Source: Celeribacter neptunius (GTDB lineage: Bacteria; Pseudomonadota; Alphaproteobacteria; Rhodobacterales; Rhodobacteraceae). From it: a stretch of DNA of 64,000 nucleotides. The translations under genes were made by a program, and so were the position numbers. This document shows positions 1-64,000 of the stretch, one piece after another. The notes beneath the pieces are model-generated. The model worked only from the letters and a program-made list of their open reading frames with translations, did no database searches and was not told the DNA's origin. How positions within the stretch are numbered: position 1 is the first letter of the stretch; every line of letters starts with the position of its first letter. The stretch spans positions 124,001 to 188,000 of the forward strand of contig NZ_FORH01000008.1 in assembly GCF_900113955.1 (NCBI RefSeq), given 5' to 3'.

Positions 1-66
1 CCAGTCTCCCAGACGGCGTTCGAGAGCGGTGGGGTGAGGCTTTTGGGAAGACGCGGGCTTGGTCAT
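1..66 (-). CDS. N-terminal fragment of an unidentified protein
   Basis: The first 22 codons of a minus-strand frame are present, starting with ATG at 66 and running off the left edge (MTKPASSQKPH then PTALERRLGDW). I do not recognise the family from so little sequence. It lies downstream of glyA on the same strand, beyond the glyA terminator, so it is probably a separate transcription unit. It could also be a chance open frame. Confidence 0.45.
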   Translation of the reverse strand, partial: MTKPASSQKPHPTALERRLGDW

Positions 67-81
67 GGGCAACATCGCAAT

Positions 82-113
82 CAGAAAAGAAAAGGGGCCC
101 GAAGGCCCCTTTG
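82..113 (-). terminator. Rho-independent terminator of glyA
   Basis: A 7-bp perfect stem (AGGGGCC 93-99 with GGCCCCT 104-110) closes a CGAA tetraloop. Read on the minus strand it is followed by TTTTCTTTTC, the usual U-rich tail. It sits 22 bases after the glyA stop codon. Confidence 0.85.
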
Positions 114-134
114 TCGTGTCCGGATGCCTGAAAA

Positions 135-1430
135 TTACAGGTCCGGGTAGAGCGGGAATTTCTCGCAGAGCGCCTCGACCTCGGCTTTCACCTTGGCTTC
201 GATCTCGGCATTGCCCTCTTCGCCATTGGCGGCGAGACCATCGACCACTTCGACGATCCAGTCGGCGATCTGACGGAATTCCGCCTCGCCAAAGCCGCGG
301 GTGGTGCCGGCAGGGGTGCCGAGACGCACGCCGGAGGTGACCATGGGCGGCTGCGGGTCGAACGGGATGCCGTTCTTGTTACAGGTGATGTGGGCACGCT
401 CGAGCGCCTTTTCCGTGTCCTTGCCGGTCACGTTTTTGGGGCGAAGGTCGACGAGCAACACGTGGGTGTCGGTGCCGCCGGTGACGATGTCGAGGCCACC
501 TTTCATCAGCTGGTCGGCCAGCGCCTGGGCGTTGACGATCACCTGTTTGGCGTAGGCTTTGAACTCGGGACGCAGCGCCTCGCCGAAAGCCACGGCCTTG
601 GCGGCGATGACATGCATCAGCGGGCCGCCCTGAATGCCCGGGAAGATGGCGGAGTTCACCTTTTTGGCGATCTCGACATCATTGGTGAGGATCATGCCGC
701 CGCGCGGACCGCGCAGCGTCTTGTGCGTCGTGGTGGTCGCGACATCGGCATAGGGGAAGGGCGAGGGGTGCTCGCCGCCGGCCACGAGACCGGCAAAGTG
801 CGCCATGTCGACCATCAGATAGGCGCCGACCTCATCCGCGATCTCACGGAATTTGGCGAAATCGATCTGACGCGGAATGGCGGAGCCACCGGCCACGATC
901 AGCTTGGGCTTGTGCTCGAGCGCCATCTCGCGCACCTGATCGTAATCGAGGCGCTGGTCCTGTTGGCGCACACCGTATTGCACGGCGTTGAACCATTTGC
1001 CGGACTGGTTGACGGAAGCCCCATGGGTCAGGTGACCGCCGGAGGCGAGGTTCATGCCGAGGATCGTGTCGCCCGGCTGCAGCAGTGCGTTGAACACGCC
1101 TTGGTTGGCCTGGGAGCCGGAGTTCGGCTGGACGTTGACGTATTTGCAGTCGAACAGCTCTTTCGCGCGATCGCGGGCGAGGTTTTCGGTGATGTCCACA
1201 TATTGGCAACCGCCATAGTAGCGGCGGCCCGGATAGCCTTCGGCATATTTATTGGTCAGAACCGAGCCCTGCGCCTCCATCACCGCAGCGGAAACGATGT
1301 TTTCGGAGGCGATCAGTTCGATCTCGTGACGTTGGCGACCAAGCTCTTGGGTGATCGAGCCGAACAGCTCGGGATCACGGTCGGCCAGTTTTTCGGTGAA
1401 GAAACCGGAATCGCGGACATTGGACGTCAT
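135..1430 (-). CDS. glyA: Serine hydroxymethyltransferase
   Basis: PLP enzyme that converts serine and tetrahydrofolate to glycine and 5,10-methylene-THF in the cytoplasm, the main one-carbon source. The protein is 431 residues, the normal bacterial length. The PLP-lysine motif [14 protein letters not shown] is seen in the middle, and the N-terminal stretch [13 protein letters not shown] and the [13 protein letters not shown] loop are classic. The frame stays open upstream to 1712, but ATG at 1430 is chosen because AAGGAG lies just before it and the protein then begins like other GlyA proteins ([11 protein letters not shown]). It is transcribed divergently from nadK and ends at a strong terminator. 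Confidence 0.97.
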
Positions 1431-1738
1431 GGTGTGCTCCTTGGCAGCATGGGAGTGTCGCGGGTTTCTTATCGGTTCTGTGACAGTTGGAAAACCCTCA
1501 TCCGCGACATAATGATGTTGAATCTGCGACACTGAAAGCGGCGGGCGTGGCCTTGGCGGGCGGCTGTTTCCGATCCGCGCGGCACGGAGCTTTTGCGAAG
1601 CTTTGTTTCCGAGCGGTTCGCCCGGATGGATGCGGACCCGGTCTGCGCGAAGGCGGGCGCGAAAATGCGTGAAATCCCCGGAACGCTTTGTTATCGAGGG
1701 ACATGGCCGCAAGCGCCTGTTTCAGCGAGAAGAATATC
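1431..1738. other. Divergent promoter region between glyA and nadK
   Basis: This 308-base spacer must hold the promoters of two divergent genes. A short AT-richer stretch around 1500-1530 contains a loosely repeated CGCGACA/TGCGACA pair. I see no clear hairpin, no riboswitch that I can fold by eye, and no convincing small gene. Confidence 0.4.
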
Positions 1739-2497
1739 ATGGTCAAAATCGCTTTCACCGCAAGTGACGCCCAGATTGCCCAGCGGGCGCTGGAACGGCT
1801 GGATGCCCGCTATACTTCGGTGCCGCTCGAACAGGCCGAGGTGATCGTGGCTTTGGGCGGTGACGGGTTCATGCTGCACACCTTGCACAGCACCATGCAT
1901 CTCGACACGCCGGTCTATGGCATGAATTGCGGCACGGTCGGTTTCCTGATGAACGAGTTTCGCGAGGATGATCTGATCCCCCGCCTGGCCGAGGCCGAGG
2001 AGGAGATCATCAATCCTTTGTCGATGGAGGCCGAGGGGGAAAGCGGCAAGATCCGCAAGGCGCTGGCGATCAACGAGGTCTCGCTCTTGCGCGCGGGTCC
2101 GCAGGCGGCGAAGCTCCGGGTGTCGATCGACGGCAAGGTGCGGATGGAAGAGCTGATCTGCGACGGGGTCCTGGTGTCGACGCCTGCCGGCTCCACCGCC
2201 TACAACTATTCCGCCCGTGGTCCGATCCTGCCGATCGGCTCGGATGTGCTGGCGCTGACTGCCATGGCGGCGTTCCGGCCGCGGCGCTGGCGCGGGGCGC
2301 TTCTGCCCAGTACCGCCAAGGTGCGGTTCGACGTGCTCGAGCCGGGCAAGCGCCCGGTGATGGCCGATGCCGACAGCCGCCATGCCGGCAATGTGCTCTG
2401 GGTCGAGATCGCCTCTGAGCCCAAGGTGCAGCACCGCATCCTCTTCGATCCCGGCCACGGGCTCGAAGAGCGGCTGTTGCGCGAGCAATTCGTCTGA
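1739..2497 (+). CDS. nadK: NAD kinase
   Basis: ATP-dependent phosphorylation of NAD to NADP. The 252-residue protein is of the short bacterial type. It carries the GGDG nucleotide motif at residues 40-43 (VALGGDGFMLHTLH), a MNCGTVGFLMNEF segment, and the C-terminal GSTAYNYSARGPILP segment that forms the substrate pocket. ATG at 1739 is preferred over the open upstream frame (from 1688) because GAGAAG precedes it and MVKIAFTAS is the expected start. It stands alone, with no partner gene close downstream on the same strand. Confidence 0.95.
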   Translation: MVKIAFTASDAQIAQRALERLDARYTSVPLEQAEVIVALGGDGFMLHTLHSTMHLDTPVYGMNCGTVGFLMNEFREDDLIPRLAEAEEEIINPLSMEAEGESGKIRKALAINEVSLLRAGPQAAKLRVSIDGKVRMEELICDGVLVSTPAGSTAYNYSARGPILPIGSDVLALTAMAAFRPRRWRGALLPSTAKVRFDVLEPGKRPVMADADSRHAGNVLWVEIASEPKVQHRILFDPGHGLEERLLREQFV

Positions 2498-2573
2498 AGA
2501 CAGAGCGCCCGGGGCGCTTGAGGGCACCCCGGAGAAGGGCGAGCGGATCTCGCGAGCAGAGCCCTCGACGGGC

Positions 2574-3980
2574 TCAGCGTTTGCGAAAGCCGCGCACCGG
2601 TTTGCCCCAGTTTTCAAGTTTGCGATAGAGCGTCGAGGGCGATACGTCGAGGACGCGTGCCGCGGCGGGGATCGAGCCGCCGGCGGCAAGGATCGCGGCC
2701 TCGATCACCTCGCGTTCGATCTCGGCCAGGGTGCGGCCTTCGAGCGGAATGCTGGGCGCGTCGTCCCGGCTTTGCCGCGGTGGGGTGGCGCCATTCGTGC
2801 CCTTCGGTCGGGTGCTGAGCTGGGCCGCCCGCAGGTAGGGCGGCAGGTCGGCCAGTTCGACCATCGGCTTGTCATGCAGCATAACGACATTCCACAGCAC
2901 ATTCATCAACTCGCGGACATTGCCGGGCCAGTCATGGTCCAGAAATACCGCCTTGACCTCGGTCGACAGGGTCCGGAAAGCACGGGCCTCGCGGGCGCAA
3001 AGCCGATCCAGTTCGGATTCCGCGATCTCGATCACATCCATCCCCCGCGTCCTGAGCGGCGGCAGGTGAATCGGCACGACATTGATCCGGTAAAACAGAT
3101 CGGCCCGGAACCGGCCTTCGGAGACTTCGGTCTGCGGATCGGGAGTCGCGGTGCAAATCAACCGAAAGGAGATGGGAATCGGGGTGACTCCACCTACGGG
3201 CGTGACGCTGCCGCTTTGTAATATATTCAACAGTCGGGCCTGCATGCACAGGGGCAGGGCGCAGACTTCATCGAGAAACAATGTGCCGCCATCGGCGCGC
3301 TCCACCGCCCCGGTCTGGGCGGCGATCTCCGGTCCTTTGAGGGCACCGACCAGAGCGGCTTCGATCTGGTCGGGCGGGGTTGTAGAGCAGTCGAGTCGGA
3401 CCAGTTCGCCGTCACGAAACCCGGATTTCGCGTGAACCGTCGCGGCGGCCTTGACCTTGCCGGTGCCGTTTTCGCCGGTGATGAAGACCGACGCGGCAGA
3501 TCCGGCCACGGCGCTGAGCGTGTCAAAGACATCGCGCATCACCGCGGAGGAGCCGATCTCGCCCTCGAAGCCTTTCACCTCATTGCGCGAGTCTTCGGGC
3601 AATTGACCGATGCTGCGCCCGGTGACGGCGTTGGTGATCGTGGTGGTCAGCTGTTCGGGAGAGATCGGTTTGACGAGAAAATCCACGGCGCCGTTGCGCA
3701 TGGCGGCGACCGCCCTGTCGACGGACGCGAAAGCGGTGATGGCGATCGGTTTCAGATCGGGGTTTCGCGACAGAAGCTCGTCAATCAGGCTGACCCCGTC
3801 GCCATCCGGCAGGACCAGATCGACCAGAGCCAAAGAGGGCGGGGCGGTTTCGGCCAGTGCCAGCGCTTCCGCGCGGCTGCGGGCGGCGAGCACCTCATAG
3901 CCTTCCTCCTCCAGAATGGAGGTGAAAAGCGTGACGTGGGTCTCTACATCGTCAACGATCAGAATGGGGGTCCGAGACAT
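2574..3980 (-). CDS. NtrC-like response regulator with degenerate GAFTGA loop
   Basis: Three domains are visible in 468 residues. A receiver occupies about 1-120 with acidic pair D10/D11 and phospho-acceptor D54. An AAA+ module occupies about 145-375 with Walker A GENGTGK and a GGTLFLDEV Walker B. A Fis-type helix-turn-helix lies at the end (AAARVLDVSPSTLYRKL). Family members normally carry a GAFTGA loop that contacts sigma-54; here the aligned segment reads GALKGPEIAAQTGAVERADGG, so the loop is not recognisable. Its start overlaps the kinase gene by 29 bases, so the two form a cognate pair. ATG at 3980 gives MSRTPILIVDD; a GTG at 3995 in the same frame is an alternative. Confidence 0.9.
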   Translation of the reverse strand: MSRTPILIVDDVETHVTLFTSILEEEGYEVLAARSRAEALALAETAPPSLALVDLVLPDGDGVSLIDELLSRNPDLKPIAITAFASVDRAVAAMRNGAVDFLVKPISPEQLTTTITNAVTGRSIGQLPEDSRNEVKGFEGEIGSSAVMRDVFDTLSAVAGSAASVFITGENGTGKVKAAATVHAKSGFRDGELVRLDCSTTPPDQIEAALVGALKGPEIAAQTGAVERADGGTLFLDEVCALPLCMQARLLNILQSGSVTPVGGVTPIPISFRLICTATPDPQTEVSEGRFRADLFYRINVVPIHLPPLRTRGMDVIEIAESELDRLCAREARAFRTLSTEVKAVFLDHDWPGNVRELMNVLWNVVMLHDKPMVELADLPPYLRAAQLSTRPKGTNGATPPRQSRDDAPSIPLEGRTLAEIEREVIEAAILAAGGSIPAAARVLDVSPSTLYRKLENWGKPVRGFRKR

Positions 3981-5562
3981 TGGCAGACTGCTCACTGTTT
4001 AATATTGAAAGAATTTTGGGTTGAATATTGGAGTTATATTGCCGGAGATGCCGCAAAACCGCAATCACTTCTCCCCGATCGCAAAACATCACGTCACGTG
4101 AAAGCTGACGGGCCGCCTGCTGAGCCGTGGCATCGCAGGCCAGCCCGAAGAGCGACGACAGGGAATGGGCCGCCCGAGAAATCATGTCACGGTCGGCGTC
4201 TGTCAAGCCGCCCTGTGCGGCGCGCTCTGCCACGGTGAGGTATTTGTTCAGATCCGAGGCGAGCTGCGTCAGGATTTCCTGCGCGGCTGGGGCGGGAAAG
4301 CGCGCCGCCAGATCTTCAAGGCTCGAGGCCAGCGGGGCGATGCCCAGATCGCCCGTCGCGCGTTTTGCCGCTTGTGAGCGCGCGGCGCTCTGTTGCGGCC
4401 CCTTGGGGGGGGCGTCCCGCAGGGTGTCGATGATCAGTTTGCGGAGGGCCGTGCGGGATTGGACCGGCTTGCGGAGCACGGCAACAACGCCGTTTTGGCT
4501 GATCTTGTGCAGGTTGGGGGCAAAGACATGGGCCGTGACGGCGATCACCGGTGGAAGCGTTACCCCTTGGGCGCGCAGGGCGGAGAGCAGTTGCAAGCCG
4601 GAGAGCAATGGCAATTCGATGTCGAGTAGGACGAGATCGACCGGGGTCTCATCGGGGGCGGACAAAAGCTCCAGCGCTGCGGCGCCATCATGCGCTTCGA
4701 TCACGAAAAGCCCCAGCGCCTCGAGCTCATGGCGCAATTCGCGCCTCAGGGCGGCGCTGTCTTCGACCAGGAGCGCGGTGTAGCCTGCGGGCAAGGAGGG
4801 GGCAGTCCCGATCGAACCGTCCGGCGCCTCCGGCATGTCCTGCCGCTCGGGGATCGGTATCGTCAGGCAGGCCTCGCCACCGCCTGCCGGCGCATTCTCG
4901 AGACAGAGAAAGCCGCCCAGGCAGCGGGCCGCGTCCCGGGCGACGCGCAGCCCATAGCCGGAGCCGGGTTCTCCCGATCCGATCGGCACGGGTGCCGGGC
5001 TCTCTTCGTTCAATGCCTGTTCCGGAAAACCGGGGCCCGCATCGCGGATGCAGAATTTCAGCCGCTCGTTCGGGGAGGTGCCGAAACGGGTGATTTCGAT
5101 TGAAATCGGTCCCGGAGCGGCGTGAAGCAGGGCGTTCGAGACGAGATTGGACAGGATGCGTTCGAGCGCAAGCATGTCGATATCCGCGCTCTCGGGCATG
5201 TTCTCGCCGCCGATCAGGGTCAGCGAAGAGCCCATTCTCCCGGTGATGCCCTGCCAGCGCCGAAACAGCGCATCGAATGTCTTGCGCGGGTTGGGGGGCG
5301 TGCCGGCGCGTTGCGGAAGGGTTTGTGTTTCCTGAAAGATCACGCCGGAGGTCCGGTCCAGAAGTCGCCCGAGATGGGCGCTGGTCTGGGCGATGCGGCT
5401 GATTTCCTCGCGTGTCGTCTCGGGCAGATCGTAGGCCTGATCGAGTGTGTTGAGCGCGCTTTGCAGCTCGGTATAGGTCGAGCGAATGTCATGGGCCAAA
5501 AGAGATAACCGACCGGCGTCTTCGATGAGAAGACTTGGGTTCTTCTGGTCGCTTTGTCTCAA
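3952..5562 (-). CDS. Soluble hybrid histidine kinase (HK-REC-Hpt)
   Basis: The 536-residue protein has no membrane segment and no recognisable sensor domain. It starts almost directly with a dimerisation helix (LLAHDIRSTYTE, H24). An HATPase domain follows (N-box NLVSNALLHAA, then RDAGPGF and a GSGYGLRVARD lid). A receiver starts near residue 260 (LLVEDSAALRRE, D in VLLDIELPLLSG). The C-terminal Hpt-like module contains AAHSLSSLFGLA. The chain could therefore run a full four-step relay to the overlapping response regulator. The start is TTG at 5562 behind AAAGGGG; no earlier ATG fits. The signal is unknown and may be cytoplasmic or supplied by a partner protein. Confidence 0.9.
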   Translation of the reverse strand: MRQSDQKNPSLLIEDAGRLSLLAHDIRSTYTELQSALNTLDQAYDLPETTREEISRIAQTSAHLGRLLDRTSGVIFQETQTLPQRAGTPPNPRKTFDALFRRWQGITGRMGSSLTLIGGENMPESADIDMLALERILSNLVSNALLHAAPGPISIEITRFGTSPNERLKFCIRDAGPGFPEQALNEESPAPVPIGSGEPGSGYGLRVARDAARCLGGFLCLENAPAGGGEACLTIPIPERQDMPEAPDGSIGTAPSLPAGYTALLVEDSAALRRELRHELEALGLFVIEAHDGAAALELLSAPDETPVDLVLLDIELPLLSGLQLLSALRAQGVTLPPVIAVTAHVFAPNLHKISQNGVVAVLRKPVQSRTALRKLIIDTLRDAPPKGPQQSAARSQAAKRATGDLGIAPLASSLEDLAARFPAPAAQEILTQLASDLNKYLTVAERAAQGGLTDADRDMISRAAHSLSSLFGLACDATAQQAARQLSRDVMFCDRGEVIAVLRHLRQYNSNIQPKILSILNSEQSANVSDPHSDR

Positions 5563-5617
5563 GCTTTACCCCTTTACCTCGCATACGGGCCACGCCTCGG
5601 CACCAACATCGAGATCC

Positions 5618-5650
5618 AAAAAAACGCGACCGCATGGGCCGCGTTTTCCA
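5618..5650 (-). terminator. Terminator downstream of prpE
   Basis: AAAACGC (5621-5627) pairs with GCGTTTT (5641-5647). On the minus strand the hairpin is followed by a run of T, placed about 75 bases after the prpE stop and before the hybrid kinase gene. The symmetry means it could act in either direction. Confidence 0.75.
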
Positions 5651-5720
5651 GTGTCAGACTCGATGCTTAACAAAACCTTAACCAAGATGCCGCCGAGTGA
5701 CAGGGCTTTTTGATTAAAAT

Positions 5721-7613
5721 TCACTCTTTCGCATATCCGAGCGTTTGCAGCGCCTCTTTGATTTCGTCCAGAATGGCCGGATCATCGATGGTCGCGGGCA
5801 TTTTGAACGGCTGGCTGTCGGCGATTTTCACCATGGTGCCGCGCAGGATCTTGCCGGAGCGGGTCTTTGGCAGCCGGTCGACGACGCAGGCCAGTTTGAA
5901 GGCGGCCACCGGGCCGATCTCGTTGCGGACGTCGCGCACGACCTCCTTGACGATGTCGCCATGGTCGCGGTTGCAGCCGGCATTGAGGCACAGGAAACCC
6001 AGTGGGGACTGGCCCTTGAGTTGGTCGGCCACGCCGATCACCGCGCATTCGGCGACATCGGGGTGGGCCGAGAGCACCTCTTCCATCGCGCCGGTGGAGA
6101 GGCGGTGGCCGGCGACGTTGATCACGTCATCGGTGCGGGCCATGATGTAGACATAGCCGTCCTCATCCTTGATCCCGGCATCGCCCGTCTCGTAATAGCC
6201 GGGGAAAGTGTTGAGATAGCTTTTCTTGTAGCGCTCCTCGGCATTCCACAGCGTTTGCAGCGTGCCCGGGGGCAACGGCAGTTTGATCGCGATGGCGCCC
6301 AGTTCGCCGGCTTCCACCGGATGGCCGGCCTCGTCGAGAATCTCGATCTCGTAGCCCGGCATGGCCACCGAAGGGCTGCCGATCTTGATCGGCAGATCCT
6401 CGATGCCAAGCGGATTGGCGGCGATGGCCCAGCCGGTCTCGGTCTGCCACCAGTGGTCGATCACCGGCACGCCGAATTTCTCCTGTGCCCATTTGATCGT
6501 ATCCGGGTCGGCGCGTTCGCCGGCGAGGAAGATCGCCTGCAGATCGTGCAGCTTGTAGCGTTTGATCCATTCGCCGGTCGGGTCCTCACGCTTGATTGCG
6601 CGCAGCGCCGTCGGCGCGGTAAAGAAGCTCTTCACCCGCTGGTTCTGAATGATCCGCCAGAACACGCCGGCATGCGGCGTGCCAACGGGTTTGCCCTCGA
6701 ACACGATGGTCTGCGCGCCTTTGATCAGCGGGCCGTAGCAGATATAGCTGTGACCCACGACCCAACCGACGTCGGAAGCGGCCCAGAACCGGTCGCCGGC
6801 CTCGATGTTGTAGATGTTCTTCATCGTCCAGTTGAGCGCGACAAGATGCCCGCCGGTGGAGCGCACGACACCCTTGGGCTGGCCGGTGGTGCCCGAGGTG
6901 TAGAGGATATAGGCCGGGTGGTTGCCCTCGACCGGCACGCATTCCGCGGGTTTCACCCCGTATTGGAAGCCGTGCCAGGAGAAGTCGCGGCCGTCGATCA
7001 GCTTGGCGACTTCTTGTTCGCGCTGGAAGATGACGCAGAATTCCGGCTTGTGCTCCGCCATCTCGATGGCGGCGTCCAGCAGCGGTTTGTAATGCACCAC
7101 GCGGTTGGGCTCGAGGCCGCAAGAGGCGGCGATGATGGCCTTGGGTGTACAATCGTCGATCCGTACGGCCAATTCATGGGCGGCAAAGCCGCCGAACACC
7201 ACCGAATGCACCGCACCGATCCGGGCGCAGGCCAGCATGGCCTCGAGCGCTTCAGGGATCATCGGCATATAGATGATGACGCGGTCGCCCTTCTCGACGC
7301 CGCGCATTTTCAACGCACCTGCGAGCGAGGACACACGGGCCTGCAATTCCTTGTAGGTGATGCCCTTCGTGGAATGGGTGATCGGGCTCTCGTGCATGAT
7401 TGCCAGCTCATCGCCGCGACCGGCCTCCACGTGACGGTCCACCGCGTTGTAGCAGGTGTTGGTCATGCCGTCCGAGAACCACTCGTAAATCGGCGCCTTG
7501 TCGTCAAACAGCGCCTTGGAGGGCTTCTCGTACCAATGAATTTCCTCCGCGGCCTTCATCCAGAACCCATCCGGGTCCGATTTCCAGGCCTCGTAAACGT
7601 CTTTATATGCCAC
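5721..7613 (-). CDS. prpE: Propionyl-CoA synthetase
   Basis: Acyl-adenylate-forming enzyme that activates propionate (or another short acid) with CoA and ATP. At 630 residues it has the length of PrpE rather than the longer Acs. It shows YILYTSGTTGQPKGVVRSTGG (P-loop), the DVGWVVGHSYICYGPL segment and the C-terminal acyl-lysine motif KTRSGKILRGTM. GTG at 7613 (MAYKDVYEAW) is chosen because an AGGAGGAGG ribosome site lies 6 bases before it; the ATG at 7637 sits upstream of that site and would translate through it. The upstream region holds several TTTGCAAA-like boxes that suggest acyl-CoA-responsive control. Confidence 0.93.
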   Translation of the reverse strand: MAYKDVYEAWKSDPDGFWMKAAEEIHWYEKPSKALFDDKAPIYEWFSDGMTNTCYNAVDRHVEAGRGDELAIMHESPITHSTKGITYKELQARVSSLAGALKMRGVEKGDRVIIYMPMIPEALEAMLACARIGAVHSVVFGGFAAHELAVRIDDCTPKAIIAASCGLEPNRVVHYKPLLDAAIEMAEHKPEFCVIFQREQEVAKLIDGRDFSWHGFQYGVKPAECVPVEGNHPAYILYTSGTTGQPKGVVRSTGGHLVALNWTMKNIYNIEAGDRFWAASDVGWVVGHSYICYGPLIKGAQTIVFEGKPVGTPHAGVFWRIIQNQRVKSFFTAPTALRAIKREDPTGEWIKRYKLHDLQAIFLAGERADPDTIKWAQEKFGVPVIDHWWQTETGWAIAANPLGIEDLPIKIGSPSVAMPGYEIEILDEAGHPVEAGELGAIAIKLPLPPGTLQTLWNAEERYKKSYLNTFPGYYETGDAGIKDEDGYVYIMARTDDVINVAGHRLSTGAMEEVLSAHPDVAECAVIGVADQLKGQSPLGFLCLNAGCNRDHGDIVKEVVRDVRNEIGPVAAFKLACVVDRLPKTRSGKILRGTMVKIADSQPFKMPATIDDPAILDEIKEALQTLGYAKE

Positions 7614-7771
7614 TGGCTGCCTCCTCCTCGCTGACATGGCGTGATTGGCTCAGTCAGTGATTCCCTGCAAGGCTGCTATGCTGCGTTGGAATGTCACTGG
7701 CACCAAACACGCGGGCAATTCGCGCTCCGGCAATGTTGTTATCAGAGGCGGGTGGAAATGTTTATATAAAA

Positions 7772-7833
7772 TTCGCAAACACCTTAAGAAAAGTAGTTTG
7801 CAAAGTTTTGATCCGCTTTGCGTTGTTGCAAAC
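7772..7833. promoter_or_regulatory. Cluster of TTTGCAAA-like boxes upstream of prpE
   Basis: TTCGCAAA (7772-7779), the perfect palindrome TTTGCAAA (7797-7804), TTTGCGTT (7817-7824) and GTTGCAAAC (7825-7833) occur within 62 bases, 159 bases or more before the prpE start. As I recall, short-chain acyl-CoA regulators of the ScfR family (PccR, MccR, RamB) bind TTTGCAAA repeats, which would suit a propionate-activating gene. No ScfR gene is in this window, so the assignment is inference. Confidence 0.5.
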
Positions 7834-7868
7834 AAAACCGCCCCTGCAAAGGAGCGGGGGCGGTTGCA
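7833..7868 (-). terminator. Terminator of maeB
   Basis: AACCGCCCC (7836-7844) pairs with GGGGCGGTT (7857-7865). On the minus strand the hairpin is followed by TTGTTTGC, about 40 bases after the maeB stop codon. Confidence 0.8.
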
Positions 7869-7905
7869 AATCTTGTCGGGCTTGTGGGGGCGTATCGCTG
7901 TCGGC

Positions 7906-10188
7906 TCAGCCGTAATGCGCCACCGGCGTGCCGGCGATGGCCGACATGTTCAGCAAGCCGCGCGAGGTGATCGACGGGGTGACGATATGCGCCTTGTTGG
8001 CCATGCCCATCAGGATCGGCCCGACTTCCAGCCCGCCGCCCTTGGTCTTGAGGATGTTGCGGACGCCCGAGGCGGCATCGGCAATGGCAAAGACCAGCGC
8101 ATTGGCCGGGCCTTCGAGGCGCGAATGCGGGAAAATCCGCTGGCGCAGTTCCGGGGTAAGGGCGCTGTCGATATGCATCTCGCCCTCGTAATTGAAGTCC
8201 CGCGGTTCGGAGTCGAGGATCTCGAGCGCCGCGCGCATATGGCGGCCGGTCATGCATTGCAGGTTGCCGAATTCCGAGTGCGAACAGAGCGCGATATTCG
8301 GCTCGATGCCGAAGCGCCGCACATGGCGGGCCGTGGCGATCACCGTCTCCGCGATCTGTTCCGGCGTTGGTTCCGTATGCACATGGGTGTCGGCGATGAA
8401 CAGCGGGCCGTCTTCCTGGATCATCAGCGACAGCGCGCCGACCGGCTGACGCTCCTTGGTGCCGAGGATCTGGGTGACATAGTTCAGGTGCCAGAGATAT
8501 TGCCCGAAGGTGCCGCAGATCACGCTGTCGGCATGGTCCTGTTGCACCATGATCGCGCCGATCGCTGTGGTATTGGTGCGCATGATCGCCTTGGCCAGGT
8601 CGGGGGTGACGCCGCGACGCTGCATCAGCCCGTGATAGGCCTGCCAATATTGCTTGTAGCGGCTGTCGTTCTCCGGATTGACGATTTCGAAATCGACGCC
8701 GGGACGGATCTTGAGGCCGGCGCGTTCGGCCCGCATGGCGATCACCTCCGGGCGCCCGATCAGGATCGGCTTGTCGGTGGTTTCCTCGATCATCGCCTGG
8801 GCGGCGCGCAGCACGCGCTCGTCCTCGCCCTCGGCAAAGGCGATCCGGCGTTCGGCCTGGCTTGCGGCGGCAAAGACCGGGCGCATCAGCAGGGCGGATT
8901 TGAACACCGAATGATCGAGCTGGTCCTTGTAGGCCTGCATATCCGTGAGCGGCTTTGTCGCCACGCCGCTGTCCATCGCGGCTTTTGCCACGGCGGAGGC
9001 GACGACCCCCATGAGCCGCGGATCAAACGGTTTCGGAATGAGATATTCCGGGCCGAAATCCAGTCGCTCGTCCTGATAAGCGGCGGCGGCTTCGGCGGAA
9101 GTGGTGGCGCGTGCCAGCGCCGCGATGCCTTCGATACAGCCAAGCTGCATGGCATCGTTGATCTCGGTTGCGCCTACGTCCAGCGCGCCACGGAAGATGA
9201 ACGGGAAGCAGAGTACGTTGTTGACCTGGTTCGGGTAATCCGAACGCCCGGTGGCGATGATCGCATCGGGGGCGACCTTTTTCACCTCATCGGGCATGAT
9301 TTCCGGTGTCGGGTTGGCCAGGGCGAAGATGATCGGCTGTTTGGTCATCTTCTTGACCATTTCGGGCCTCAGCACGCCCGGACCGGACAGGCCGAGGAAC
9401 ATGTCTGCCCCCTCGATCACCTCGTCCAGCGTGCGCAGGTCGGAGGCCTGTGCGAATGCCGCCTTTTGCGGGTTCATGTCTTCCTCGCGGCCCTCATAGA
9501 CCAGCCCGTGAATGTCGCAGAGCCAGACATTCTCGCGTTTGAGGCCGAGTTTCAGCAGCATGTTGAGGCAGGCGATGCCGGCCGCGCCGCCGCCGGTGGA
9601 GACCACCTTGATGTCTTCGAACCGCTTGCCGGTGACGCGCAGCGCATTGGTGGCCGCGGCGCCGACAACGATTGCCGTGCCGTGCTGATCGTCATGGAAC
9701 ACCGGGATGTTCATCTTCTCGCGGCACAATTGTTCAACGATAAAACAATCGGGGGCCTTGATGTCCTCGAGGTTGATCGCGCCGAAGGTCGGCTCCAGCG
9801 CGCAGACGATCTCGGCGAGCTTTTCCGGGTCGCTCTCGTTCACCTCGATGTCGAAACAATCGATGTTGGCGAATTTCTTGAACAGGACCGCCTTGCCTTC
9901 CATGACCGGTTTCGAAGCGGCCGCGCCGATATTGCCGAGGCCCAGAACGGCGGTGCCATTGGTCACCACGGCGACCAGATTGCCGCGGGCGGTGTAGCGC
10001 ATGGCGTTGGCCGGATCTTCCTTGATTTCAAGGCAGGCCTCGGCCACGCCGGGGCTGTATGCGCGCGACAGGTCGCGGCCGTTGGCCATTGGCTTGGTGG
10101 CGCGGATCTCGAGTTTCCCGGGCTTCGGGAATTCGTGATAGTCCAGCGCAGCCTGTTTCAAATTGGGTGTGCGGCTCTCCGTCGCCAT
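7906..10188 (-). CDS. maeB: NADP-dependent malic enzyme fused to a phosphotransacetylase-like domain
   Basis: Decarboxylates malate to pyruvate, producing NADPH. The 760-residue protein is the MaeB type. The malic enzyme part covers about 1-430 ([29 protein letters not shown], and [14 protein letters not shown] for the dinucleotide). A phosphate acetyltransferase-like part follows to the end (for example [14 protein letters not shown]). In related fusions the PTA part is usually regulatory and inactive in catalysis. ATG at 10188 has AGGGAGA in front. An inverted repeat about 50 bases upstream may be its operator. Confidence 0.95.
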
Positions 10189-10235
10189 GGGGCTCTCCCT
10201 GTCTGTCGCGGGTGGGGCTGTGGTGTGCGAGAATT

Positions 10236-10253
10236 TAGTTTAGAGTTAAACTA
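10236..10253. promoter_or_regulatory. Inverted repeat upstream of maeB
   Basis: TAGTTTA (10236-10242) and TAAACTA (10247-10253) form a perfect 7-bp inverted repeat around GAGT, 48 bases before the maeB start. It looks like a dimeric regulator site. The regulator is not identifiable here. Confidence 0.5.
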
Positions 10254-10359
10254 TATTTTTCAGGCGGGCACCGCAAACCCCGTTGTATTGCCTCTACGCC
10301 GCGTTCCGGGGCGCATGCAAGAGGGCAATGGGGGGAATTCACCATAGATTTACATCACC

Positions 10360-10378
10360 TTTGCGCCGTTAGCGCAAA
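10360..10378. promoter_or_regulatory. Inverted repeat TTTGCGC-N5-GCGCAAA between maeB and cdd
   Basis: A perfect 7-bp dyad with a 5-base spacer lies near the middle of the 375-base divergent spacer, 171 bases before maeB and 185 before cdd. It could serve either gene. The outer TTTGC/GCAAA resembles the boxes at prpE. The rest of the spacer holds a TTGACC hexamer near 10506 that may be the cdd -35 element. Confidence 0.4.
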
Positions 10379-10563
10379 TATATCCTTTCTGCCGTCCCGG
10401 GTGATGAAAAATTGGCGTGCGGCCGCGTGTCACCCGGTCGGACCCTGTGGATAAGCCGTGCCCGGTCGCTATCGTGCTTGCATCTGCCGGGTCGGCGGCG
10501 CAGTCTTGACCAAACCGTCAAAAATTTTGGCAAAAGACGATCCTTCAATGCATGAGGTCCCAC

Positions 10564-10950
10564 ATGTCTCTCTTAGATGAGGCGAAAAAGGTTCAGAGCA
10601 AAGCCTATGCGCCCTATTCCAATTTTCAGGTTGGCGCCGCGATCCGTGCGGACAGCGGGGCGATTTACACCGGGGTGAATGTCGAGAATGCCGCCTATCC
10701 CGAGGGCACCTGTGCCGAAGCGGGCGCGATTGCCGCCATGGTGCTCGGCGGTGACACCAGGATCGCTGAGGTCGCGGTGATCGGCGACAGCGACGATCCG
10801 GTGCCGCCCTGTGGCGGCTGCCGCCAGAAAATCCGCGAATTCGCCGGGCCGGAGGTCAAGGTCTCGATGCTGTCGCGCACGGGCAAACTGCTGACCATGA
10901 CCGTGGGCGAGCTGCTGCCGGGGGCTTTCACCCCGGATCATATGGAGTGA
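10564..10950 (+). CDS. cdd: Cytidine deaminase
   Basis: Zinc enzyme that converts cytidine or deoxycytidine to uridine or deoxyuridine. The 128-residue protein has the zinc and catalytic motifs CAEAGAI and PCGGCRQ and the NVENAAYPEG substrate strand. ATG at 10564 is chosen because GAGGT lies ahead of it; an ATG at 10552 would include that site. It is the first gene of a five-gene nucleoside salvage operon in which each gene overlaps or nearly touches the next. Confidence 0.95.
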   Translation: MSLLDEAKKVQSKAYAPYSNFQVGAAIRADSGAIYTGVNVENAAYPEGTCAEAGAIAAMVLGGDTRIAEVAVIGDSDDPVPPCGGCRQKIREFAGPEVKVSMLSRTGKLLTMTVGELLPGAFTPDHME

Positions 10951-10958
10951 GGCCCGCC

Positions 10959-12269
10959 ATGGACGCGCGTCAGATCATCGAGAAACTGCGAGACCGCAAG
11001 ACATTGGAACCGGCGGAGCTGACCGTATTCGCCCAGGGGCTCGCCTCTGGTGCGGTGACGGATGCCCAGGCCGGGGCCTTTGCCATGGCGGCGCTGTTGA
11101 ACGGCATGTCGGACCCGGAACGCGTGGCGCTGACGCTCGCAATGCGTGACAGCGGTGACGTGATGACATGGGATTTGCCGGCGCCCGCGATCGACAAACA
11201 TTCGACCGGCGGTGTCGGCGATTGTGTCTCGCTGTTGCTGGCGCCGGCTCTGGCGGCGCTCGGGGCCTATGTGCCGATGGTCTCGGGGCGTGGCCTTGGC
11301 CATACCGGTGGGACCTTGGACAAGCTCGAAGCCATCCCGGGGCTCAAAACCGAGGTTACCGATGAACGCTTTCATCAGATCGTCGAGCAGGTCGGCTGTG
11401 CCGTGGTTTCCGCCACCGGCCAGATCGCGCCGGCGGACAAACGGCTCTACGCCATTCGCGATGTCACCGGCACGGTCGAGAGCATCGATCTGATCACCGC
11501 CTCGATCCTGTCGAAAAAACTCGCCGCCGGGCTCGAGGCCCTCGTGCTTGACGTGAAATGCGGTTCCGGCGCCTTCATGACGACGCTCGAGGATGCCCGC
11601 GCGCTGGCGCAAAGCCTCGTGACCACCGCCAATGGTGCGGGGTGCAAGACCTCGGCGCTGATCACCGATATGAACCAGCCGCTCTGCCCGGCCCTGGGTA
11701 ATGCGCTCGAGATCATGGTGGTGATGGAGGCGCTGACCACCGGCGAAGTGGACAATATCCTCTGCGATGTCACCTGTGCGCTGGGCGGCGAGCTGATGGT
11801 GCTCGCCGGACTTTCCGAAGATGTCGATCAGGCGACATGGGCGGTCCGCGACACGCTCACCGATGGCTCTGCCGCCGAGAGATTTGGCCGGATGATCACG
11901 GAGCTGGGCGGGCCGGCGGATTTTGTCGACAACTGGCGCGATCGTCTGCCGTCTGCGCCGGTGGTGCGCGATGTCACGGCGCAATCGCCGGGCTATGTCG
12001 CCGGAATGGACGGCCATGCGCTGGGCATGTCCGTGGTGCATCTGGGCGGCGGCCGGCTCAAGGGCGGGGAAAAGATCGATCCGGCGGTCGGTCTTTCCAA
12101 TTGCTGCATGATCGGGGAATATCTCGATGAAGACAGTCTGATCGCCACCATCCACGCCAAGAGCGTGGAAGAGGCCGACCGGGCAGAGGCAGAGATCCGC
12201 GCGGCGATCCGCGTGGCCGAGGCGGCGCCGGACGAACCGCCGCTGGTCTATGAGAAGGTATCGGTATGA
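10959..12269 (+). CDS. deoA: Thymidine phosphorylase
   Basis: Splits thymidine or deoxyuridine with phosphate into base and deoxyribose 1-phosphate. It is 436 residues long, with the family signature around SGRGLGHTGGTLDKLEAIPG and the phosphate loop KHSTGGVGD. ATG at 10959 follows GGAG within the end of cdd; an in-frame GTG at 10947 overlapping the cdd stop is also possible. Its products feed deoB, coded next, and upp at the end of the operon. Confidence 0.95.
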   Translation: MDARQIIEKLRDRKTLEPAELTVFAQGLASGAVTDAQAGAFAMAALLNGMSDPERVALTLAMRDSGDVMTWDLPAPAIDKHSTGGVGDCVSLLLAPALAALGAYVPMVSGRGLGHTGGTLDKLEAIPGLKTEVTDERFHQIVEQVGCAVVSATGQIAPADKRLYAIRDVTGTVESIDLITASILSKKLAAGLEALVLDVKCGSGAFMTTLEDARALAQSLVTTANGAGCKTSALITDMNQPLCPALGNALEIMVVMEALTTGEVDNILCDVTCALGGELMVLAGLSEDVDQATWAVRDTLTDGSAAERFGRMITELGGPADFVDNWRDRLPSAPVVRDVTAQSPGYVAGMDGHALGMSVVHLGGGRLKGGEKIDPAVGLSNCCMIGEYLDEDSLIATIHAKSVEEADRAEAEIRAAIRVAEAAPDEPPLVYEKVSV

Positions 12270-13477
12270 GCAGAGCGTTTCTGATCGTGATGGATTCCGT
12301 GGGGCTGGGCGGTGCGCCCGACGCGGAAAAGTTTTTCAACGGCGAGTTGCCGGACACTGGCGCCAATACGCTTGCCCATATCGCCCAGGCCTGTGCTGAG
12401 GGGCGTGCGGAAGAGGGGCGCACAGGGCCGCTTTTCCTGCCCCATCTCGATGCGCTGGGGCTCGGTGCGGCGATGGCGCATGCCACCTCTGATCCTGCGC
12501 CGGGGCTTCAGGCCGAGCCGATGGGGCTTTACGGTGTCGCTGCCGAGATTTCGCCGGGCAAGGATACGCCCTCCGGGCATTGGGAGCTGGCGGGTGTGCC
12601 GGTGCCCTGGGACTGGCATTATTTCCCGGATGAGCCGGTGTCCTTTCCGCAGGAGTTGATGGATCAGGCCGCCGCGCTTTGCGGGGCAGGGGGCACGCTG
12701 GCGAATTGTCATGCCTCGGGCACGGAAGTGATCAAACAGTTCGGCGAAGAGCATATCAGATCCGGCTGGCCGATTTGCTACACCTCCGCCGATAGTGTGT
12801 TCCAGATCGCCGCGCATGAAAAGCATTTCGGCCTGGATCGCCTGCTCAAGCTCTGCGAAGACCTCGCCCCGACGCTCCATGCGATGAAGATCGGACGGGT
12901 GATCGCGCGGCCTTTCGTGGGGTCGGTCGAAGAGGGGTTCACCCGCACCGGCAATCGCCACGACTACGCCATCGCGCCGCCGTCCCCTACGATCTGCGAC
13001 TGGGCGAAAGCCGCCGGGCGCGCGACCTATGCGATCGGTAAGATCGGTGACATTTTCTCCATGCAGGGCCTCGATGAGGTGCGCAAGGGCACCGACAAGG
13101 TGCTGTTCGATCATCTTTGCGATGTGATGGAGGAGGCGCCCGACGGCTCCTTCACCTTTGCCAATTTTGTCGAATTCGACTCTCTTTATGGCCATCGCCG
13201 CGATGTCTCGGGCTATGCCCGTCATCTCGAATGGTTTGACGCCCAGATGCCGCGGCTTTATGAGCGCGCGAAAGAGGGCGACCTTTTGATTTTCACCGCC
13301 GATCATGGCAATGACCCGACCTGGTCCGGCACGGATCACACCCGTGAGCAGGTGCCGGTTCTGGGCTATGGCCTTGGCGCACATCCCATTGGTCCGGTGG
13401 CGTTCACCGATGTCGCGGCCTCCATCGCCGCGCATCTCGGGATTGCCGCCCAGGGGCCGGGGAAAACATTTCTGTGA
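12266..13477 (+). CDS. deoB: Phosphopentomutase
   Basis: Interconverts (deoxy)ribose 1-phosphate and 5-phosphate. The 403-residue protein has alkaline-phosphatase-type metal motifs: VMDSVGLGG at the N-terminus and TADHGNDPTWSGTDHTRE near the C-terminus, with the DTGANTLAHI segment typical of DeoB. Its ATG overlaps the deoA stop in an ATGA arrangement, so translation is probably coupled. It works directly on the product of DeoA. Confidence 0.96.
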   Translation: MSRAFLIVMDSVGLGGAPDAEKFFNGELPDTGANTLAHIAQACAEGRAEEGRTGPLFLPHLDALGLGAAMAHATSDPAPGLQAEPMGLYGVAAEISPGKDTPSGHWELAGVPVPWDWHYFPDEPVSFPQELMDQAAALCGAGGTLANCHASGTEVIKQFGEEHIRSGWPICYTSADSVFQIAAHEKHFGLDRLLKLCEDLAPTLHAMKIGRVIARPFVGSVEEGFTRTGNRHDYAIAPPSPTICDWAKAAGRATYAIGKIGDIFSMQGLDEVRKGTDKVLFDHLCDVMEEAPDGSFTFANFVEFDSLYGHRRDVSGYARHLEWFDAQMPRLYERAKEGDLLIFTADHGNDPTWSGTDHTREQVPVLGYGLGAHPIGPVAFTDVAASIAAHLGIAAQGPGKTFL

Positions 13478-13488
13478 AGGAGTCTCCT

Positions 13489-14481
13489 TTGACCGTATCA
13501 GATCTGCCGAAGATCGAGTTGCACATGCATCTCGAAGGCGCAGCGCCGCCCGCCTTCATTCGTGGCCTGGCGAAAGAGAAAAACACCGATCTCGCCGGGA
13601 TTTTCGACGAGAATGGCGCCTATAAATACAAGGATTTCTGGGATTTCCTGAAAGTCTACGAGGCGGCGACCTCGGTGCTCAAGTCGCCGCAGGATTACTA
13701 CCGCCTGACCCGCGCCGTGCTCGAGGAAAGTGCGGCCTCGAATGTGATCTATACCGAGAGCTTTCTCGCCCCCGATTTCTGTGGTGGCGGCGATGTCGCG
13801 GCATGGCAGGACTACCTCGCGGCGATCAAACAGGCCGCCGATGAGATGGAGCGCGAGGCCGGCATCGTCATGCGCGCGATCCCGACCTGCGTGCGCCATT
13901 TCGGCCCGGATCAGGCGAAACAGACCGCGCTTTGCGCGGCCGAAACCGTGGGGGATTTCGTCACAGGTTTCGGCATGGGCGGCGATGAGGCCATGGGCAA
14001 GCAGAATGATTTCAAATATGCCTTCGACATGGCGCGCGAGGCCGGGTTGCGGCTCACCTCGCATGCCGGCGAATGGGGTGGGCCTGAGAGCGTCCGTGAC
14101 GCCATTCGCGATCTCAAGGTCGAACGGATCGGCCATGGGGTGCGCGCGATTGAGGATCTTGCCCTGGTCGATGAGATTGCCGAAGCGGGCATCGTGCTCG
14201 AGGTTTGCCCGGGCTCGAACGTGGCGCTGGGCGTCTATCCCAAATGGTCGGATCATCCGATTGCCGAGCTGCGCAAACGCGGGGTGAAAGTCACCGTGTC
14301 GACCGATGATCCGCCGTTCTTCCATTCGACCATGCGCTATGAATTCGACCGCCTTGCCGAGACCTTCGGCTGGGAAGAGGCGGATTTCCTGGAATTGAAC
14401 AAGGCTGCACTCGATGCCGCCTTTTGTGATGAGGCGACCCGTGGGGCGGTCGCGAAGAAACTGGAGCCTGCCGATGCTTGA
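13489..14481 (+). CDS. add: Adenosine deaminase
   Basis: Hydrolyses adenosine or deoxyadenosine to inosine or deoxyinosine. Zinc and catalytic motifs are all visible: HMHLEG near the start, [17 protein letters not shown] and VSTDDPPFF. Two starts are possible. GTG at 13474 overlaps the deoB stop, but AAGGAG then falls inside the gene exactly 6 bases before TTG at 13489, so I prefer the TTG (330 residues). It could alternatively be an adenine deaminase of the same superfamily; the sequence alone does not settle that. Confidence 0.9.
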
Positions 14482-15106
14482 TCATCTGACCGTTGTGAAA
14501 CACCCGTTGGTGCAACACAAACTCACCATCATGCGCGACAAGGAGACCTCGACCGCAGGTTTCCGTCAGTTGCTGCGCGAGATCTCTCTCTTGCTGGCCT
14601 ATGAGGTCACCCGCGAGCTCGACATGACCGAAAAGACCATCGAGACGCCGATGCAGACCATGCAGGCGCCGACGCTCGACGGCAAGAAACTCGCCCTGAT
14701 CTCGATCCTGCGGGCGGGCAACGGTTTGCTCGACGGTATTCTCGAATTGATTCCCTCGGCCCGCGTCGGCTTCGTCGGGCTGTATCGTGACGAGGAGACC
14801 CTCGAGCCGGTCGAATATTATTTCAAAGTGCCCGAGGATCTCGGCGACCGTCTGGTCATTGCCGTCGATCCGATGCTGGCCACCGGCAATTCCTCGGTTG
14901 CGGCGATCGACAAGCTCAAGGAAGCCGGGGCGAAAAACATTCGTTTTCTGTGCCTCTTGGCCGCGCCCGAGGGGGTCAAGCGGATGGAGGAAGCGCATCC
15001 GGATGTGCCGATCGTCACAGCCGCAGTGGACGAAAAGCTCAACGAACATGGATATATTGTTCCCGGGCTAGGGGATGCGGGCGACCGCATGTTCGGTACA
15101 AAATAA
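14474..15106 (+). CDS. upp: Uracil phosphoribosyltransferase
   Basis: Makes UMP from uracil and PRPP and closes the salvage operon. The 210-residue protein has the PRPP-binding [10 protein letters not shown] motif and the family N-terminus [20 protein letters not shown] at 14474 overlaps the end of add by 8 bases. The frame is open further upstream but only inside add. Confidence 0.97.
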
Positions 15107-15177
15107 GCGATTTCCCCTCTTAACAGCGAATCGCTTCTGCGTTAGGCTGGCCACAATATCTTGTGTGAGGCCACATA

Positions 15178-16770
15178 ATGCAGGCTGTGAAGACAATTTC
15201 GGTTGCGGTGCTGATTGCGACTTTGGGTGTATCCGCTCTCTCCCTGAAGGAGGCTGCGGCCAGATCGCTCTACAATGCGGATGGGCCGGCGGAATTCCCG
15301 CCGCTCTCCTACAAGGGCACGCAATATGTCGACAGCCGGGGGTGCGCCTATGTGCGCAGCGGTGACGGGGCGGCGGTACACTGGGTGCCGCGGGTGACCC
15401 GGTCGCGTCAGGTGCTCTGTGGTTTCAAACCGACCTTTGCCGATCTCGATCACAAGCTGCCGGTGATCCCCGATCCGGACCCCGCGACGACTGTGGCGAG
15501 TGCCGTGACCGCGACGCCGACAGCGAAGAGCTCTGGTCAGGCGGCCGCGCCGATGGTGACCGCCGGCACCGCAACCTCGGTGCCTGCGCCGCAGCCAGAG
15601 ATCGCAGCGCCGAAACCCGCAGCCGTTGCCGCAAAACCGGCGCTGCCGAAAGCCCCGCCCTTGCCGGGGCTCGAAACACTGGCGGGCCGGACCTTTGGCG
15701 AACGCGGCTGCGTGGCCGAGGTCGAGGGCGGTCAGCTGCGCTGTTCCACCGGCGCAACGGAGTATATTCTCAAACGCCTGCCCGCAGGCGTCTCGGTGCG
15801 TCTTGCCGATGGCAGCCGCATGACGACGACCGAGCCGACCATGGTGCGCGTGCCTGTGAAATCGGCGCCGAGCGTTCAGGTCGCGACCGCGCCACTGCCG
15901 ACCCCGATGCCAATTCTGCCGTCTGTGACGACACCCGCCGCTGCCGTGCAGGCGCCGATGCGGACCGCCGCCGCGGCTCTGGCGACGCAATGTGCCGGGC
16001 TCTCGGGCAATGCGGCGCAATATATGACCTCGTCCCGCTATACGGTGCGTTGCGGCCCGCAGGTGCAACACCCGTCGGCCTATATCCAGCGTCAGGCCCA
16101 GACCCGGGTTTCGACCCAGAATGTCCGCAACCAGGTGGCGCGCAACGCCGGCCTGTCGCCCTACGATCTGCCGGCCCCGGTGGCGGGGACCTTGCCCGCG
16201 GGCTACACCCGGGCCTGGACGGATGGCCGTCTCAACCCCAATCGCGGCCCGCTGACCGCGCGCGGCGATCTGCAGATGGCGCAGGTCTGGAGCCAGACCA
16301 CCCCGGCGCATGATCTCTACGCTCCGCGTCGGATGACATTCTGGCAATGGTTGTTCGGCAGCTCGTTCAAGCCGCGCAGCACAGTGGCGAAAGCGCCGGC
16401 CCAAACATCGGCCGGCGTGCCGGTGCAGGTCTCGACCAAATCCGTGGCTCCGAGCCGCACGCCCACCGCGCCCCGTGCGGTTGCGGCGCGCCCGGCCACC
16501 CCGCAATCCGTTGCCGCTCAGCCGCAACAGAGCACAGCGCAGTCTCTGCGCTACGTCCAGGTCGGCACCTTTGGTGTCCCTGAAAATGCCGAGCGCTCGA
16601 TGGCGCGCCTTTCGGCCATGGGTCTTCCTGTTGCGACGCAGGTTCTGCATCGCAATGGCAAGGTTCTGAAATCTGTTCTGGCCGGCCCGTTTGCCCGGCC
16701 CGAGCAAACCCTGTCCGCATTGGCCTCCGTTCGCGGTGCCGGTTATGGGGACGCATTTGCACGCAAATAA
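15178..16770 (+). CDS. Secreted SPOR-domain protein
   Basis: A 530-residue protein with an N-terminal signal peptide (positively charged start, hydrophobic ISVAVLIATLGVSAL). A long, low-complexity Ala/Pro/Thr/Val region follows about residues 100-200. A C-terminal SPOR domain occupies about 455-530 (LRYVQVGTFGVPENAERSM, then LAGPFARPEQ). SPOR domains bind glycan strands stripped of stem peptides, usually at the septum, so a role in cell-wall processing or division is likely. The middle part resembles nothing I know. It follows upp by 71 bases and may be separately transcribed. Confidence 0.85.
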   Translation: MQAVKTISVAVLIATLGVSALSLKEAAARSLYNADGPAEFPPLSYKGTQYVDSRGCAYVRSGDGAAVHWVPRVTRSRQVLCGFKPTFADLDHKLPVIPDPDPATTVASAVTATPTAKSSGQAAAPMVTAGTATSVPAPQPEIAAPKPAAVAAKPALPKAPPLPGLETLAGRTFGERGCVAEVEGGQLRCSTGATEYILKRLPAGVSVRLADGSRMTTTEPTMVRVPVKSAPSVQVATAPLPTPMPILPSVTTPAAAVQAPMRTAAAALATQCAGLSGNAAQYMTSSRYTVRCGPQVQHPSAYIQRQAQTRVSTQNVRNQVARNAGLSPYDLPAPVAGTLPAGYTRAWTDGRLNPNRGPLTARGDLQMAQVWSQTTPAHDLYAPRRMTFWQWLFGSSFKPRSTVAKAPAQTSAGVPVQVSTKSVAPSRTPTAPRAVAARPATPQSVAAQPQQSTAQSLRYVQVGTFGVPENAERSMARLSAMGLPVATQVLHRNGKVLKSVLAGPFARPEQTLSALASVRGAGYGDAFARK

Positions 16771-16803
16771 GCGTTGAGTTGACGAGGCAGAACAATAAGA
16801 GAA

Positions 16804-16824
16804 ACCCCCGCATCAGGCGGGGGT
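16804..16824. terminator. Hairpin between convergent genes
   Basis: ACCCCCGC (16804-16811) pairs with GCGGGGGT (16817-16824) around ATCAG, 33 bases after the SPOR gene. The flanks are only moderately T-rich on either strand, so it is a weak bidirectional terminator between convergent genes. Confidence 0.6.
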
Positions 16825-16940
16825 CTTCCGTTCCGGGACGCGGGCTTTGCGGGCCGGAGCGGATATTCAACTCGTGAAACGGTAGCCGCGACAAGCCTGC
16901 GGGGACAGGTCATGCCATAGGCATGCTTTCGGAATGACCG

Positions 16941-16976
16941 CAGGCGCGGCGGCTTCGCCTTGTTCCGCGCCGGAAG
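16941..16976. repeat. Dispersed intergenic repeat, copy A
   Basis: CAGGCGCGGCGGCTTCGCC followed by TTGTTCCGCGCCGGAAG matches two other intergenic places in this window (55234-55276 and 59109-59146). The arms GCGCGG and CCGCGC can pair. Just upstream, CCTGCGG...GGTCAT and ATGACCGCAGG form a further imperfect stem, so the whole 16889-16976 stretch can fold. Confidence 0.6.
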
Positions 16977-16999
16977 GGAGGAATGTTCCCTAAGGCCTC

Positions 17000-18025
17000 C
17001 TACCCGCCGCAGACGCCCTGCAACGCCACCCAATCGCCATCCGAGAGCACCGGGCGCGTGGTTTCGATCTGGACCCCGTCCGCCTCGATCAGTGGCAACA
17101 CGCTCTCGCCGGTGATGTCGCGGGCGTAGGCATAGGGCGCGCTGTGCACCTGGGCCGCGGCAAACCGCGCGATGAGAGCCGGTTGCGATACCGGGCTCAT
17201 CGGTGCGGTCAGCAGGCTTTCGGCATGGGCATCGAGTACGTCGGGCGGGATATGCCCGGTGGTCATCAGCCGGAGCGAAGTCATCAGCCCGGCCTCACGC
17301 AGCAGGCGTTCCAGCGGATCGTCTTCCTTGGCGCGTTCGATCTCGGCCAGCACATAGCCCGCGAGCACATCCGGGTCTTCGTAATCCTCGACCAGCGCAC
17401 GGTTCAGCAGGATGATGTTGCCGGGCAGGTGCTGGGAGATGGCGACGCCGCTGTTCACCACCACGATCTGACCGCCGCCACCGGGGATCAGCCGGGTCTT
17501 CAGACGGTCCAGGGCGCGGGCTCCGTGCACCGTGTCACAGGGCGCGCCCGAAAGCCGTTTGATCCGGCCCAGAAGCTCCTGACCGATCTCGGCGCGGGTA
17601 ACCGTGGGGACGATGGAGACCGCCTGGCGGATGAGCGCGCCGGGCAGCCAGAAGACCGAGATGCCGATCAGGGCCAGAGCCCCCAACCCGAACAGCGCCC
17701 CGCGCAGCCGCCCGGGATGCGGGCCGACCCGCTCGATGGCGCGGCGGATACGGGCGATCGCCTCGATCATCAGCTCGTCCTCGATCTCCAACTCCTCATC
17801 GGTGTCGGGGGCGGGGCGGTAGCGCGCCGGGATCTCGCCATCGGGCGTGATCCGTTCGATCGCCGGCAGGGACCAATGGGTCAGCGGCCGTCCGTCGCTG
17901 CGCGCTTCGCTCAGCGTCAGGGTTGCCTCGCCGATCGAGACGATCACGGAACGACGCTGGCTCTCCCCTTCGGGGAGCCAGAGGCCGGGGGCCTCGAGCC
18001 GTTCGAATTCGGTAAGCGCGGTCAT
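17000..18025 (-). CDS. Membrane-anchored protein of unknown function
   Basis: A conserved-looking protein with one clear membrane segment near the middle (RGALFGLGALALIGISVFWLP). The N-terminal part before it is acidic (DTDEELEIEDELMIEAI), and a larger domain follows (HLPGNIILLNRALVEDYEDPDVLAGYVLAEIERAK, then DVLDAHAESLL). The segment LVEDYEDPDVLAGYVLAE recalls the position of metalloprotease helices, but no HExxH zinc motif is present. ATG at 18025 (MTALTEFERLE) is preferred; ATG at 18046 in frame adds seven residues. No function is assigned. It lies convergent to the SPOR gene and divergent from the sulfotransferase gene. Confidence 0.75.
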   Translation of the reverse strand: MTALTEFERLEAPGLWLPEGESQRRSVIVSIGEATLTLSEARSDGRPLTHWSLPAIERITPDGEIPARYRPAPDTDEELEIEDELMIEAIARIRRAIERVGPHPGRLRGALFGLGALALIGISVFWLPGALIRQAVSIVPTVTRAEIGQELLGRIKRLSGAPCDTVHGARALDRLKTRLIPGGGGQIVVVNSGVAISQHLPGNIILLNRALVEDYEDPDVLAGYVLAEIERAKEDDPLERLLREAGLMTSLRLMTTGHIPPDVLDAHAESLLTAPMSPVSQPALIARFAAAQVHSAPYAYARDITGESVLPLIEADGVQIETTRPVLSDGDWVALQGVCGG

Positions 18026-18239
18026 GCGCGGGCTGCTCTTATCCATTGATGTTTGGGGCAATCTAGCGCGGATCGTCGGGGGCGACAATTGCCCTCGTCG
18101 GGGAAGCCGGTCCGGGCATCGCTTTCGAGGGGGAGGCGGGAGCACGGGGCCGGGTAAAAGCGCGCGACATGGCATCGTTCTGCGGTGTTGGCGAAAATCT
18201 GTGATTCAGCTTTGCCGAAAAACGCTTTAATGTCGGGCC

Positions 18240-18899
18240 ATGATCATTTCGCCCGGCCGTCGCTATATCTTTGTCCATATCCCCAAGACCGGGGGCACGG
18301 CGCTTTCGCAGGCTTTGGAGACGCGTGCCATGGCGGAGGACATCCTGATCGGCGATACGCCCAAGGCGGTGAAACGCCGGGCGCGGGTGAAAAAGCTCGA
18401 GGCCGCCGGGCGGCTGTGGAAACACTCCAGCCTGGCCGATATCGAGGGGCTGGTCGCGCGCGAGACCTTTGCCGACTATTTCGTCTTTACCCTGGTGCGA
18501 AACCCCTGGGATCGCATCGTCTCTTATTATCATTGGTTGCAGATGCAGGGCTGGGATCACTCCGCGGTGCGGCTGGCCAAATCCGCGGGCTTCTCTGAGT
18601 TCCTCAATGCCGCAGAGACGGTGAAAGCGCTTTCCGTGCCCTATAGCGCCTATCTGCGCGACGGGGCGGGGGGCGCACCGGCGGCGCATTATCTCAGGCT
18701 GGAGCATCTGGACGCGGATCTGGCGCCGCTTTGGGCGCATCTGGGTTTCAACCTTTCGCCGGTGGCGCGCGTGAACAGCTCGGAGCGGGGGCGGGATCAC
18801 CGTCGCTATTATTCCGATGCGGATGCCGATCTCGTGGCCCGGATCGCGGCAGAAGATATTGCCCGATTTGACTACCGTTTCGATCCGGAGAATGCCTGA
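18240..18899 (+). CDS. Sulfotransferase-family protein
   Basis: A 219-residue protein with the two PAPS-binding signatures of sulfotransferases: HIPKTGGTAL at residues 13-22 (5'-phosphosulfate loop) and LVRNPWDRIVSYYHW (3'-phosphate site). The acceptor cannot be read from sequence; small bacterial members modify polysaccharides, lipids or other small molecules. It has no signal peptide and no operon partner. ATG at 18240 lacks a strong ribosome site. Confidence 0.85.
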   Translation: MIISPGRRYIFVHIPKTGGTALSQALETRAMAEDILIGDTPKAVKRRARVKKLEAAGRLWKHSSLADIEGLVARETFADYFVFTLVRNPWDRIVSYYHWLQMQGWDHSAVRLAKSAGFSEFLNAAETVKALSVPYSAYLRDGAGGAPAAHYLRLEHLDADLAPLWAHLGFNLSPVARVNSSERGRDHRRYYSDADADLVARIAAEDIARFDYRFDPENA

Positions 18900-19251
18900 T
18901 TGCGGCGCGATTGCGCCATTATGGTTAACAAGGGGCCTCGGCGGACGGCGTGCCAGGAAGCCCTCTGTTTCGAATCGCGCGGTAAACTCAGGGGAATCTC
19001 GGCTCGGGCGGGGGGTAACCGGCGTGAAAACAGGGTTAAACCATTGGTGCGCCGGAAATGAGTTAAGAGATTATTGCCAAATCCATGAACAATTGAATGA
19101 AATGGCAGGCATTCTCGCCCGCGGCGGGATTATGCCGCAATTGGGTCCCAATCGGGCCGAACTGTGACCCCACCAGACGCCTTTTCTGATCCTGCATTGA
19201 ACGGAGACCTTGGGCGGACACCCGAAAAGAGGCTCCAAAGATGGGGATGCG
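18900..19251. other. Intergenic region before the Hint-domain gene
   Basis: About 350 bases without a recognisable gene. It includes an AT-richer stretch (about 19060-19110) likely to hold the promoter of the next gene. No hairpin, tRNA or conserved motif is visible to me. Confidence 0.4.
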
Positions 19252-19965
19252 ATGATGGCAAAGCTGGCTCAGATGTTTCAGAAAGAACCGACACGCAACG
19301 CGATGGGGCGGTCCGGAGTTTGGGACGGCGCCTTGCATGCGGGCCAACCGGTTTTGACCAGCGGCCTGACGGCCGGGACCCAGGTGGCCACTCAGAACGG
19401 GTGGCGCGATGTCGAATCCCTTCAGGTCGGAGACAAAGTCCTGACCTTCGATGCCGGACTTCAGCCGGTTCGCCGGCTGTCCCGCAGCTGGACCTATGTC
19501 GATTATGGCACGGCGCCGCGCCACACCTGGCCGCTCTGCGTGCCGGCCGGGGCATTGGGCAACAAGACCGAGCTGCATCTCCTGCCGGAACAATCGGTGA
19601 TGGTGGAAAGCGACGCTGGCGAAACCATGTTCGGCGATCCCTTCACCCTGGTGCCGGCCCAGGCGCTCGACGGTTACAAGGGCATCGCGCCGGAACGCCC
19701 CCGCAAGCCGATGGAAGTGGTGACCCTGGAATTCGACACCGAACAGGTGGTCTTTGCCAATGTCGGCGCGCTGTTTCATTGCCCGGCCCCCGCAGAGCTG
19801 ACCATGGCCAGCCTGATGGAAGATCATCCGGTGCCGGGCTACGATGTTCTGTCCCTGGCCCAGGCGCGGCGGTTCATTGACAGGTTGATGGACGAGGATG
19901 CGCTCGACGCCGCCTGGATCAAGCAGGAACGCCAAAGCCGTCAGCCCCTGCGCTACGCCAACTGA
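19252..19965 (+). CDS. Stand-alone Hint (Hedgehog/intein-like) domain protein
   Basis: The 237-residue protein consists almost wholly of a Hint-type fold of the kind common in Rhodobacterales. The segments AGTQVATQNGWRDVESLQVGDKVLTFD, GLQPVRRLSRSW, LLPEQSVMVES and TLVPAQALDGYKGI are typical. Active Hint domains start with Cys-Phe before GT; here the aligned residues read GLTAGT, so the nucleophile appears lost and splicing or cleavage is unlikely. ATG at 19252 or 19255 is the start; a TTG at 19210 in frame has GGAG before it and is possible. Function unknown. Confidence 0.75.
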   Translation: MMAKLAQMFQKEPTRNAMGRSGVWDGALHAGQPVLTSGLTAGTQVATQNGWRDVESLQVGDKVLTFDAGLQPVRRLSRSWTYVDYGTAPRHTWPLCVPAGALGNKTELHLLPEQSVMVESDAGETMFGDPFTLVPAQALDGYKGIAPERPRKPMEVVTLEFDTEQVVFANVGALFHCPAPAELTMASLMEDHPVPGYDVLSLAQARRFIDRLMDEDALDAAWIKQERQSRQPLRYAN

Positions 19966-20130
19966 CCGGCCTGCGTGAGGCTTTGGGATGAGGTTCCCCG
20001 AGTGAGGTCCGCACCGTTGGGGCGGGCCTTGCCTTTTGGTCATGCGACCGGCTGAGAGCTGTGCAGATCCGGGTGTTCTGCCCGGAAATCGGGCAAATCC
20101 ACACGATAAATGCCGCGATGCAGCATAGGA

Positions 20131-20145
20131 TCACATCCTGTGTGA
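20131..20145. promoter_or_regulatory. Inverted repeat TCACA-N5-TGTGA
   Basis: A perfect 5-bp dyad lies 88 bases before the small gene at 20233. It is a possible regulator site; short dyads of this size also occur by chance. Confidence 0.3.
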
Positions 20146-20232
20146 CGGATTGCGCTAGGCTGATCGCATGACCTCGTGCGGGAGGACGTCATGCGGGTGC
20201 GAGGGCCACGTTGACCAGAACGGAGCCCGATC

Positions 20233-20430
20233 ATGTGTATCTCTGCCGAAGCGCTTGCGCTGTTTCTCAATCTCATCCTCGCCCCGGTCACCTCGGAGCC
20301 GGGCCGGATCATCGTCCATGCCGAAGAAATGGATGCCCATTGGGTGCAACTCGAAGACCGCTGGTGCACCATGGCGCCACAGATCCAGGGGCGTGGGATG
20401 TTTGCCGAATTGGCCAAGGAAGACGCCTGA
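20233..20430 (+). CDS. Small protein of unknown function
   Basis: A 65-residue frame starting at ATG 20233 with GGAG 8 bases ahead. It opens with a short hydrophobic segment (ALALFLNLILAPV) and continues as an acidic, Trp-containing tail. I do not recognise it. The ribosome site and the terminator directly after it support a real gene. Confidence 0.55.
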   Translation: MCISAEALALFLNLILAPVTSEPGRIIVHAEEMDAHWVQLEDRWCTMAPQIQGRGMFAELAKEDA

Positions 20431-20439
20431 ACGCATGAA

Positions 20440-20468
20440 AACGCCCTCCCCCGAAGGGAAGGGCGCGT
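20440..20468. terminator. Shared terminator between the small gene and fadJ
   Basis: GCCCTCCC pairs with GGGAAGGGC around a short loop (20443-20465). It is followed by TTTT on the minus strand, and lies between two convergent genes. It most clearly ends the fadJ transcript. Confidence 0.7.
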
Positions 20469-20488
20469 GTTCATCCTGTCTCGAAACC

Positions 20489-22696
20489 TCAGGCGGCTTT
20501 GCTGTCCGCGCCGCTGCCGAAGCGACCGTAGAAGGTCTCGCCAGAGGCGGCCATGTCGCGCAAGAGTTTCGGGGTCTCGAAGCGCGGCCCGTGGGTGGCG
20601 GTGAGATTGTCGCAAATCTCGACCGCTTTGCCCGCGCCGATGATGTCGAGCCAGCTGAACGGGCCACCGGACCAGGGCGCAAAGCCCCAGCCGAGGATTG
20701 CACCGACGTCGCCCTCACGGATGTCTTCCAGCACACCCTCCTCGAGCGCGCGCACGGCCTCCAGCACCTGCGCCATCATCAGGCGATGCTGCACCTCGTC
20801 GAGATCGGGTTGCGCGTCGGCGGTGGGGAATTCGGCGGTGAAACCTTCCCAGAGAAGCCCGCGTTTGCCCTTTTCGTCATAGTCGTAGAAGCCGGCATTG
20901 GCTTTCTTGCCCAAACGCCCCTGATCGAACATCCAGAACACCACCTCATCGACGGCCTCATCCGGATAGGCGTCGCCCATCGCGGCCTTGGTCGCCTTGG
21001 CGATTTTCACGCCGAGATCAATGGAGGTCTCGTCGATGAGCTGAAGCGGCCCGAGCGGGAAGCCCAGAAGTTTCGCGGCATTCTCGATCAGCGGCAGATC
21101 GACACCCTCGGCCGCCATGCGCACGCCTTCGTTGATGTATGGAATGATGCAGCGGTTGGCGTAGAAGAAGCGGGCGTCATTGACCACGATCGGCGTTTTG
21201 CGGATCTGGCGCACATAGTCGAGCGCTTTCGCCACGGCCACGTCACCGGTCTCTTTACCCTTGATGATCTCGACGAGGAGCATCTTGTCGACGGGGCTAA
21301 AGAAGTGAATGCCGATGAACTGCTCCGGGCGCGCAGAGGCTTTTGCCAGTTCGGTGATCGGCAGGGTCGAGGTGTTCGACGCAAAGATGCAATCTTCGCC
21401 AACAATCGCCTCGACCTTCTTGGTCATCTCGGCTTTCACACCGATATCCTCGAACACCGCTTCAACGATCAGATCGCAGCCTTTCAGAGCGTCCAGATCG
21501 GTGGTCGCCGTGATGCGCGACAGCACTTGGTCTTTCTTCTCCGGCGTCACCTTCTTGCGGCTGATGCCCTTGTCGAGAATCGCTTCGGAATAGGCTTTAC
21601 CCTTGTCCGCGGCTTCCTGTTTCATGTCGACCAGCACGACCTCGATGCCGGCGTTGGCCGAGACATAGGCAATGCCCGCGCCCATCATGCCCGCGCCCAA
21701 GACGCCGACCTTCTTGACGGTCTGGTCCGCGACCTCGGGGCGGTTCGCGCCTTTCTCGAGCGCTTCCTTGTTGATGAACAGCGAGCGGATCATCGACGAC
21801 GACGATGGGTTCATCAGCACATGGGTGAACCAGCGCGCTTCGATCTTGAGCGCCGTGTCGAACGGCACCTGCGCGCCTTCGTAGACTGCGGAAAGGAGCG
21901 CTTTTGCCGCCGGGTAGACGCCCTGGGTGTTGCCATGCACCATGGCGGAGGCGCCGACGAAGGTCATGAAGCCCGCCGGGTGATAGGGCGCGCCGCCGGG
22001 CATTTTCCAGCCCTTGGCATCCCAGGGTTTGACGATGTCCGCGTCTTTCGCGCCCAAAACCCACTCTTTCGCCTTGGCCATCAGCTCGGACGGCTCGACC
22101 ACCTCATGCACGATCCCCGCGCCCTTGGCTTTCTTCGGGTCGAGCATCTTGCCTTCCAGGAGAATCGGTGCCGCCGCCATGGCGCCGACGAGGCGCGAGA
22201 CGCGGGTGGTGCCGCCCATGCCGGGGAAGATGCCGACCTTGATTTCCGGCAGGCCGATCTTGGCCTTCGGGTTGTCCGCAACGAAAATGCGGTGGCAGGA
22301 CAGCGGCAGTTCGAGCCCGATGCCGAGCGCCGTGCCCGGCAGCGCGGCGGCGACCGGTTTGCCGCCCTTGTTGGTCTTCGGGTCCATGCCGGCGCGCTCG
22401 AGCTTGCGCAGGATGGCGTGCATGTTCATCAGCCCGTCAAACAGACCCTGCGCCGGGTTGTCGCCGGCCGCGTCCTTCATCTTGGCGATGATGTTGAGAT
22501 CCATGCCGCCGGCAAACGTGTCCTTGCCGGAGGTGATGACGATGCCTTTGACGGCGTCGTCGCCAAGCGCTTTGTCGATACAGGCGTCGAGCTCGGCAAT
22601 ACCCTCCATCGAGAGCACGTTCATCGACTTGCCCTCGAGGTCCCAGGTGATGACGGCCACGCCGTCGCTGTCTACGTCATAGTGAAAATCAGTCAT
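20489..22696 (-). CDS. fadJ: Multifunctional fatty acid oxidation protein: enoyl-CoA hydratase / 3-hydroxyacyl-CoA dehydrogenase
   Basis: A 735-residue alpha subunit of the beta-oxidation complex. The crotonase domain (about 1-190) shows TSGKDTFAGGMDL, ALPGTALGIGLELPLSCH and LPEIKVGIFPGMGGTTR. The NAD-binding dehydrogenase starts near residue 325 (VGVLGAGMMGAGIAYVSA) and continues with SNTSTLPITELA and IGIHFFSPVDKM. ATG at 22696 is preceded by GAGGGA; the open frame upstream to 22840 lies inside the neighbouring gene. It overlaps the NTF2-like gene by 4 bases and follows fadA, so the three are one operon. Confidence 0.96.
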   Translation of the reverse strand: MTDFHYDVDSDGVAVITWDLEGKSMNVLSMEGIAELDACIDKALGDDAVKGIVITSGKDTFAGGMDLNIIAKMKDAAGDNPAQGLFDGLMNMHAILRKLERAGMDPKTNKGGKPVAAALPGTALGIGLELPLSCHRIFVADNPKAKIGLPEIKVGIFPGMGGTTRVSRLVGAMAAAPILLEGKMLDPKKAKGAGIVHEVVEPSELMAKAKEWVLGAKDADIVKPWDAKGWKMPGGAPYHPAGFMTFVGASAMVHGNTQGVYPAAKALLSAVYEGAQVPFDTALKIEARWFTHVLMNPSSSSMIRSLFINKEALEKGANRPEVADQTVKKVGVLGAGMMGAGIAYVSANAGIEVVLVDMKQEAADKGKAYSEAILDKGISRKKVTPEKKDQVLSRITATTDLDALKGCDLIVEAVFEDIGVKAEMTKKVEAIVGEDCIFASNTSTLPITELAKASARPEQFIGIHFFSPVDKMLLVEIIKGKETGDVAVAKALDYVRQIRKTPIVVNDARFFYANRCIIPYINEGVRMAAEGVDLPLIENAAKLLGFPLGPLQLIDETSIDLGVKIAKATKAAMGDAYPDEAVDEVVFWMFDQGRLGKKANAGFYDYDEKGKRGLLWEGFTAEFPTADAQPDLDEVQHRLMMAQVLEAVRALEEGVLEDIREGDVGAILGWGFAPWSGGPFSWLDIIGAGKAVEICDNLTATHGPRFETPKLLRDMAASGETFYGRFGSGADSKAA

Positions 22697-23118
22697 TGTT
22701 TTCCCTCTTTTGCGGGGCTGGTGCCGGTCCAGGGGTGATGCCCGCGGGCATTCATCACGGAGGACATCTTGTCCCCCTCCGGGGTTCTGTGGATCAGCGC
22801 CGAGGAGGTGTAGGGCTCCGTCGCGCGCTGGCCGTGGCACAGCAGTTCGGTTTCATAGGTGGCGATGAAAGTCCCGTCATGACAATCCTCGAGCGCAATC
22901 GGGCGGCGGTAGACCTCATCGAGGCGCATGATCTTGCAGGCCTCGAGATAGAGTTCGAAATTGTGCCGGAGTTCGCTTTCGGTGGTGAGCAAGACGGGCC
23001 CCTCTTTGGTAACCATGGAAAAAGGCAGAAGCGTGCGCGCGGACCAAAGTTCGAAATCGCCTGTGATGAAACAGGTGGAGATATCGTCCAGAAAGGCGCG
23101 CAGTTCCGCCTCGTTCAA
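22693..23118 (-). CDS. NTF2/SnoaL-like small protein in the fad operon
   Basis: A 141-residue cytoplasmic protein. The pattern LRAFLDDISTCFITGDFELWSAR followed by beta strands such as GTFIATYETELLCHG fits the cone-shaped SnoaL/NTF2 fold, often a ligand-binding or accessory domain. The start is TTG at 23118, two bases after the fadA stop, with AGGA ahead; its stop overlaps the fadJ start in ATGA. The position between fadA and fadJ suggests a role in fatty acid use, but none is known to me. Confidence 0.75.
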   Translation of the reverse strand: MNEAELRAFLDDISTCFITGDFELWSARTLLPFSMVTKEGPVLLTTESELRHNFELYLEACKIMRLDEVYRRPIALEDCHDGTFIATYETELLCHGQRATEPYTSSALIHRTPEGDKMSSVMNARGHHPWTGTSPAKEGKQ

Positions 23119-23120
23119 TG

Positions 23121-24332
23121 TCAGATCCTTTCGATGATCGTCGCCGCCCCCATGCCGGACGCGATACAGAGCGTCGCGAGGCCGGTGCCCTTGCCGGTGC
23201 GTTCCAGCTCGTCCAACAACGTGCCGATGATGATCGAACCGGTGGCGCCCAGCGGGTGACCCATGGCGATGGCGCCACCGTTGACGTTGACCTTGCTCTC
23301 ATCGACGTTGAACGCCTGCATGAAACGCATGACCACGGCGGCAAAGGCCTCGTTCACCTCGAAGAGATCGATGTCCGAAATCGACATGCCGCTGTCGGCG
23401 AGGATCTTTTCGGTCACCGGCACCGGGCCGGTGAGCATGATCGTCGGATCGGTGCCGATCTTGGCGGTGGCCCGAATGCGCGCCCGCGGTTTGAGCCCGT
23501 ATTTCTCGCCGAATTCCTTGTTGCCGATCAGAACGGCGGCGGACCCGTCGACGATGCCCGACGAGTTGCCCGCGTGGTGGATATGCTCGATCTTCTCGAG
23601 ATGCGGGTATTTCATCAGTGCGATCTTGTCGAAGCCCGGCATCACCTCGCCCATGTCCTTGAACGAGGCTTTGAGCGCGCCGAGGGTCTCGACCGTCGTG
23701 CCCGGACGCATGTATTCGTCGCGGTCGAGAATGGTCAGCCCGTTGATATCCTTCACCGGCACGATGGACTTGGCGAAACGGTTGTCCTTCCAGGCGGCCT
23801 CGGCGCGGTTCTGGGACAAGACGGACAGAGCGTCCGCTTCTTCGCGGGTGATCCCGTATTCCGTGGCGATGATGTCCGCCGAGATGCCCTGGGGCACGAA
23901 ATAGGTCTTCATCGCAATCGACGGGTCCACAGCAATCGCCGCGCCATCGGAGCCCATGGCGACCCGGCCCATCATCTCGACACCACCGGCGATATAGGCC
24001 ATGCCGGCCCCGCCCTTGATCTGGTTGGCGGCGATGTTCACCGCCTCCATGCCCGAGGCGCAGAACCGGTTGATCGCGAGCCCGGGGATCGACTGGTCGA
24101 GATCGGAGGCCAGCACGGCGGTGCGCGCCAGGCAGCCGCCCTGTTCGCCGACCTGGGTCACGTTGCCCCAGATCACATCCTCGACCGCATGGCCCTCGAG
24201 CCCGTTGCGCTCTTTCACGGCATTGAGCATCTGGGCCGAGAGCGCTGCCGAGGTGACCTCGTGCAGGCTGCCGTCCTTGCGCCCCTTGCCGCGCGGGCTG
24301 CGCACGGCGTCATAAATATAGGCTTCCGTCAT
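23121..24332 (-). CDS. fadA: Acetyl-CoA C-acyltransferase (thiolase)
   Basis: Beta subunit of the beta-oxidation complex, cleaving 3-ketoacyl-CoA to acetyl-CoA and a shortened acyl-CoA. The 403-residue protein has the active-site Cys region NRFCASGMEAVNIAA, the HPLGATGS motif and the C-terminal LCIASGMGAATIIER that carries the second catalytic Cys. It is first in the fadA-NTF2-fadJ operon. Confidence 0.96.
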   Translation of the reverse strand: MTEAYIYDAVRSPRGKGRKDGSLHEVTSAALSAQMLNAVKERNGLEGHAVEDVIWGNVTQVGEQGGCLARTAVLASDLDQSIPGLAINRFCASGMEAVNIAANQIKGGAGMAYIAGGVEMMGRVAMGSDGAAIAVDPSIAMKTYFVPQGISADIIATEYGITREEADALSVLSQNRAEAAWKDNRFAKSIVPVKDINGLTILDRDEYMRPGTTVETLGALKASFKDMGEVMPGFDKIALMKYPHLEKIEHIHHAGNSSGIVDGSAAVLIGNKEFGEKYGLKPRARIRATAKIGTDPTIMLTGPVPVTEKILADSGMSISDIDLFEVNEAFAAVVMRFMQAFNVDESKVNVNGGAIAMGHPLGATGSIIIGTLLDELERTGKGTGLATLCIASGMGAATIIERI

Positions 24333-24420
24333 TCTGATCCTCCTCAGGTCCGACCCGTCCGGGCCAGTCTAAATCGTGTCTGTAACGATGACACAGCCGA
24401 TTTTCGCGCGTGCCCTCCGA

Positions 24421-24633
24421 TTATCGCTTGCGACTGGCAAGCTCGGAATTGAACAGGCGCAACCGGTGCGTCAGCTTTTCTTCATCCGTGACGGAGTTGA
24501 AATTCTCGAACAGGAAAGACAGCGCCTCTCCCTCGTCCAATCCCGCCTCCTTCGCGAACCGTCTGAGCCGACGATAGCCGTCTTCGGTCATCGAAACAGG
24601 AAAACGCCGCGTCATTCTGAACCGTTTGACCAT
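24421..24633 (-). CDS. Small helical protein of unknown function
   Basis: A 70-residue basic-then-acidic protein (MVKRFRMTRRFPVSM; then GYRRLRRFAKEAGLDEGEALSFLFENF). The N-terminal beta-like stretch with a following helix could be a ribbon-helix-helix-like domain, but that is only a guess. GGAG lies 8 bases before the ATG, and the gene begins directly after the GFA gene on the same strand, so both are likely co-transcribed. Confidence 0.6.
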   Translation of the reverse strand: MVKRFRMTRRFPVSMTEDGYRRLRRFAKEAGLDEGEALSFLFENFNSVTDEEKLTHRLRLFNSELASRKR

Positions 24634-24635
24634 GA

Positions 24636-25094
24636 TTACGCTCCGTCATTTTCGCTGGATTGGTTGCTTGAGATCCCGGTCTCGAAGGTTTCCGCGCCGG
24701 GCAGGCGAGGCAGCCCGTCGAGCCAGCCGCACCGCGATTCCATGCCCCATTGTTTCACCGGACGATAGGGGAAATCGGGAGGCAGCGAACCTGCCGTCAC
24801 CTCGATCACGTCGCGGTCGTGAAAGTCATAGAACAACGGCGTGCCGCACTCCGGGCAAAAGCCGCGGTCGGCCTTGGACGAAGAGGCAAAGCGTTTCGGC
24901 GCGCCGGCCCAGCTGATCCGGTCTCTGGGCAGTTCCAGAAGCGCGGCGAAAGGCCCGCCGACCGCACGCTGGCACATCCGGCAATGGCAGATCGTGGCCT
25001 TGCTCGGGCCCGCCGTGAACGTGTAGCGCACAGCTCCGCATTGGCAGCCGCCGCTGCCTGCCGGCGTGTCGCGCCAAAGATTGTCGTTGCTCAT
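24636..25094 (-). CDS. GFA-family (CENP-V/GFA) zinc protein
   Basis: The 152-residue protein has the paired cysteine sets of this family: GGCQCGAVRY, CHCRMCQRAVGG and FCPECGTPLFY. The founding member was described as catalysing glutathione-formaldehyde adduct formation, but most members have no proven activity. It is separated from the acyl-CoA dehydrogenase upstream by a strong terminator, so it is transcribed on its own with the small gene after it. Confidence 0.85.
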   Translation of the reverse strand: MSNDNLWRDTPAGSGGCQCGAVRYTFTAGPSKATICHCRMCQRAVGGPFAALLELPRDRISWAGAPKRFASSSKADRGFCPECGTPLFYDFHDRDVIEVTAGSLPPDFPYRPVKQWGMESRCGWLDGLPRLPGAETFETGISSNQSSENDGA

Positions 25095-25106
25095 AAGGCC
25101 TCCATG

Positions 25107-25142
25107 AAAAAGGCCCCCCGCCCAAGGTCTGGGCGAGGGGCC
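25107..25142 (-). terminator. Terminator of the acyl-CoA dehydrogenase operon
   Basis: A long stem (GGCCCCCCGCCCA 25112-25124 with TGGGCGAGGGGCC 25130-25142, one mismatch) is followed by TTTTT on the minus strand, about 20 bases after the stop of the acyl-CoA dehydrogenase gene. Confidence 0.9.
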
Positions 25143-25163
25143 ACAATTCGGGTTGCGCTTAAC

Positions 25164-26936
25164 TTAGAACGCCTCGGCAGGCAGAGTCATCACCGGATCG
25201 GCGCCGCTCTCGATGCGTTTCAGCAATGTGCCGGTCATCGGCAGCGATCGGGCCATGTAGTAACGCGCCGTGGTGAGCTTGTTCTGGTGGAACTCCGCGT
25301 CATCCGTGCCGTTTTCAAGCGCCGCGAGCGAGACCTTCGCCATCCGGGCCCACATCAGGCCAAGGCAGACATAGCCAAACAGATGCATGAAGTCGTAAGA
25401 GCCGGACAGGGCCGCGTTCGGGTTCTTCATGCCGTTCTGCATGAAGAACATGCCGGCGCCCTGCAGGTCCTTCGAGGCGGCTTTGAGCGGGTCGGTGAAT
25501 TCGGCCATATCGCCCTCGCCGTTTTCCTTGCAGAAGCTCTTCACCATCTCGAAGAAGGCCATGACATGCTTGCCGCCGTCGGTGGCGAGTTTGCGGCCGA
25601 CGAGATCGAGCGCCTGCACGCCGTTGGCGCCTTCGTAGATCATCGCGATGCGGGCGTCGCGGGTGAATTGCGACATGCCCCATTCTTCGATGTAGCCGTG
25701 GCCACCGTAGACCTGCTGGGCGTTCACCGTGGCCTCATAGCCCTTGTCGGTCAGGAAGCCCTTGAGCACCGGGGTCATCAGAGAGATGAGGCCGTCGGCA
25801 TCCTTGTCCTCGGAGCGATGCGCCTGATCGATGAGTTGCGCGCCCCAGAGCATGAAGGCCCGCGCGCCCTCGATAAAGCTTTTCTGATCCAAGAGGTTGC
25901 GGCGAATGTCCGGGTGCACGATCAGCGGATCGGCGGGGCCATCCGGGTTCTCGACGCCGGTGACGGCGCGGCCTTGCAGGCGGTCCTTGGCGTAGATCAC
26001 AGCGTTCTGATAGGCGGCTTCGGCCTGGGCGAGGCCCTGCATGCCGACGCCGAGACGCGCTTCGTTCATCATGGTGAACATGGCGCGCATGCCTTTGTGC
26101 ATGTCACCCAGAAGATAGCCGGTGGCCTCGTCATAGTTCATCACGCAGGTGGAGTTGCCGTGGATGCCCATCTTCTCTTCGATCGAACCGACGGAGACAC
26201 CGTTGCGCGCCCCCGGGGCGCCGTCCTCATCGACGATGAATTTCGGCACGATGAACAGGGAGACGCCCTTGATCCCCTCAGGGCCGCCGGTGATCTTGGC
26301 GAGCACGAGGTGAATGACGTTTTCGGACATGTCGTGATCGCCGGCCGAGATGAAGATCTTCTGACCGGAGATCTTGTAAGACCCGTCGTCCTGCGGCTCG
26401 GCCTTGGTGCGCATGAGGCCCAGATCGGTGCCGCAATGCGGTTCCGTCAGGTTCATCGTGCCGGTCCATTCGCACGAGGTCATTTTCGGCAGGTAGGTGG
26501 CCTTTTGCTGATCCGTGCCATGCACGAGGATCGCGGAAGCCGCGCCATGGGTCAGGCCCTGATACATGGTAAAGGCCTGGTTCGCGCCGGAGAACAGCTC
26601 GCCCACGGCGGTGCTCATTAGATAGGGGAGGCCCTGGCCGCCGAACTCTTCGGGCAGGTCGAGGCCGGGCCAGCCGCCCTCTTTCACCTGCTCAAACGCG
26701 TCCTTGAACCCGGTCGGCGTGGTGATCACGCCGTTCTCGAGCGTACAGCCCTCCTTGTCGCCCACGACATTCAGGGGGGCAATCACTTCGGAGGCGAGCT
26801 GGCCGGCGGCATCGAGAATGGCCTCGGTGAAGTCCGGCTCGAGATCGGCATAGCCCGGAATGTCGGATTTCGACACGTTCAGCACGTCGTGCAGAACATA
26901 TTGGATATCTTTGGTCGGTGCCGTGTAGCTCGGCAT
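25164..26936 (-). CDS. Acyl-CoA dehydrogenase, DmdC type
   Basis: A 590-residue FAD enzyme, longer than classic short-chain acyl-CoA dehydrogenases because of an extended C-terminal domain. Visible motifs are [19 protein letters not shown] (FAD site), [16 protein letters not shown] and [19 protein letters not shown], whose Glu is the likely catalytic base. Many roseobacter proteins of this shape are 3-methylthiopropionyl-CoA dehydrogenases (DmdC) in DMSP breakdown, but others take ordinary acyl-CoAs. The neighbouring fad genes and MerR regulator favour a general fatty-acid role. ATG at 26936 gives [14 protein letters not shown]. Confidence 0.9.
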
Positions 26937-26977
26937 GGCGTCTCTCCCTTTGCTTGTCGCGCCGGGAGCATGAGGTC

Positions 26978-27364
26978 TCACCCGTCGCGTTTCAATCCTT
27001 CGATTTGCCCTTCGACAAATGCGATTTCATTTTCCAAATCGGCCATGACCCGCAAAAGCGCCTGTTTCTGCGCTTCCATCTCCGCCAGTTTCACGTGGTA
27101 GGCCTTCAGCGTCTCGCGCATCTGCGCCTCACCGCCATCCTCGTCCTTGTAGAGATCGAGCAACTGCCGGATCTCCTCCAGGGAAAAGTCGAATTTCTTG
27201 CCGCGCAGGATCAGCGTCAGACGCGCCCGGTCCCGTTTGGTAAAGAGCCGTTTCTGACCCTCGCGGATCGGAAACAGCAATTCCTTGGCCTCGTAAAACC
27301 GCAGGGTGCGGGGCGTCACGTTGAACGCATCGCACATCTCGCGGATGGTCATAACCTCATTCAT
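26978..27364 (-). CDS. MerR-family regulator next to the acyl-CoA dehydrogenase
   Basis: The 128-residue protein has an N-terminal winged helix ([24 protein letters not shown]) and a C-terminal coiled coil (about residues 80-125), with no cysteine effector site. It starts 41 bases upstream of the acyl-CoA dehydrogenase and is likely co-transcribed with it. Related MerR proteins such as LiuR control branched-chain and fatty-acid oxidation. It is clearly similar to the second MerR gene at 27821-28186. Confidence 0.88.
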
Positions 27365-27572
27365 CGTCTCTCAGGCCTTCTTTCGCTCTCGTCGGCTCTC
27401 GACCTGTCCCGTGAGGCTCCGTGGCGGAGATCCTCCTTTCGGGATCGGCAGTCGATCGAGGTGCGAAGCCCGGCTTCACGCCTCACCTAATCTTATCTGG
27501 GACGTCTCTTTAATCGAAACGTGGCGTCATTTCGCCGTCCTTGCCTTTCGGTCATGCCGGCAGGCTTGAAGT

Positions 27573-27584
27573 AACTATTCGGTT
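27573..27584. promoter_or_regulatory. AACCGAATAGTT motif upstream of the first MerR gene
   Basis: AACTATTCGGTT on the plus strand, that is AACCGAATAGTT on the minus strand, lies 209 bases before the MerR start. It differs at one base from the site before the second MerR gene (28213-28224). The rest of the 456-base spacer (27365-27820) is AT-rich around 27590-27680. That stretch holds a 10-bp direct repeat CGCTTTGGTT (27602-27611 and 27660-27669) and a CCTA-N6-TAGG dyad near 27630, but no gene. Confidence 0.45.
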
Positions 27585-27820
27585 GACTGAATGATTTCAA
27601 TCGCTTTGGTTTTGGAAGGCGAAAAATTGCCTATTTATTTAGGAAATTTTTATTTAAAGCGCTTTGGTTAATTTGCTCCTTGTGCGAGAAAAATCGGATC
27701 GGCTCAGCATTCGGCCAGAAGATATCTCCTGTCTGGCGAAGAACGCAGGGAAAAGACGTGACGTCGTTCGGTGCCGCGGAGAGGCCTTCACGACAGGGGC
27801 GCGCGGGGCGCATCGCCGGG

Positions 27821-28186
27821 TCATCCGGCTTTCGTGGTCTCGGCACGAAGCTCTTCGAGCTCCTGGATCGCCTGTTCCAACTCGCGTTTCTGCTCCGCCA
27901 GCGCGACCAGCTGACGATCGGCCAGTTCGACAAAGGCCTGGGCCTGGGCCTGGGTGCCTTCCTGTTCGTAGATCAACAGCCATTGCCGGATCTCTTCGAG
28001 AGAGAACCCGTACTTGCGCCCGCGCAGAATGAGCGTCATCCGCGCCACTTCGCGGGGTGTGTAATAGCGCGACCGGCCTTCCTTTTCCGGGGCCAGAAGC
28101 TCGATATATTCGTAATAGCGCAATGTGCGTGGGGTCACATCGAACTGCGCGCACATTTCCTTGAATGTGAGACGTTGGTCAGACAT
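27821..28186 (-). CDS. Second MerR-family regulator
   Basis: A 121-residue regulator with a MerR helix-turn-helix (TFKEMCAQFDVTPRTLRYYEYIELL) and a C-terminal coiled coil (QAFVELADRQLVALAEQKREL). It shares MTLILRG(K/R)K, SLEEIRQ and the overall layout with the MerR protein at 26978-27364, so the pair probably arose by duplication. It is a single gene, and the AACCGAATGGTT dyad upstream suggests autoregulation. Confidence 0.88.
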   Translation of the reverse strand: MSDQRLTFKEMCAQFDVTPRTLRYYEYIELLAPEKEGRSRYYTPREVARMTLILRGRKYGFSLEEIRQWLLIYEQEGTQAQAQAFVELADRQLVALAEQKRELEQAIQELEELRAETTKAG

Positions 28187-28212
28187 GGCTTATTCTCCTC
28201 ACGTCGCACCTA

Positions 28213-28224
28213 AACCGAATGGTT
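28213..28224. promoter_or_regulatory. AACCGAATGGTT dyad upstream of the second MerR gene
   Basis: AACC-GAAT-GGTT is a palindromic site 27 bases before the MerR start, inside a wider CTAAACC/GGTTCAG dyad (28210-28227). It lies in the promoter position. The remaining spacer to the thioesterase gene at 28499 shows no other structure. Confidence 0.5.
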
Positions 28225-28498
28225 CAGTTTCGCAACTTCTTTCCGGCATCTGCGATCGACCATAGTCAAGGCTGAGGGGCGGGATCAAGCCGCGATCAGG
28301 CTGCTGTGGACTGCTGTCTGCCGTCGGCGATGGGGCGGGGATCTCGTTGAAATCTACCGATGTCTTCCGCCACGTCAGTCGTTCGGGACATGGGGGCGGG
28401 CAGAGATTCACCTTGCAGCGCGCGTGGCAAGTCACATTATGGACCCTGTTTGACAGACTGCCCTGAAAACGGGCCCCAAAACGAGTAGCGACCCAGCC

Positions 28499-28924
28499 AT
28501 GAGCGACAATCGCACAGAGATCGCCCGCAGCTTCATCGAAGGCCTGCCGCATTGCAATGCTTTGGGCATGTCGCTCGAGACCATTGGCGAGGGCGAGGCC
28601 GAGATCCTCATGCCCTATGCGGAAAAACTCATCGGCGATCCCGAGACCGGGGTGATCCATGGCGGGGCGGTCTCCGCCCTGATGGACACCTGTGCCGGGG
28701 CTGCGGTGATGAGCCATCCGGACGCCGGGGTGGCCACCGCCACGCTCGATCTGCGCATTGATTATATGCGCGCGGCCAGGCCGGGGGCGACGATCACGGC
28801 GCACGCGATCTGTTATCATATGACCCGGGCCGTTGCCTTCGTGCGCGTCTCTGCCAATGACGGCAGCTCGGACGTGCCGGTCGCCGCCGCCACCGGGGCC
28901 TTTGCCGTGGAGCATGGATCATGA
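28499..28924 (+). CDS. Hotdog-fold thioesterase (PaaI-like)
   Basis: A 141-residue protein with the PaaI-type active-site pattern GVIHGGAVSALMDTCAGAA and the ATLDLRIDYMRAARPG strand. Such enzymes hydrolyse acyl- or aryl-CoA esters. The adjacent hotdog gene overlaps it by 4 bases (ATGA), so the two may form a heteromer or act on different chain lengths. The substrate is not readable from sequence. Confidence 0.85.
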   Translation: MSDNRTEIARSFIEGLPHCNALGMSLETIGEGEAEILMPYAEKLIGDPETGVIHGGAVSALMDTCAGAAVMSHPDAGVATATLDLRIDYMRAARPGATITAHAICYHMTRAVAFVRVSANDGSSDVPVAAATGAFAVEHGS

Positions 28925-29418
28925 ACCGACCGCAGCCGGAACCCGTCCAGATCGTCAAGGAGCGCCGCGATGCCGCGCTGGCCGCACTCGTCGCCCGCGT
29001 GCCTTACAGCGCGTTCATGGGGTTTCAGTTCGAACGCCGCGGTGACGAGCTCACCGGCCTCATGCCCTATCGCCCCGATCTGATCGGCAACCCGGCGCTG
29101 CCGGCGCTGCATGGCGGGGCGTTGGCGGCCTTTCTCGAGACGACGGCGCTGATGGCGCTGAGCTGGTCGATGATCTGGCCGCGCATGGAGGCGGGCGAAA
29201 GCGTCGATATCCTGCCGAAATTGCCCAAGACCATCGATCTCACCGTTGATTACCTGCGCTCGGGCCTGCCGCGCGACGCTTATGCCCGGGCCGAGATCAC
29301 CCGCGCCGGGCGGCGCTACGCTTCGGTCCAGGTCGAAGCCTGGCAGGACAATCGCGCCCGTCCGACGGTGCAGGCCATGGGTCATTTCCTGATGCCCGAT
29401 TTCGAGGCCCGCAGCTGA
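28921..29418 (+). CDS. Second hotdog-fold thioesterase-like protein
   Basis: A 165-residue protein of the same fold: PALHGGALAAFLETTAL corresponds to the HGG motif, and TIDLTVDYLRSGLPRDAYARAEI to the central strand. The catalytic acid/Asn position differs from the first gene, so its activity is less certain. It is translationally coupled to both neighbours (ATGA upstream, TGATG downstream with the MATE gene). Confidence 0.8.
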   Translation: MNRPQPEPVQIVKERRDAALAALVARVPYSAFMGFQFERRGDELTGLMPYRPDLIGNPALPALHGGALAAFLETTALMALSWSMIWPRMEAGESVDILPKLPKTIDLTVDYLRSGLPRDAYARAEITRAGRRYASVQVEAWQDNRARPTVQAMGHFLMPDFEARS

Positions 29419-30767
29419 TGAGCGCGGTTCAGGACGATGCGCAGGCCGCGCCCGGCCTCCCTGTCGAGCTGACGCACAAGCGGGTCCTGAAAATCGCCAT
29501 CCCCATCGTGCTTTCCAATGCCACCGTGCCGATCCTCGGTGCGGTCGATACCGGCGTTGTCGGACAGATGGGGCAGGCTGCACCGATCGGCGCCGTCGGC
29601 ATCGGTGCGATCATCCTCGCCTCGGTCTATTGGATCTTCGGCTTTCTGCGCATGGGCACGACCGGGCTGGTGTCGCAGGCCCGCGGCGCCGGGCATCACG
29701 GCGAGGTCGCGGTGCTTCTGACCCGGGCGCTGATGATCGGCATTGCTGGCGGGCTGGCGCTCATCGCGCTACAGGTGCCGGTGCTCTGGGCCGCGTTTCA
29801 GCTCTCGCCCGCCTCGCCCGAGGTGGAAAGCCTCGCGCGCAGCTATATTTCCATCCGCATCTGGTCGGCGCCCTTCGCCATCGGGCTCTATGGTATCACC
29901 GGCTGGCTGATCGCTCAGGAACGCACCCGCAGCGTTCTAGTGCTGCAGCTCTGGATGAACGGGCTCAATATTGGGCTCGACCTGTGGTTCGTGCTCGGGC
30001 TTGGCTGGGGCGTCGAAGGCGTTGCCACGGCCACGGTTCTGGCCGAGCTCACCGGCGCCTTGCTGGGGCTGTGGCTCTGTCGCGATGTGTTCAAAAGCGC
30101 GATCTGGCGCGACTGGGCACGGGTGTTCGACCGTGAACGGCTGGTGCATATGGCCCGGCTCAACACCGATATCCTGATCCGCTCGCTGCTGCTGCTGGGC
30201 ATCATGGTGTCTTTCACCTTTTTCGGTGCCGGTTTCGGCGATCTGACCCTGGCGTCGAACCAGATCCTGATGCAATTCATCGAGATCACCGCCTATGCGC
30301 TCGACGGGTTCGCCTTTGCCGCCGAGGCGATTGTCGGCCATGCGCTGGGCGCGCGTTCGCGCGCCGCGCTGCGCCGCGGGGCGCTTCTGGCCTCGTTCTG
30401 GGGCGGGGTCGCGGCGCTGATCCTGGCGCTGGGCTTTGGTCTCTTCGGTGGGGCGATCATCGATCTGATGACGACCGCGCCGGATGTGCGCGAGACCGCA
30501 CGGGTGTTTCTGCCCTGGATGGTGGCCGCGCCGGTCCTCGGCCTGGCGTCCTGGATGTTCGACGGGATTTTCATCGGCGCCACCCGCACCCGCGACATGC
30601 GCAACATGATGGTGCTCACCGTGATCGCCTATCTGGCGGCGGTCGCCATGCTGATCCCGCTCTGGGGCAATCACGGGCTCTGGGCGGCACTGATGGTCAG
30701 CTATGTCGCCCGCGGGCTGACACTCCTGTGGAAATATCCGGGGCTGGAGGCCAGTGCCGCGCGTTGA
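29418..30767 (+). CDS. MATE-family efflux transporter (DinF-like)
   Basis: A 449-residue integral membrane protein with about 12 hydrophobic segments in two related halves (IAIPIVLSNATVPILGAVDTGVVG near the start; LNTDILIRSLLLLGIMVSF at the half-way point). It probably exports cationic drugs or other small molecules using Na+ or H+. Its ATG overlaps the thioesterase stop, and its stop directly abuts that of the convergent pyrD gene with no base between. Confidence 0.9.
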   Translation: MSAVQDDAQAAPGLPVELTHKRVLKIAIPIVLSNATVPILGAVDTGVVGQMGQAAPIGAVGIGAIILASVYWIFGFLRMGTTGLVSQARGAGHHGEVAVLLTRALMIGIAGGLALIALQVPVLWAAFQLSPASPEVESLARSYISIRIWSAPFAIGLYGITGWLIAQERTRSVLVLQLWMNGLNIGLDLWFVLGLGWGVEGVATATVLAELTGALLGLWLCRDVFKSAIWRDWARVFDRERLVHMARLNTDILIRSLLLLGIMVSFTFFGAGFGDLTLASNQILMQFIEITAYALDGFAFAAEAIVGHALGARSRAALRRGALLASFWGGVAALILALGFGLFGGAIIDLMTTAPDVRETARVFLPWMVAAPVLGLASWMFDGIFIGATRTRDMRNMMVLTVIAYLAAVAMLIPLWGNHGLWAALMVSYVARGLTLLWKYPGLEASAAR

Positions 30768-31853
30768 TCAGAGCCAGTCGCCGCGTTTCGTGCCCACCGC
30801 CTCGGTGACATTGTCGAACCCATCGGCGGCCAGAAGCGCGTCGAGCCCCTTGGCGATGCGGCTGGCCAGCGACAGGCCCTGATAGACCATGGCGGAATAG
30901 ATCTGCAGCACCGAAGCGCCGGCGCGGATCTTGGTGTAGGCGTCGAGGGGCGAGGCGATGCCGCCCACACCGACCAGTGGCACATCGGTGCCCAGCTCGC
31001 GCGACAATTGCGCCAGAACCCGGGTGGATTTCTCGAACAGGGGGCGGCCGGACATGCCGCCGGCCTCAGCCTTCTGCGGCGATTTCAAGCCGTCGCGCGA
31101 CAGGGTCGTATTGGTGGCGATCACCCCGTCGATGCCGGATTTGCGCGCCACCTCGGCGATTTCCCTGAGTTCGGATGTGTCGAGATCGGGGGCGATCTTC
31201 AACAGCACCGGGACATTGTGGTTGAGACCCTTGCGGGCGTCCAGAACACCGGCCAAGAGCGCTTCGAGCGCTTCGGCGCCCTGCAGATCGCGCAGCTTCT
31301 CGGTGTTCGGGCTCGACACGTTCACGGTGGCGAAATCGATGAAATTGCCGCAATGCGCCAGCACCTTGGCGAAATCCGCGGCGCGGTCTTCGCTGTCCTT
31401 GTTGGCGCCGAGGTTGAGCCCGACGGGCACGGCGGGCCAGTTCTGTGCGCTGTGATTGGAACTGCGGCAGCGTGCCAGTCGGTTGGCGATCACCTCCATG
31501 CCGTCATTGTTGAAACCGAACCGGTTGATCACCGCCTTGTCCTCGGTCAGGCGAAACAGCCGCGGTTTCGGATTGCCGGGCTGCGGTCGCGGCGTCGCCG
31601 CCCCCAGTTCGATAAAGCCGAAACCGGCGCGCGAGAGCTGGGCGATCGCCTCGGCATTCTTGTCGAAACCGGCGGCGAGCCCGACCGGGTTGGGCATCTC
31701 CAGTCCGGCAAAGGTGGATTTCAGCCGTGGTGAAGTCACCGGGCCGGGCAGGGGGGCAAGCCCCGCACGCAGCGCCGAGAGCGAGAGCTTGTGCGAGACC
31801 TCCGGGTCGAAACTGCGCAGCACCATCATGCCGACCTGTTCGAAAAGCGACAT
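30768..31853 (-). CDS. pyrD: Dihydroorotate dehydrogenase (quinone), class 2
   Basis: FMN enzyme of pyrimidine synthesis, bound at the inner membrane and passing electrons to quinone. The 361-residue protein has the class 2 N-terminal helix ([21 protein letters not shown]), [15 protein letters not shown], the [17 protein letters not shown] strand and the C-terminal [22 protein letters not shown] phosphate site. It overlaps the DUF952 gene upstream by one base and is co-transcribed with it. Confidence 0.96.
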
Positions 31854-32188
31854 CAGAGATCCTCCGGGAAGATATGGCCGTCAACTCCGAGCGGCAGGGG
31901 CTTCACCCACAAGAGATCCTCCATCCGCAGGGGGCGGTAGAGATGCGGGAAAAGGTCACCGCCACGCGACGGCTCCCATTTCAGATGCGGCGCCAGATCG
32001 TCGCTCTCGAAGGCCAGAAGATGCAGGTTGTCTTCGCCCGCAAACCATTTCGCGGCGGTCTCCCCGACCTGGGTCGCGGTCGAGAAATGAACATAGCCAT
32101 CGGCGAGATCCACGGGGGCGCCACGGGTCTCGCCGGCGGTTTGCATCGCCGCCCATTCGGGGGCGCGGAAAATTTTGTAAATCAGCAT
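31853..32188 (-). CDS. DUF952-family protein
   Basis: A 111-residue cytoplasmic protein with the family pattern [35 protein letters not shown] and [19 protein letters not shown]. The biochemical role of this family is unknown. It commonly sits just before pyrD in Rhodobacterales, as here, where it is translationally coupled to pyrD. Confidence 0.88.
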
Positions 32189-32257
32189 GAGACTGAGATG
32201 CCAGCGCGGGCATGCAGGGTCAATGAGTCTCTGGGGCTGCTGAGGATGATATCGCTC

Positions 32258-32488
32258 TCAGAGCCAGCGATGACAATGTTTGTGGATCGCGGGGATGATG
32301 ACGAAGACCATCGAGAGCACGATCATCGGCACCATGACGAGATTGCGCTGCCAGACCTGCCAGTCAAGGGTCAGCGGCGCCAGCGCATAGATCAGCGCGG
32401 TGACCAGCGGGTAGACGCCGAGAAAGACGAAGAGGCTCAGGCGGAGACGATTGGGGCGACGGGGCGGGGTGGCGGTGGCGGTGGACAT
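32258..32488 (-). CDS. Small two-helix membrane protein
   Basis: A 76-residue protein with two predicted membrane helices (LSLFVFLGVYPLVTALIYALAP and NLVMVPMIVLSMVFVIIPAI) and a His-rich C-terminus (HKHCHRWL). AGGAG lies 7 bases before the ATG. It is divergent from a TetR gene and shares a promoter region with two matched palindromes, so it is the likely target of that regulator. Function unknown. Confidence 0.75.
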   Translation of the reverse strand: MSTATATPPRRPNRLRLSLFVFLGVYPLVTALIYALAPLTLDWQVWQRNLVMVPMIVLSMVFVIIPAIHKHCHRWL

Positions 32489-32505
32489 GTGCTAGCTCCT
32501 AAGAG

Positions 32506-32543
32506 AACGGTGCGTTTCGTTGTTTCTATATGAACGATCCGTT
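32506..32543. promoter_or_regulatory. Twin AACG-N3-CGTT operator between membrane gene and tetR
   Basis: AACG-GTG-CGTT (32506-32516) and AACG-ATC-CGTT (32533-32543, extendable to GAACG/CGTTC) have the same half sites and spacer and lie 27 bases apart in a 78-base divergent spacer. This is the usual layout of a TetR-type autoregulatory operator. Confidence 0.65.
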
Positions 32544-32566
32544 CCGATATGTAAAGGAGGCGCGCT

Positions 32567-33169
32567 GTGACCAAGCGCACAGGCGAATGTGCAGGGCCGA
32601 AGCGGCAGTCGATCGGGGCGCGGCGCAACCCGGAAACCGAAGCGGCGATTCTCACCGCGGCGGCGGATATCCTGCGCGAAAAGGGGGTGCGCGGCCTGTC
32701 GATGGAGGCGGTGGCGCGCCGCGCCCGGGCTGGCAAGGCGACGCTTTACAAATGGTGGCCGACGCGCGGCGCGCTCCTGGTCGCGGTCTATGAGCGGCTC
32801 AAAGGCGAGCATCCTCACGCCGACAAGGGGCATCTGCTCGACACGATCACGGATTTCTATCGCTTCGTCTTCGGGCATTGGCAGACCCCGGAGGGACAGG
32901 TCTTTGCCCTGATCATTGCCGAGGCGCAGTCCAATGCCGATGTCGCGGAAGCGCTCGAAGGCTATCGGCGCGAGCGGCTGGAGGCCCTGACCGAGGTGGT
33001 GAGCTGGTCGGTTGAGCGCGGAGAGATTCGCCCCGGCACGGAGTCGCGGGCACTGGCCGAGACGATCATGGCGGCGGCCTGGATGCGGCTTTTGACCGGG
33101 CGGCTGGATACGGATCCGGCGGCGCTGGCCCGCGACGTCCTGTCCGGATGGCTTGTCGAGAAACAATGA
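32567..33169 (+). CDS. TetR/AcrR-family regulator
   Basis: A 200-residue one-component repressor. The N-terminal helix-turn-helix is plain (ILREKGVRGLSMEAVARRARAGKATLYKWWPTR), and the remaining helices would form the ligand pocket and dimer interface. The start is GTG at 32567 with a full AGGAGG 6 bases ahead. It probably represses itself and the divergent small membrane protein through the palindromes between them. The ligand is unknown. Confidence 0.9.
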   Translation: MTKRTGECAGPKRQSIGARRNPETEAAILTAAADILREKGVRGLSMEAVARRARAGKATLYKWWPTRGALLVAVYERLKGEHPHADKGHLLDTITDFYRFVFGHWQTPEGQVFALIIAEAQSNADVAEALEGYRRERLEALTEVVSWSVERGEIRPGTESRALAETIMAAAWMRLLTGRLDTDPAALARDVLSGWLVEKQ

Positions 33170-33296
33170 TCTGCCTGTCATTGCATCGTTACATTGCTGT
33201 TACTTGCGGAATGTAGCCAAAACCTAGCCTAGGGCTTTGACTCTTTGATCAACTTTGGTCAGGCTCGATCTTATCAAGTTCAACAGGGGGGCAGAA

Positions 33297-34859
33297 ATGC
33301 TCAAAAATATTCTCTCTACGTCTGCTGCAATGGCGCTGATGGCCGGTGCGGCGCATGCCGATTACACGCTGCACATTCTTCACACCAACGATTTGCACAG
33401 CCGGATCGAACCGATCACGAAGTATGACAATACCTGCGGCGCCGAGGACAATGCAGAGGGCAAGTGTTTTGGCGGTTACGCCCGTCTCGCCACCAAGGTT
33501 GCCGAGATGCGTGCCGAGCTGGACGGTGAGAACGTTCTGCTGCTCGACGCCGGCGACCAGTATCAGGGCTCGCTGATGTACACCACGTACAAGGGCGATG
33601 TCGAAGCCGAGATGATGGAAAAGATCGGTTACGACGTGATGGCGCTGGGCAACCACGAATTTGACGATGGTCCCGAGGGCACGATCAAGCTGATCGACAA
33701 TGTCACCTTTCCGGTGATTTCCGGCAACCTCGATGTCAGCCAGTCGAATCTGCTCAAGGGCAAGGTGAAGAACTATACCGTGCTGGAAGTCGGCGGCGAG
33801 AAAATCGCGATCATTTCCGCTCTGGCCATCGATACTCCGGAAACCTCGAGCCCCGGTCCGAACGTGATCTTCCAGGATGAGGCCGACAGCCTCGCGGCGG
33901 ATGTCGCCGAGCTGGAAGCCGAAGGCGTGAACAAGATCATCGCACTGACCCATGTCGGTGTGACCAAGGATCTTGCGCTTGCGGGCGAAGTGGCCGGTGT
34001 CGACGCCATCGTCGGCGGGCACTCCCACACGCTGTTCTCCAACGAGATCGAGGGCGCCATGGCCTATCCGACCATGGTCGGCGAAGTCCCGGTGGTCTCC
34101 GCCTATGCCTATTCGAAATATCTCGGTCACCTGGTGCTGACCTTCGATGACGAAGGCACGCTGATCTCCGCCTCGGGCGAGCCGATCCTGCTCGACGCTT
34201 CCGTGGCCGAAGACGAAGAGATCAAGTCCCGCGTCGCGGAATTTGCCGGTCCGATCGAAGAGCTGAAAGCCAAGATCGTCGCCGAAGCCGCCGCGGATAT
34301 CGACGGCTCGCGTGAGACCTGCCGTGCGGTGGAATGCCCGATGGGCAATCTCGTGGCCGATGCCATGCTCGATCGCGTGAAGGATCAGGGCGTCGAGATC
34401 GCCATCCAGAACGGCGGTGGTCTGCGCGCCTCGATCGCGGGCGGTCAGGTGACCATGGGCGACGTGCTGACGGTTCTGCCGTTCCAGAACACGCTCTCCA
34501 CCTTCGAAGTGACCGGCGCCACCATGGTCGAAGCGCTTGAGAACGGTGTTTCCGAGATGGCCGATGGCGCGGGTCGTTTCCCGCAGGTCGCCGGCATGTC
34601 CTTCACCGTCGATCCGGCGGCGGAACCGGGCTCCCGCATCTCCGACGTGATGGTCGGTGGCGCACCGATCGATCCCGAAAAGGCCTACGGCGTCGTGTCC
34701 AACAACTACGTGCGCAACGGTGGCGACGGCTACAAGATGTTCATCTCGGCGCAGAACGCCTATGACTTCGGCCCCGATCTCGCCGACGTGCTGGCCGAGT
34801 ACATGATCGAAAACGCCCCTTACGCGCCTTACACCGACGGTCGTATCACCGTGAAGTAA
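33297..34859 (+). CDS. Secreted 5'-nucleotidase / 2',3'-cyclic phosphodiesterase (UshA-like)
   Basis: Periplasmic metallophosphatase that strips phosphate from nucleotides. The 520-residue protein has a signal peptide (MLKNILSTSAAMALMAGAAHA), metal motifs HILHTNDLHSR, LLDAGDQYQG and ALGNHEFDDG, and GGHSHTLFS. A C-terminal 5-nucleotidase domain starts near residue 330 (NGGGLRASIAGGQ). The frame is open upstream, but ATG at 33297 gives the signal peptide and follows a G-rich ribosome site. It ends at a strong terminator and is monocistronic. It may feed nucleosides to the salvage operon at 10.5-15.1 kb. Confidence 0.93.
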   Translation: MLKNILSTSAAMALMAGAAHADYTLHILHTNDLHSRIEPITKYDNTCGAEDNAEGKCFGGYARLATKVAEMRAELDGENVLLLDAGDQYQGSLMYTTYKGDVEAEMMEKIGYDVMALGNHEFDDGPEGTIKLIDNVTFPVISGNLDVSQSNLLKGKVKNYTVLEVGGEKIAIISALAIDTPETSSPGPNVIFQDEADSLAADVAELEAEGVNKIIALTHVGVTKDLALAGEVAGVDAIVGGHSHTLFSNEIEGAMAYPTMVGEVPVVSAYAYSKYLGHLVLTFDDEGTLISASGEPILLDASVAEDEEIKSRVAEFAGPIEELKAKIVAEAAADIDGSRETCRAVECPMGNLVADAMLDRVKDQGVEIAIQNGGGLRASIAGGQVTMGDVLTVLPFQNTLSTFEVTGATMVEALENGVSEMADGAGRFPQVAGMSFTVDPAAEPGSRISDVMVGGAPIDPEKAYGVVSNNYVRNGGDGYKMFISAQNAYDFGPDLADVLAEYMIENAPYAPYTDGRITVK

Positions 34860-34894
34860 GGGCGGACGCAAGCGCGTCGCTCTGGACAAATCGG

Positions 34895-34924
34895 AAAGCC
34901 CTCGCGATCATGCGGGGGCTTTTT
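34895..34924 (+). terminator. Terminator of the 5'-nucleotidase gene
   Basis: AAAGCCCTCGC pairs with GCGGGGGCTTT (one wobble) around a short loop and is followed by TTTTTG, 35 bases after the stop codon. Confidence 0.9.
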
Positions 34925-34941
34925 GTTGTGGAGGACAAAGA

Positions 34942-35415
34942 ATGCCGGATCGGTTGACGGGGCGTTGCAGCTGCGGCGAGATCGAATATGAGCTTTCGGA
35001 CAGCTTCATGTGTGTCCATGCCTGTCACTGCACCTGGTGTCAGCGCGAGACCGGGTCGGCTCTGGCCCTGAACGGTATCATCGAGACCGAGAATCTGAGG
35101 GTGACCAGGGGCACGCCCGATGCGGTGGAAACGCCGTCGAATTCCGGCAAGGGCCAGGTCGTGGTGCGTTGTCCCTCCTGTCAGGTGGCGCTCTGGTCGC
35201 ATTACGCTGGGGCCGGCACGGCGCTCTCCTTCGTGCGGGTCGGCACGCTTGATCAGGCGCGCGAGATCGCGCCGGATGTGCATATATTCACCACCTCCGC
35301 CCAGCCCTGGTTCGTCTTCCCCGCAGGGGCGAAGGTCTATCCGGAATATTACCCGACGAAAGAGGTCTGGACGCCCGAAGCCATCGCCCGGCGCAACGCC
35401 GCGCTCGGTCGGTAG
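34942..35415 (+). CDS. GFA-family zinc protein, second copy
   Basis: A 157-residue protein with the family cysteines GRCSCGEIEY, CHCTWCQRETG and RCPSCQVALW. It is distant from the GFA protein at 24636-25094 in the rest of its sequence. GGAGG stands just ahead of the ATG. It is followed at 17 bases by the DUF1992 gene and the two are probably co-transcribed. Confidence 0.85.
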   Translation: MPDRLTGRCSCGEIEYELSDSFMCVHACHCTWCQRETGSALALNGIIETENLRVTRGTPDAVETPSNSGKGQVVVRCPSCQVALWSHYAGAGTALSFVRVGTLDQAREIAPDVHIFTTSAQPWFVFPAGAKVYPEYYPTKEVWTPEAIARRNAALGR

Positions 35416-35432
35416 GGCCTGAGGGGAACGTC

Positions 35433-35738
35433 ATGGATCACCCGCTGCTCGATCTGATCAATCAGAAAATCGCCGAGGCCGAGCGCAACGGTGAATTCGA
35501 CAATCTGCCCGGCGCTGGCAAGCCCTTGCCGGAGTGCGATGACCCGGAAAATGCCCTGCTCAATCGTCTGATCAAGGAAAACGGCGGGGTGCCGGAATTC
35601 GTCACCCTGTCGCGGGAATTGGAGAAACTCCGCGCAGAGCTGCGCGAGACCGGTGATCGCACGCGGCGCAGCGAGATCATGAAGGAAATGTCGATGATGG
35701 ACGCCCGGATCGAGATCGCCCGCAAGGCGCATCGGTGA
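35433..35738 (+). CDS. DUF1992 / DnaJ-C28-like protein
   Basis: A 101-residue protein with the family signature at its N-terminus (LDLINQKIAEAERNGEFDNLPGAGKPL) and a charged helical tail. The domain is shared with eukaryotic DNAJC28 but no J domain is present here. The role is unknown. Confidence 0.88.
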   Translation: MDHPLLDLINQKIAEAERNGEFDNLPGAGKPLPECDDPENALLNRLIKENGGVPEFVTLSRELEKLRAELRETGDRTRRSEIMKEMSMMDARIEIARKAHR

Positions 35739-36046
35739 AAAGGCGGCTTGCAAGTCCGGTTTGAGGCCAGAGACGTTGGTCACGAGGGTGTGCGCCGGAC
35801 CGTAGGCTGGCGCAGCAACCTCTGAACGTTGCGCTTTATATTTGCCACATCCGGAAAAGTTCAGAACGTTGCGTGCGGCCCCAAATGCGCCTGACCGCCG
35901 GGACGGTCCGGCGCACGCCCGGGAAACTGCGTTGCTATTCCGGGCGGGGGCACTTCGTTCGAATGACAACTAAGTCCGCATTCTGTCACAGCCTGTGAGC
36001 GCCGATCCCCTCTGGTCCTCGCTGTCACAACGACTAAACTCGCCGC
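35739..36046. other. Intergenic region before the SRAP gene
   Basis: A 308-base spacer without a gene. It holds a 10-bp direct repeat GAACGTTGCG (35824-35833 and 35864-35873). A segment near 35792-35820 (GCGCCGGACCGTAGGCTGGCG) resembles one at about 55094-55120. I see no terminator with a T-run. Confidence 0.4.
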
Positions 36047-36721
36047 ATGTGCGGACGTTTTGCCCTTTCCTCCACCGATGACGCTTTGGCGCGGCTGTTT
36101 CAGGCCGCTTTGGCCAATGCTCTGCCGCCACTGCCCAATTACAACATTTGCCCGACAACTCAGATCCATGTGGTGTTTCGCGAGGGCGATCAGCGGCGTC
36201 TGGCGCCGATGCGCTGGGGCTTCGTGCCGACATGGTACAAGAGCCCGTTGGACGGGCCGCTCCTGCACAATGCGCGCGCCGAGGGGCTCGCCGAGAAACC
36301 CGCCTTTCGCGAGGCCTGCCGCCAGCGCCGCTGTCTGATCCCCGCCGACGGGTTTTATGAATGGCATCGCCCGGAAGGGAGAGAAAAACAGCCCTGGTAT
36401 ATCCGGCCCGCCGTCGAAGGCCCGATGGTTTTCGCCGGCATCTGGCAGGACTGGCATCAGGATGGCATGCGCTTTGCCTCCTGCGCCATGGTCACCACCG
36501 AGGCCGCGGGTAAAATGGCCGAGATCCACCACCGCATTCCGGTGATCCTGCAGCCCGGGGACTGGGCCAAATGGCTCGGCGAAGAGGGCCATGGTGCGGC
36601 GCGCCTGATGCGTCCGGCCCCGGACGACACGCTGCGTTTTCACAAAGTGGGCAAGGCGGTGAATTCCAACCGGGCCACCGGCCCCGAGCTGATCGAAAAG
36701 ATCGAGGAGATCGAGACATGA
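36047..36721 (+). CDS. yedK: SRAP-domain protein (YedK/HMCES family)
   Basis: Forms a stable covalent bond with abasic sites in single-stranded DNA and so shields them. The 224-residue protein starts MCGRFALS: removal of Met exposes Cys2, the crosslinking residue. It also has LAPMRWGFVPTW, LLHNARAEG, CLIPADGFYEWH and the catalytic HHRIPVIL. It overlaps the next gene by 4 bases (ATGA). Confidence 0.95.
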   Translation: MCGRFALSSTDDALARLFQAALANALPPLPNYNICPTTQIHVVFREGDQRRLAPMRWGFVPTWYKSPLDGPLLHNARAEGLAEKPAFREACRQRRCLIPADGFYEWHRPEGREKQPWYIRPAVEGPMVFAGIWQDWHQDGMRFASCAMVTTEAAGKMAEIHHRIPVILQPGDWAKWLGEEGHGAARLMRPAPDDTLRFHKVGKAVNSNRATGPELIEKIEEIET

Positions 36722-37122
36722 CCGACCCAACGGACCCGCTTCTGGAAGGGCCTTCCGCGATTCTGGCGCATCTCGGTGTCCGAATGACGGGTTGGGACCG
36801 TGATTATGCCCGGTTCGAAGCGGAGATCGCGCCCTTCCTGCTCAATCGTTCCGAGATTCCCCATGGCGGGGTCTATGCCACCATGCTCGACACGGCGATG
36901 GGCTATGCCGGTGCCTATACCGGCGAGGCGGAAGATCGGCGCATGACGCTCACCCTCTCGCTCACCATCAACTACCTGTCGCGCCCCAAGGGCAAACTGC
37001 TGATCGCCGAAGGTCATCGGGTTGGCGGCGGGGCCAAGACCTTTTTCACCGAAGGGCGCCTCACGGATGAGACCGGCGAACTGATCGCGACCGGGCAGGG
37101 GACATTTCGCGTCCGGGCCTGA
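36718..37122 (+). CDS. Hotdog-fold thioesterase (PaaI-like)
   Basis: A 134-residue protein with the motif IPHGGVYATMLDTAMGYA and the strand MTLTLSLTINYLSRPKGK, placing it in the PaaI group. ATG at 36718 overlaps the stop of the SRAP gene, so they are coupled, although no functional link is obvious. The substrate is unknown. Confidence 0.85.
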   Translation: MTDPTDPLLEGPSAILAHLGVRMTGWDRDYARFEAEIAPFLLNRSEIPHGGVYATMLDTAMGYAGAYTGEAEDRRMTLTLSLTINYLSRPKGKLLIAEGHRVGGGAKTFFTEGRLTDETGELIATGQGTFRVRA

Positions 37123-37230
37123 CTGTGCACGCTGCGCTGCGTCGCCGCATCCATATGCGTAATATTGAATTTGTGTCAGCGAAGTGTTAGCTCTGTCACA
37201 AATCAGTCATCCCATTCACGGAGAATCCCA

Positions 37231-37437
37231 ATGTCCATCGACCGCGCTATGTTCCGCTTTGCCGGCATCATGGTTCTGATCAGCGTCGCGCTGACCCAGT
37301 TCGTCCACCCCGGCTTCGTCTGGTTCACCGTTTTCATCGGTGCCAACCTGCTGCAAAGCTCCTTCACCGGCTGGTGCCCGGCGGCCAAGATCATGGCCAA
37401 GCTCGGCCTGCCCGCCGGCTGCGCCTTCGACAAGTAA
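37231..37437 (+). CDS. DUF2892 inner-membrane protein
   Basis: A 68-residue protein with two hydrophobic segments (FAGIMVLISVALTQFVHPGFVWFTVFIGANLLQSSF) and the C-terminal GWCPAAKIMAKLGLPAGC typical of the DUF2892/YgaP membrane tail. In some proteins this tail is attached to a rhodanese; here it stands alone with its two cysteines. GGAG precedes the ATG at 37231. Confidence 0.88.
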   Translation: MSIDRAMFRFAGIMVLISVALTQFVHPGFVWFTVFIGANLLQSSFTGWCPAAKIMAKLGLPAGCAFDK

Positions 37438-37461
37438 TCGCGCGCTCCGCATCGGTTTCAG

Positions 37462-37485
37462 CGGGGTCCTTCGGGGCCCCGTTTT
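37462..37485 (+). terminator. Terminator of the DUF2892 gene
   Basis: CGGGGTCC pairs with GGGGCCCCG around TTC and is followed by TTTTC, 24 bases after the stop. Confidence 0.8.
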
Positions 37486-37547
37486 CATTTGCGAACAAGC
37501 GTGCCGAGCTGCACGTGGTTCCGATCGGTCATGATTTTTGGGAGGTC

Positions 37548-37621
37548 TGGAGCGGGCGGCGGGAATCGAACCCGCGTCATTAGCTTGGAAGGCTAAGGTC
37601 TTACCACTACACAACGCCCGC
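37548..37621 (-). tRNA. tRNA-Gly (anticodon UCC)
   Basis: On the minus strand GCGGGCG (37621-37615) pairs with CGCCCGC (37558-37552) as a perfect acceptor stem. The anticodon loop reads CTTCCAA with anticodon TCC, the T arm contains GGTTCGATTCC, and the D arm has AGTGGTAAGAC. The CCA end is encoded (37550-37548), giving 74 bases in all. Confidence 0.97.
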
Positions 37622-37800
37622 GCAGTGGACCCAGTGTTTAGGCGATGCTCCGGAGAGCGTCAAGAGCCGTCGCGGGCAGTTTCACCCGATCTCGAAGATC
37701 ACGATTTCTGATCCGGGCTTGACCTCGGTCAAATTTCCGAGTGAAAAGCTCGGATAAGAGGGGGCACCCTCTGCGACCCAGCCGAAAGCGATCCGTTCCC

Positions 37801-38958
37801 ATGCCCGTTTCCATGCCCGTTTCCACGACAGCCCGACATCTCGCTCCCGTTCTCCTTTCCACCGCGATCCTTGCCGCGCCCGCCGCGCGGGCCGAGCCGC
37901 TTGCGACGCTCGAAGCGCTGGGCGAAGCGCTGTTTTTCGATGTGAACCTGTCGGCGAACCGAACCGAGTCCTGTGCCTCCTGTCACAACCCGGAGGCGGG
38001 ATTCGCCGATCCGCGCGGCATGGCCTCGCCGGGCGATGATGGCGTCTCGGTCGGAGATCGCAACGCCCCCACCGCCAGCTACGCCCATCTCACCCCGGCG
38101 TTCACCGAGATCGCCGAGGGCGTCTTTCGAGGCGGGCAGTTCCTTGACGGTCGCGCCTCGACCCTTGCCGATCAGGCCGGCGGGCCGCCCTTGAACCCGA
38201 TCGAGATGGGGATGCCGGATGCCGCCTCCGTCGTTGCGCGGCTCGAGGAGAACCCGGATTACATCGCGGCTTTCACGAGCCTCTTTGGCGATGCGATTTT
38301 CTCGGACACCGATGCCGCCTATCTGGCGATGACCCGAGCCATCGAGGCTTTCGAGCAAACCGACCTGTTCTCGCCATTCGACAGCAAATACGACCGTTAC
38401 CTGCGCGGTGAGGTGGAGCTGACCCGGCAAGAGGCGCTGGGCGAGACGCTGTTCTTTTCCCAGCAATTCACCAACTGCAACATCTGTCACGAGCTGAACC
38501 CGCGCCCGGGCATGGCGGGCGAGACCTTCTCGAATTACGAATATCACAATATCGGCGTGCCGGAGAACACGGCGCTGCGCGAAATGAACGGTGCGGCGGG
38601 CACGGTGGATCGCGGGCTGGCCCAGAACCCGGCGGTGAATGATGCGCCGCAGACCGTGGGACGGTTCAAAGTGCCGACGCTCCGTAATGTCGCCGTCACC
38701 GGGCCGTATATGCACAATGGGGTCTTTCAGGACCTGCGCACGGTCGTGCTGTTCTACAACACCTACAACACCAAATCCGAGGCGCGGATGATCAACCCGG
38801 AAACCGGAGAACGCTTTGGCGCGCCGGAAGTGGCGGAGAATGTCTCGATGGGGGAACTGACCGAAGGGCCGGCGCTCGAGGATCGCGAAATAGACGCGCT
38901 GGTGGCCTTCATGAAGACGCTGACGGATGCGCGTTACGAGCATCTTCTGGAAGAGTGA
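37801..38958 (+). CDS. Di-haem cytochrome c peroxidase (CCP/MauG family)
   Basis: Periplasmic enzyme with two c-type haem sites, CASCH and CNICH, in the usual order; the likely reaction is reduction of H2O2 with cytochrome c. The 385-residue protein has an N-terminal signal segment (HLAPVLLSTAILAAPAARA) and the C-terminal PTLRNVAVTGPYMHNGVF motif of the family. The start is unclear: ATG 37801 and ATG 37813 lie in a duplicated 12-base unit (ATGCCCGTTTCC), and neither has a strong ribosome site; a GTG at 37741 is also open. Confidence 0.9.
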   Translation: MPVSMPVSTTARHLAPVLLSTAILAAPAARAEPLATLEALGEALFFDVNLSANRTESCASCHNPEAGFADPRGMASPGDDGVSVGDRNAPTASYAHLTPAFTEIAEGVFRGGQFLDGRASTLADQAGGPPLNPIEMGMPDAASVVARLEENPDYIAAFTSLFGDAIFSDTDAAYLAMTRAIEAFEQTDLFSPFDSKYDRYLRGEVELTRQEALGETLFFSQQFTNCNICHELNPRPGMAGETFSNYEYHNIGVPENTALREMNGAAGTVDRGLAQNPAVNDAPQTVGRFKVPTLRNVAVTGPYMHNGVFQDLRTVVLFYNTYNTKSEARMINPETGERFGAPEVAENVSMGELTEGPALEDREIDALVAFMKTLTDARYEHLLEE

Positions 38959-39002
38959 CACCCGGCCCCGAAGACAGTTTCTGTGAGGCTGAGTGAGAGA
39001 CG

Positions 39003-39572
39003 TTAGCCGCGCAGGTTCACGGGCACATCCGCCACGCGTGCGCCGTTTCCGAGATCGAGGGCGGCTTGCCAGATGCCCTTGGCGCGCAGGAGCGGCAGGG
39101 CGCGGGGGGTGGTTTTTGCGCCATCGATCAGGGTGATGCCCATGTCCCATTGCGCCTCGCTGAGATCGCGCCAGCAGACGTTGAGATGCACTTCGGAATG
39201 CTGGAACAGATGGCGGAGTGCGCGGGCCGGCAGGGTGGCGGCGAGATCGAGCGAGGGCAGCTTTTCAGGCAGCTCGAGCTGTTTGCCCTTGTCGAGCGCT
39301 TCCAGCGCCAGCGCCTGATAGCGCGCTTCGTAGCTGACGCGGACCAGCACATGGGCGCGGCTCAGCCCCTCGAGGGCCGAAGGCGCGTAGAGCGCCTCGT
39401 CGGAGAGTTCCATCAGCTTGCGGGCAAAATAGGCGGTGCCGCGTCGCGCCAGCAGAAGCTCTTCCGCCGGCGCATTGGGGGCGTCGAACCGCGCCCCCTT
39501 GCCCAGGCGGGCTTTCAGCGCCTCGCGGGCGGCCAGATCGGTCTCGGTCAAACCTGAAGAGGTCTGTGACAT
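39003..39572 (-). CDS. Maleylpyruvate isomerase N-terminal (MDMPI/DinB-fold) domain protein
   Basis: A 189-residue protein resembling the helical-bundle domain of mycothiol-dependent maleylpyruvate isomerases (ELSDEALYAPSALEGLSRAHVLVRVSYEARYQAL; HLFQHSEVHLNVCW with possible metal-binding His/Glu). It is the last gene of the gentisate operon, overlapping the dioxygenase stop by one base (TAATG). The same operon already has a GST-type isomerase. Alphaproteobacteria do not make mycothiol, so this one would need another thiol or have a different job. Confidence 0.75.
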   Translation of the reverse strand: MSQTSSGLTETDLAAREALKARLGKGARFDAPNAPAEELLLARRGTAYFARKLMELSDEALYAPSALEGLSRAHVLVRVSYEARYQALALEALDKGKQLELPEKLPSLDLAATLPARALRHLFQHSEVHLNVCWRDLSEAQWDMGITLIDGAKTTPRALPLLRAKGIWQAALDLGNGARVADVPVNLRG

Positions 39573-40675
39573 TACTGCCCCTCGATCATCTGACGCATGA
39601 AGCCGAGACGCTCCATGATCGGCGCATCCGAGAAGCGGAACAGGTCGAATTGCGTCTCCGCCTGCAGGGACCACGGCACCCAGGAGGGCACGACGAACAT
39701 GTCGCCCTTCTCCAACTTGTGGGTGACGCCGTTCAACACCACGGCGCCCTTGCCCTCAAAGACCTGGAACACGGTGGAGCCGACCTCGTTGCGCGTGGCG
39801 GTTTCGGTGCCGGCACGCAGACGGTGGAATTCGCAGCGGATCGTCGGCATCACATCGCCGCCGGTGGTCGGGTTGACGTAGCGGATTGCGGCGTGGCCTT
39901 GCTCGACGGTGGCGGGCTGGCCTTCATCCTCGAGCAAAAGCTGTTCGGTCAGCGCCCGGTCGGTGAATTCCCAGCGATAGGCGCCGATCGGCGAGGAGAC
40001 GGTGTTCTGCAGCTGCGACAGCGGCCGCAGACCCGGATGGCACCAAAGCCGCTCGCCACGGGAGTAATCCGGGGTGGCATTGTCGGTCACACGATCGGAG
40101 CCGAACTCGAAGAAGCCCACGTCCATCTGCTGGCTGAACGGAATGTCGAGACCGTCGATCCAGGCCATCGGCTCATTGGCGATGTTGTGGTGGCCGTGGA
40201 AGTTCCAGCCCGGGGTCAGCAACAGATCGCCGCGCGACATGCGCACCGGATCGCCATTGACCACGGTCCAGACGCCTTCGCCCTCGACCACAAACCGGAA
40301 AGCATTCTGGGAGTGCCGGTGCTCCGGCGCATTCTCGCCCGGGCAGAGATACTGGATCGCGGCCCAGAGCGTCGGCGTCACATAGGCATTGCCGCCGAGA
40401 CCCGGGTTGGCGAGGCCAATGGCGCGGCGTTCGCCGCCACGGCCCACCGGGACGAGTTCGCCGGATTTTTCCGCCAGCGGCAGAAGATCGGCCCAACGCC
40501 AAACATGCGGCACGGCCTTGGACTTTGGCACCATCGGCATCAGGTCGCCCAATTGGGTCCAGAGCGGCAAGAGGTTCTGCTCTTCGAAGCCTTTGTAAAG
40601 CGCACGCAGTTCCGGCGTGTCTTCCGGCTGCATGCCGTGCGCAACGGTGTCGTGGCTACGATCTTCGGTCAACAT
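39572..40675 (-). CDS. gtdA: Gentisate 1,2-dioxygenase
   Basis: Fe(II) ring-cleavage enzyme that turns gentisate into maleylpyruvate. The 367-residue protein is a double cupin. The first cupin carries the iron ligands in PEHRHSQNAFRFVVEG and NFHGHHN, and the second is degenerate (GSTVFQVFEGKGAVVLNG). GGAGG precedes ATG 40675. It lies between the two isomerase genes in an operon that also codes the hydroxylase making gentisate. Confidence 0.95.
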   Translation of the reverse strand: MLTEDRSHDTVAHGMQPEDTPELRALYKGFEEQNLLPLWTQLGDLMPMVPKSKAVPHVWRWADLLPLAEKSGELVPVGRGGERRAIGLANPGLGGNAYVTPTLWAAIQYLCPGENAPEHRHSQNAFRFVVEGEGVWTVVNGDPVRMSRGDLLLTPGWNFHGHHNIANEPMAWIDGLDIPFSQQMDVGFFEFGSDRVTDNATPDYSRGERLWCHPGLRPLSQLQNTVSSPIGAYRWEFTDRALTEQLLLEDEGQPATVEQGHAAIRYVNPTTGGDVMPTIRCEFHRLRAGTETATRNEVGSTVFQVFEGKGAVVLNGVTHKLEKGDMFVVPSWVPWSLQAETQFDLFRFSDAPIMERLGFMRQMIEGQ

Positions 40676-40733
40676 GGTGAATTCCTCCGGGTTGGGTCAC
40701 GCGTCAGGCCGCGTGCATGTGGGGCAGGGCGCC

Positions 40734-41381
40734 TCAGGCGGCGTCGGGTTGATTGGGCGGGGCGGCGTTCTGGAAGGCCGGCAGCTTGTCGAGCTCGGCA
40801 TAGATGCGCGAGATCACCGGCCAGGTGTCCAGCGGCACGCCAAAGCGTTTGTTGTTCCAGACCTGGGCATAGAGGCAGCAATCGGCCATCGTTGGCGTGT
40901 CGCCGTGGCAGTAGAGCCCGGTCTGATCAGAGCCCGACAGCTCGGCTTCCAATGCGTCAAAGGTGAGGGTGACCCAATGGGTGAACCACTCTTTCTGCGC
41001 CTCTTCGTCGGCGCCGAACTGATCGCGGAGGCGGAACAAAACGCGCAGGTTGTTCAGCGGGTGGATCTCCAGCGCGATCATCTGGGACAGGGCGCGCACG
41101 CGGGCACGACCGTCCGGGTCCTTGGGCAAAAGCGCCGGCTCCGGATAGGTTTCGTCGAGCCATTCCATGATCGCCAGAGATTGCGTCAGGAAACTTCCGT
41201 CCTCGCGCTCGAGCGTCGGCACCAGGCCTTGCGGGTTCTTCGCCAGATACTCGGGCGTCCGCGTCTCTCCGGTGCGCAACACGTAGGGAACATAGTCATA
41301 GTCCAGCCCCTTCAAATTCAACGCGGCACGCAGCCGCGTTGAAGTCGAGGACCGGAAGAAGTTGTGCAACTTCAGAGTCAT
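40734..41381 (-). CDS. Maleylpyruvate isomerase, glutathione S-transferase (zeta) type
   Basis: Glutathione-dependent cis-trans isomerase that converts maleylpyruvate to fumarylpyruvate. The 215-residue protein has the zeta-class N-terminal active site FFRSSTSTRLRAALNLKGL (SSxS motif), the NPQGLVPTLE turn and the QSLAIMEWLDE segment. ATG at 41381 is preferred over the longer open frame. It sits directly after the fumarylpyruvate hydrolase gene. It could act on maleylacetoacetate in other hosts, but context favours the gentisate route. Confidence 0.92.
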   Translation of the reverse strand: MTLKLHNFFRSSTSTRLRAALNLKGLDYDYVPYVLRTGETRTPEYLAKNPQGLVPTLEREDGSFLTQSLAIMEWLDETYPEPALLPKDPDGRARVRALSQMIALEIHPLNNLRVLFRLRDQFGADEEAQKEWFTHWVTLTFDALEAELSGSDQTGLYCHGDTPTMADCCLYAQVWNNKRFGVPLDTWPVISRIYAELDKLPAFQNAAPPNQPDAA

Positions 41382-41394
41382 CAGATCAGGCCTT

Positions 41395-42093
41395 TCAGGC
41401 TTCGCGTTTGCCGATCGGGGTCTCGATCTTGCCGAGGCCTTCGATTTCGACCACGCAGGTGTCGCCCTCATTCATCGCGCCGACGCCCGCGGGCGTGCCG
41501 GTCATGATCAGATCGCCCGGCTGAAGCGCGATGGAATGCGACAAGATCGAGATGATCTCCGGCACCGACCAGATCAGTTCGTTCAGGTCCGCGTCCTGTT
41601 TCACTTCGCCATTCATCGTGAGCTTGATCGAGCCCTTGTCCGGGTGACCGACTTTCGAGACCGGGAACACCGGGCCGATCACGGCAGAGCGGTCGAAGGC
41701 CTTGCCCCAGTCCCAGGGGCGGCCTTGCTCGCGCGCTTTCAGTTGCAGGTCACGACGGGTCAGGTCATTGCCGACGGCATAGCCCCAGACGTGGGACAGG
41801 CTGTCTTCCTCGGCGATGTTCTTGCCACCCTTGCCGATCACCGCCACGAGTTCCGCCTCGTAGTGGAAATTCTCGGTCTGCGGCGGGTAGGCGACCACTT
41901 CACCGGTGTCGACCACGGCATCGGCCGGCTTGGTGAAGAAGAAGGGCGGATCGCGATCCGGGTCCTTGCCCATCTCGCGGGCATGCGCCGCATAGTTGCG
42001 GCCGACGCAGAAGATGCGACGGACCGGCAGACGGTCGTCAGAGCCGTCAACGGCGACAGTGGCCGGATCGGCAGGGGGGAAGACATAAGCCAT
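41395..42093 (-). CDS. Fumarylpyruvate hydrolase (FAH family)
   Basis: Splits fumarylpyruvate into fumarate and pyruvate, the last step of the gentisate route. The 232-residue protein has the FAH-family metal site (FHYEAELVAVIG, HVWGYAVGNDLTRRDLQ), the CVGRNYAAHAREMG start and IMTGTPAGVGAM near the end. It is 13 bases upstream of the isomerase gene in the operon. Confidence 0.93.
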   Translation of the reverse strand: MAYVFPPADPATVAVDGSDDRLPVRRIFCVGRNYAAHAREMGKDPDRDPPFFFTKPADAVVDTGEVVAYPPQTENFHYEAELVAVIGKGGKNIAEEDSLSHVWGYAVGNDLTRRDLQLKAREQGRPWDWGKAFDRSAVIGPVFPVSKVGHPDKGSIKLTMNGEVKQDADLNELIWSVPEIISILSHSIALQPGDLIMTGTPAGVGAMNEGDTCVVEIEGLGKIETPIGKREA

Positions 42094-42124
42094 AGGGGTG
42101 TCCTTTGCGTTTCTTTTGGGGAAG

Positions 42125-43345
42125 TTATTCCGCCGCGGTTTTCAGCGCCGCGTTGACGGTGGTGTCGTCGAGACCGGTGGAGCCGTAGAGCCAGGACAGC
42201 TGGTCGTACCATTCCTCCTGCGTCATGTTCGACATCACATGGTTGCGCACGGCGGCTTTCGCATCGTCCGGGTGATAGATGTATTCGCCGATCAGGCGCG
42301 AGTTCATCTGCACGCGGGCGGTGCGGACCTTGCGCATTTCCTGATAGATCTGCAGCGCACGTTCGACATTGTCGCCGTAATGCTCGATACAATGCGACAG
42401 CGCGACGGCGTCTTCCATCGCCATGCAGGCGCCTTGTGCGAAGTATTGCAGCATCGGGTGGGCGGCATCGCCCAAAAGCGCCACACGGTCCTCGACCCAG
42501 TTCGAAATCGGATCGCGGTCACAGAGCACCCAGAGCTTCCAGTCGGAGCCATGTTCAATCACCTGACGGGCTTTCGGGTGGATATGCTCGAACCCCTGCG
42601 CCACTTCTTCCTTGGACACCGGGCGGCCGGCAATCGCTTCCTGCACGTCGCGGTGATAGGTCACCACGAGGTTGAACACTTTCCAGCCCTTGAGCGGGTA
42701 ATGCACGATGTGACATTTCGGACCGGCCCAGAGCGTCGCGGCGTTCCAGCGCAGATCCTCGGGCATCTGTTCGGTCGGGATCACGGAACGATAGGTGGTG
42801 TGGCCGGAGATGCGCGGCTCGCCATCGCCGATCATCTGATTGCGGATCGGGGAGCGCAGACCTTCGGCACCGATCAGGAAGGAGCCCTTGATCGCATCGC
42901 GGTCTTTCACCTTGAGCGTCACGGAGGTGCCGTCCTGCTCATAGCCTTCGACCACGTGATTGGTGCGGATGTCGACGAGCGGGCTGTCTTCGCAATACTT
43001 GAGCAAGACGCCGTGCAGGTCGGCGCGGTGCACCACGGCATAGGGGTTCTTGAAGCGCTCGCGGAACGGCTCGTCCAGCGGAATCGAGGTGATGTCCTCG
43101 GCGGTCTGGGCATCCATCAGACGCAGCTTGTCGATATAGACCGCCTTTTCGCGGGCCTCGTCGCCGACACCCAGGTAGTCGAAACAATGGAAGGCGTTCG
43201 GGCCGATCTGGATGCCGGCGCCGATCTCGCCCAGAGCGGGCGCCTGTTCGACGACGATGGAGCGATGGCCCTTGCGGGCGAGGCCACAGGCGGCGGCGAG
43301 GCCGCCGATGCCGCCCCCGGCGATGATAATGGGAAGATCAGACAT
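42125..43345 (-). CDS. 3-Hydroxybenzoate 6-hydroxylase
   Basis: Flavin monooxygenase that para-hydroxylates 3-hydroxybenzoate to gentisate with NADH. The 406-residue protein has the FAD site IIIAGGGIGGLAAACGLAR at the N-terminus, a central LIGAEGLRSPIR (DG-like motif) and VALLGDAAHPMLQYFAQGA. The gene composition of the operon (gentisate dioxygenase, isomerase, hydrolase) makes 3-hydroxybenzoate the most likely substrate. A salicylate-type hydroxylase is the alternative in this superfamily, but it would not lead to gentisate. Confidence 0.9.
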   Translation of the reverse strand: MSDLPIIIAGGGIGGLAAACGLARKGHRSIVVEQAPALGEIGAGIQIGPNAFHCFDYLGVGDEAREKAVYIDKLRLMDAQTAEDITSIPLDEPFRERFKNPYAVVHRADLHGVLLKYCEDSPLVDIRTNHVVEGYEQDGTSVTLKVKDRDAIKGSFLIGAEGLRSPIRNQMIGDGEPRISGHTTYRSVIPTEQMPEDLRWNAATLWAGPKCHIVHYPLKGWKVFNLVVTYHRDVQEAIAGRPVSKEEVAQGFEHIHPKARQVIEHGSDWKLWVLCDRDPISNWVEDRVALLGDAAHPMLQYFAQGACMAMEDAVALSHCIEHYGDNVERALQIYQEMRKVRTARVQMNSRLIGEYIYHPDDAKAAVRNHVMSNMTQEEWYDQLSWLYGSTGLDDTTVNAALKTAAE

Positions 43346-43364
43346 GATAGTCTCCTTTCGATAC

Positions 43365-44756
43365 TCAGCCGCCGATGAGGCGTGGAATGGTGAGGGTGAG
43401 CGCCGGGATCATCAGGATCAGCGCCACACGGATGACCTCGGAACCGAGGAAGGGCATGACACCGCGGAAGACGGTGGACATGGGCGTGTCCTTGGCGAGC
43501 GAGGAAATGATGAAAACATTGAGCCCGACGGGCGGGGTGATCAGCCCGAGCTCCACAACGATGAGGGCGAGAATGCCGAACCAGATCTTGAGATCCTCAT
43601 TGTCCATGCCGAAGGCGGCCATATCGGCGCTGACGTAATCGCCGCCGTTCAATGCGATCAGCGTCGGCCAGAAGAACGGCACCACCACGAGGATCATCGC
43701 CAGGCTCTCCATGAAGCAGCCGAGCACGACGAAGGCGATGAGCATGATGACGAGCACCAGCATCGGGCCCATGCCGGAGTTTGCCGCCCATTCAGACAGC
43801 GCCTGGGGCAGGCCGGAACGGGTGAAGAAGCCCTTGAGCACCTCGGCGCCGAACAGGATCAGGTAGATCATGCCGGAGGTGATGGCGGTGGCGTGGAGCG
43901 CATTCTTCAGCCCCTGCCAATTGAGCCCTTCGCCGGTCATGGCGCGCAACGCAAAGCCGTAGGCGCCGATCAGGAAGACCCCGACGGAAGCCGCGGGTGT
44001 CGGCGTGAACAGGCCAAAACCAAGGCCGAGGATGATCGCGCCAAAGATCACGATCACCGGCAACAGGCGCTTGAGCGCGGCATTGCGCTCGTCGCGCGGC
44101 ATCGGCCGCGGCTCGGGGGCCAGATCGGGTTTGACCCGCACCAGCACGGCAATGACGAGGATGAAGGACAGAACGGCCAGAAGACCGGGAATGACGGCGG
44201 CCTGGAACATCTTGAGGATCGAGCCCTCGACGATGATCGCGTAGATCACCAGCGCCACGGAGGGCGGGATCAGGATGCCCAGGGTGCCACCGGCAGCCAG
44301 AGCCCCGGCAGAGAGACGATCCTTGTAGCCCAGCTCCTTGAGTTCCGGCAGGGCGACCTTGCCCATGGTGGCGGCGGTGGCGAGCGAGGAGCCGCAGACC
44401 GCGCCAAACCCGCCACAGGCCGCAATCGCTGCCATGGCCACGCCGCCTCTGAGACGCGACAGCAGGGCTTCGAGACCTTTGAACAGGTCCGACGAGAGCC
44501 GTGCCTCGGCGGCGATATAGCCCATGAGCACAAAGAGCGGCACGACCGAGAGATCGTAATTGGCGACATTCTCCCACAAGAGCGATTTGAACTGCTTCAG
44601 ATAGGGCACGAAGCGTACATAGGGCAGGGCCAATGAGAGCGCATAGGTGCCGCCGATGCCGACGACGATCATGGCAATGCCCACCGGCATGCGCAGCATC
44701 AGCAGGATAAAGAGGATGACGAGGCCGACAACCCCGATGGTGATGGGATCAAGCAT
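43365..44756 (-). CDS. dctM: TRAP transporter large membrane subunit (gentisate operon)
   Basis: A 463-residue transport subunit with about 12 hydrophobic segments (IGVVGLVILFILLMLRMPVGIAMIVVG at the start) and the DctM signature regions AACGGFGAVCGSSLATAATMGKVALPELK and GTLGILIPPSVALVIYAI. ATG at 44756 is preferred because the upstream ATG (44765) overlaps its own ribosome site. It overlaps dctQ by 8 bases. It is driven by a sodium or proton gradient; the likely cargo is 3-hydroxybenzoate or gentisate. Confidence 0.93.
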   Translation of the reverse strand: MLDPITIGVVGLVILFILLMLRMPVGIAMIVVGIGGTYALSLALPYVRFVPYLKQFKSLLWENVANYDLSVVPLFVLMGYIAAEARLSSDLFKGLEALLSRLRGGVAMAAIAACGGFGAVCGSSLATAATMGKVALPELKELGYKDRLSAGALAAGGTLGILIPPSVALVIYAIIVEGSILKMFQAAVIPGLLAVLSFILVIAVLVRVKPDLAPEPRPMPRDERNAALKRLLPVIVIFGAIILGLGFGLFTPTPAASVGVFLIGAYGFALRAMTGEGLNWQGLKNALHATAITSGMIYLILFGAEVLKGFFTRSGLPQALSEWAANSGMGPMLVLVIMLIAFVVLGCFMESLAMILVVVPFFWPTLIALNGGDYVSADMAAFGMDNEDLKIWFGILALIVVELGLITPPVGLNVFIISSLAKDTPMSTVFRGVMPFLGSEVIRVALILMIPALTLTIPRLIGG

Positions 44757-45246
44757 AGCGTGCATCTCCGAAAATCTGGCTGACAGAGACCACGGCCCAG
44801 AGGATCATCGAGGCAATGCCGGGAATGTAGAAGGGCCAGATCGGCCAGCCCAAGACACCGGCCTCGGCCGCGTCCGAGTGAATCTCGAGCATGCCGAGCA
44901 CCATCCAATAGGCCAGGAACAGCGCAATGGCGGCGGTGAGCGTGAGCCACATGTGATCGAGAAGACGTTTCACCGGCATCGGCGCATTGGCGACGAAGAG
45001 ATCGACCGCCACATGGCCGCGCGAGGCCTGGGTGTAGGGAAAGAACATCAGCGCCGCACCGGAAATGGCGAGCTGGACAAAGTCCTCATAGCCGGGAAGG
45101 CCGGAGACAGGGAGGCCCAACGGGGCCAGAAACCGATCGAGAATGAATGCGCCAGTATTGGTGGTGGTGACCATCACGATGACAAAGAGGATCGCGCCTC
45201 CAAGCATAGCAAAGATGTCTGCCAGGCGCGTCACATGTGCGTGCAT
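44749..45246 (-). CDS. dctQ: TRAP transporter small membrane subunit (gentisate operon)
   Basis: A 165-residue protein with four hydrophobic segments and the DctQ hallmark GHVAVDLFVANAPMPVKRLLD following a second helix (AISGAALMFFPYTQASRG). It pairs with the DctM coded next and the binding protein upstream. Confidence 0.9.
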   Translation of the reverse strand: MHAHVTRLADIFAMLGGAILFVIVMVTTTNTGAFILDRFLAPLGLPVSGLPGYEDFVQLAISGAALMFFPYTQASRGHVAVDLFVANAPMPVKRLLDHMWLTLTAAIALFLAYWMVLGMLEIHSDAAEAGVLGWPIWPFYIPGIASMILWAVVSVSQIFGDARYA

Positions 45247-45360
45247 AGCATGCCTCCCGGTATGGGTGCGTGTTTCGTGGGTGTATCGGGAGAGCGGCGG
45301 GTGGCCCGCCGCTCAGACTGTTGTTTGTCTTGAGCTATTCGCCTGGCTTATGCGCCAGAC

Positions 45361-46407
45361 TTATTCACCCTGAGCTGCGGCTTCGGCGGCGCGGGCGGCT
45401 TCGACCAGCGCAGCGCCGTCGATGCCCTTGCTGGACACTTCCTCGACCCAGCGGGCCACGACCTGTTCGCCGGCGGCTTCGAATTTCGCCGCATCTTCCT
45501 CGGAGAAGGTGGTGCGGCTCACGCCGGCTGCGTCGAGCGCGGAAATCCCGGCGCCTTCGAACTCTTCCCACATGGCACCGATCTCGGCCGAGACATGGGT
45601 GGTGGAATTGTTGTCGATCACCGCTTTCAGATCGTCGGGCAGATCTTCGTAGACGTCCTTGTTCATCGCCAGCATGAAGACGGCGGTGCCGAAACGGTCG
45701 CCATTCGGCAGTTCGGCGGTGTATTTGTCGAGCTCCTGCAATTTCAGCGCCGGCACGATCTCATAGGTGGTCATGGCGCCGTCGATCACGCCCTTGGCCA
45801 TGGCTTCCGGCACGGCGGGGACCGGCAGGCTCACCGGCTCGGCGCCAAGCGCTTCGATCAGCCAGGCTCCGGTGCGGGACGGCGTGCGCAGCTTCATGCC
45901 CGCGACATCCTCGAACTTGGTCACTTCCTTGTTGCCGGAATGGATCAGGTTGCCGTCATTGGAATGCAGGAACAGGATATGGATGTCCTCGAAATCCTCG
46001 GCCAGCAGATCGAGCGAGGCATTCAAGGCGATCGTCGTGTCGGTGGCGGAACCACGGTGCACGGTCGGCAGCTCAAAAACTTCGGTGCGCGGGAAGACCC
46101 CCGGGGTGTAGCCCAGAAGCGTCCAGACGATGTCGGCGGTGCCGTCGCGCACCTGGCTGTAGAGTTCACTGGGTTTGCCGCCCATGGACATCGACGGGTA
46201 GATCTGGATGTCGATCTGGCCGTCGCTCTCGGCGCGCACCTTTTCCGCCCAGGGTTCCAACATCACCTTATGGGCATTGGCCACCGGCGGCAGGAAATGA
46301 TGCATGATCAGGGTGACGTCCTTGGCGAATGCGGACGTCGCGGACAGGGTTGTGGACAGGATGGTTGCCGCGGCCAGTGCGCCGAGCAATTTGGTCTTTT
46401 TGAACAT
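45361..46407 (-). CDS. dctP: TRAP substrate-binding protein (gentisate operon)
   Basis: Periplasmic 348-residue binding protein with a Sec signal peptide (MFKKTKLLGALAAATILSTT). DctP family features are QIYPSMSMGGKPSELYSQVRDGTADIVWTLLGYTP and the arginine motif region MKLRTPSRTGAWLIEALGAEPV. GGAGGAG precedes ATG 46407. It is the first gene of the operon, facing marR across a spacer with two operator-like repeats. It is paralogous to the binding protein at 48940-49980. Confidence 0.93.
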   Translation of the reverse strand: MFKKTKLLGALAAATILSTTLSATSAFAKDVTLIMHHFLPPVANAHKVMLEPWAEKVRAESDGQIDIQIYPSMSMGGKPSELYSQVRDGTADIVWTLLGYTPGVFPRTEVFELPTVHRGSATDTTIALNASLDLLAEDFEDIHILFLHSNDGNLIHSGNKEVTKFEDVAGMKLRTPSRTGAWLIEALGAEPVSLPVPAVPEAMAKGVIDGAMTTYEIVPALKLQELDKYTAELPNGDRFGTAVFMLAMNKDVYEDLPDDLKAVIDNNSTTHVSAEIGAMWEEFEGAGISALDAAGVSRTTFSEEDAAKFEAAGEQVVARWVEEVSSKGIDGAALVEAARAAEAAAQGE

Positions 46408-46454
46408 GTGAGCTCCTCCGATTATCTCTGGGCGCACTCCCGTTGCGCCATATA

Positions 46455-46512
46455 GTGGGTATACTTACTATTGATCTGAGTCAATCTGGTAAGCATACTT
46501 ATTATTGACCTG
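46455..46512. promoter_or_regulatory. Tandem operator-like repeats between dctP and marR
   Basis: ATACTTACTATTGATCTG (46461-46478) and ATACTTATTATTGACCTG (46495-46512) match at 16 of 18 bases, 34 bases apart. Each lies within a partial palindrome of the form GTAAGTATACTTAC (46455-46468 and 46489-46502). The pair sits in a divergent spacer next to a MarR gene, the classic place for its operators. Confidence 0.65.
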
Positions 46513-46572
46513 CCTCATGTGTTTGGGCATTTGGGGCGGGCGAGATGTCGCAGGGTATGGGAGAACAGCGTC

Positions 46573-47043
46573 ATGGCGCTCGAAATTCACAACATGGCAG
46601 GGCACCTGATTCGCAGGCTGAATCAGATTTCCGCCTCGGTGTTTCAGGAGCGGATGAAGGCGCAGGGTCTGACCATGACCTCGGTGCAATTCGCCGCGAT
46701 GAATGCGGTGCGTGCCCATCCCGGCATGGATCAGGCGCGGCTCGCCGGGATGATCGCCTATGACCGGGCGACGATCGGCGGCGTGGTCGACCGGCTGGAG
46801 AGCAAGGGCTTGCTGACGCGCCGGGTCTGCGAACAGGACCGCCGTGCCCGGCTGGTCTCGCTGACCGAAGCGGGCGAGGCGCTTCTGGACGAGCTGATCC
46901 CGGTGGTGCGCAGCTTTCAGGAGGACATCCTCTCCGGGCTGAGCGAGGCAGAGCGCGCGGAGTTTCTGCGCCTCGCTGCGAAAGCCGCCGATGGTGGCAA
47001 TCACCTGAGCCGGGCACCGTTGATTCTCGAAAAGAAGAGCTGA
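46573..47043 (+). CDS. MarR-family regulator of the gentisate operon
   Basis: A 156-residue protein with a winged helix (LTMTSVQFAAMNAVRAHPGMDQARLAGMIAYDRATIGGVVDRLESKGLLTR) and the wing VCEQDRRARLVSLTEAGE. It is likely a repressor relieved by an aromatic acid or its CoA ester. It is divergent from dctP of the gentisate operon. ATG at 46573 is chosen because GGGAG lies upstream; the frame is open to 46519. Confidence 0.9.
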   Translation: MALEIHNMAGHLIRRLNQISASVFQERMKAQGLTMTSVQFAAMNAVRAHPGMDQARLAGMIAYDRATIGGVVDRLESKGLLTRRVCEQDRRARLVSLTEAGEALLDELIPVVRSFQEDILSGLSEAERAEFLRLAAKAADGGNHLSRAPLILEKKS

Positions 47044-47098
47044 GATCTCATTCGGCAGTGCAGCGAGGTCTTGGCCCCCTCAGGCCGTCATCGCTTTG

Positions 47099-47130
47099 AA
47101 AAAGACCCGTGCACCCCGCGCGGGTCTTTT
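47099..47130 (+). terminator. Terminator of marR
   Basis: AAAAGACCCG pairs with CGGGTCTTTT around a GC-rich loop, with TTTTGCTTTCC following, 55 bases after the marR stop. The perfect symmetry makes it bidirectional. Confidence 0.85.
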
Positions 47131-47223
47131 GCTTTCCTGTGTTTTCGCGTGCTTTCGTGGCGTTTCTTGCGGGCTGCTTCGATTGCCGGCGCAATGCTGC
47201 ATATGCGAGATAGGTCATCCATT

Positions 47224-47248
47224 TAATTGTTCATTGACATAACAATTA
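47224..47248. promoter_or_regulatory. Operator and promoter of the SDR operon
   Basis: TAATTGTT (47224-47231) and AACAATTA (47241-47248) are a perfect 8-bp inverted repeat with a 9-base spacer. The spacer contains TTGACA (47234-47239), a consensus -35 element, and the SDR start is 38 bases downstream. A repressor bound here would block the promoter. The MarR at 51861-52313, coded within this operon, is the likely ligand of the site. Confidence 0.6.
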
Positions 47249-47285
47249 TTCCTTTGCATGGTTTCCTCAAACGGGAGGAGATATC

Positions 47286-48050
47286 ATGCAGATCGAAGGG
47301 TGCACCGCCGTCGTCACCGGCGCGGGCAGCGGGCTCGGGCTTGCCACCGCGACACGTCTGGCGGATCAGGGGGCGAAAGTCGCCGTGCTGGATCTCAATG
47401 GCGAGGCGGCGGCACAGGCGGCTGCCGGGTTCGGTGGCAAGGGCTATGCCTGTGATGTCAGCGATGCCAAGGTGGTCGAAGCGATCTTTGCCGAGATCGA
47501 GATGGACATGGGCGTGCCGCGCATCGTCGTCTCCTGTGCCGGGATCGGCACCGCCTCGCGCATCCTGCCGCGCGACGGCAGCCTGACCATCGACAGCTTT
47601 GCCAGGACCCTGAACGTCAATCTCTTGGGCACCTATACGGTGATGAACATCGCCGCCCGGGCCATGGCTTCGGCCGAGGCTTTGGACGCGGACGGGGCGC
47701 GCGGCGTCATCGTCAACACCGCCTCCGTCGCCTTCGAGGACGGTCAGATCGGCCAGGCGGCCTATTCCGCCTCGAAGGGCGGCGTCGCCTCGATGACCTT
47801 GCCGGCGGCGCGCGAGCTGGCGCGGTTCGGCATCCGGGTCATGGCGATTGCCCCGGGCCTCTTCGAGACCGCGATGAGCGCGGGCCTGCCGGATGATGTT
47901 CGGGCCGAGATCCTGAAATCCGTGCCGTACCCGTCGCGCATGGGCGATCCGGATGAATATGCCCGTCTGGTGCAGGCCATTGTCGAGAACCCGATGCTCA
48001 ACGGCACCACCATTCGCCTCGACGCCGCCGCGCGTATGCCGATCAAGTAA
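47286..48050 (+). CDS. Short-chain dehydrogenase (3-hydroxyacyl-CoA dehydrogenase type)
   Basis: NAD(P)-dependent enzyme of 254 residues with the Rossmann motif TGAGSGLG, the NVNLLGTY helix and the catalytic triad Ser in NTASVAFEDG and YSASK. It resembles type 2 3-hydroxyacyl-CoA dehydrogenases (HSD17B10-like). In this operon it would oxidise the 3-hydroxy-3-aryl-propionyl-CoA made by the hydratase to the 3-keto form. GGGAGGAG precedes ATG 47286. It is the first gene of a long plus-strand operon. Confidence 0.88.
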   Translation: MQIEGCTAVVTGAGSGLGLATATRLADQGAKVAVLDLNGEAAAQAAAGFGGKGYACDVSDAKVVEAIFAEIEMDMGVPRIVVSCAGIGTASRILPRDGSLTIDSFARTLNVNLLGTYTVMNIAARAMASAEALDADGARGVIVNTASVAFEDGQIGQAAYSASKGGVASMTLPAARELARFGIRVMAIAPGLFETAMSAGLPDDVRAEILKSVPYPSRMGDPDEYARLVQAIVENPMLNGTTIRLDAAARMPIK

Positions 48051-48073
48051 GTGCAAGAAAAAAGAAGAACGAG

Positions 48074-48841
48074 ATGACCAGTGAGATCCTGAAAATCGAC
48101 ATCGACGGCCCGGTGGCCACGCTGACTATGAGCCGTCCGGCGAAACGCAATGCCATGTGCGACGAGCTTCTGGAGGCGATCGACGGCTTTTTTTCCGCCC
48201 CGCCCGAAGGCGTGCGGGTGGTGATCCTCACCGGCACTGCCGGGCATTATTGCTCCGGGCTCGACCTGTCGGAACATGTCGCCCGCGACGCCGAGGGCAC
48301 GATGCGCCATTCGCGCAATTGGCATCGGGTGATGGAGACGATCAAATACGGCGGCCTGCCGGTGATCTCGGCCATGTTCGGCGCGGTGATCGGCGGCGGG
48401 TTGGAGCTCGCCGCGGCGAGCCATGTGCGCATCGCCGAACCTTCGAGCATGTTCCAGCTGCCCGAGGGCATGCGCGGCATCTTCGTCGGTGGCGGCGCAT
48501 CCGTTCATGTCGGGCGCATCATCGGGGCTGACCGGATGTGCGAGATGATGCTGACCGGGCGCAAGTATAATTCTGAGGAAGCTCTGGCACTGGGGCTCAC
48601 CCATTACGCGGTGGGCGAGGGCGAGGCGCTGGCGCTGGCCCGCGATCTCGCCGCCAAGATCGCCAAGAATGCGCAATTGTCGAATTACATGATGATTCAG
48701 GCGATCAGCCGGATCGACGACATGTCGAAATCCGACGGGTTGTTCATGGAAAGCATGTGCGCCGCCGTGTCGCAAACCAGCAAGGATGCCGAGGAGGGGC
48801 TCAAGGCCTTTCTCGAAAAACGCGCGCCGGTCTTCAGGTAA
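48074..48841 (+). CDS. Enoyl-CoA hydratase of a phenylpropanoid-type operon
   Basis: Crotonase-fold protein of 255 residues. Both acid residues of true hydratases are in place: GGGLELAAASHVRIAE (first Glu) and MFQLPEGMRGIFVGGGA (second Glu). Hydroxycinnamoyl-CoA hydratase-lyases, which make vanillin or 4-hydroxybenzaldehyde, lack the first Glu as I recall, so hydration only is favoured. The likely substrate is an aryl-acryloyl-CoA made by the ligase at 52365-54182. It starts 23 bases after the SDR gene. Confidence 0.88.
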   Translation: MTSEILKIDIDGPVATLTMSRPAKRNAMCDELLEAIDGFFSAPPEGVRVVILTGTAGHYCSGLDLSEHVARDAEGTMRHSRNWHRVMETIKYGGLPVISAMFGAVIGGGLELAAASHVRIAEPSSMFQLPEGMRGIFVGGGASVHVGRIIGADRMCEMMLTGRKYNSEEALALGLTHYAVGEGEALALARDLAAKIAKNAQLSNYMMIQAISRIDDMSKSDGLFMESMCAAVSQTSKDAEEGLKAFLEKRAPVFR

Positions 48842-48939
48842 GCAGGCGCGCGGATCGGGCGGTAGGAGGTCGTCCGGTCCCAAGAATTCCAAAGACCCGT
48901 GCAAAACGGGCGGACCGTCATGATCTGGGAGGACTATAC

Positions 48940-49980
48940 ATGACCACGATGACTCGCCGTACGGCATTGGCCAGCATGGGGGCGGCGCTTGCCACCCCGG
49001 CCTTTCTGAAAAAAGCCCACGCCGCCGAAGTCACCCTCAGGGTGGCGCATTTCCTGCCTGGTGTCGCGCCGATGCAGACGCAATTCTTCGATGTCTGGGC
49101 CAAGGAAATCTCTGACGCCTCGAATGGCGCCATCGAGATGCAGATGTTCCCGTCGATGCAACTGGGCGGCAAGCCGCCGCAGCTCGCCGATCAGGCGCGT
49201 CAGGGCATTGCCGATATCACCTGGACCCTGCCGGTCTACACGCCGGATCGTTTCCCGGTGGCGGAAACCATGGCGCTGCCCTTCATGGTGACCAATGCCG
49301 AAAAGACCTCGGTTGCGATGCACCAGCTGATGCAGGAGTTCGGACAGAACGAATACAAGGGTCTGAAACCCCTGGCGTTCCACACCCATGACGGGGGCAA
49401 GTTCCACACCCGCGGTCAGAAAATCTCCACCGCCGAGGATCTTAAGGGGCTCAAGCTGCGGGCGCCCAATCAGGCGACCGGCAAGATGCTCGAACTGATG
49501 GGGGCGGAAACCGTGTTCTTCCCGGTGACCGAAATGGTCGTGGGCCTGTCGAACGGTGTCATCGACGGCTGTTGCCTGCCCTATGAGGTGGTGCCGGCCT
49601 TCAAACTGCAGGAGCTGACCTCGGTGACCAACGAACCCGAAGCCGGCGCCCGCGGGCTCTATTGCAACACCTTCGCGCTGGTGATGAACGAGCGCAAATA
49701 CGAGGGCCTCTCCGACGATCTGCGCAAGGTGATCGACGATGCCTCCGGGGCTGCGCTCTCGCAGCGTCTGGGCGCGCAATTCGACAAGTTCGAAGCCTTC
49801 GGTCGCTCCGTCGTCGAAAAGCAGGGCAACGAGATCCACACCATCCCGGCGGCCGAGATCGCCAAGTGGCGCGAGATGGCGACCCCGATCTATGACGAAT
49901 GGATCGGCAAGCTGAACGATGCCGGACATGATGGCGCGGCCATCGTGGCCCGTGCCAACGAACTGCTGGACGCCGGGTGA
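48940..49980 (+). CDS. dctP: TRAP substrate-binding protein (phenylpropanoid-type operon)
   Basis: Periplasmic 346-residue binding protein. The N-terminus MTTMTRRTALASMGAALATPAF with twin arginines is like a Tat signal, unlike the Sec signal of the other DctP. Family features: MFPSMQLGGKPPQLADQARQGIADITWTL, LKLRAPNQATGKMLELMGAETV, and MVVGLSNGVIDGCCLPYEVVP. ATG 48940 follows GGGAGGA. TarP of Rhodopseudomonas, a binding protein for p-coumarate and related acids, is a plausible functional parallel. Confidence 0.92.
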   Translation: MTTMTRRTALASMGAALATPAFLKKAHAAEVTLRVAHFLPGVAPMQTQFFDVWAKEISDASNGAIEMQMFPSMQLGGKPPQLADQARQGIADITWTLPVYTPDRFPVAETMALPFMVTNAEKTSVAMHQLMQEFGQNEYKGLKPLAFHTHDGGKFHTRGQKISTAEDLKGLKLRAPNQATGKMLELMGAETVFFPVTEMVVGLSNGVIDGCCLPYEVVPAFKLQELTSVTNEPEAGARGLYCNTFALVMNERKYEGLSDDLRKVIDDASGAALSQRLGAQFDKFEAFGRSVVEKQGNEIHTIPAAEIAKWREMATPIYDEWIGKLNDAGHDGAAIVARANELLDAG

Positions 49981-49983
49981 ACC

Positions 49984-50523
49984 ATGGCCGAGGGGCGCAA
50001 CATAGAGCTGGAGCAGGGGGATCATACCCCCCTGTTTCGCACCCTGCAGAAGATCTGCCTGATCTCGGCCGGTCTCGGCGGCGTCGTGATTTTTGGCGCC
50101 TCGCTCGCCGTCACCCTGTCGGTGGTGATGCGCAACATCGGGCTTGGCGGCATTCGCGGCGATTTCGAACTGGTGGAACTGGCCTGTGCGGCCTGTGCCT
50201 CGCTGTTCCTGCCTTTGTGCCAATTCAACAAGGGGCATGTGATGGTCGATCTTTTCACCCTCTGGCTCAAGCCCGTGACCCAGCGGCGTTTCGATGGGGT
50301 CTGGACCCTGATCTTTGCCGGCTGCTGGGCCTTTCTGACCTGGCGGCTCGCCGTGGGGATGGGCGAAATGCATGAGTATGGCGACCGCACCATGTTGCTG
50401 CGCGCACCGGTGTGGTGGGTCTACCTGCCGGCGATTTTCGGCGCGGGCCTCTCTGCCGTGGTCGCGGTCATTCAGGCGCTGCCGATGCTGAGCCACGCTT
50501 TCCGTGCTCTGGAGGTGAGCTGA
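49984..50523 (+). CDS. dctQ: TRAP transporter small membrane subunit (phenylpropanoid-type operon)
   Basis: A 179-residue protein with four membrane segments (ISAGLGGVVIFGASLAVTLSVVM first) and the DctQ pattern QFNKGHVMVDLFTLWLKPVTQRRFD. It starts 3 bases after dctP and its stop overlaps the dctM start (TGATG). Confidence 0.9.
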   Translation: MAEGRNIELEQGDHTPLFRTLQKICLISAGLGGVVIFGASLAVTLSVVMRNIGLGGIRGDFELVELACAACASLFLPLCQFNKGHVMVDLFTLWLKPVTQRRFDGVWTLIFAGCWAFLTWRLAVGMGEMHEYGDRTMLLRAPVWWVYLPAIFGAGLSAVVAVIQALPMLSHAFRALEVS

Positions 50524-51845
50524 TGGAACCGCTCACAATCGCCATCATCATGGTCATCGGCCTGCTCGTGCTGATCTTCGCACGCATGCCGATCGCGCTG
50601 GGCATGGGGCTCGTCGGCGCGCTGGGCTATATCAAGCTCGCCTCGCCCTATGCGCTCATGGCCTATTTCAACACCGCCTGGGTCGACAAATTCATGTCCT
50701 ACGAGCTGGCCATCGTGCCGCTCTTCATCCTGATGGGGCATTTGGCGACCCGGTCGGGGATCTCGGCGGCGATCTTTGCCGCCTCGAACGCCTGGATCGG
50801 GCATTTGCGCGGCGGTCTCGCCATGGCCTCGGTCGCGGGCTGCGCGATGTTCGGATCGATCTCCGGCTCGTCTCTCGCCACTGCCTCGACCATGGCGCGC
50901 GTCGCCCTGCCGGAGATGCGCAAGCACGGCTACTCCGGCGCGCTGGCCTCGGGTTCTCTGGCGGCAGGTGGCACTTTGGGCATTCTCATTCCGCCTTCGG
51001 TGGTGCTTATCATCTACGCGCTCCTGACCGAGCAGAATATCGTCAAACTGTTCCTGGCGGCGACCATCCCCGGCATCTTGGCCGTGATCGGTTTCTGTAT
51101 TGCCATCGCGGTCTATGTCCGGCTCTACCCGAACGAAGGCCCGACTCATGATCCGGCGCCGTTCAGCCAGCGCCTGAAAGCCTTGAAAGACATCTGGCAT
51201 ATCGTGGTGATCTTCGTCGTGGTGCTGGGCGGCATCTATGGCGGCTTCTTCACACCCGCGGAGGGGGCCTCCGTCGGTGTGATCCTGATGCTCGTCGCCG
51301 GGCTTTTGACCAGAGGGCTCAATGCCCGCACCATCCTCGATTGCCTGATCGACACGGCGGGCTCGACGGCAATGATCTTTGCCATCGTCTTTGGCGCCGA
51401 TATTTTCAACGTCGCGCTTGCCCTCTCGCGCATGCCCTCCGAGGTTGCCGCCTATTTCGCCACGGCCAATGTCGCACCGATCGTGGTTCTGGGCGGGATC
51501 ATCGTCTTTTACCTGATCATGGGGTGTCTCATGGACAGCCTGTCGATGATCCTTCTGACCGTGCCGGTGTTCTTTCCGACCATCATGGCGCTGGATTTCG
51601 GGTTGATGCCGGAACAGCAGGCGATGTGGTTCGGGATCATCTCGCTCGTGGTGGTGGAAATGGGGCTGATCACGCCCCCCGTCGGCATGAACCTTTTTGT
51701 CATCTCCTCGATGGCCAAGGACATCCCGACGAGCCAGATCTTCCGCGGCACCACGCCCTTCATCATCGCGGAGTTCTTCCGGATTGCTATTCTGGTGAGT
51801 TTCCCGGTGTTGAGCTATTGGCTGGTCGATCTGGTCGCCAATTGA
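50523..51845 (+). CDS. dctM: TRAP transporter large membrane subunit (phenylpropanoid-type operon)
   Basis: A 440-residue protein with about 12 membrane segments. The DctM signatures AGCAMFGSISGSSLATASTMARVALPEMRK and GTLGILIPPSVVLIIYALL are clear, and LITPPVGMNLFVISSMAKDIP lies near the end. The start at 50523 overlaps dctQ; the longer frame runs inside dctQ. It is a close relative of the other DctM in this window. Confidence 0.93.
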   Translation: MEPLTIAIIMVIGLLVLIFARMPIALGMGLVGALGYIKLASPYALMAYFNTAWVDKFMSYELAIVPLFILMGHLATRSGISAAIFAASNAWIGHLRGGLAMASVAGCAMFGSISGSSLATASTMARVALPEMRKHGYSGALASGSLAAGGTLGILIPPSVVLIIYALLTEQNIVKLFLAATIPGILAVIGFCIAIAVYVRLYPNEGPTHDPAPFSQRLKALKDIWHIVVIFVVVLGGIYGGFFTPAEGASVGVILMLVAGLLTRGLNARTILDCLIDTAGSTAMIFAIVFGADIFNVALALSRMPSEVAAYFATANVAPIVVLGGIIVFYLIMGCLMDSLSMILLTVPVFFPTIMALDFGLMPEQQAMWFGIISLVVVEMGLITPPVGMNLFVISSMAKDIPTSQIFRGTTPFIIAEFFRIAILVSFPVLSYWLVDLVAN

Positions 51846-51860
51846 GGAAGGGGAAAGCCG

Positions 51861-52313
51861 ATGAAAAAGCCGCTCGAAACCAAAGAGATCACCGACAGGA
51901 ACCTGCGCCAGTTCGTGGGCTACAACATGAAGCGCGCCTTTCTGGCGGTGCGCGAGGATCTCGCCCAGCACCTCGAGGCGCTCGGGCTCAGGATGACCTC
52001 CTTCTCGGCCCTGGCGGTGATCATCGAGAACCCCGACATCTCCCAGAGCCGCCTCGCCGAAGCGCTCAAGATCGAGCGCTCCGGCGTGGTGGTGCTGGTG
52101 GATGAGTTGGAAAGCGCCGACCTGATCGAACGCGGCCGGGTCGAAGGCGACCGCCGGCAATATGCGCTCAGGGCCACCCCGGCGGGTGAGGCGCGCTGGC
52201 AAGCCGCGGAAAAGGCGGTGCAGGCGCATGAGGACGGGATTTTTGCCGCTTTGACGGCAGAGGAACGCAGGACCCTGAAAGCCCTGTTGGGCCGGGTCCG
52301 ACGGGCGACATAG
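51861..52313 (+). CDS. MarR-family regulator inside the phenylpropanoid-type operon
   Basis: A 150-residue protein with a winged helix (LGLRMTSFSALAVIIENPDISQSRLAEALKIERSGVVVLVDELESADLI) and wing RVEGDRRQYALRATPAGEA. It is coded within the operon between dctM and the CoA ligase, as are PhdR/CouR-like repressors near phenylpropanoid genes that answer to aryl-CoA. It would most simply bind the dyad at 47224-47248. Confidence 0.88.
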   Translation: MKKPLETKEITDRNLRQFVGYNMKRAFLAVREDLAQHLEALGLRMTSFSALAVIIENPDISQSRLAEALKIERSGVVVLVDELESADLIERGRVEGDRRQYALRATPAGEARWQAAEKAVQAHEDGIFAALTAEERRTLKALLGRVRRAT

Positions 52314-52364
52314 CCCGTACAAGCATATCGGCGCGAAGGAGACGCGCTGTCATGGGAGGAACGC

Positions 52365-54182
52365 ATGAAAGATCTGACAACGGGGCTGACGCTGGCACCG
52401 CATTCGGTAAGGCTGGAGCGCAATGGCGCAGAGGAGATGATCCTCACCTCGACCCTGCCGCTCGACCCGGTGGTCGAGCACACCGGAATCTGGCTGGAGA
52501 AATGGGCCGCCCTGCGCCCCGATGTGACCTATCTCGCCGAACGCTCCGGCGAGGGTTGGCGTGAGCTGGGCTATGGTGAAGTGCTCGAGCGGGTAAAAGC
52601 CATCGCCAGCGCTTTGGCCGCGCGCGGTCTCGATCATTCGACGCCCATTCTGATCATGTCCGGCAATTCCGTCGATCACGCGCTCCTGTCCTTTGGTGCG
52701 CAATGGGCCGGCGTGCCCACCGTGCCGCTGGCAGAGCAATATTCGCTCATCGAAGAGGCACATTTCCGCCTGCAATACGCGATTAACAAGACCCGGCCGA
52801 AGATGGCCTTTGTCGACAATGCGGCGCGCTATGCCAAGGCGCTGGCGCTCGCCGATCTCGACGGTATCGAAATCGTGGCCTCTCTCCCGGAGGGCGCGCC
52901 ACGCCCCGTGACGCCTTTTGCCGAGCTCCTGAAAGGTGACCGGGGCGTGGACCTGGATGCGGTGCATGCCGGGGTCGGTCCCGACACGCTGGCGAAGATC
53001 CTCTTCACCTCCGGCTCCTCGTCGGACCCCAAGGGCGTGATGACCACCCAGCGGATGATGTGTGCCAATCAGTCGATGATGTCCTCGGTCCTGCCCTTCA
53101 TGAAGGAGCGCCCGCAGCGTATCGTCGACTGGTTGCCCTGGAACCACGTGTTCGGCGGCTCGCACAATGTCAACATGATGCTGATGCACGGCGGCTCCTT
53201 CTATATCGACAATGGCAAGCCGACGAAGGCGCTGTTCGGGCAGACGGTCGAGAATGTCACCGCCATGCCCGGCACCGCCGCCTTCAACGTGCCGGTTGGC
53301 TTTTCCATGCTGGTGCATGAGATGGAGCACAATCTGGCGCTGCGCGAGGCCTATTTCAAAGATCTCGACATGCTGTTCTACGCCGGGGCGTCCTTGCCAC
53401 AGGACGTCTGGACGCGGCTCGAGGAAATGGCCATCGAGGTGCGGGGCAAACTGCCCCTGATGATCTCGAGCTGGGGCCTGACCGAGACCGCGCCGGCCAA
53501 TGTGATGGTGCACGAACCGATCGGGCGCTCCGGCGTGATCGGCGTGCCGCTTCCCGGCTCCGAGGTCAAATTGATCCCCGATGCCGAGATGCGCTGCGAG
53601 ATCCGCGTGCGCGGGCCCAATGTCATGCCGGGCTATCTCAATGACCCGGAAAAGACCGCCGAGGCCTTCGATGAAGACGGGTTCTTCATCACCGGCGATG
53701 CGGTGAAATTCCTCGATGCCGACGATCCGAACCGTGGTCTCGTCTTCGATGGCCGTGTCTCCGAGGATTTCAAACTCCTGACCGGCACCTGGGTGCAGGC
53801 CGGCAAGCTGCGGCTCGATGCTCTGGAAGCGCTGCGGGGGCTCGTGCTCGATGTCGTCATCTGCGGCCATGACCGCGGCGAGATCGGCCTCTTCGTCTTC
53901 CCGCGCCCGGATCATGTCCATGGCGACAACTCCTCCGAAGGGGCGGTGATTGACGAGCATCTTCAGGCCGAGATCCATCACGTCCTGCGCAAGATGGCCC
54001 GCGCCGCCTCCGGCTCCGCCAAGCGCATTGCGCGGGCGATCATTCTCTCTGAGCCGCCCTCGGTGAAAGACGGTGAGATCACCGACAAGGGGTCCTTGAA
54101 CACCCGCAAAGTCATCACCCGCCGCGCCGATCTTTTGGAACGTCTCTACGACAACGAAGACCCGGCGCTCATCCGCGTATAA
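52365..54182 (+). CDS. Aryl-CoA ligase of the feruloyl-CoA synthetase type
   Basis: Adenylate-forming enzyme of 605 residues: KILFTSGSSSDPKGVMTTQ is the ATP loop, SSWGLTETAPAN the adenylation motif, and EDGFFITGDAVKFLD the hinge region. The sequence resembles feruloyl-CoA synthases (Fcs), which activate ferulate, p-coumarate or caffeate. GGGAGGA precedes ATG 52365. It follows marR in the operon and supplies the CoA thioester for the hydratase and SDR. Phenylpropionates or long-chain acids cannot be ruled out as substrates. Confidence 0.88.
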   Translation: MKDLTTGLTLAPHSVRLERNGAEEMILTSTLPLDPVVEHTGIWLEKWAALRPDVTYLAERSGEGWRELGYGEVLERVKAIASALAARGLDHSTPILIMSGNSVDHALLSFGAQWAGVPTVPLAEQYSLIEEAHFRLQYAINKTRPKMAFVDNAARYAKALALADLDGIEIVASLPEGAPRPVTPFAELLKGDRGVDLDAVHAGVGPDTLAKILFTSGSSSDPKGVMTTQRMMCANQSMMSSVLPFMKERPQRIVDWLPWNHVFGGSHNVNMMLMHGGSFYIDNGKPTKALFGQTVENVTAMPGTAAFNVPVGFSMLVHEMEHNLALREAYFKDLDMLFYAGASLPQDVWTRLEEMAIEVRGKLPLMISSWGLTETAPANVMVHEPIGRSGVIGVPLPGSEVKLIPDAEMRCEIRVRGPNVMPGYLNDPEKTAEAFDEDGFFITGDAVKFLDADDPNRGLVFDGRVSEDFKLLTGTWVQAGKLRLDALEALRGLVLDVVICGHDRGEIGLFVFPRPDHVHGDNSSEGAVIDEHLQAEIHHVLRKMARAASGSAKRIARAIILSEPPSVKDGEITDKGSLNTRKVITRRADLLERLYDNEDPALIRV

Positions 54183-54193
54183 GGAATTGAAAT

Positions 54194-55069
54194 ATGGTAG
54201 ATTTTTCCAGCGTTCGCGCGATTGATTTTCACACCCATGCCGAGGAGGCCTGTGGCTGTCACGACGATGACGGCTACGACGATCTGCAGGCCTCGATGGC
54301 CAAGTATTTCGGCGCGCCGTGGAACCACCCGCCCACGATAGATCAGACCGCCGCGCATTACCGCGAGATGAACATCGCCGCGGTGATCTTTCCGGTCGAT
54401 GCTGAGCGTGAGACCGGCTATCGCCGTTACAACAATTACGAGGTGGCGGAGGCCTGCGCCCAACATTCGGACATCCTCATTCCGTTTGCCTCGATCGATC
54501 CGGCCAAGGGCAAGCTGGGCGCCCGCGAGGCCCGCGACCTGGTGGAAAACCATGGCATCCAGGGCTTCAAATTCCACCCGACCATGCAGGGTTTCTACCC
54601 CAATGATCGTGACGCTTACGTGCTTTATGAGGCGATCGCCGAAAGCGGCAAACCGGCGCTGTTCCACACCGGGCAGACCGGGGTCGGTTCAGGCATGCCC
54701 GGCGGCAATGGTATGCGGCTGAAATACTCCAACCCGATGTATATCGACGATGTGGCCGTGGACTTTCCCGAGATGCCGATCATCCTCGCCCACCCGTCCT
54801 TCCCGTGGCAGGAAGAGGCGCTGAGCGTGGCGACGCACAAGCCCAATGTCTATATCGACCTGTCGGGCTGGTCGCCGAAATATTTCCCGCCCATTCTGGT
54901 GCGCTATGCCAATACGATGCTCCGCAAAAAGATGCTCTTCGGCTCCGACTGGCCGATGATCGCGCCGGAGAAGTGGCTCGATGCCTTTGACAAAGCCGAG
55001 TTCCGCGACGAGGTACGCCCGCTCATCCTCAAGGAAAACGCCATGCGGCTCTTGGGTGTCTCCGAATGA
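54194..55069 (+). CDS. Amidohydrolase-family protein, candidate aryl beta-ketoacyl-CoA hydrolase
   Basis: A 291-residue TIM-barrel metallohydrolase with the expected ligands: AIDFHTHAEEA (HxH), GFKFHPTMQGF, PALFHTGQTG, IILAHPSFPWQ and LFGSDWPM (Asp). It starts 11 bases after the CoA ligase. No thiolase lies in this operon. In actinobacterial phenylpropanoid clusters (phd/cou), an amidohydrolase in this position is proposed to cut the 3-keto-3-arylpropionyl-CoA by hydrolysis into the aromatic acid and acetyl-CoA. I infer the same role here; it is not proven by sequence. Confidence 0.85.
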   Translation: MVDFSSVRAIDFHTHAEEACGCHDDDGYDDLQASMAKYFGAPWNHPPTIDQTAAHYREMNIAAVIFPVDAERETGYRRYNNYEVAEACAQHSDILIPFASIDPAKGKLGAREARDLVENHGIQGFKFHPTMQGFYPNDRDAYVLYEAIAESGKPALFHTGQTGVGSGMPGGNGMRLKYSNPMYIDDVAVDFPEMPIILAHPSFPWQEEALSVATHKPNVYIDLSGWSPKYFPPILVRYANTMLRKKMLFGSDWPMIAPEKWLDAFDKAEFRDEVRPLILKENAMRLLGVSE

Positions 55070-55233
55070 CCCCGTTTTCGACGAGAGCGCGCTCGCCGGC
55101 CCGTAGGGTGGCGACGCAACGCGTATTCAGTGCGCTTTATGGTAGCCAAATTCGCGCGACTTTTGTTTGAAGCGCATCACCAGAAAATCGCCAGCCCGGT
55201 CGTGCTGGAAGCACGCCTCCGGCATGACACGGG

Positions 55234-55276
55234 CAGGCGATCGCGCGGCGGCCTTTGGCCTTGTCCCGCGCGGAAG
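55234..55276. repeat. Dispersed intergenic repeat, copy C
   Basis: CAGGCGATCGCGCGGCGGCC followed by TTTGGCCTTGTCCCGCG and CGGAAG. It matches copies A (16941-16976) and B (59109-59146) but lacks two bases near the end and has a GATC-containing insertion. It lies in the 222-base spacer before the second acyl-CoA dehydrogenase, which otherwise shows no gene. Confidence 0.6.
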
Positions 55277-55291
55277 TTCAAGAGGTGTAAC

Positions 55292-56848
55292 ATGACCCCG
55301 TTCAAAGCCCCCGTTGATGACATCCTCTTCTGCCTGCGCGAGGTTGCGGGCGCCGACCGCTTGCCGGATTGGGACGCGGAGATGGCCGAGGGCATTCTCG
55401 AGCATTTCGCCGGTTTCGCCGAAGGCGTCATCGCGCCTTTGGATGAGCCTGGCGATGCCCAGGGCTGTGCGCTCCAGGACGGTCGCGTCACTATGCCCGA
55501 TGGGTCCAAACCCGCCTTCGATCAGCTCGCCGAAGGCGGCTGGCAGGGGCTCACTGCGCCCGAGGACTTCGGTGGAATGGGCCAGAACGCGCTTTTGGCC
55601 GCCGGTGTCTCGGAGATCTTTTCCGGCGCCAACCACGCCATGCAGATGGTCTGCAACCTCGTGCCCGGCGCCATTTCGACGCTGATGAAATTCGGCACGG
55701 AGGCACAAAAACAGTATTGGATTCCGCGTCTTGCGGCGGGTGAAACGCTCTCCACCATGTGCCTGACCGAACCGGGCGCGGGATCCGATCTCTCTCGCAT
55801 CCGCACCAAGGCCACCCGCGAGGGGGATCAATGGCGGATCGAGGGGGAGAAAATCTTCATCTCCGGCGGCGATCAGGACATGTCCGAGGACATCCTGCAT
55901 CTGGTCCTGGCCCGCACCGGCGCGCCGGAAGACGGGATCAAAGGTCTGTCGCTGTTCCTCTGTGCGTCCGACATCAATGGGGCGCGCAACGCGGTCACCG
56001 TGACCCGGATCGAGGAGAAACTCGGCCTGCACGCTTCGCCCACCTGTCAGCTTGCTTTCGACCGGGCGCAAGCCGAACTGATCGGCGAAGAGGGCGCCGG
56101 TCTCCTGGCGATGTTCACCATGATGAACCACGCGCGCCTCGACGTCTCGTTGCAAGGCGTCGCGCATGCCTCTCGCGCGCATCAGATCGCCGCCGCCTAT
56201 GCCGCCGAGCGCAAACAGGGGCGCAAGCCCGACGGCACCGAGGCCATGCTGGCCGATCACCCGGATGTGCGGCGCATGTTGGATGAGCAGCGCAGTCTCG
56301 CATTGGGCGCCCGCGCCATGACCTATCTGACCTTTGTCGAGCTGGCGCTTGGCGAGAACCGCGCGCTGGTCGATTTCCTGACGCCGATCTGCAAGGTCTT
56401 CTGCACCGAGGCCGGGATCAGATCCGCCGATCTCGGCATTCAGGTGTTGGGCGGCTATGGCTATCTCACGGAATACCGCGTGTCCCAGACCTGGCGCGAT
56501 GCCCGCATCACCTCGATCTACGAAGGCGCTAATGGCATTCATGCCGTGGCCATCGCCACCCGTGGACTGCGCAGTGCTGACGGTCCGGAGGCCTTCGCTA
56601 CACTGGTGACCGAGCTGGCTGGGGGCGATGCGTCCTGTCTAGATCTTCTGTCGCACTGGCAGGAGGCGCGTGCGGGCATGGTTGAGGCGGCGCTGGAAAA
56701 ATCCCATGATTTCATGGCGCTGACCGCAGAGCTTCTGTTTCAGGCGGTCTGGTGCCGTTTGGCCGTGACGGGAGAGGCCGAGTTGATACGATTGGCCAAA
56801 TCCGTGGCGCGCCGCCCCTTGCCGGTGCGTCTGCCGCTGCTGGCTTAG
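55292..56848 (+). CDS. Acyl-CoA dehydrogenase of the phenylpropanoid-type operon
   Basis: A 518-residue FAD enzyme related to the one at 25164-26936 (MCLTEPGAGSDLSRIRTKA, GEKIFISGGDQDMSED, SIYEGANGIHAVAIATRGL with the catalytic Glu) but about 70 residues shorter, with a trimmed C-terminal domain. ATG 55292 is chosen because AGAGG precedes it; the frame is open to 55130 through the repeat. It is separated from the amidohydrolase by a 222-base spacer. Its likely role is to desaturate dihydro-forms (arylpropionyl-CoA) so that they can enter the same route. Confidence 0.87.
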   Translation: MTPFKAPVDDILFCLREVAGADRLPDWDAEMAEGILEHFAGFAEGVIAPLDEPGDAQGCALQDGRVTMPDGSKPAFDQLAEGGWQGLTAPEDFGGMGQNALLAAGVSEIFSGANHAMQMVCNLVPGAISTLMKFGTEAQKQYWIPRLAAGETLSTMCLTEPGAGSDLSRIRTKATREGDQWRIEGEKIFISGGDQDMSEDILHLVLARTGAPEDGIKGLSLFLCASDINGARNAVTVTRIEEKLGLHASPTCQLAFDRAQAELIGEEGAGLLAMFTMMNHARLDVSLQGVAHASRAHQIAAAYAAERKQGRKPDGTEAMLADHPDVRRMLDEQRSLALGARAMTYLTFVELALGENRALVDFLTPICKVFCTEAGIRSADLGIQVLGGYGYLTEYRVSQTWRDARITSIYEGANGIHAVAIATRGLRSADGPEAFATLVTELAGGDASCLDLLSHWQEARAGMVEAALEKSHDFMALTAELLFQAVWCRLAVTGEAELIRLAKSVARRPLPVRLPLLA

Positions 56849-56864
56849 AACCGGGCGAGCTGGG

Positions 56865-57728
56865 CTAGGTCTCGCCGGCGCCCTCTCCCGAGACCCTTGC
56901 GCGATAGGCGCTCGGGGTCTCGCCCGTGCGTTTTCGAAACCGGCGCGAGAAATACGGCGGGTCGGCAAAGCCCAGCCGATAGCCGACCTCGGCCACCGAC
57001 AGGCGCGTGAACGCAAGATGGCGACAGGCCTCGGTCATCACCGCCACTTCCAGATAGCTCGAGAGCGTCATCCCGGTCTGGCCCCGCACGATACGATTGA
57101 GATGGCCCGCGGTCATATGCAGCGCCTGCGCATATTGGGTTGCAGTCCAGCCCTCCGCCAGATGATCGGCGATCAGGGCATCGAGCCGCTGCATTTGTCG
57201 GTTCGGGTCCTGCGCCGTCGTCGGCTCTTCCGTCTCTTCGGCCAATGTAACCAGGAGCGCATGCGACAGCGCCACCAGCCGCTGTGTGCGAAATGTGCCA
57301 GACATGTCATGGAAATGTGCAAGTGGTGCAAGCAGGCCGGAGCCTGTCGCAGACAGCATGCCGTGATGAGCGCGGGCGAGCCAGGCGGTGAGCGCCGGGG
57401 TCTGAGGCCCGAGCCTCTGGATCACCGGCGAGGGCAGGGACAGCACGCTGCCCTCGGTGCCCAGCTCAAAGCCGAACCCGTGCACGATTTTCGGCGGAAC
57501 ATAGAGAAATTCTCCGCTTTTCAGCGCCATGTCCCGCCCGTCCAGCGTCACCTCGGCATGACCCTGTTCGATATGAAACAGCTGTGCCATCTGGTGATGC
57601 CGATGCGGCGAAATCCGCCAGCCATGGAGCCGTGCCCGGTCGAAGATCCGCTCGCAATGCACCACATCCGGAAAAGCGCTGGTCTCGCCAAAGAGGTTGA
57701 AAACGGGAATGGGGTTGGTCTCATTCAT
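56865..57728 (-). CDS. pobR: AraC-family activator, probable PobR
   Basis: A 287-residue protein with an N-terminal cupin-like domain (RISPHRHHQMAQLFHIEQGHAEVTLDG) and a C-terminal pair of helix-turn-helix motifs (ATQYAQALHMTAGHLNRIVRGQTG and SVAEVGYRLGFADPPYFSRRFRKRTGETPSAYR). It is divergent from pobA, where AraC-type PobR activators respond to 4-hydroxybenzoate. It converges on the acyl-CoA dehydrogenase gene with 16 bases between. Confidence 0.88.
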   Translation of the reverse strand: MNETNPIPVFNLFGETSAFPDVVHCERIFDRARLHGWRISPHRHHQMAQLFHIEQGHAEVTLDGRDMALKSGEFLYVPPKIVHGFGFELGTEGSVLSLPSPVIQRLGPQTPALTAWLARAHHGMLSATGSGLLAPLAHFHDMSGTFRTQRLVALSHALLVTLAEETEEPTTAQDPNRQMQRLDALIADHLAEGWTATQYAQALHMTAGHLNRIVRGQTGMTLSSYLEVAVMTEACRHLAFTRLSVAEVGYRLGFADPPYFSRRFRKRTGETPSAYRARVSGEGAGET

Positions 57729-57816
57729 GCCGGAAAAGTACCATTATTTGCCGGGCGGGTCCATTCTGATCCGTATGGGCTGCGCGTATTCTCCTGTCAA
57801 AATGGAGGAAACGCAT

Positions 57817-58995
57817 ATGACCACTCTCAAGACGCAAGTCGCCATCATCGGCGGCGGCCCTTCGGGACTTCTGCTGTCGCAGCTGCTGAACAAGGCGGGC
57901 ATCGAGACCGTCATTCTCGAACGCGCGACCCGCGACCACGTGTTGTCGCGCATCCGGGCCGGCATTCTCGAATGGGGCACGGTGGATCTGCTGCGCGAGG
58001 CCGGTGTCGGCGCCCGGATGGACGCGGAGGGCATCCCGCATGACGGCTGTTACCTCACCGATGACGAGCTGATGGTGCATGTGGATTTCAAGGAACTCAC
58101 CGGCAAACAGGTCATGGTCTATGGCCAGACCGAGGTCACGCGTGATCTCTACACCGCGCAGGATGGCATGGGCACGACAGTGCTGCACGAGGTCTCGGAT
58201 GTGGAAATCTGCGATCTTGATCAGCCGACCTCCTCTGTCACCTTCACCCATGAGGGCGCGCGCAAAAAGCTTGAATGTCTCTATGTTGCCGGCTGCGACG
58301 GGTTCCATGGCGTCTCTCGCAAGACCATTCCGGAAGAGAAACGCCGCGAATTCGAACGGGTCTACCCGTTTGGCTGGCTTGGTATCCTGTCGGAAACCCC
58401 GCCGGTCAATGACGAGCTGATCTATTCGAACTCGCGCCACGGTTTCGCGCTCGCCTCAATGCGCAACGAGAATCTCGTGCGCTATTACGTGCAGGTGCCG
58501 CTTTCGGACAAGGTCGAGGATTGGTCGGATCAACGCTTCTGGGATGAATTCTCCCGCCGCATTCCGTCGGATGCCGCCAGCCGCCTGATCACCGGGCCAT
58601 CGATTGAGAAATCCATCGCGCCGCTCAGGAGCTTTGTCTCCGAGCCGCTGCGCTGGGGCAATCTCTTCCTCGTCGGCGACAGCGCGCATATCGTGCCGCC
58701 GACCGGCGCCAAGGGGCTGAACCTCGCCGCCTCCGACGTGTACTATCTCTACACTGCGCTGATCGACGCCGTGACCGGTGGAACCAAGAGCGGGATCGAG
58801 GAATATTCCGCCCGCGCGCTGGAACGGATCTGGAAAGCCATGCGGTTCAGCTGGCAGATGACCACCATGTTGCACCGCTTCGATGGCGAGGATGCCTTTG
58901 CCGAACAGATGCGCAAGGCGACGCTCAACCATCTCGCCACCTCGGAAACCGCGCGCCGCGATCTGGCCGAGAATTACATCGGCCTGCCGTTCTGA
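57817..58995 (+). CDS. pobA: 4-Hydroxybenzoate 3-monooxygenase
   Basis: FAD/NADPH enzyme making protocatechuate from 4-hydroxybenzoate. The 392-residue protein has VAIIGGGPSGLLLSQLL at the N-terminus, the VAGCDGFHGVSRKTI motif in the middle and LVGDSAHIVPPTGAKGLNLA near residue 290, all typical of PobA. ATG 57817 follows GGAGGA. It links the upstream side-chain operon to the pca genes: the acid released there is its expected substrate. Confidence 0.96.
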   Translation: MTTLKTQVAIIGGGPSGLLLSQLLNKAGIETVILERATRDHVLSRIRAGILEWGTVDLLREAGVGARMDAEGIPHDGCYLTDDELMVHVDFKELTGKQVMVYGQTEVTRDLYTAQDGMGTTVLHEVSDVEICDLDQPTSSVTFTHEGARKKLECLYVAGCDGFHGVSRKTIPEEKRREFERVYPFGWLGILSETPPVNDELIYSNSRHGFALASMRNENLVRYYVQVPLSDKVEDWSDQRFWDEFSRRIPSDAASRLITGPSIEKSIAPLRSFVSEPLRWGNLFLVGDSAHIVPPTGAKGLNLAASDVYYLYTALIDAVTGGTKSGIEEYSARALERIWKAMRFSWQMTTMLHRFDGEDAFAEQMRKATLNHLATSETARRDLAENYIGLPF

Positions 58996-59108
58996 GAGGC
59001 GCGTGACCTTTGATTTGAAAGTCGAAGGGGCGGAGAGCGGGATGGAGGAGATATGCATCTCTTTCGCGCTCCGCCCCCAATGCGCCAGCCCGCCGGAACG
59101 GGTCGGCG

Positions 59109-59146
59109 CAGGCGCGGCGGCCTTTGGCCTTGTTCCGCGCCGGAAG
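59109..59146. repeat. Dispersed intergenic repeat, copy B
   Basis: CAGGCGCGGCGGCCTTTGGC followed by CTTGTTCCGCGCCGGAAG, the fullest copy. GCGCGG and CCGCGC can pair, with a GGCCTTTGGCC core. It lies in the spacer between pobA and pcaB, and the upstream 59030-59108 part shows no gene. Confidence 0.6.
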
Positions 59147-59193
59147 CGTGCCTCGCCAGTATCTGATGCCTTGGGTTAAAGGGGCATTCTAGG

Positions 59194-60249
59194 CTATTGG
59201 GCGCGTCCCAATCTCTCAATGTTCTGAACCAGTTCGATGGCCATGGCGAGCGAGCGCCCCGTGGCCATCAACATTTGCGGCAGCACCATCCATTCGAGCG
59301 ACCAGGCCGCGCCGGAGCGTTCCTGTTCATGCACGAGGGCATGATGCATGGCGCTCACTTGCGTGGCGTTGTAGCGCGCCAGGGTCACCAGAAGCTCGGC
59401 AGACACCGGGTTCTGTTTATGCGGCATGGCCGAGGACCCGCCGGCGCCGGAAATCGCGACCTCTTCAATGCCTTGCTGCGCCATCAGCACGATATCCTGA
59501 CCCATTTTGCCCAAAGATCCGGTGATCAGCGACAGGAATGAGGCATAGCCGGCGATGCCGTGGCGCATCGTATGCCAGGCCTTGTCGGTGGGCGCGAGAT
59601 CGAGCGCCTTCGCCACCTCGGCGACCACCGCACCGGCCTTGTCACCCAGCGCCTTGCGGTCGCCCGACGCGCCGCCAATTTGCACCTTTTCAACATCGGC
59701 CCGTTTCTGGTCGAGCGTTTTGAGATGATCCGCAAGAGGCAGGCGCCAGGTCAGAAGCCGATCCCGCACGGTCATTTCCGTTGCCGCCTGCATCCGGGTG
59801 CGGCCCATCAGCGGGGCATCACCGAACTGTTCTTCGAGCGCCTTGAGATAGGTCTCCAGCTCCATCAACCGCCCGGCAATCAGGAAAGACGCCTCGCGCA
59901 GGGTGAGCACCAGCGCCGTGTCCACCACGTCTTGCGAGGTTGCGCCCTTGTGCACGGCGTCCGCCGGGGCGATGGCTTTGAGTTGCTTGACCAAACGCGG
60001 GATCGGCACACCGTCCTGCGCCATGCCCGCAGCAATATCGGCCAGATCGATCTCGGCACTTTCGATGGCTTTTGCGGCTTCTTCCGCCGTTGTCGCATCG
60101 AACAATCCGGCCTTGCCACAGGCGCGTGACCAAGCGGCCTCAAAACCCAGCATATGCGACATCTGCCGCTCGGGCGACAGCACCTCGGCCATTCCCGGAT
60201 CGCCAAAGAGACCGGACAGCCAGGGATGGGTGAAAACGGAGTGGCTCAT
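59194..60249 (-). CDS. pcaB: 3-Carboxy-cis,cis-muconate cycloisomerase
   Basis: Turns 3-carboxy-muconate into 4-carboxymuconolactone. It belongs to the fumarase/aspartase superfamily, with the signature GSSAMPHKQNPVSAE. At 351 residues it lacks the last domain of many class II family members, as do other alphaproteobacterial PcaB proteins I recall. ATG 60249 (MSHSVFTHPWLSGLFGD) is preferred to the longer frame. It follows pcaG after a 69-base spacer that contains a hairpin. Confidence 0.93.
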   Translation of the reverse strand: MSHSVFTHPWLSGLFGDPGMAEVLSPERQMSHMLGFEAAWSRACGKAGLFDATTAEEAAKAIESAEIDLADIAAGMAQDGVPIPRLVKQLKAIAPADAVHKGATSQDVVDTALVLTLREASFLIAGRLMELETYLKALEEQFGDAPLMGRTRMQAATEMTVRDRLLTWRLPLADHLKTLDQKRADVEKVQIGGASGDRKALGDKAGAVVAEVAKALDLAPTDKAWHTMRHGIAGYASFLSLITGSLGKMGQDIVLMAQQGIEEVAISGAGGSSAMPHKQNPVSAELLVTLARYNATQVSAMHHALVHEQERSGAAWSLEWMVLPQMLMATGRSLAMAIELVQNIERLGRAQ

Positions 60250-60271
60250 CGGTTTTGTCCTCTTGAACGCG

Positions 60272-60297
60272 AAAAGGGGCGGTCGCTGCCGCCCCTT
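60272..60297 (-). terminator. Hairpin between pcaG and pcaB
   Basis: AAGGGGCGG (60274-60282) pairs perfectly with CCGCCCCTT (60289-60297), loop TCGCTG. On the minus strand the hairpin runs into TTTT at its foot, 22 bases before the pcaB start. It could lower transcription of pcaB relative to pcaHG. Confidence 0.6.
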
Positions 60298-60318
60298 ATA
60301 ATCGCTTTTGGTCACGTC

Positions 60319-60924
60319 TTACAGATCGAGAAACACCGTCTCATCTTGGCCCTGCAGGCGGATGTCGAAACGGTATTTGCCTCCGCTGGTCTTCTTTGCG
60401 ATCAGCGTATTGACGCGCGGGCGTTGCTCGATCCGCTTCAGGAGCGGATCGTCATCGTTGTCCTCATCTTCGAAATAGATCCGGGTGTTGAGGCCGATGT
60501 TGATGCCACGCGCCACGACCCAGAGCGAGATATACGGGGCGCTTTCCACGCCACCACGGCCCTTGTAAGAGCCCGGTTTGACGGTGCGCAGCGTGAATTC
60601 CCCGCTTTCGGCATCGGCGGCAAAGCGGCAATGACCGGTAAAGGCCGGATCTGCGCCCTCGCTGCCCGGAAAGACGCCAGCCGCATCGCATTGCCAGCTC
60701 TCGATGAGCGCGTCGCGCATCGCCCAGCCGGTGCCATCGAACACCGAACCGGTGATCTCGATGATCTCGCCTTTGGCGTTGCTCTCATCAAGGAACGGCG
60801 TGGTGCCGATCTCTTCCTCGTAATAGCCGCCATTGCCGGCGTAGGTCGGCATGAGGCCGATGTGGACATAGGGGCCGGCGGTCTGGGACGGGGTTTCTTG
60901 CAAGGTATCGAGTTTCTGGACCAT
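60319..60924 (-). CDS. pcaG: Protocatechuate 3,4-dioxygenase, alpha chain
   Basis: Structural partner of PcaH; it has the same fold but no iron ligands. The 201-residue protein begins QETPSQTAGPYVHIGLMP and contains SVFDGTGWAMRDALIESWQ, typical of the alpha chain. It starts one base after the pcaH stop. Confidence 0.95.
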   Translation of the reverse strand: MVQKLDTLQETPSQTAGPYVHIGLMPTYAGNGGYYEEEIGTTPFLDESNAKGEIIEITGSVFDGTGWAMRDALIESWQCDAAGVFPGSEGADPAFTGHCRFAADAESGEFTLRTVKPGSYKGRGGVESAPYISLWVVARGINIGLNTRIYFEDEDNDDDPLLKRIEQRPRVNTLIAKKTSGGKYRFDIRLQGQDETVFLDL

Positions 60925-60925
60925 C

Positions 60926-61666
60926 TCACATGCCCTCCAGCTTGTTCTCGAACATGGTCTGGCGGCGGCCGCGCAGCACGATGTCGAATTTATAGGCGAG
61001 GAAGTCGAGCGGGCGCGATCTGGAGAAATCGAGCGGCGCGACCAGACGGTCGAGCTGGCTGCGATCCTTGATCGTCGCGGCGATCGGGCAATGATCGATC
61101 AGCGGATCGCCTTCGAAATACATCTGGGTGATCAGACGCTGGCCGAAGCTGTGACCATAGACCGAGATATGGATGTGCATCGGACGCCAGTCATTGGCGC
61201 GGTTCGGCCAGGGGTAGGCGCCGGGACGCACGGTCAGGAATTCGTAAGAACCGTTTTCATCGGTGATCGTGCGTCCGCAACCGCCAAAGTTGGGGTCCAG
61301 AGGCGCGAAATAGGTGTCCTTCTTGTGGCGATACCGCCCGCCGGCATTGGCCTGCCAGATCTCGATCAGCGTGTTCGGTACCGGGCGACCCATTTCGTCC
61401 AGAACCCGACCATGCATCAGGATGCGCTCTCCGACGGCGGGGGCCGCGCCCTTGGTCCAGTTCAGGATCAGGTTGTTGTCCAAGGCCCCCAATTTGTTGT
61501 GACCGAAAGTCGGGCCGGTCTCCTCCGACGGCGAGCTTTCCATCGACAGAAGCGGCAGGTTCGGCGAGCGCGACACGCTCGTCTTGTAGTCCGGGTCGTA
61601 GGGCACGGGATGAATCGCGCGGTTGCGCGGGATCAGTGGCCCCTGATCAAGGATCAGCTCAGTCAT
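60926..61666 (-). CDS. pcaH: Protocatechuate 3,4-dioxygenase, beta chain
   Basis: Iron(III)-bearing chain that opens the ring of protocatechuate between the two hydroxyl groups. The 246-residue protein shows the ligand residues in order: Tyr in GGRYRHKKD, Tyr in GAYPWPNR and two His in RPMHIHISVYG. It overlaps pcaC by 8 bases. Confidence 0.97.
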   Translation of the reverse strand: MTELILDQGPLIPRNRAIHPVPYDPDYKTSVSRSPNLPLLSMESSPSEETGPTFGHNKLGALDNNLILNWTKGAAPAVGERILMHGRVLDEMGRPVPNTLIEIWQANAGGRYRHKKDTYFAPLDPNFGGCGRTITDENGSYEFLTVRPGAYPWPNRANDWRPMHIHISVYGHSFGQRLITQMYFEGDPLIDHCPIAATIKDRSQLDRLVAPLDFSRSRPLDFLAYKFDIVLRGRRQTMFENKLEGM

Positions 61667-62060
61667 GGTTGGTCTCCTCCATTTCCGCGTAGGTCTGTTT
61701 GGCGAGCTTCAGCGCGTGATTGGCCTTGGGCACACCGGCGTAGATCGCCACATGCTGCAGCGCCTCAGCAATATCGTCCTTTGACGCACCCGTGCGCAGG
61801 GTGGCACGGATATGCATCGGAATTTCCTCGAAATTTCCGGTCGCGGCCAGAAGCGCGATGGTCAGCATCGAGCGCTCGCGCCGGGTGATCTTGTCCGACG
61901 ACCAGACCGTGCCCCAGGCGCCCTCGGTGATGAGAGTCTGGAAGGGCAGGTCGAACTTACTCTTGGCCGCCTCGGCGCGGTCGACATGGGCATCGCCCAG
62001 AACCTCGCGCCGGGTCTTCATGCCCTGATCGAATTTTTCGCTCACGTTTTTCCCGGTCAT
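61659..62060 (-). CDS. pcaC: 4-Carboxymuconolactone decarboxylase
   Basis: A 133-residue protein of the CMD/AhpD-like fold with the pattern WSSDKITRRERSMLTIALLAATGNFEEIPMHIRATLRTGASKDDI. It yields beta-ketoadipate enol-lactone. It is coupled to pcaD (ATGA overlap) and pcaH. Confidence 0.95.
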   Translation of the reverse strand: MTGKNVSEKFDQGMKTRREVLGDAHVDRAEAAKSKFDLPFQTLITEGAWGTVWSSDKITRRERSMLTIALLAATGNFEEIPMHIRATLRTGASKDDIAEALQHVAIYAGVPKANHALKLAKQTYAEMEETNHD

Positions 62061-62839
62061 GCCGCGATCCTTTCCACGAATTTCATCACGGCCTCGGTAA
62101 AGGCCTCGGGCGCCTCTATGGCGGGCAGGTGCCCGGTGTCTTCGAACATCACCAGATCGGCGCGCGGGAGCGCCCGGGCCAAGGCTTCGACCACCTCGGG
62201 CGGGGTCGCCAGATCGTGTTTGCCGGCCAAGACCAGCGCCGGTTGGGTGATCTCGGGCAGGCGATCAGAAATATCGGTGCCGGCAATCGCGGCACAGGTG
62301 GCGATATAGCCTTCCTGATCGGTGCGGGCCAAAAGCGTGCGCCAGAGCGCGGCATTCGGGTTTGCGAGCATCTTCGGCCCGAACCAGCGCGGCAGCACGC
62401 CCCCGGCCATCGCCGCCATGCCGGTCTCGCGAATGGCGGCGATCCGGGCGTGCCAGCCATCTGCCGGGCCGAGTTTCGGCGCGGTGTTGGACAGCACCAG
62501 ACCGGTGACGCGCTCCGGCGCCATCAGCGCCACATGCTGCGCGATCAGACCGCCGATGGAACAGCCAATGAGAATGGCATTTGCGGGCCCCGCCTCATCC
62601 ATCGCCGCGATCACGTCTTCGGCCAGCTCCGGGATTCCATAGCCCTCAGGCGCGGTTTCCGACAAGCCGTGACCGCGCTTGTCCATGCGCAGCGTGACCC
62701 AACTTGGCGGCAGGTGGCCACAGACCTCGTCCCACATCCGAAGATCGGTTCCCAAGGAGTTGATGAACACAAGAGCGGGGCCGGTGCCGCCCTTGTGGTG
62801 CAGATGCATGGTGCCCCAGTCGCGTTTCAGTGCGTGCAT
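62057..62839 (-). CDS. pcaD: Beta-ketoadipate enol-lactone hydrolase
   Basis: Alpha/beta hydrolase of 260 residues. The nucleophile is the Ser in LIGCSIGGLIAQ, the oxyanion strand is FINSLGTDLRMWDE, and the catalytic His lies in DTGHLPAIEAPEAF. GAGGA precedes ATG 62839. It is the first gene of the minus-strand block pcaD-C-H-G-B and faces pcaQ. Confidence 0.95.
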   Translation of the reverse strand: MHALKRDWGTMHLHHKGGTGPALVFINSLGTDLRMWDEVCGHLPPSWVTLRMDKRGHGLSETAPEGYGIPELAEDVIAAMDEAGPANAILIGCSIGGLIAQHVALMAPERVTGLVLSNTAPKLGPADGWHARIAAIRETGMAAMAGGVLPRWFGPKMLANPNAALWRTLLARTDQEGYIATCAAIAGTDISDRLPEITQPALVLAGKHDLATPPEVVEALARALPRADLVMFEDTGHLPAIEAPEAFTEAVMKFVERIAA

Positions 62840-62911
62840 GGAATCCTCTTCCCTTTTGCTCAGATTGCCATAATTGTTTTCCCCTTAAAAATACAATATG
62901 ACGTCATTGAT

Positions 62912-62927
62912 ATAACCAAATGGATAT
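62912..62927. promoter_or_regulatory. PcaQ-type box between pcaD and pcaQ
   Basis: ATAACC-AAAT-GGATAT closely fits the interrupted palindrome ATAACC-N4-GGTTAA that I recall for rhizobial PcaQ. It lies 73 bases before pcaD and ends 7 bases before the pcaQ start, so a bound protein would also block pcaQ. Confidence 0.65.
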
Positions 62928-62933
62928 GAGTGA

Positions 62934-63851
62934 ATGGCGCTGCCCAATGGTCTGAAACTTCGTCATCTCGAGGCCTTTCTCGCCGTTGCCGAGGCCGGCA
63001 CGATTTCGGCCGCCGCCAGAGCGCGGCATGTCTCGCAACCGGCGCTGTCGAAGACCATTGCCGAGCTGGAGACCCAGCTGGGCACGCCTTTGTTCGATCG
63101 TTTGGGGCGTCGGGTGGTGCTGACCCCGGCGGGAGAGGGGTTTCGCCGCCATGCGCTCGCCTCCTTGCAAAGCCTCGAGGCCGGGGTGCGCGCACTCACC
63201 GGTGGCGGCCGCCTGGATGTGGTCAAGGTCGGCGTGCTGCCGACCGTGGCGAGCGGGCTGTTTCCCTCCGTGGCGCTGGAATTTTCGGAGCTCAGGCCGG
63301 ATGCCCGCATCGCCGTGATCACCGGGCCGAACCGCTACCTGATCGAGCGGATGCGCTCGGGCGGCTTGGATCTCGTGGTCGGGCGGATGGCGCCGGCACG
63401 CGAGATGGCCGGGCTGTCCTTTGAGTATCTCTATGACGAGACCGTCTATCTGGTGGCGCGCAGGGATCATCCGGGGCTGGGTCTTTCGCCGGTCGAGGCG
63501 CTCAGGCGCTACCCGGTGATCCTGCCCAATCCCGGCTCGATCATTCGCCAGCAGGTGATGCAATATCTGATTGCCTCGGGGCTTGATGAAAGTGTGAACG
63601 TGCGGTTCGAGACCGTGGCGCGGCCCGTCGGCCTGCCTTTGGTGGAGCGCTCAGACATGCTCTGGTTCATCTCGCGCGGCGTCGTTGAACGCGAGCTTGC
63701 CGAGGGGCGGATCGCGACCTTGGATCTCGGTGTCGATTACCTCACCGGCGCGGTGGGGCTGACCCGGAAATTCGATTTCACCCGCGACAGCCCGGCGGAT
63801 TTTCTCGCCAGCCTGTTGCATCGGCGGGCGAAGGATTTCTCCGCCCGCTGA
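62934..63851 (+). CDS. pcaQ: LysR-family activator of the pca genes
   Basis: A 305-residue protein. The N-terminal helix-turn-helix is typical (LRHLEAFLAVAEAGTISAAARARHVSQPALSKTIAELE) and the remainder is the effector domain. Divergent position from pcaD identifies it as PcaQ, which activates pca genes in response to beta-carboxy-muconate-type intermediates in rhizobia. ATG at 62934 is the only good start after an in-frame stop. Confidence 0.93.
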   Translation: MALPNGLKLRHLEAFLAVAEAGTISAAARARHVSQPALSKTIAELETQLGTPLFDRLGRRVVLTPAGEGFRRHALASLQSLEAGVRALTGGGRLDVVKVGVLPTVASGLFPSVALEFSELRPDARIAVITGPNRYLIERMRSGGLDLVVGRMAPAREMAGLSFEYLYDETVYLVARRDHPGLGLSPVEALRRYPVILPNPGSIIRQQVMQYLIASGLDESVNVRFETVARPVGLPLVERSDMLWFISRGVVERELAEGRIATLDLGVDYLTGAVGLTRKFDFTRDSPADFLASLLHRRAKDFSAR

Positions 63852-63894
63852 GTGCCTTCAAATGAGGGCTGTGCCTGCCGAGGGGCAGGCGGGC

Positions 63895-63920
63895 GCCGCC
63901 CGGCGTTGCCGCCGGGCGGC
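63895..63920. terminator. Hairpin between convergent pcaQ and the next gene
   Basis: GCCGCCCGGC (63895-63904) and GCCGGGCGGC (63911-63920) form a perfect 10-bp stem with loop GTTGCC. A smaller GCCTGCC/GGCAGGC hairpin precedes it (63873-63890). There is no T-run, so rho-independent termination is uncertain. Confidence 0.45.
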
Positions 63921-63937
63921 AGGTCTGGGAGTGCGCG

Positions 63938-64000
63938 TTACACCGCTTCGAGGGCAATCGCGATGCCCTGACCGACGCCGATGCACATGGTCGAGAGCGA
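63938..64000 (-). CDS. pcaF: C-terminal end of a thiolase, probably beta-ketoadipyl-CoA thiolase
   Basis: Only the last 20 residues lie in the window. They read SLSTMCIGVGQGIAIALEAV, with the catalytic Cys and GxG of thiolase C-termini, and end with TAA. Being next to pcaQ and on the pca strand, it is probably pcaF (or paaJ-like); the rest lies to the right. Confidence 0.8.
   Translation of the reverse strand, partial: SLSTMCIGVGQGIAIALEAV

Follow-up and report, generated by a model that had tools for sequence, protein, structure and literature searches.

The type of pathway considered here, in which hydroxycinnamic acids are shortened through CoA thioesters, is already known elsewhere. An amidohydrolase-type final step is known for CouO (PMC4737184) and, in the available extracts of the respective sources, PhdC is given as a 3-oxoacyl-CoA ketohydrolase (PMC5479773), the proteins of Streptomyces scabies listed for ferulate include an amidohydrolase whose locus tag adjoins those of a feruloyl-CoA synthetase and a hydratase (PMC6904314), and four Rhodococcus (Pip) enzymes, similar to those acting on hydroxycinnamates, jointly yield an aromatic acid and acetyl-CoA (PMC12753220). 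The Hpe route, as extracted from PMC9618137, reaches the same aroylacetyl-CoA, HpeF being 95% identical to CouO. In Rhodopseudomonas palustris, a TRAP importer belongs to the hydroxycinnamate regulon, where it accompanies a lyase route (PMC3610893, in extract). A Gram-negative version of the CoA-dependent pathway, proposed in a preliminary description of the present DNA, has already been described in Agrobacterium fabrum (extracts of PMC7797058). For roseobacters, the accessible part of a 2025 study of aromatic metabolism indicates that the degradation of coumaric and ferulic acids still has open questions (PMC12442348).

The window analysed here, a stretch of 64,000 nucleotides from a marine member of the genus Celeribacter, contains a 9.6-kb block (47286-56848) encoding an SDR, a crotonase, the TRAP transporter DctPQM, a MarR regulator, a ligase, an amidohydrolase and an acyl-CoA dehydrogenase, all on the + strand and each with a best Pfam match above the curated cut-off in a profile search. 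Every member of the gene set listed in the preliminary description was found, in the same order and on the + strand, although the first gene begins at 47286 and not at 47224, the operon start given there. Seven named Celeribacter loci (L019-L022, L024, L025, L029) have these nine genes in identical order, and numerous named loci from Rhodobacterales and Hyphomicrobiales contain relatives of the operon. All nine genes are under purifying selection: in comparisons with L021 and L022, both from Celeribacter, dN is 0.04-0.15 and dS 0.66-1.44; with L027, a third locus that is more distant, dS came out saturated or undefined. Taking into account the gene set and its order, the orthology with rhizobial feruloyl clusters, the CouO/PhdC step, the hydrolase copies in hpe-like clusters, the conserved metal-site residues and the adjoining pobA, the block is very probably a single regulon that serves to import p-hydroxycinnamates, p-coumarate foremost, and to shorten their side chains through a CoA-dependent beta-oxidative deacetylation ended by a hydrolase of the CouO/PhdC/HpeF type.

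According to this proposal, the feruloyl-CoA-synthase-like aryl-CoA ligase (52365-54182, +; PF00501) would turn the acid into its CoA thioester, and the crotonase (48074-48841, +), a putative p-hydroxycinnamoyl-CoA hydratase, would hydrate the double bond of the cinnamoyl-CoA. The SDR (47286-48050, +; PF00106), a putative 3-aryl-3-hydroxypropionyl-CoA dehydrogenase, would then oxidise the 3-hydroxyl, leading to 3-aryl-3-ketopropionyl-CoA, and the amidohydrolase (54194-55069, +; PF04909), the candidate 3-aryl-3-ketopropionyl-CoA hydrolase, would split this beta-keto thioester with water in a hydrolytic retro-Claisen reaction, releasing 4-hydroxybenzoate and acetyl-CoA. The ring would later be processed by PobA and the Pca enzymes. 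The gene for 4-hydroxybenzoate 3-monooxygenase, pobA (57814-58995, +; TIGR02360 above cut-off), lies outside the operon, as does the divergent pobR (56865-57728, -), an AraC-type regulator that keeps the name given in the preliminary description and matches TIGR02297 HpaA below cut-off. Next come pcaB, pcaG, pcaH, pcaC and pcaD of the protocatechuate branch (59194-62839, -; PRK05975, TIGR02423, TIGR02422, TIGR02425 and TIGR02427), called through NCBIfam equivalogs above cut-off, which bears out the run-on into pobR-pobA and pca reported earlier.

Kinship with A. fabrum was judged through two rhizobial loci, L099 and L100, whose layout is like that of the A. fabrum HCA region, and whose ligase (40-41%), hydratase (48-51%), SDR (51-53%) and hydrolase (71-72%) are related to those of the window. 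Against L099, the Gram-negative HCA-type set is found whole, with the ligase at 40% (to an annotated feruloyl-CoA synthase), the crotonase at 51%, the SDR at 53%, the amidohydrolase at 71% and the MarR protein at 32% identity, and with no operon thiolase; a 53% identity links the SDR to its counterpart in the feruloyl cluster from Rhizobium sp. Q54. Both the window crotonase and that of the rhizobial cluster score above the cut-off of NF006013/PRK08150. The ligase, the sole match in the genome at E 1e-20 or better, reaches 651 bits against PRK12582, under the cut-off of 777, as does the rhizobial ligase (704), so that no model fixes its substrate. The actinobacterial comparison was made with proxy loci (L101, L134, L125 and L126) standing in for the genes of Rhodococcus jostii RHA1 and Corynebacterium glutamicum: the ligase is 22% (L101) and 26% (L134) identical, the SDR 30% (L101), and the crotonase gives no BLASTP match to the L101 MaoC hydratase, while L125 and L126 carry relatives of the L101/L134-type genes and not of the window's ligase, hydratase and SDR. 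The likeness to actinobacterial phd/cou clusters pointed out earlier thus holds for the enzyme logic and fails, against these proxies, for the orthology of these three enzymes, which on sequence comparison are orthologues of the rhizobial HCA-type genes.

The amidohydrolase has the PF04909 fold with the HxH, His, His, Asp pattern, the residues of this metal site being kept in 112-113 of 113 alignment rows. Its kinship with CouO (WP_011597356.1), PhdC and Atu1421 was judged through proxy sequences. Relatives from actinobacterial plasmid loci show 50-64% identity to it, and the values for the proxies of CouO/HpeF are 55% for Rhodococcus L102 (an hpe-like cluster), 64% for Streptomyces L125 and 63% for Nonomuraea L126; the rhizobial entry at 71-72% is annotated as a 4-hydroxyphenyl-beta-ketoacyl-CoA hydrolase. 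Hydroxyacetophenone (hpe-like) clusters contain near-identical copies, and this, together with the actinobacterial relatives, lends support at the sequence level to the hydrolytic side-chain cut suggested in the preliminary description. In three Celeribacter genomes, the cinnamate copy and the hpe-like copy share 95-98% of their bases, a similarity confined to the ORF, vs 85-86% between lineages, from which apparent gene conversion within these genomes is deduced. On balance, we favour the view that the hydrolase is an aroylacetyl-CoA end module common to two unrelated lignin pathways, one being the cinnamate operon with its TRAP importer and the other the cluster for hydroxyacetophenone carboxylation. 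Hpe-like clusters would have acquired this module several times, and its two copies within Celeribacter genomes would be kept alike by ORF-limited gene conversion.

The acyl-CoA dehydrogenase (55292-56848, +; PF00441/02770/02771; best solved relative 6ijc) is preceded by a 222-base gap and, as a proposed 3-arylpropionyl-CoA dehydrogenase, probably admits saturated 3-arylpropionates to the pathway as cinnamoyl-CoAs. Such acids, for instance 3-(4-hydroxyphenyl)propionate, could even be the main substrates, with cinnamates secondary, as might be suggested by the purifying selection on this gene and by its homologues in 44 of the 54 full-flank cinI loci. However, it was not found in the other 10 of these 54 nor in 6 of 8 full-flank cinH loci, so the core seems able to work without it, and R. 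palustris TarP, a TRAP binding protein encoded beside coumarate genes, binds hydroxycinnamates (PMC3610893, in extract). We therefore hold saturated main substrates to be unlikely.

In the p-hydroxycinnamate reading, hydroxycinnamic acid would be imported by a complete TRAP transporter, whose solute-binding protein DctP (48940-49980, +; PF03480), small permease DctQ (49984-50523, +; PF04290) and large permease DctM (50523-51845, +; PF06808, TIGR00786) all score above cut-off. Six solved chains match DctP with E-values of 1e-60 or better, followed by one at 5e-40, and we take these six to have been solved with aromatic acids. The same six are also the best solved relatives of the binding protein from a second TRAP, located next to 3-hydroxybenzoate genes, so that this group does not single out cinnamates. 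That second TRAP (43365-46437, -) and a second MarR gene (MarR-A, 46519-47043) lie directly upstream of the operon and outside it, beside a gentisate-type cluster. The TRAP pairing, earlier considered perhaps little described, is frequent in the close relatives sampled, occurring in 45 of the 54 loci with full flanks; searches of open-licence papers brought up none in which a TRAP importer is paired with the amidohydrolase route.

An intrinsic-terminator-like hairpin (47100-47130, +), with a 13-pair stem followed by a T-containing tail, sets the MarR-A gene apart from the operon; such sites number 13 in the scanned stretch vs 7.2 in shuffles. The palindromic operator-like site TTGTTCATTGACATAACAA (47227-47245, no strand assigned), with a TTGACA hexamer at its centre, starts 59 bases 5' of the SDR start. 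It is a unique exact match in the 4.4-Mb genome, which has two more sites at 2 mismatches. Counting the window, 17 of 50 cin-type loci have its half-site pattern 5' of the SDR, vs 0.65 expected by shuffling, and the site recurs with at most 4 mismatches 5' of some cluster gene in 29 of 79 loci, nothing below 6 mismatches appearing in 285 shuffled single regions. A sigma-70 consensus scan reported no promoter at 47227-47245. The MarR regulator inside the operon (51861-52313, +) has CouR (6c28, 57 bits) as the top of its 33 solved relatives and matches the RHA1 CouR structures 5cyv and 3fm5 weakly (32 bits). This CouR-like protein probably represses the presumably co-transcribed genes at 47227-47245 until hydroxycinnamoyl-CoA appears.

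It might also be argued that the substrates of the operon are aliphatic or otherwise beta-substituted acyl-CoAs and that it adjoins pob/pca by chance. Among solved structures, 4izb is related to the crotonase and 6ijc to the acyl-CoA dehydrogenase, the two being presumably DmdD and DmdC of DMSP breakdown, and some close amidohydrolases stand in contexts without a ligase or hydratase (L052, L054, L061, L111). Such a role is nevertheless improbable in view of the near-identity of the hydrolase to the hpe-like copies, the annotated feruloyl clusters in which the ligase, hydratase and SDR have orthologues, the CouR-like MarR, and the gentisate-type and protocatechuate genes that flank the operon on either side. 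The Rhodococcus Pip set, according to the extracts of PMC12753220, also acts on crotonic and dodecenoic acids. This breadth, a point for the aliphatic reading, counts against the cinnamate one, as do the ligase score under its cut-off, the presence of pobA within the locus in just 14 of the 54 full-flank cinI loci, the relatives shared by the two TRAP binding proteins and the missing sigma-70 promoter.

Genome-wide PF00108 and PF00171 profile matches confirm that the operon has neither thiolase nor aldehyde dehydrogenase, as had been stated. None of the 12 PF00108 matches falls in the operon, the two on contig C17 lying at 23634-24320 of the window and 334 bases beyond its end, and all 23 PF00171 (Aldedh) matches are elsewhere in the genome than on C17. 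The latter result speaks against a non-beta-oxidative route (Fcs/Ech/Vdh, CouA/CouB), in which the crotonase would be a hydratase-lyase producing 4-hydroxybenzaldehyde, to be oxidised to 4-hydroxybenzoate. R. palustris does combine CouA/CouB with the same auxiliary parts, a TRAP importer and CouR (extracts of PMC3610893), but here an SDR and a CouO-type hydrolase recur in the cluster, and the crotonase belongs to PRK08150, as in the rhizobial cluster with SDR and hydrolase, which leaves a lyase route highly improbable. It is just as improbable that the amidohydrolase is a mere thioesterase freeing 3-aryl-3-ketopropionate, which would decarboxylate to hydroxyacetophenone: the bond list of its superfamily (C-O, P-O, C-N, C-S, C-Cl) has C-S and not C-C, but the four Pip enzymes together give acetyl-CoA (both PMC12753220, in extract), the Hpe ligase forms a thioester right before the hydrolase, which a thioesterase would undo (PMC9618137, in extract), the hpe-like clusters found here carry both ligase and hydrolase genes, and no close hpe carboxyltransferase that could use the acetophenone is encoded in the window genome (best 31%).

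The operon, whose 9.6-kb block combines importer, enzymes and regulator with an operator-like site, is a concrete, testable candidate for marine coumarate and ferulate breakdown. Moreover, the occurrence of one hydrolase in two lignin pathways supports the substrate proposed for it by a separate line of evidence and suggests a part that could be reused in lignin upgrading.

Among known systems, the SpG8-1b region of A. fabrum (Atu1415-1417, Atu1421, HcaR/Atu1422) is alike in its Gram-negative, CoA-dependent shortening by a synthase, a hydratase, a dehydrogenase and a terminal cleavage enzyme under a MarR repressor; it differs in that PMC7797058 nowhere uses the word "transporter" and has no acyl-CoA dehydrogenase among the six enzymes. 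Atu1421, termed there a beta-keto-thiolase, would by its layout be an amidohydrolase of the window type. The RHA1 cou route also ends with an amidohydrolase that gives the aromatic acid, and its MarR repressor answers hydroxycinnamoyl-CoA (PMC4737184); the phd genes of C. glutamicum share the ketohydrolase step (PMC5479773, in extract). Their proxies, by contrast, have a distant ligase and SDR and MaoC-type hydration, and no TRAP was found in the single such locus with full flanks. The Hpe system of Rhodococcus rhodochrous GD02 has the same last step, on hydroxyphenyl-beta-ketopropionyl-CoA, whereas it arrives at this intermediate through phosphorylation, carboxylation and ligation of an acetophenone (PMC9618137, in extract). 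Finally, R. palustris TarPQM is, like the TRAP importer proposed here, encoded with catabolic genes in one hydroxycinnamate regulon under a MarR protein, CouR, although there the enzymes are of a non-beta-oxidation type and are accompanied by CouPSTU, an ABC importer (extracts of PMC3610893).

The operon occupies positions 47286-56848 of the window (G000:C17:124001-188000, in a genome of 4.40 Mb) on the forward strand, and contains, in this order, genes for an SDR, a crotonase, DctP, DctQ, DctM, a MarR regulator, a ligase, an amidohydrolase and an acyl-CoA dehydrogenase. Intergenic spacing ranges from a 1-base overlap to a 98-base gap, the exception being 222 bases ahead of the acyl-CoA dehydrogenase gene, and the nine genes are presumably co-transcribed. 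Downstream lie pobR, on the reverse strand, and then pobA and pcaB/G/H/C/D. Compared with two Celeribacter loci, the nine genes give dN values of 0.04-0.15 and dS values of 0.66-1.44; against the more distant locus L027, dS is saturated or undefined. No match to a thiolase was found within the operon, nor to an aldehyde dehydrogenase anywhere on contig C17. The operon is thus genuine and well conserved; it represents a variant of a pathway type that is already known, and is common among close relatives.

These relatives were collected by their likeness to the window hydrolase, the contig search contributing 80 loci, the top-ranked by match to the window out of at least 586 relatives, so that the frequencies of TRAP and acyl-CoA dehydrogenase genes hold for close relatives only. 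Loci under 5 kb (L001-L018, L082), the duplicates L107, L108 and L110, and L121, whose hydrolase reading has an in-frame stop, were removed before counting; full-flank counts use the 81 of 112 relative loci with at least 8.5 kb on each side, the 31 short-flank rows being dropped. In L131, the ligase-matching stretch is annotated as an AMP-binding protein plus a hypothetical protein. A TRAP large-permease gene is present in 45 of the 54 cinnamate-type loci of the window's kind, in 5/8 of the rhizobial kind, and in 0/6 hydroxyacetophenone-type (hpe-like), 0/4 hydratase-only, 0/1 actinobacterial and 1/8 other loci. The pairing with a TRAP importer, which the preliminary description suggested may be little described, is not unusual but common among close relatives. 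The transporters belong to two or more TRAP lineages: 21 of the 45 loci have a DctM with 60% or higher identity to that of the window, and 24 have a more distant one. In Rhodopseudomonas palustris, TarPQM is reported to belong to the CouR regulon, beside lyase-route enzymes, and TarP to bind coumarate, caffeate and ferulate in the nanomolar range (PMC3610893). A search of open-licence papers found none linking TRAP import to the amidohydrolase route, and one on the solved TRAP proteins gave unrelated papers only. For marine roseobacters, a 2025 paper states that questions about coumaric and ferulic acid remain open (PMC12442348).

The side-chain chemistry proposed earlier, in which the amidohydrolase would cut a β-keto thioester by a hydrolytic retro-Claisen reaction, is likely right. 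Taking into account that PobA and the Pca enzymes directly follow the operon, p-coumarate is the favoured substrate, and the TRAP transporter would presumably import it. However, pobA is nearby in just 14 of the 54 full-flank relatives, and three matches to PF19112 (VanA-type, as in vanillate demethylase) are found elsewhere in the window genome, so that ferulate may also be degraded and the substrate is not narrowed to p-coumarate alone. The acyl-CoA dehydrogenase, present in 44/54 of these close relatives (a sample of best matches), would be the probable entry point for saturated side chains. The crotonase matches 151 PDB rows, of which the best 60 include no chain named HCHL, an absence which proves nothing about a hydratase-lyase. 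In L047, L050, L060, L062, L104 and L113, a tannase/feruloyl-esterase-like gene lies within or adjoins the cluster, and some relatives may therefore take up phenolic esters.

The most interesting result is that the hydrolase is common to two lignin routes. The hpe-like label, assigned like the cinnamate-type label by our own tblastn rules, falls on 8 of the 113 hydrolase rows. Seven of them have genes for a biotin carboxylase, a carboxyltransferase, a HAD phosphatase and an acetoacetyl-CoA-synthetase-like ligase nearby (checked with Pfam in L106); the eighth, L074, has just the biotin carboxylase, its contig being short. The same gene make-up is reported for the Hpe pathway of Rhodococcus rhodochrous GD02, whose HpeF is 95% identical to CouO and in which carboxylation leads to hydroxyphenyl-β-ketopropionyl-CoA (PMC9618137), the very intermediate that β-oxidation of cinnamates would form.

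On the protein tree of the hydrolases, the hpe label requires 6 changes, every one forced by starred branches, gains and losses not being separable and rows L102 and L127 standing on long branches. A single clade of the six alphaproteobacterial hpe rows is rejected (p-AU 0.015, for a group named post hoc with the tree already seen). For the hpe copies of the three Celeribacter genomes, the protein-level AU test does not reject a single origin (p 0.19); since these proteins differ by only 1-4%, the DNA test is preferred, and on DNA one hpe clade is rejected (p 5e-6), the copies grouping by genome or close lineage. In the three Celeribacter genomes with both clusters, the hydrolase ORF is the only DNA common to the fetched loci, with 95.4, 95.4 and 97.7% identity over 866 bases, the cinnamate-side locus of the third having flanks of only 1.5 kb. 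At third codon positions, the two copies of one genome are 88-93% identical, versus 62-65% between lineages (hpe-hpe or cin-cin), although the hpe-like loci L026 and L106 can be aligned over 10.9 kb at 87%. Repeated in-place replacement of the hydrolase gene is the alternative to gene conversion confined to this ORF, which is the simplest reading. By either origin, evolution treats both copies as one enzyme, which supports aroylacetyl-CoA as their common substrate. The window's own genome contains neither a second close hydrolase copy nor a close hpe carboxyltransferase.

Some relatives show other arrangements. The hpe-like loci L026, L106, L109 and L127 (Celeribacter and a Pseudomonas putida plasmid) contain a UPF0261/Tm-1-like ATP-binding gene, a candidate alternative hydroxyacetophenone kinase, and give no match to the PEP-type kinase genes found in L102 and L103. 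Close hydrolases (83-89%) without a ligase or hydratase nearby occur in L052, L054, L061 and L111, that of L054 having a thiolase and a DctP gene next to it. On a haloarchaeal plasmid (L105, 8001-8843), a 41% hydrolase relative adjoins an enoyl-CoA hydratase and paa genes. The cluster is also present, with a 91% identical hydrolase, in a MAG labelled Thiothrix (Gammaproteobacteria; L028), by either horizontal transfer or misbinning of the contig.

Regarding regulation, the upstream MarR-A gene ends in a hairpin at 47100-47130. The palindrome TTGTTCATTGACATAACAA lies at 47227-47245, its first base being 59 bases ahead of the SDR gene. This is its single exact copy genome-wide, two more sites matching a looser pattern at 2 mismatches. 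The half-site pattern precedes the SDR gene in 17 of 50 cinnamate-type loci, the window included, against 0.65 expected by mononucleotide shuffling, and an operator-like match with at most 4 mismatches precedes some cluster gene in 29/79 loci, none of 285 shuffled control regions, taken singly, having fewer than 6. The palindrome has TTGACA in its centre, so a bound repressor could mask a promoter; a scan with the sigma-70 consensus gave no promoter at 47227-47245. The best solved relative of the in-operon MarR is a structure named CouR (6c28, 57 bits), from R. palustris. CouR proteins are reported to let go of DNA upon binding hydroxycinnamoyl-CoA (PMC4737184), and the operon may respond similarly.

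Upstream, a second TRAP transporter (43365-46437, reverse strand) has a divergent MarR gene (46519-47043), and the promoter gap contains two near-repeats around 46455-46515. Its neighbours are a 3-hydroxybenzoate 6-monooxygenase gene at 42125-43345, which scores over cut-off, and at 39572-40675 the gene of a cupin that resembles gentisate dioxygenase, scoring below cut-off. The region 39572-47043 probably serves 3-hydroxybenzoate uptake and a gentisate route.

The preliminary description likened the operon to actinobacterial phd/cou clusters. In the actinobacterial proxies, the ligase is only 22% (L101) and 26% (L134) identical to that of the window and the SDR 30% (L101), and the L101 hydratase is a MaoC protein without a BLASTP match to the window crotonase; relatives of these L101/L134-type genes are also present in L125 and L126. 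Thus, the likeness is limited to the pathway logic and the hydrolase, and does not extend to the whole set. The structural model of the amidohydrolase was built from alignment A2, single-sequence prediction being too poor (pLDDT 41). Closer kin are found in a plasmid cluster of Rhizobium sp. Q54, annotated with a feruloyl-CoA synthase and a 4-hydroxyphenyl-β-ketoacyl-CoA hydrolase: its ligase shares 40% identity with that of the window, its crotonase 51% and its SDR 53%. Genes for a TRAP transporter and for an acyl-CoA dehydrogenase are also part of this cluster. The ligases of both match PRK12582 below cut-off, and both crotonases match PRK08150 above it. In a class-wide sample of 289 genomes, with ten contexts viewed, no locus could be assigned to Agrobacterium fabrum. 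Rhizobium sp. TH2 is arranged similarly to Q54, and these rhizobial clusters resemble the reported gene make-up of the hydroxycinnamic acid region of A. fabrum, where a synthase, a hydratase and a dehydrogenase accompany the terminal enzyme Atu1421 and a MarR repressor (PMC7797058).
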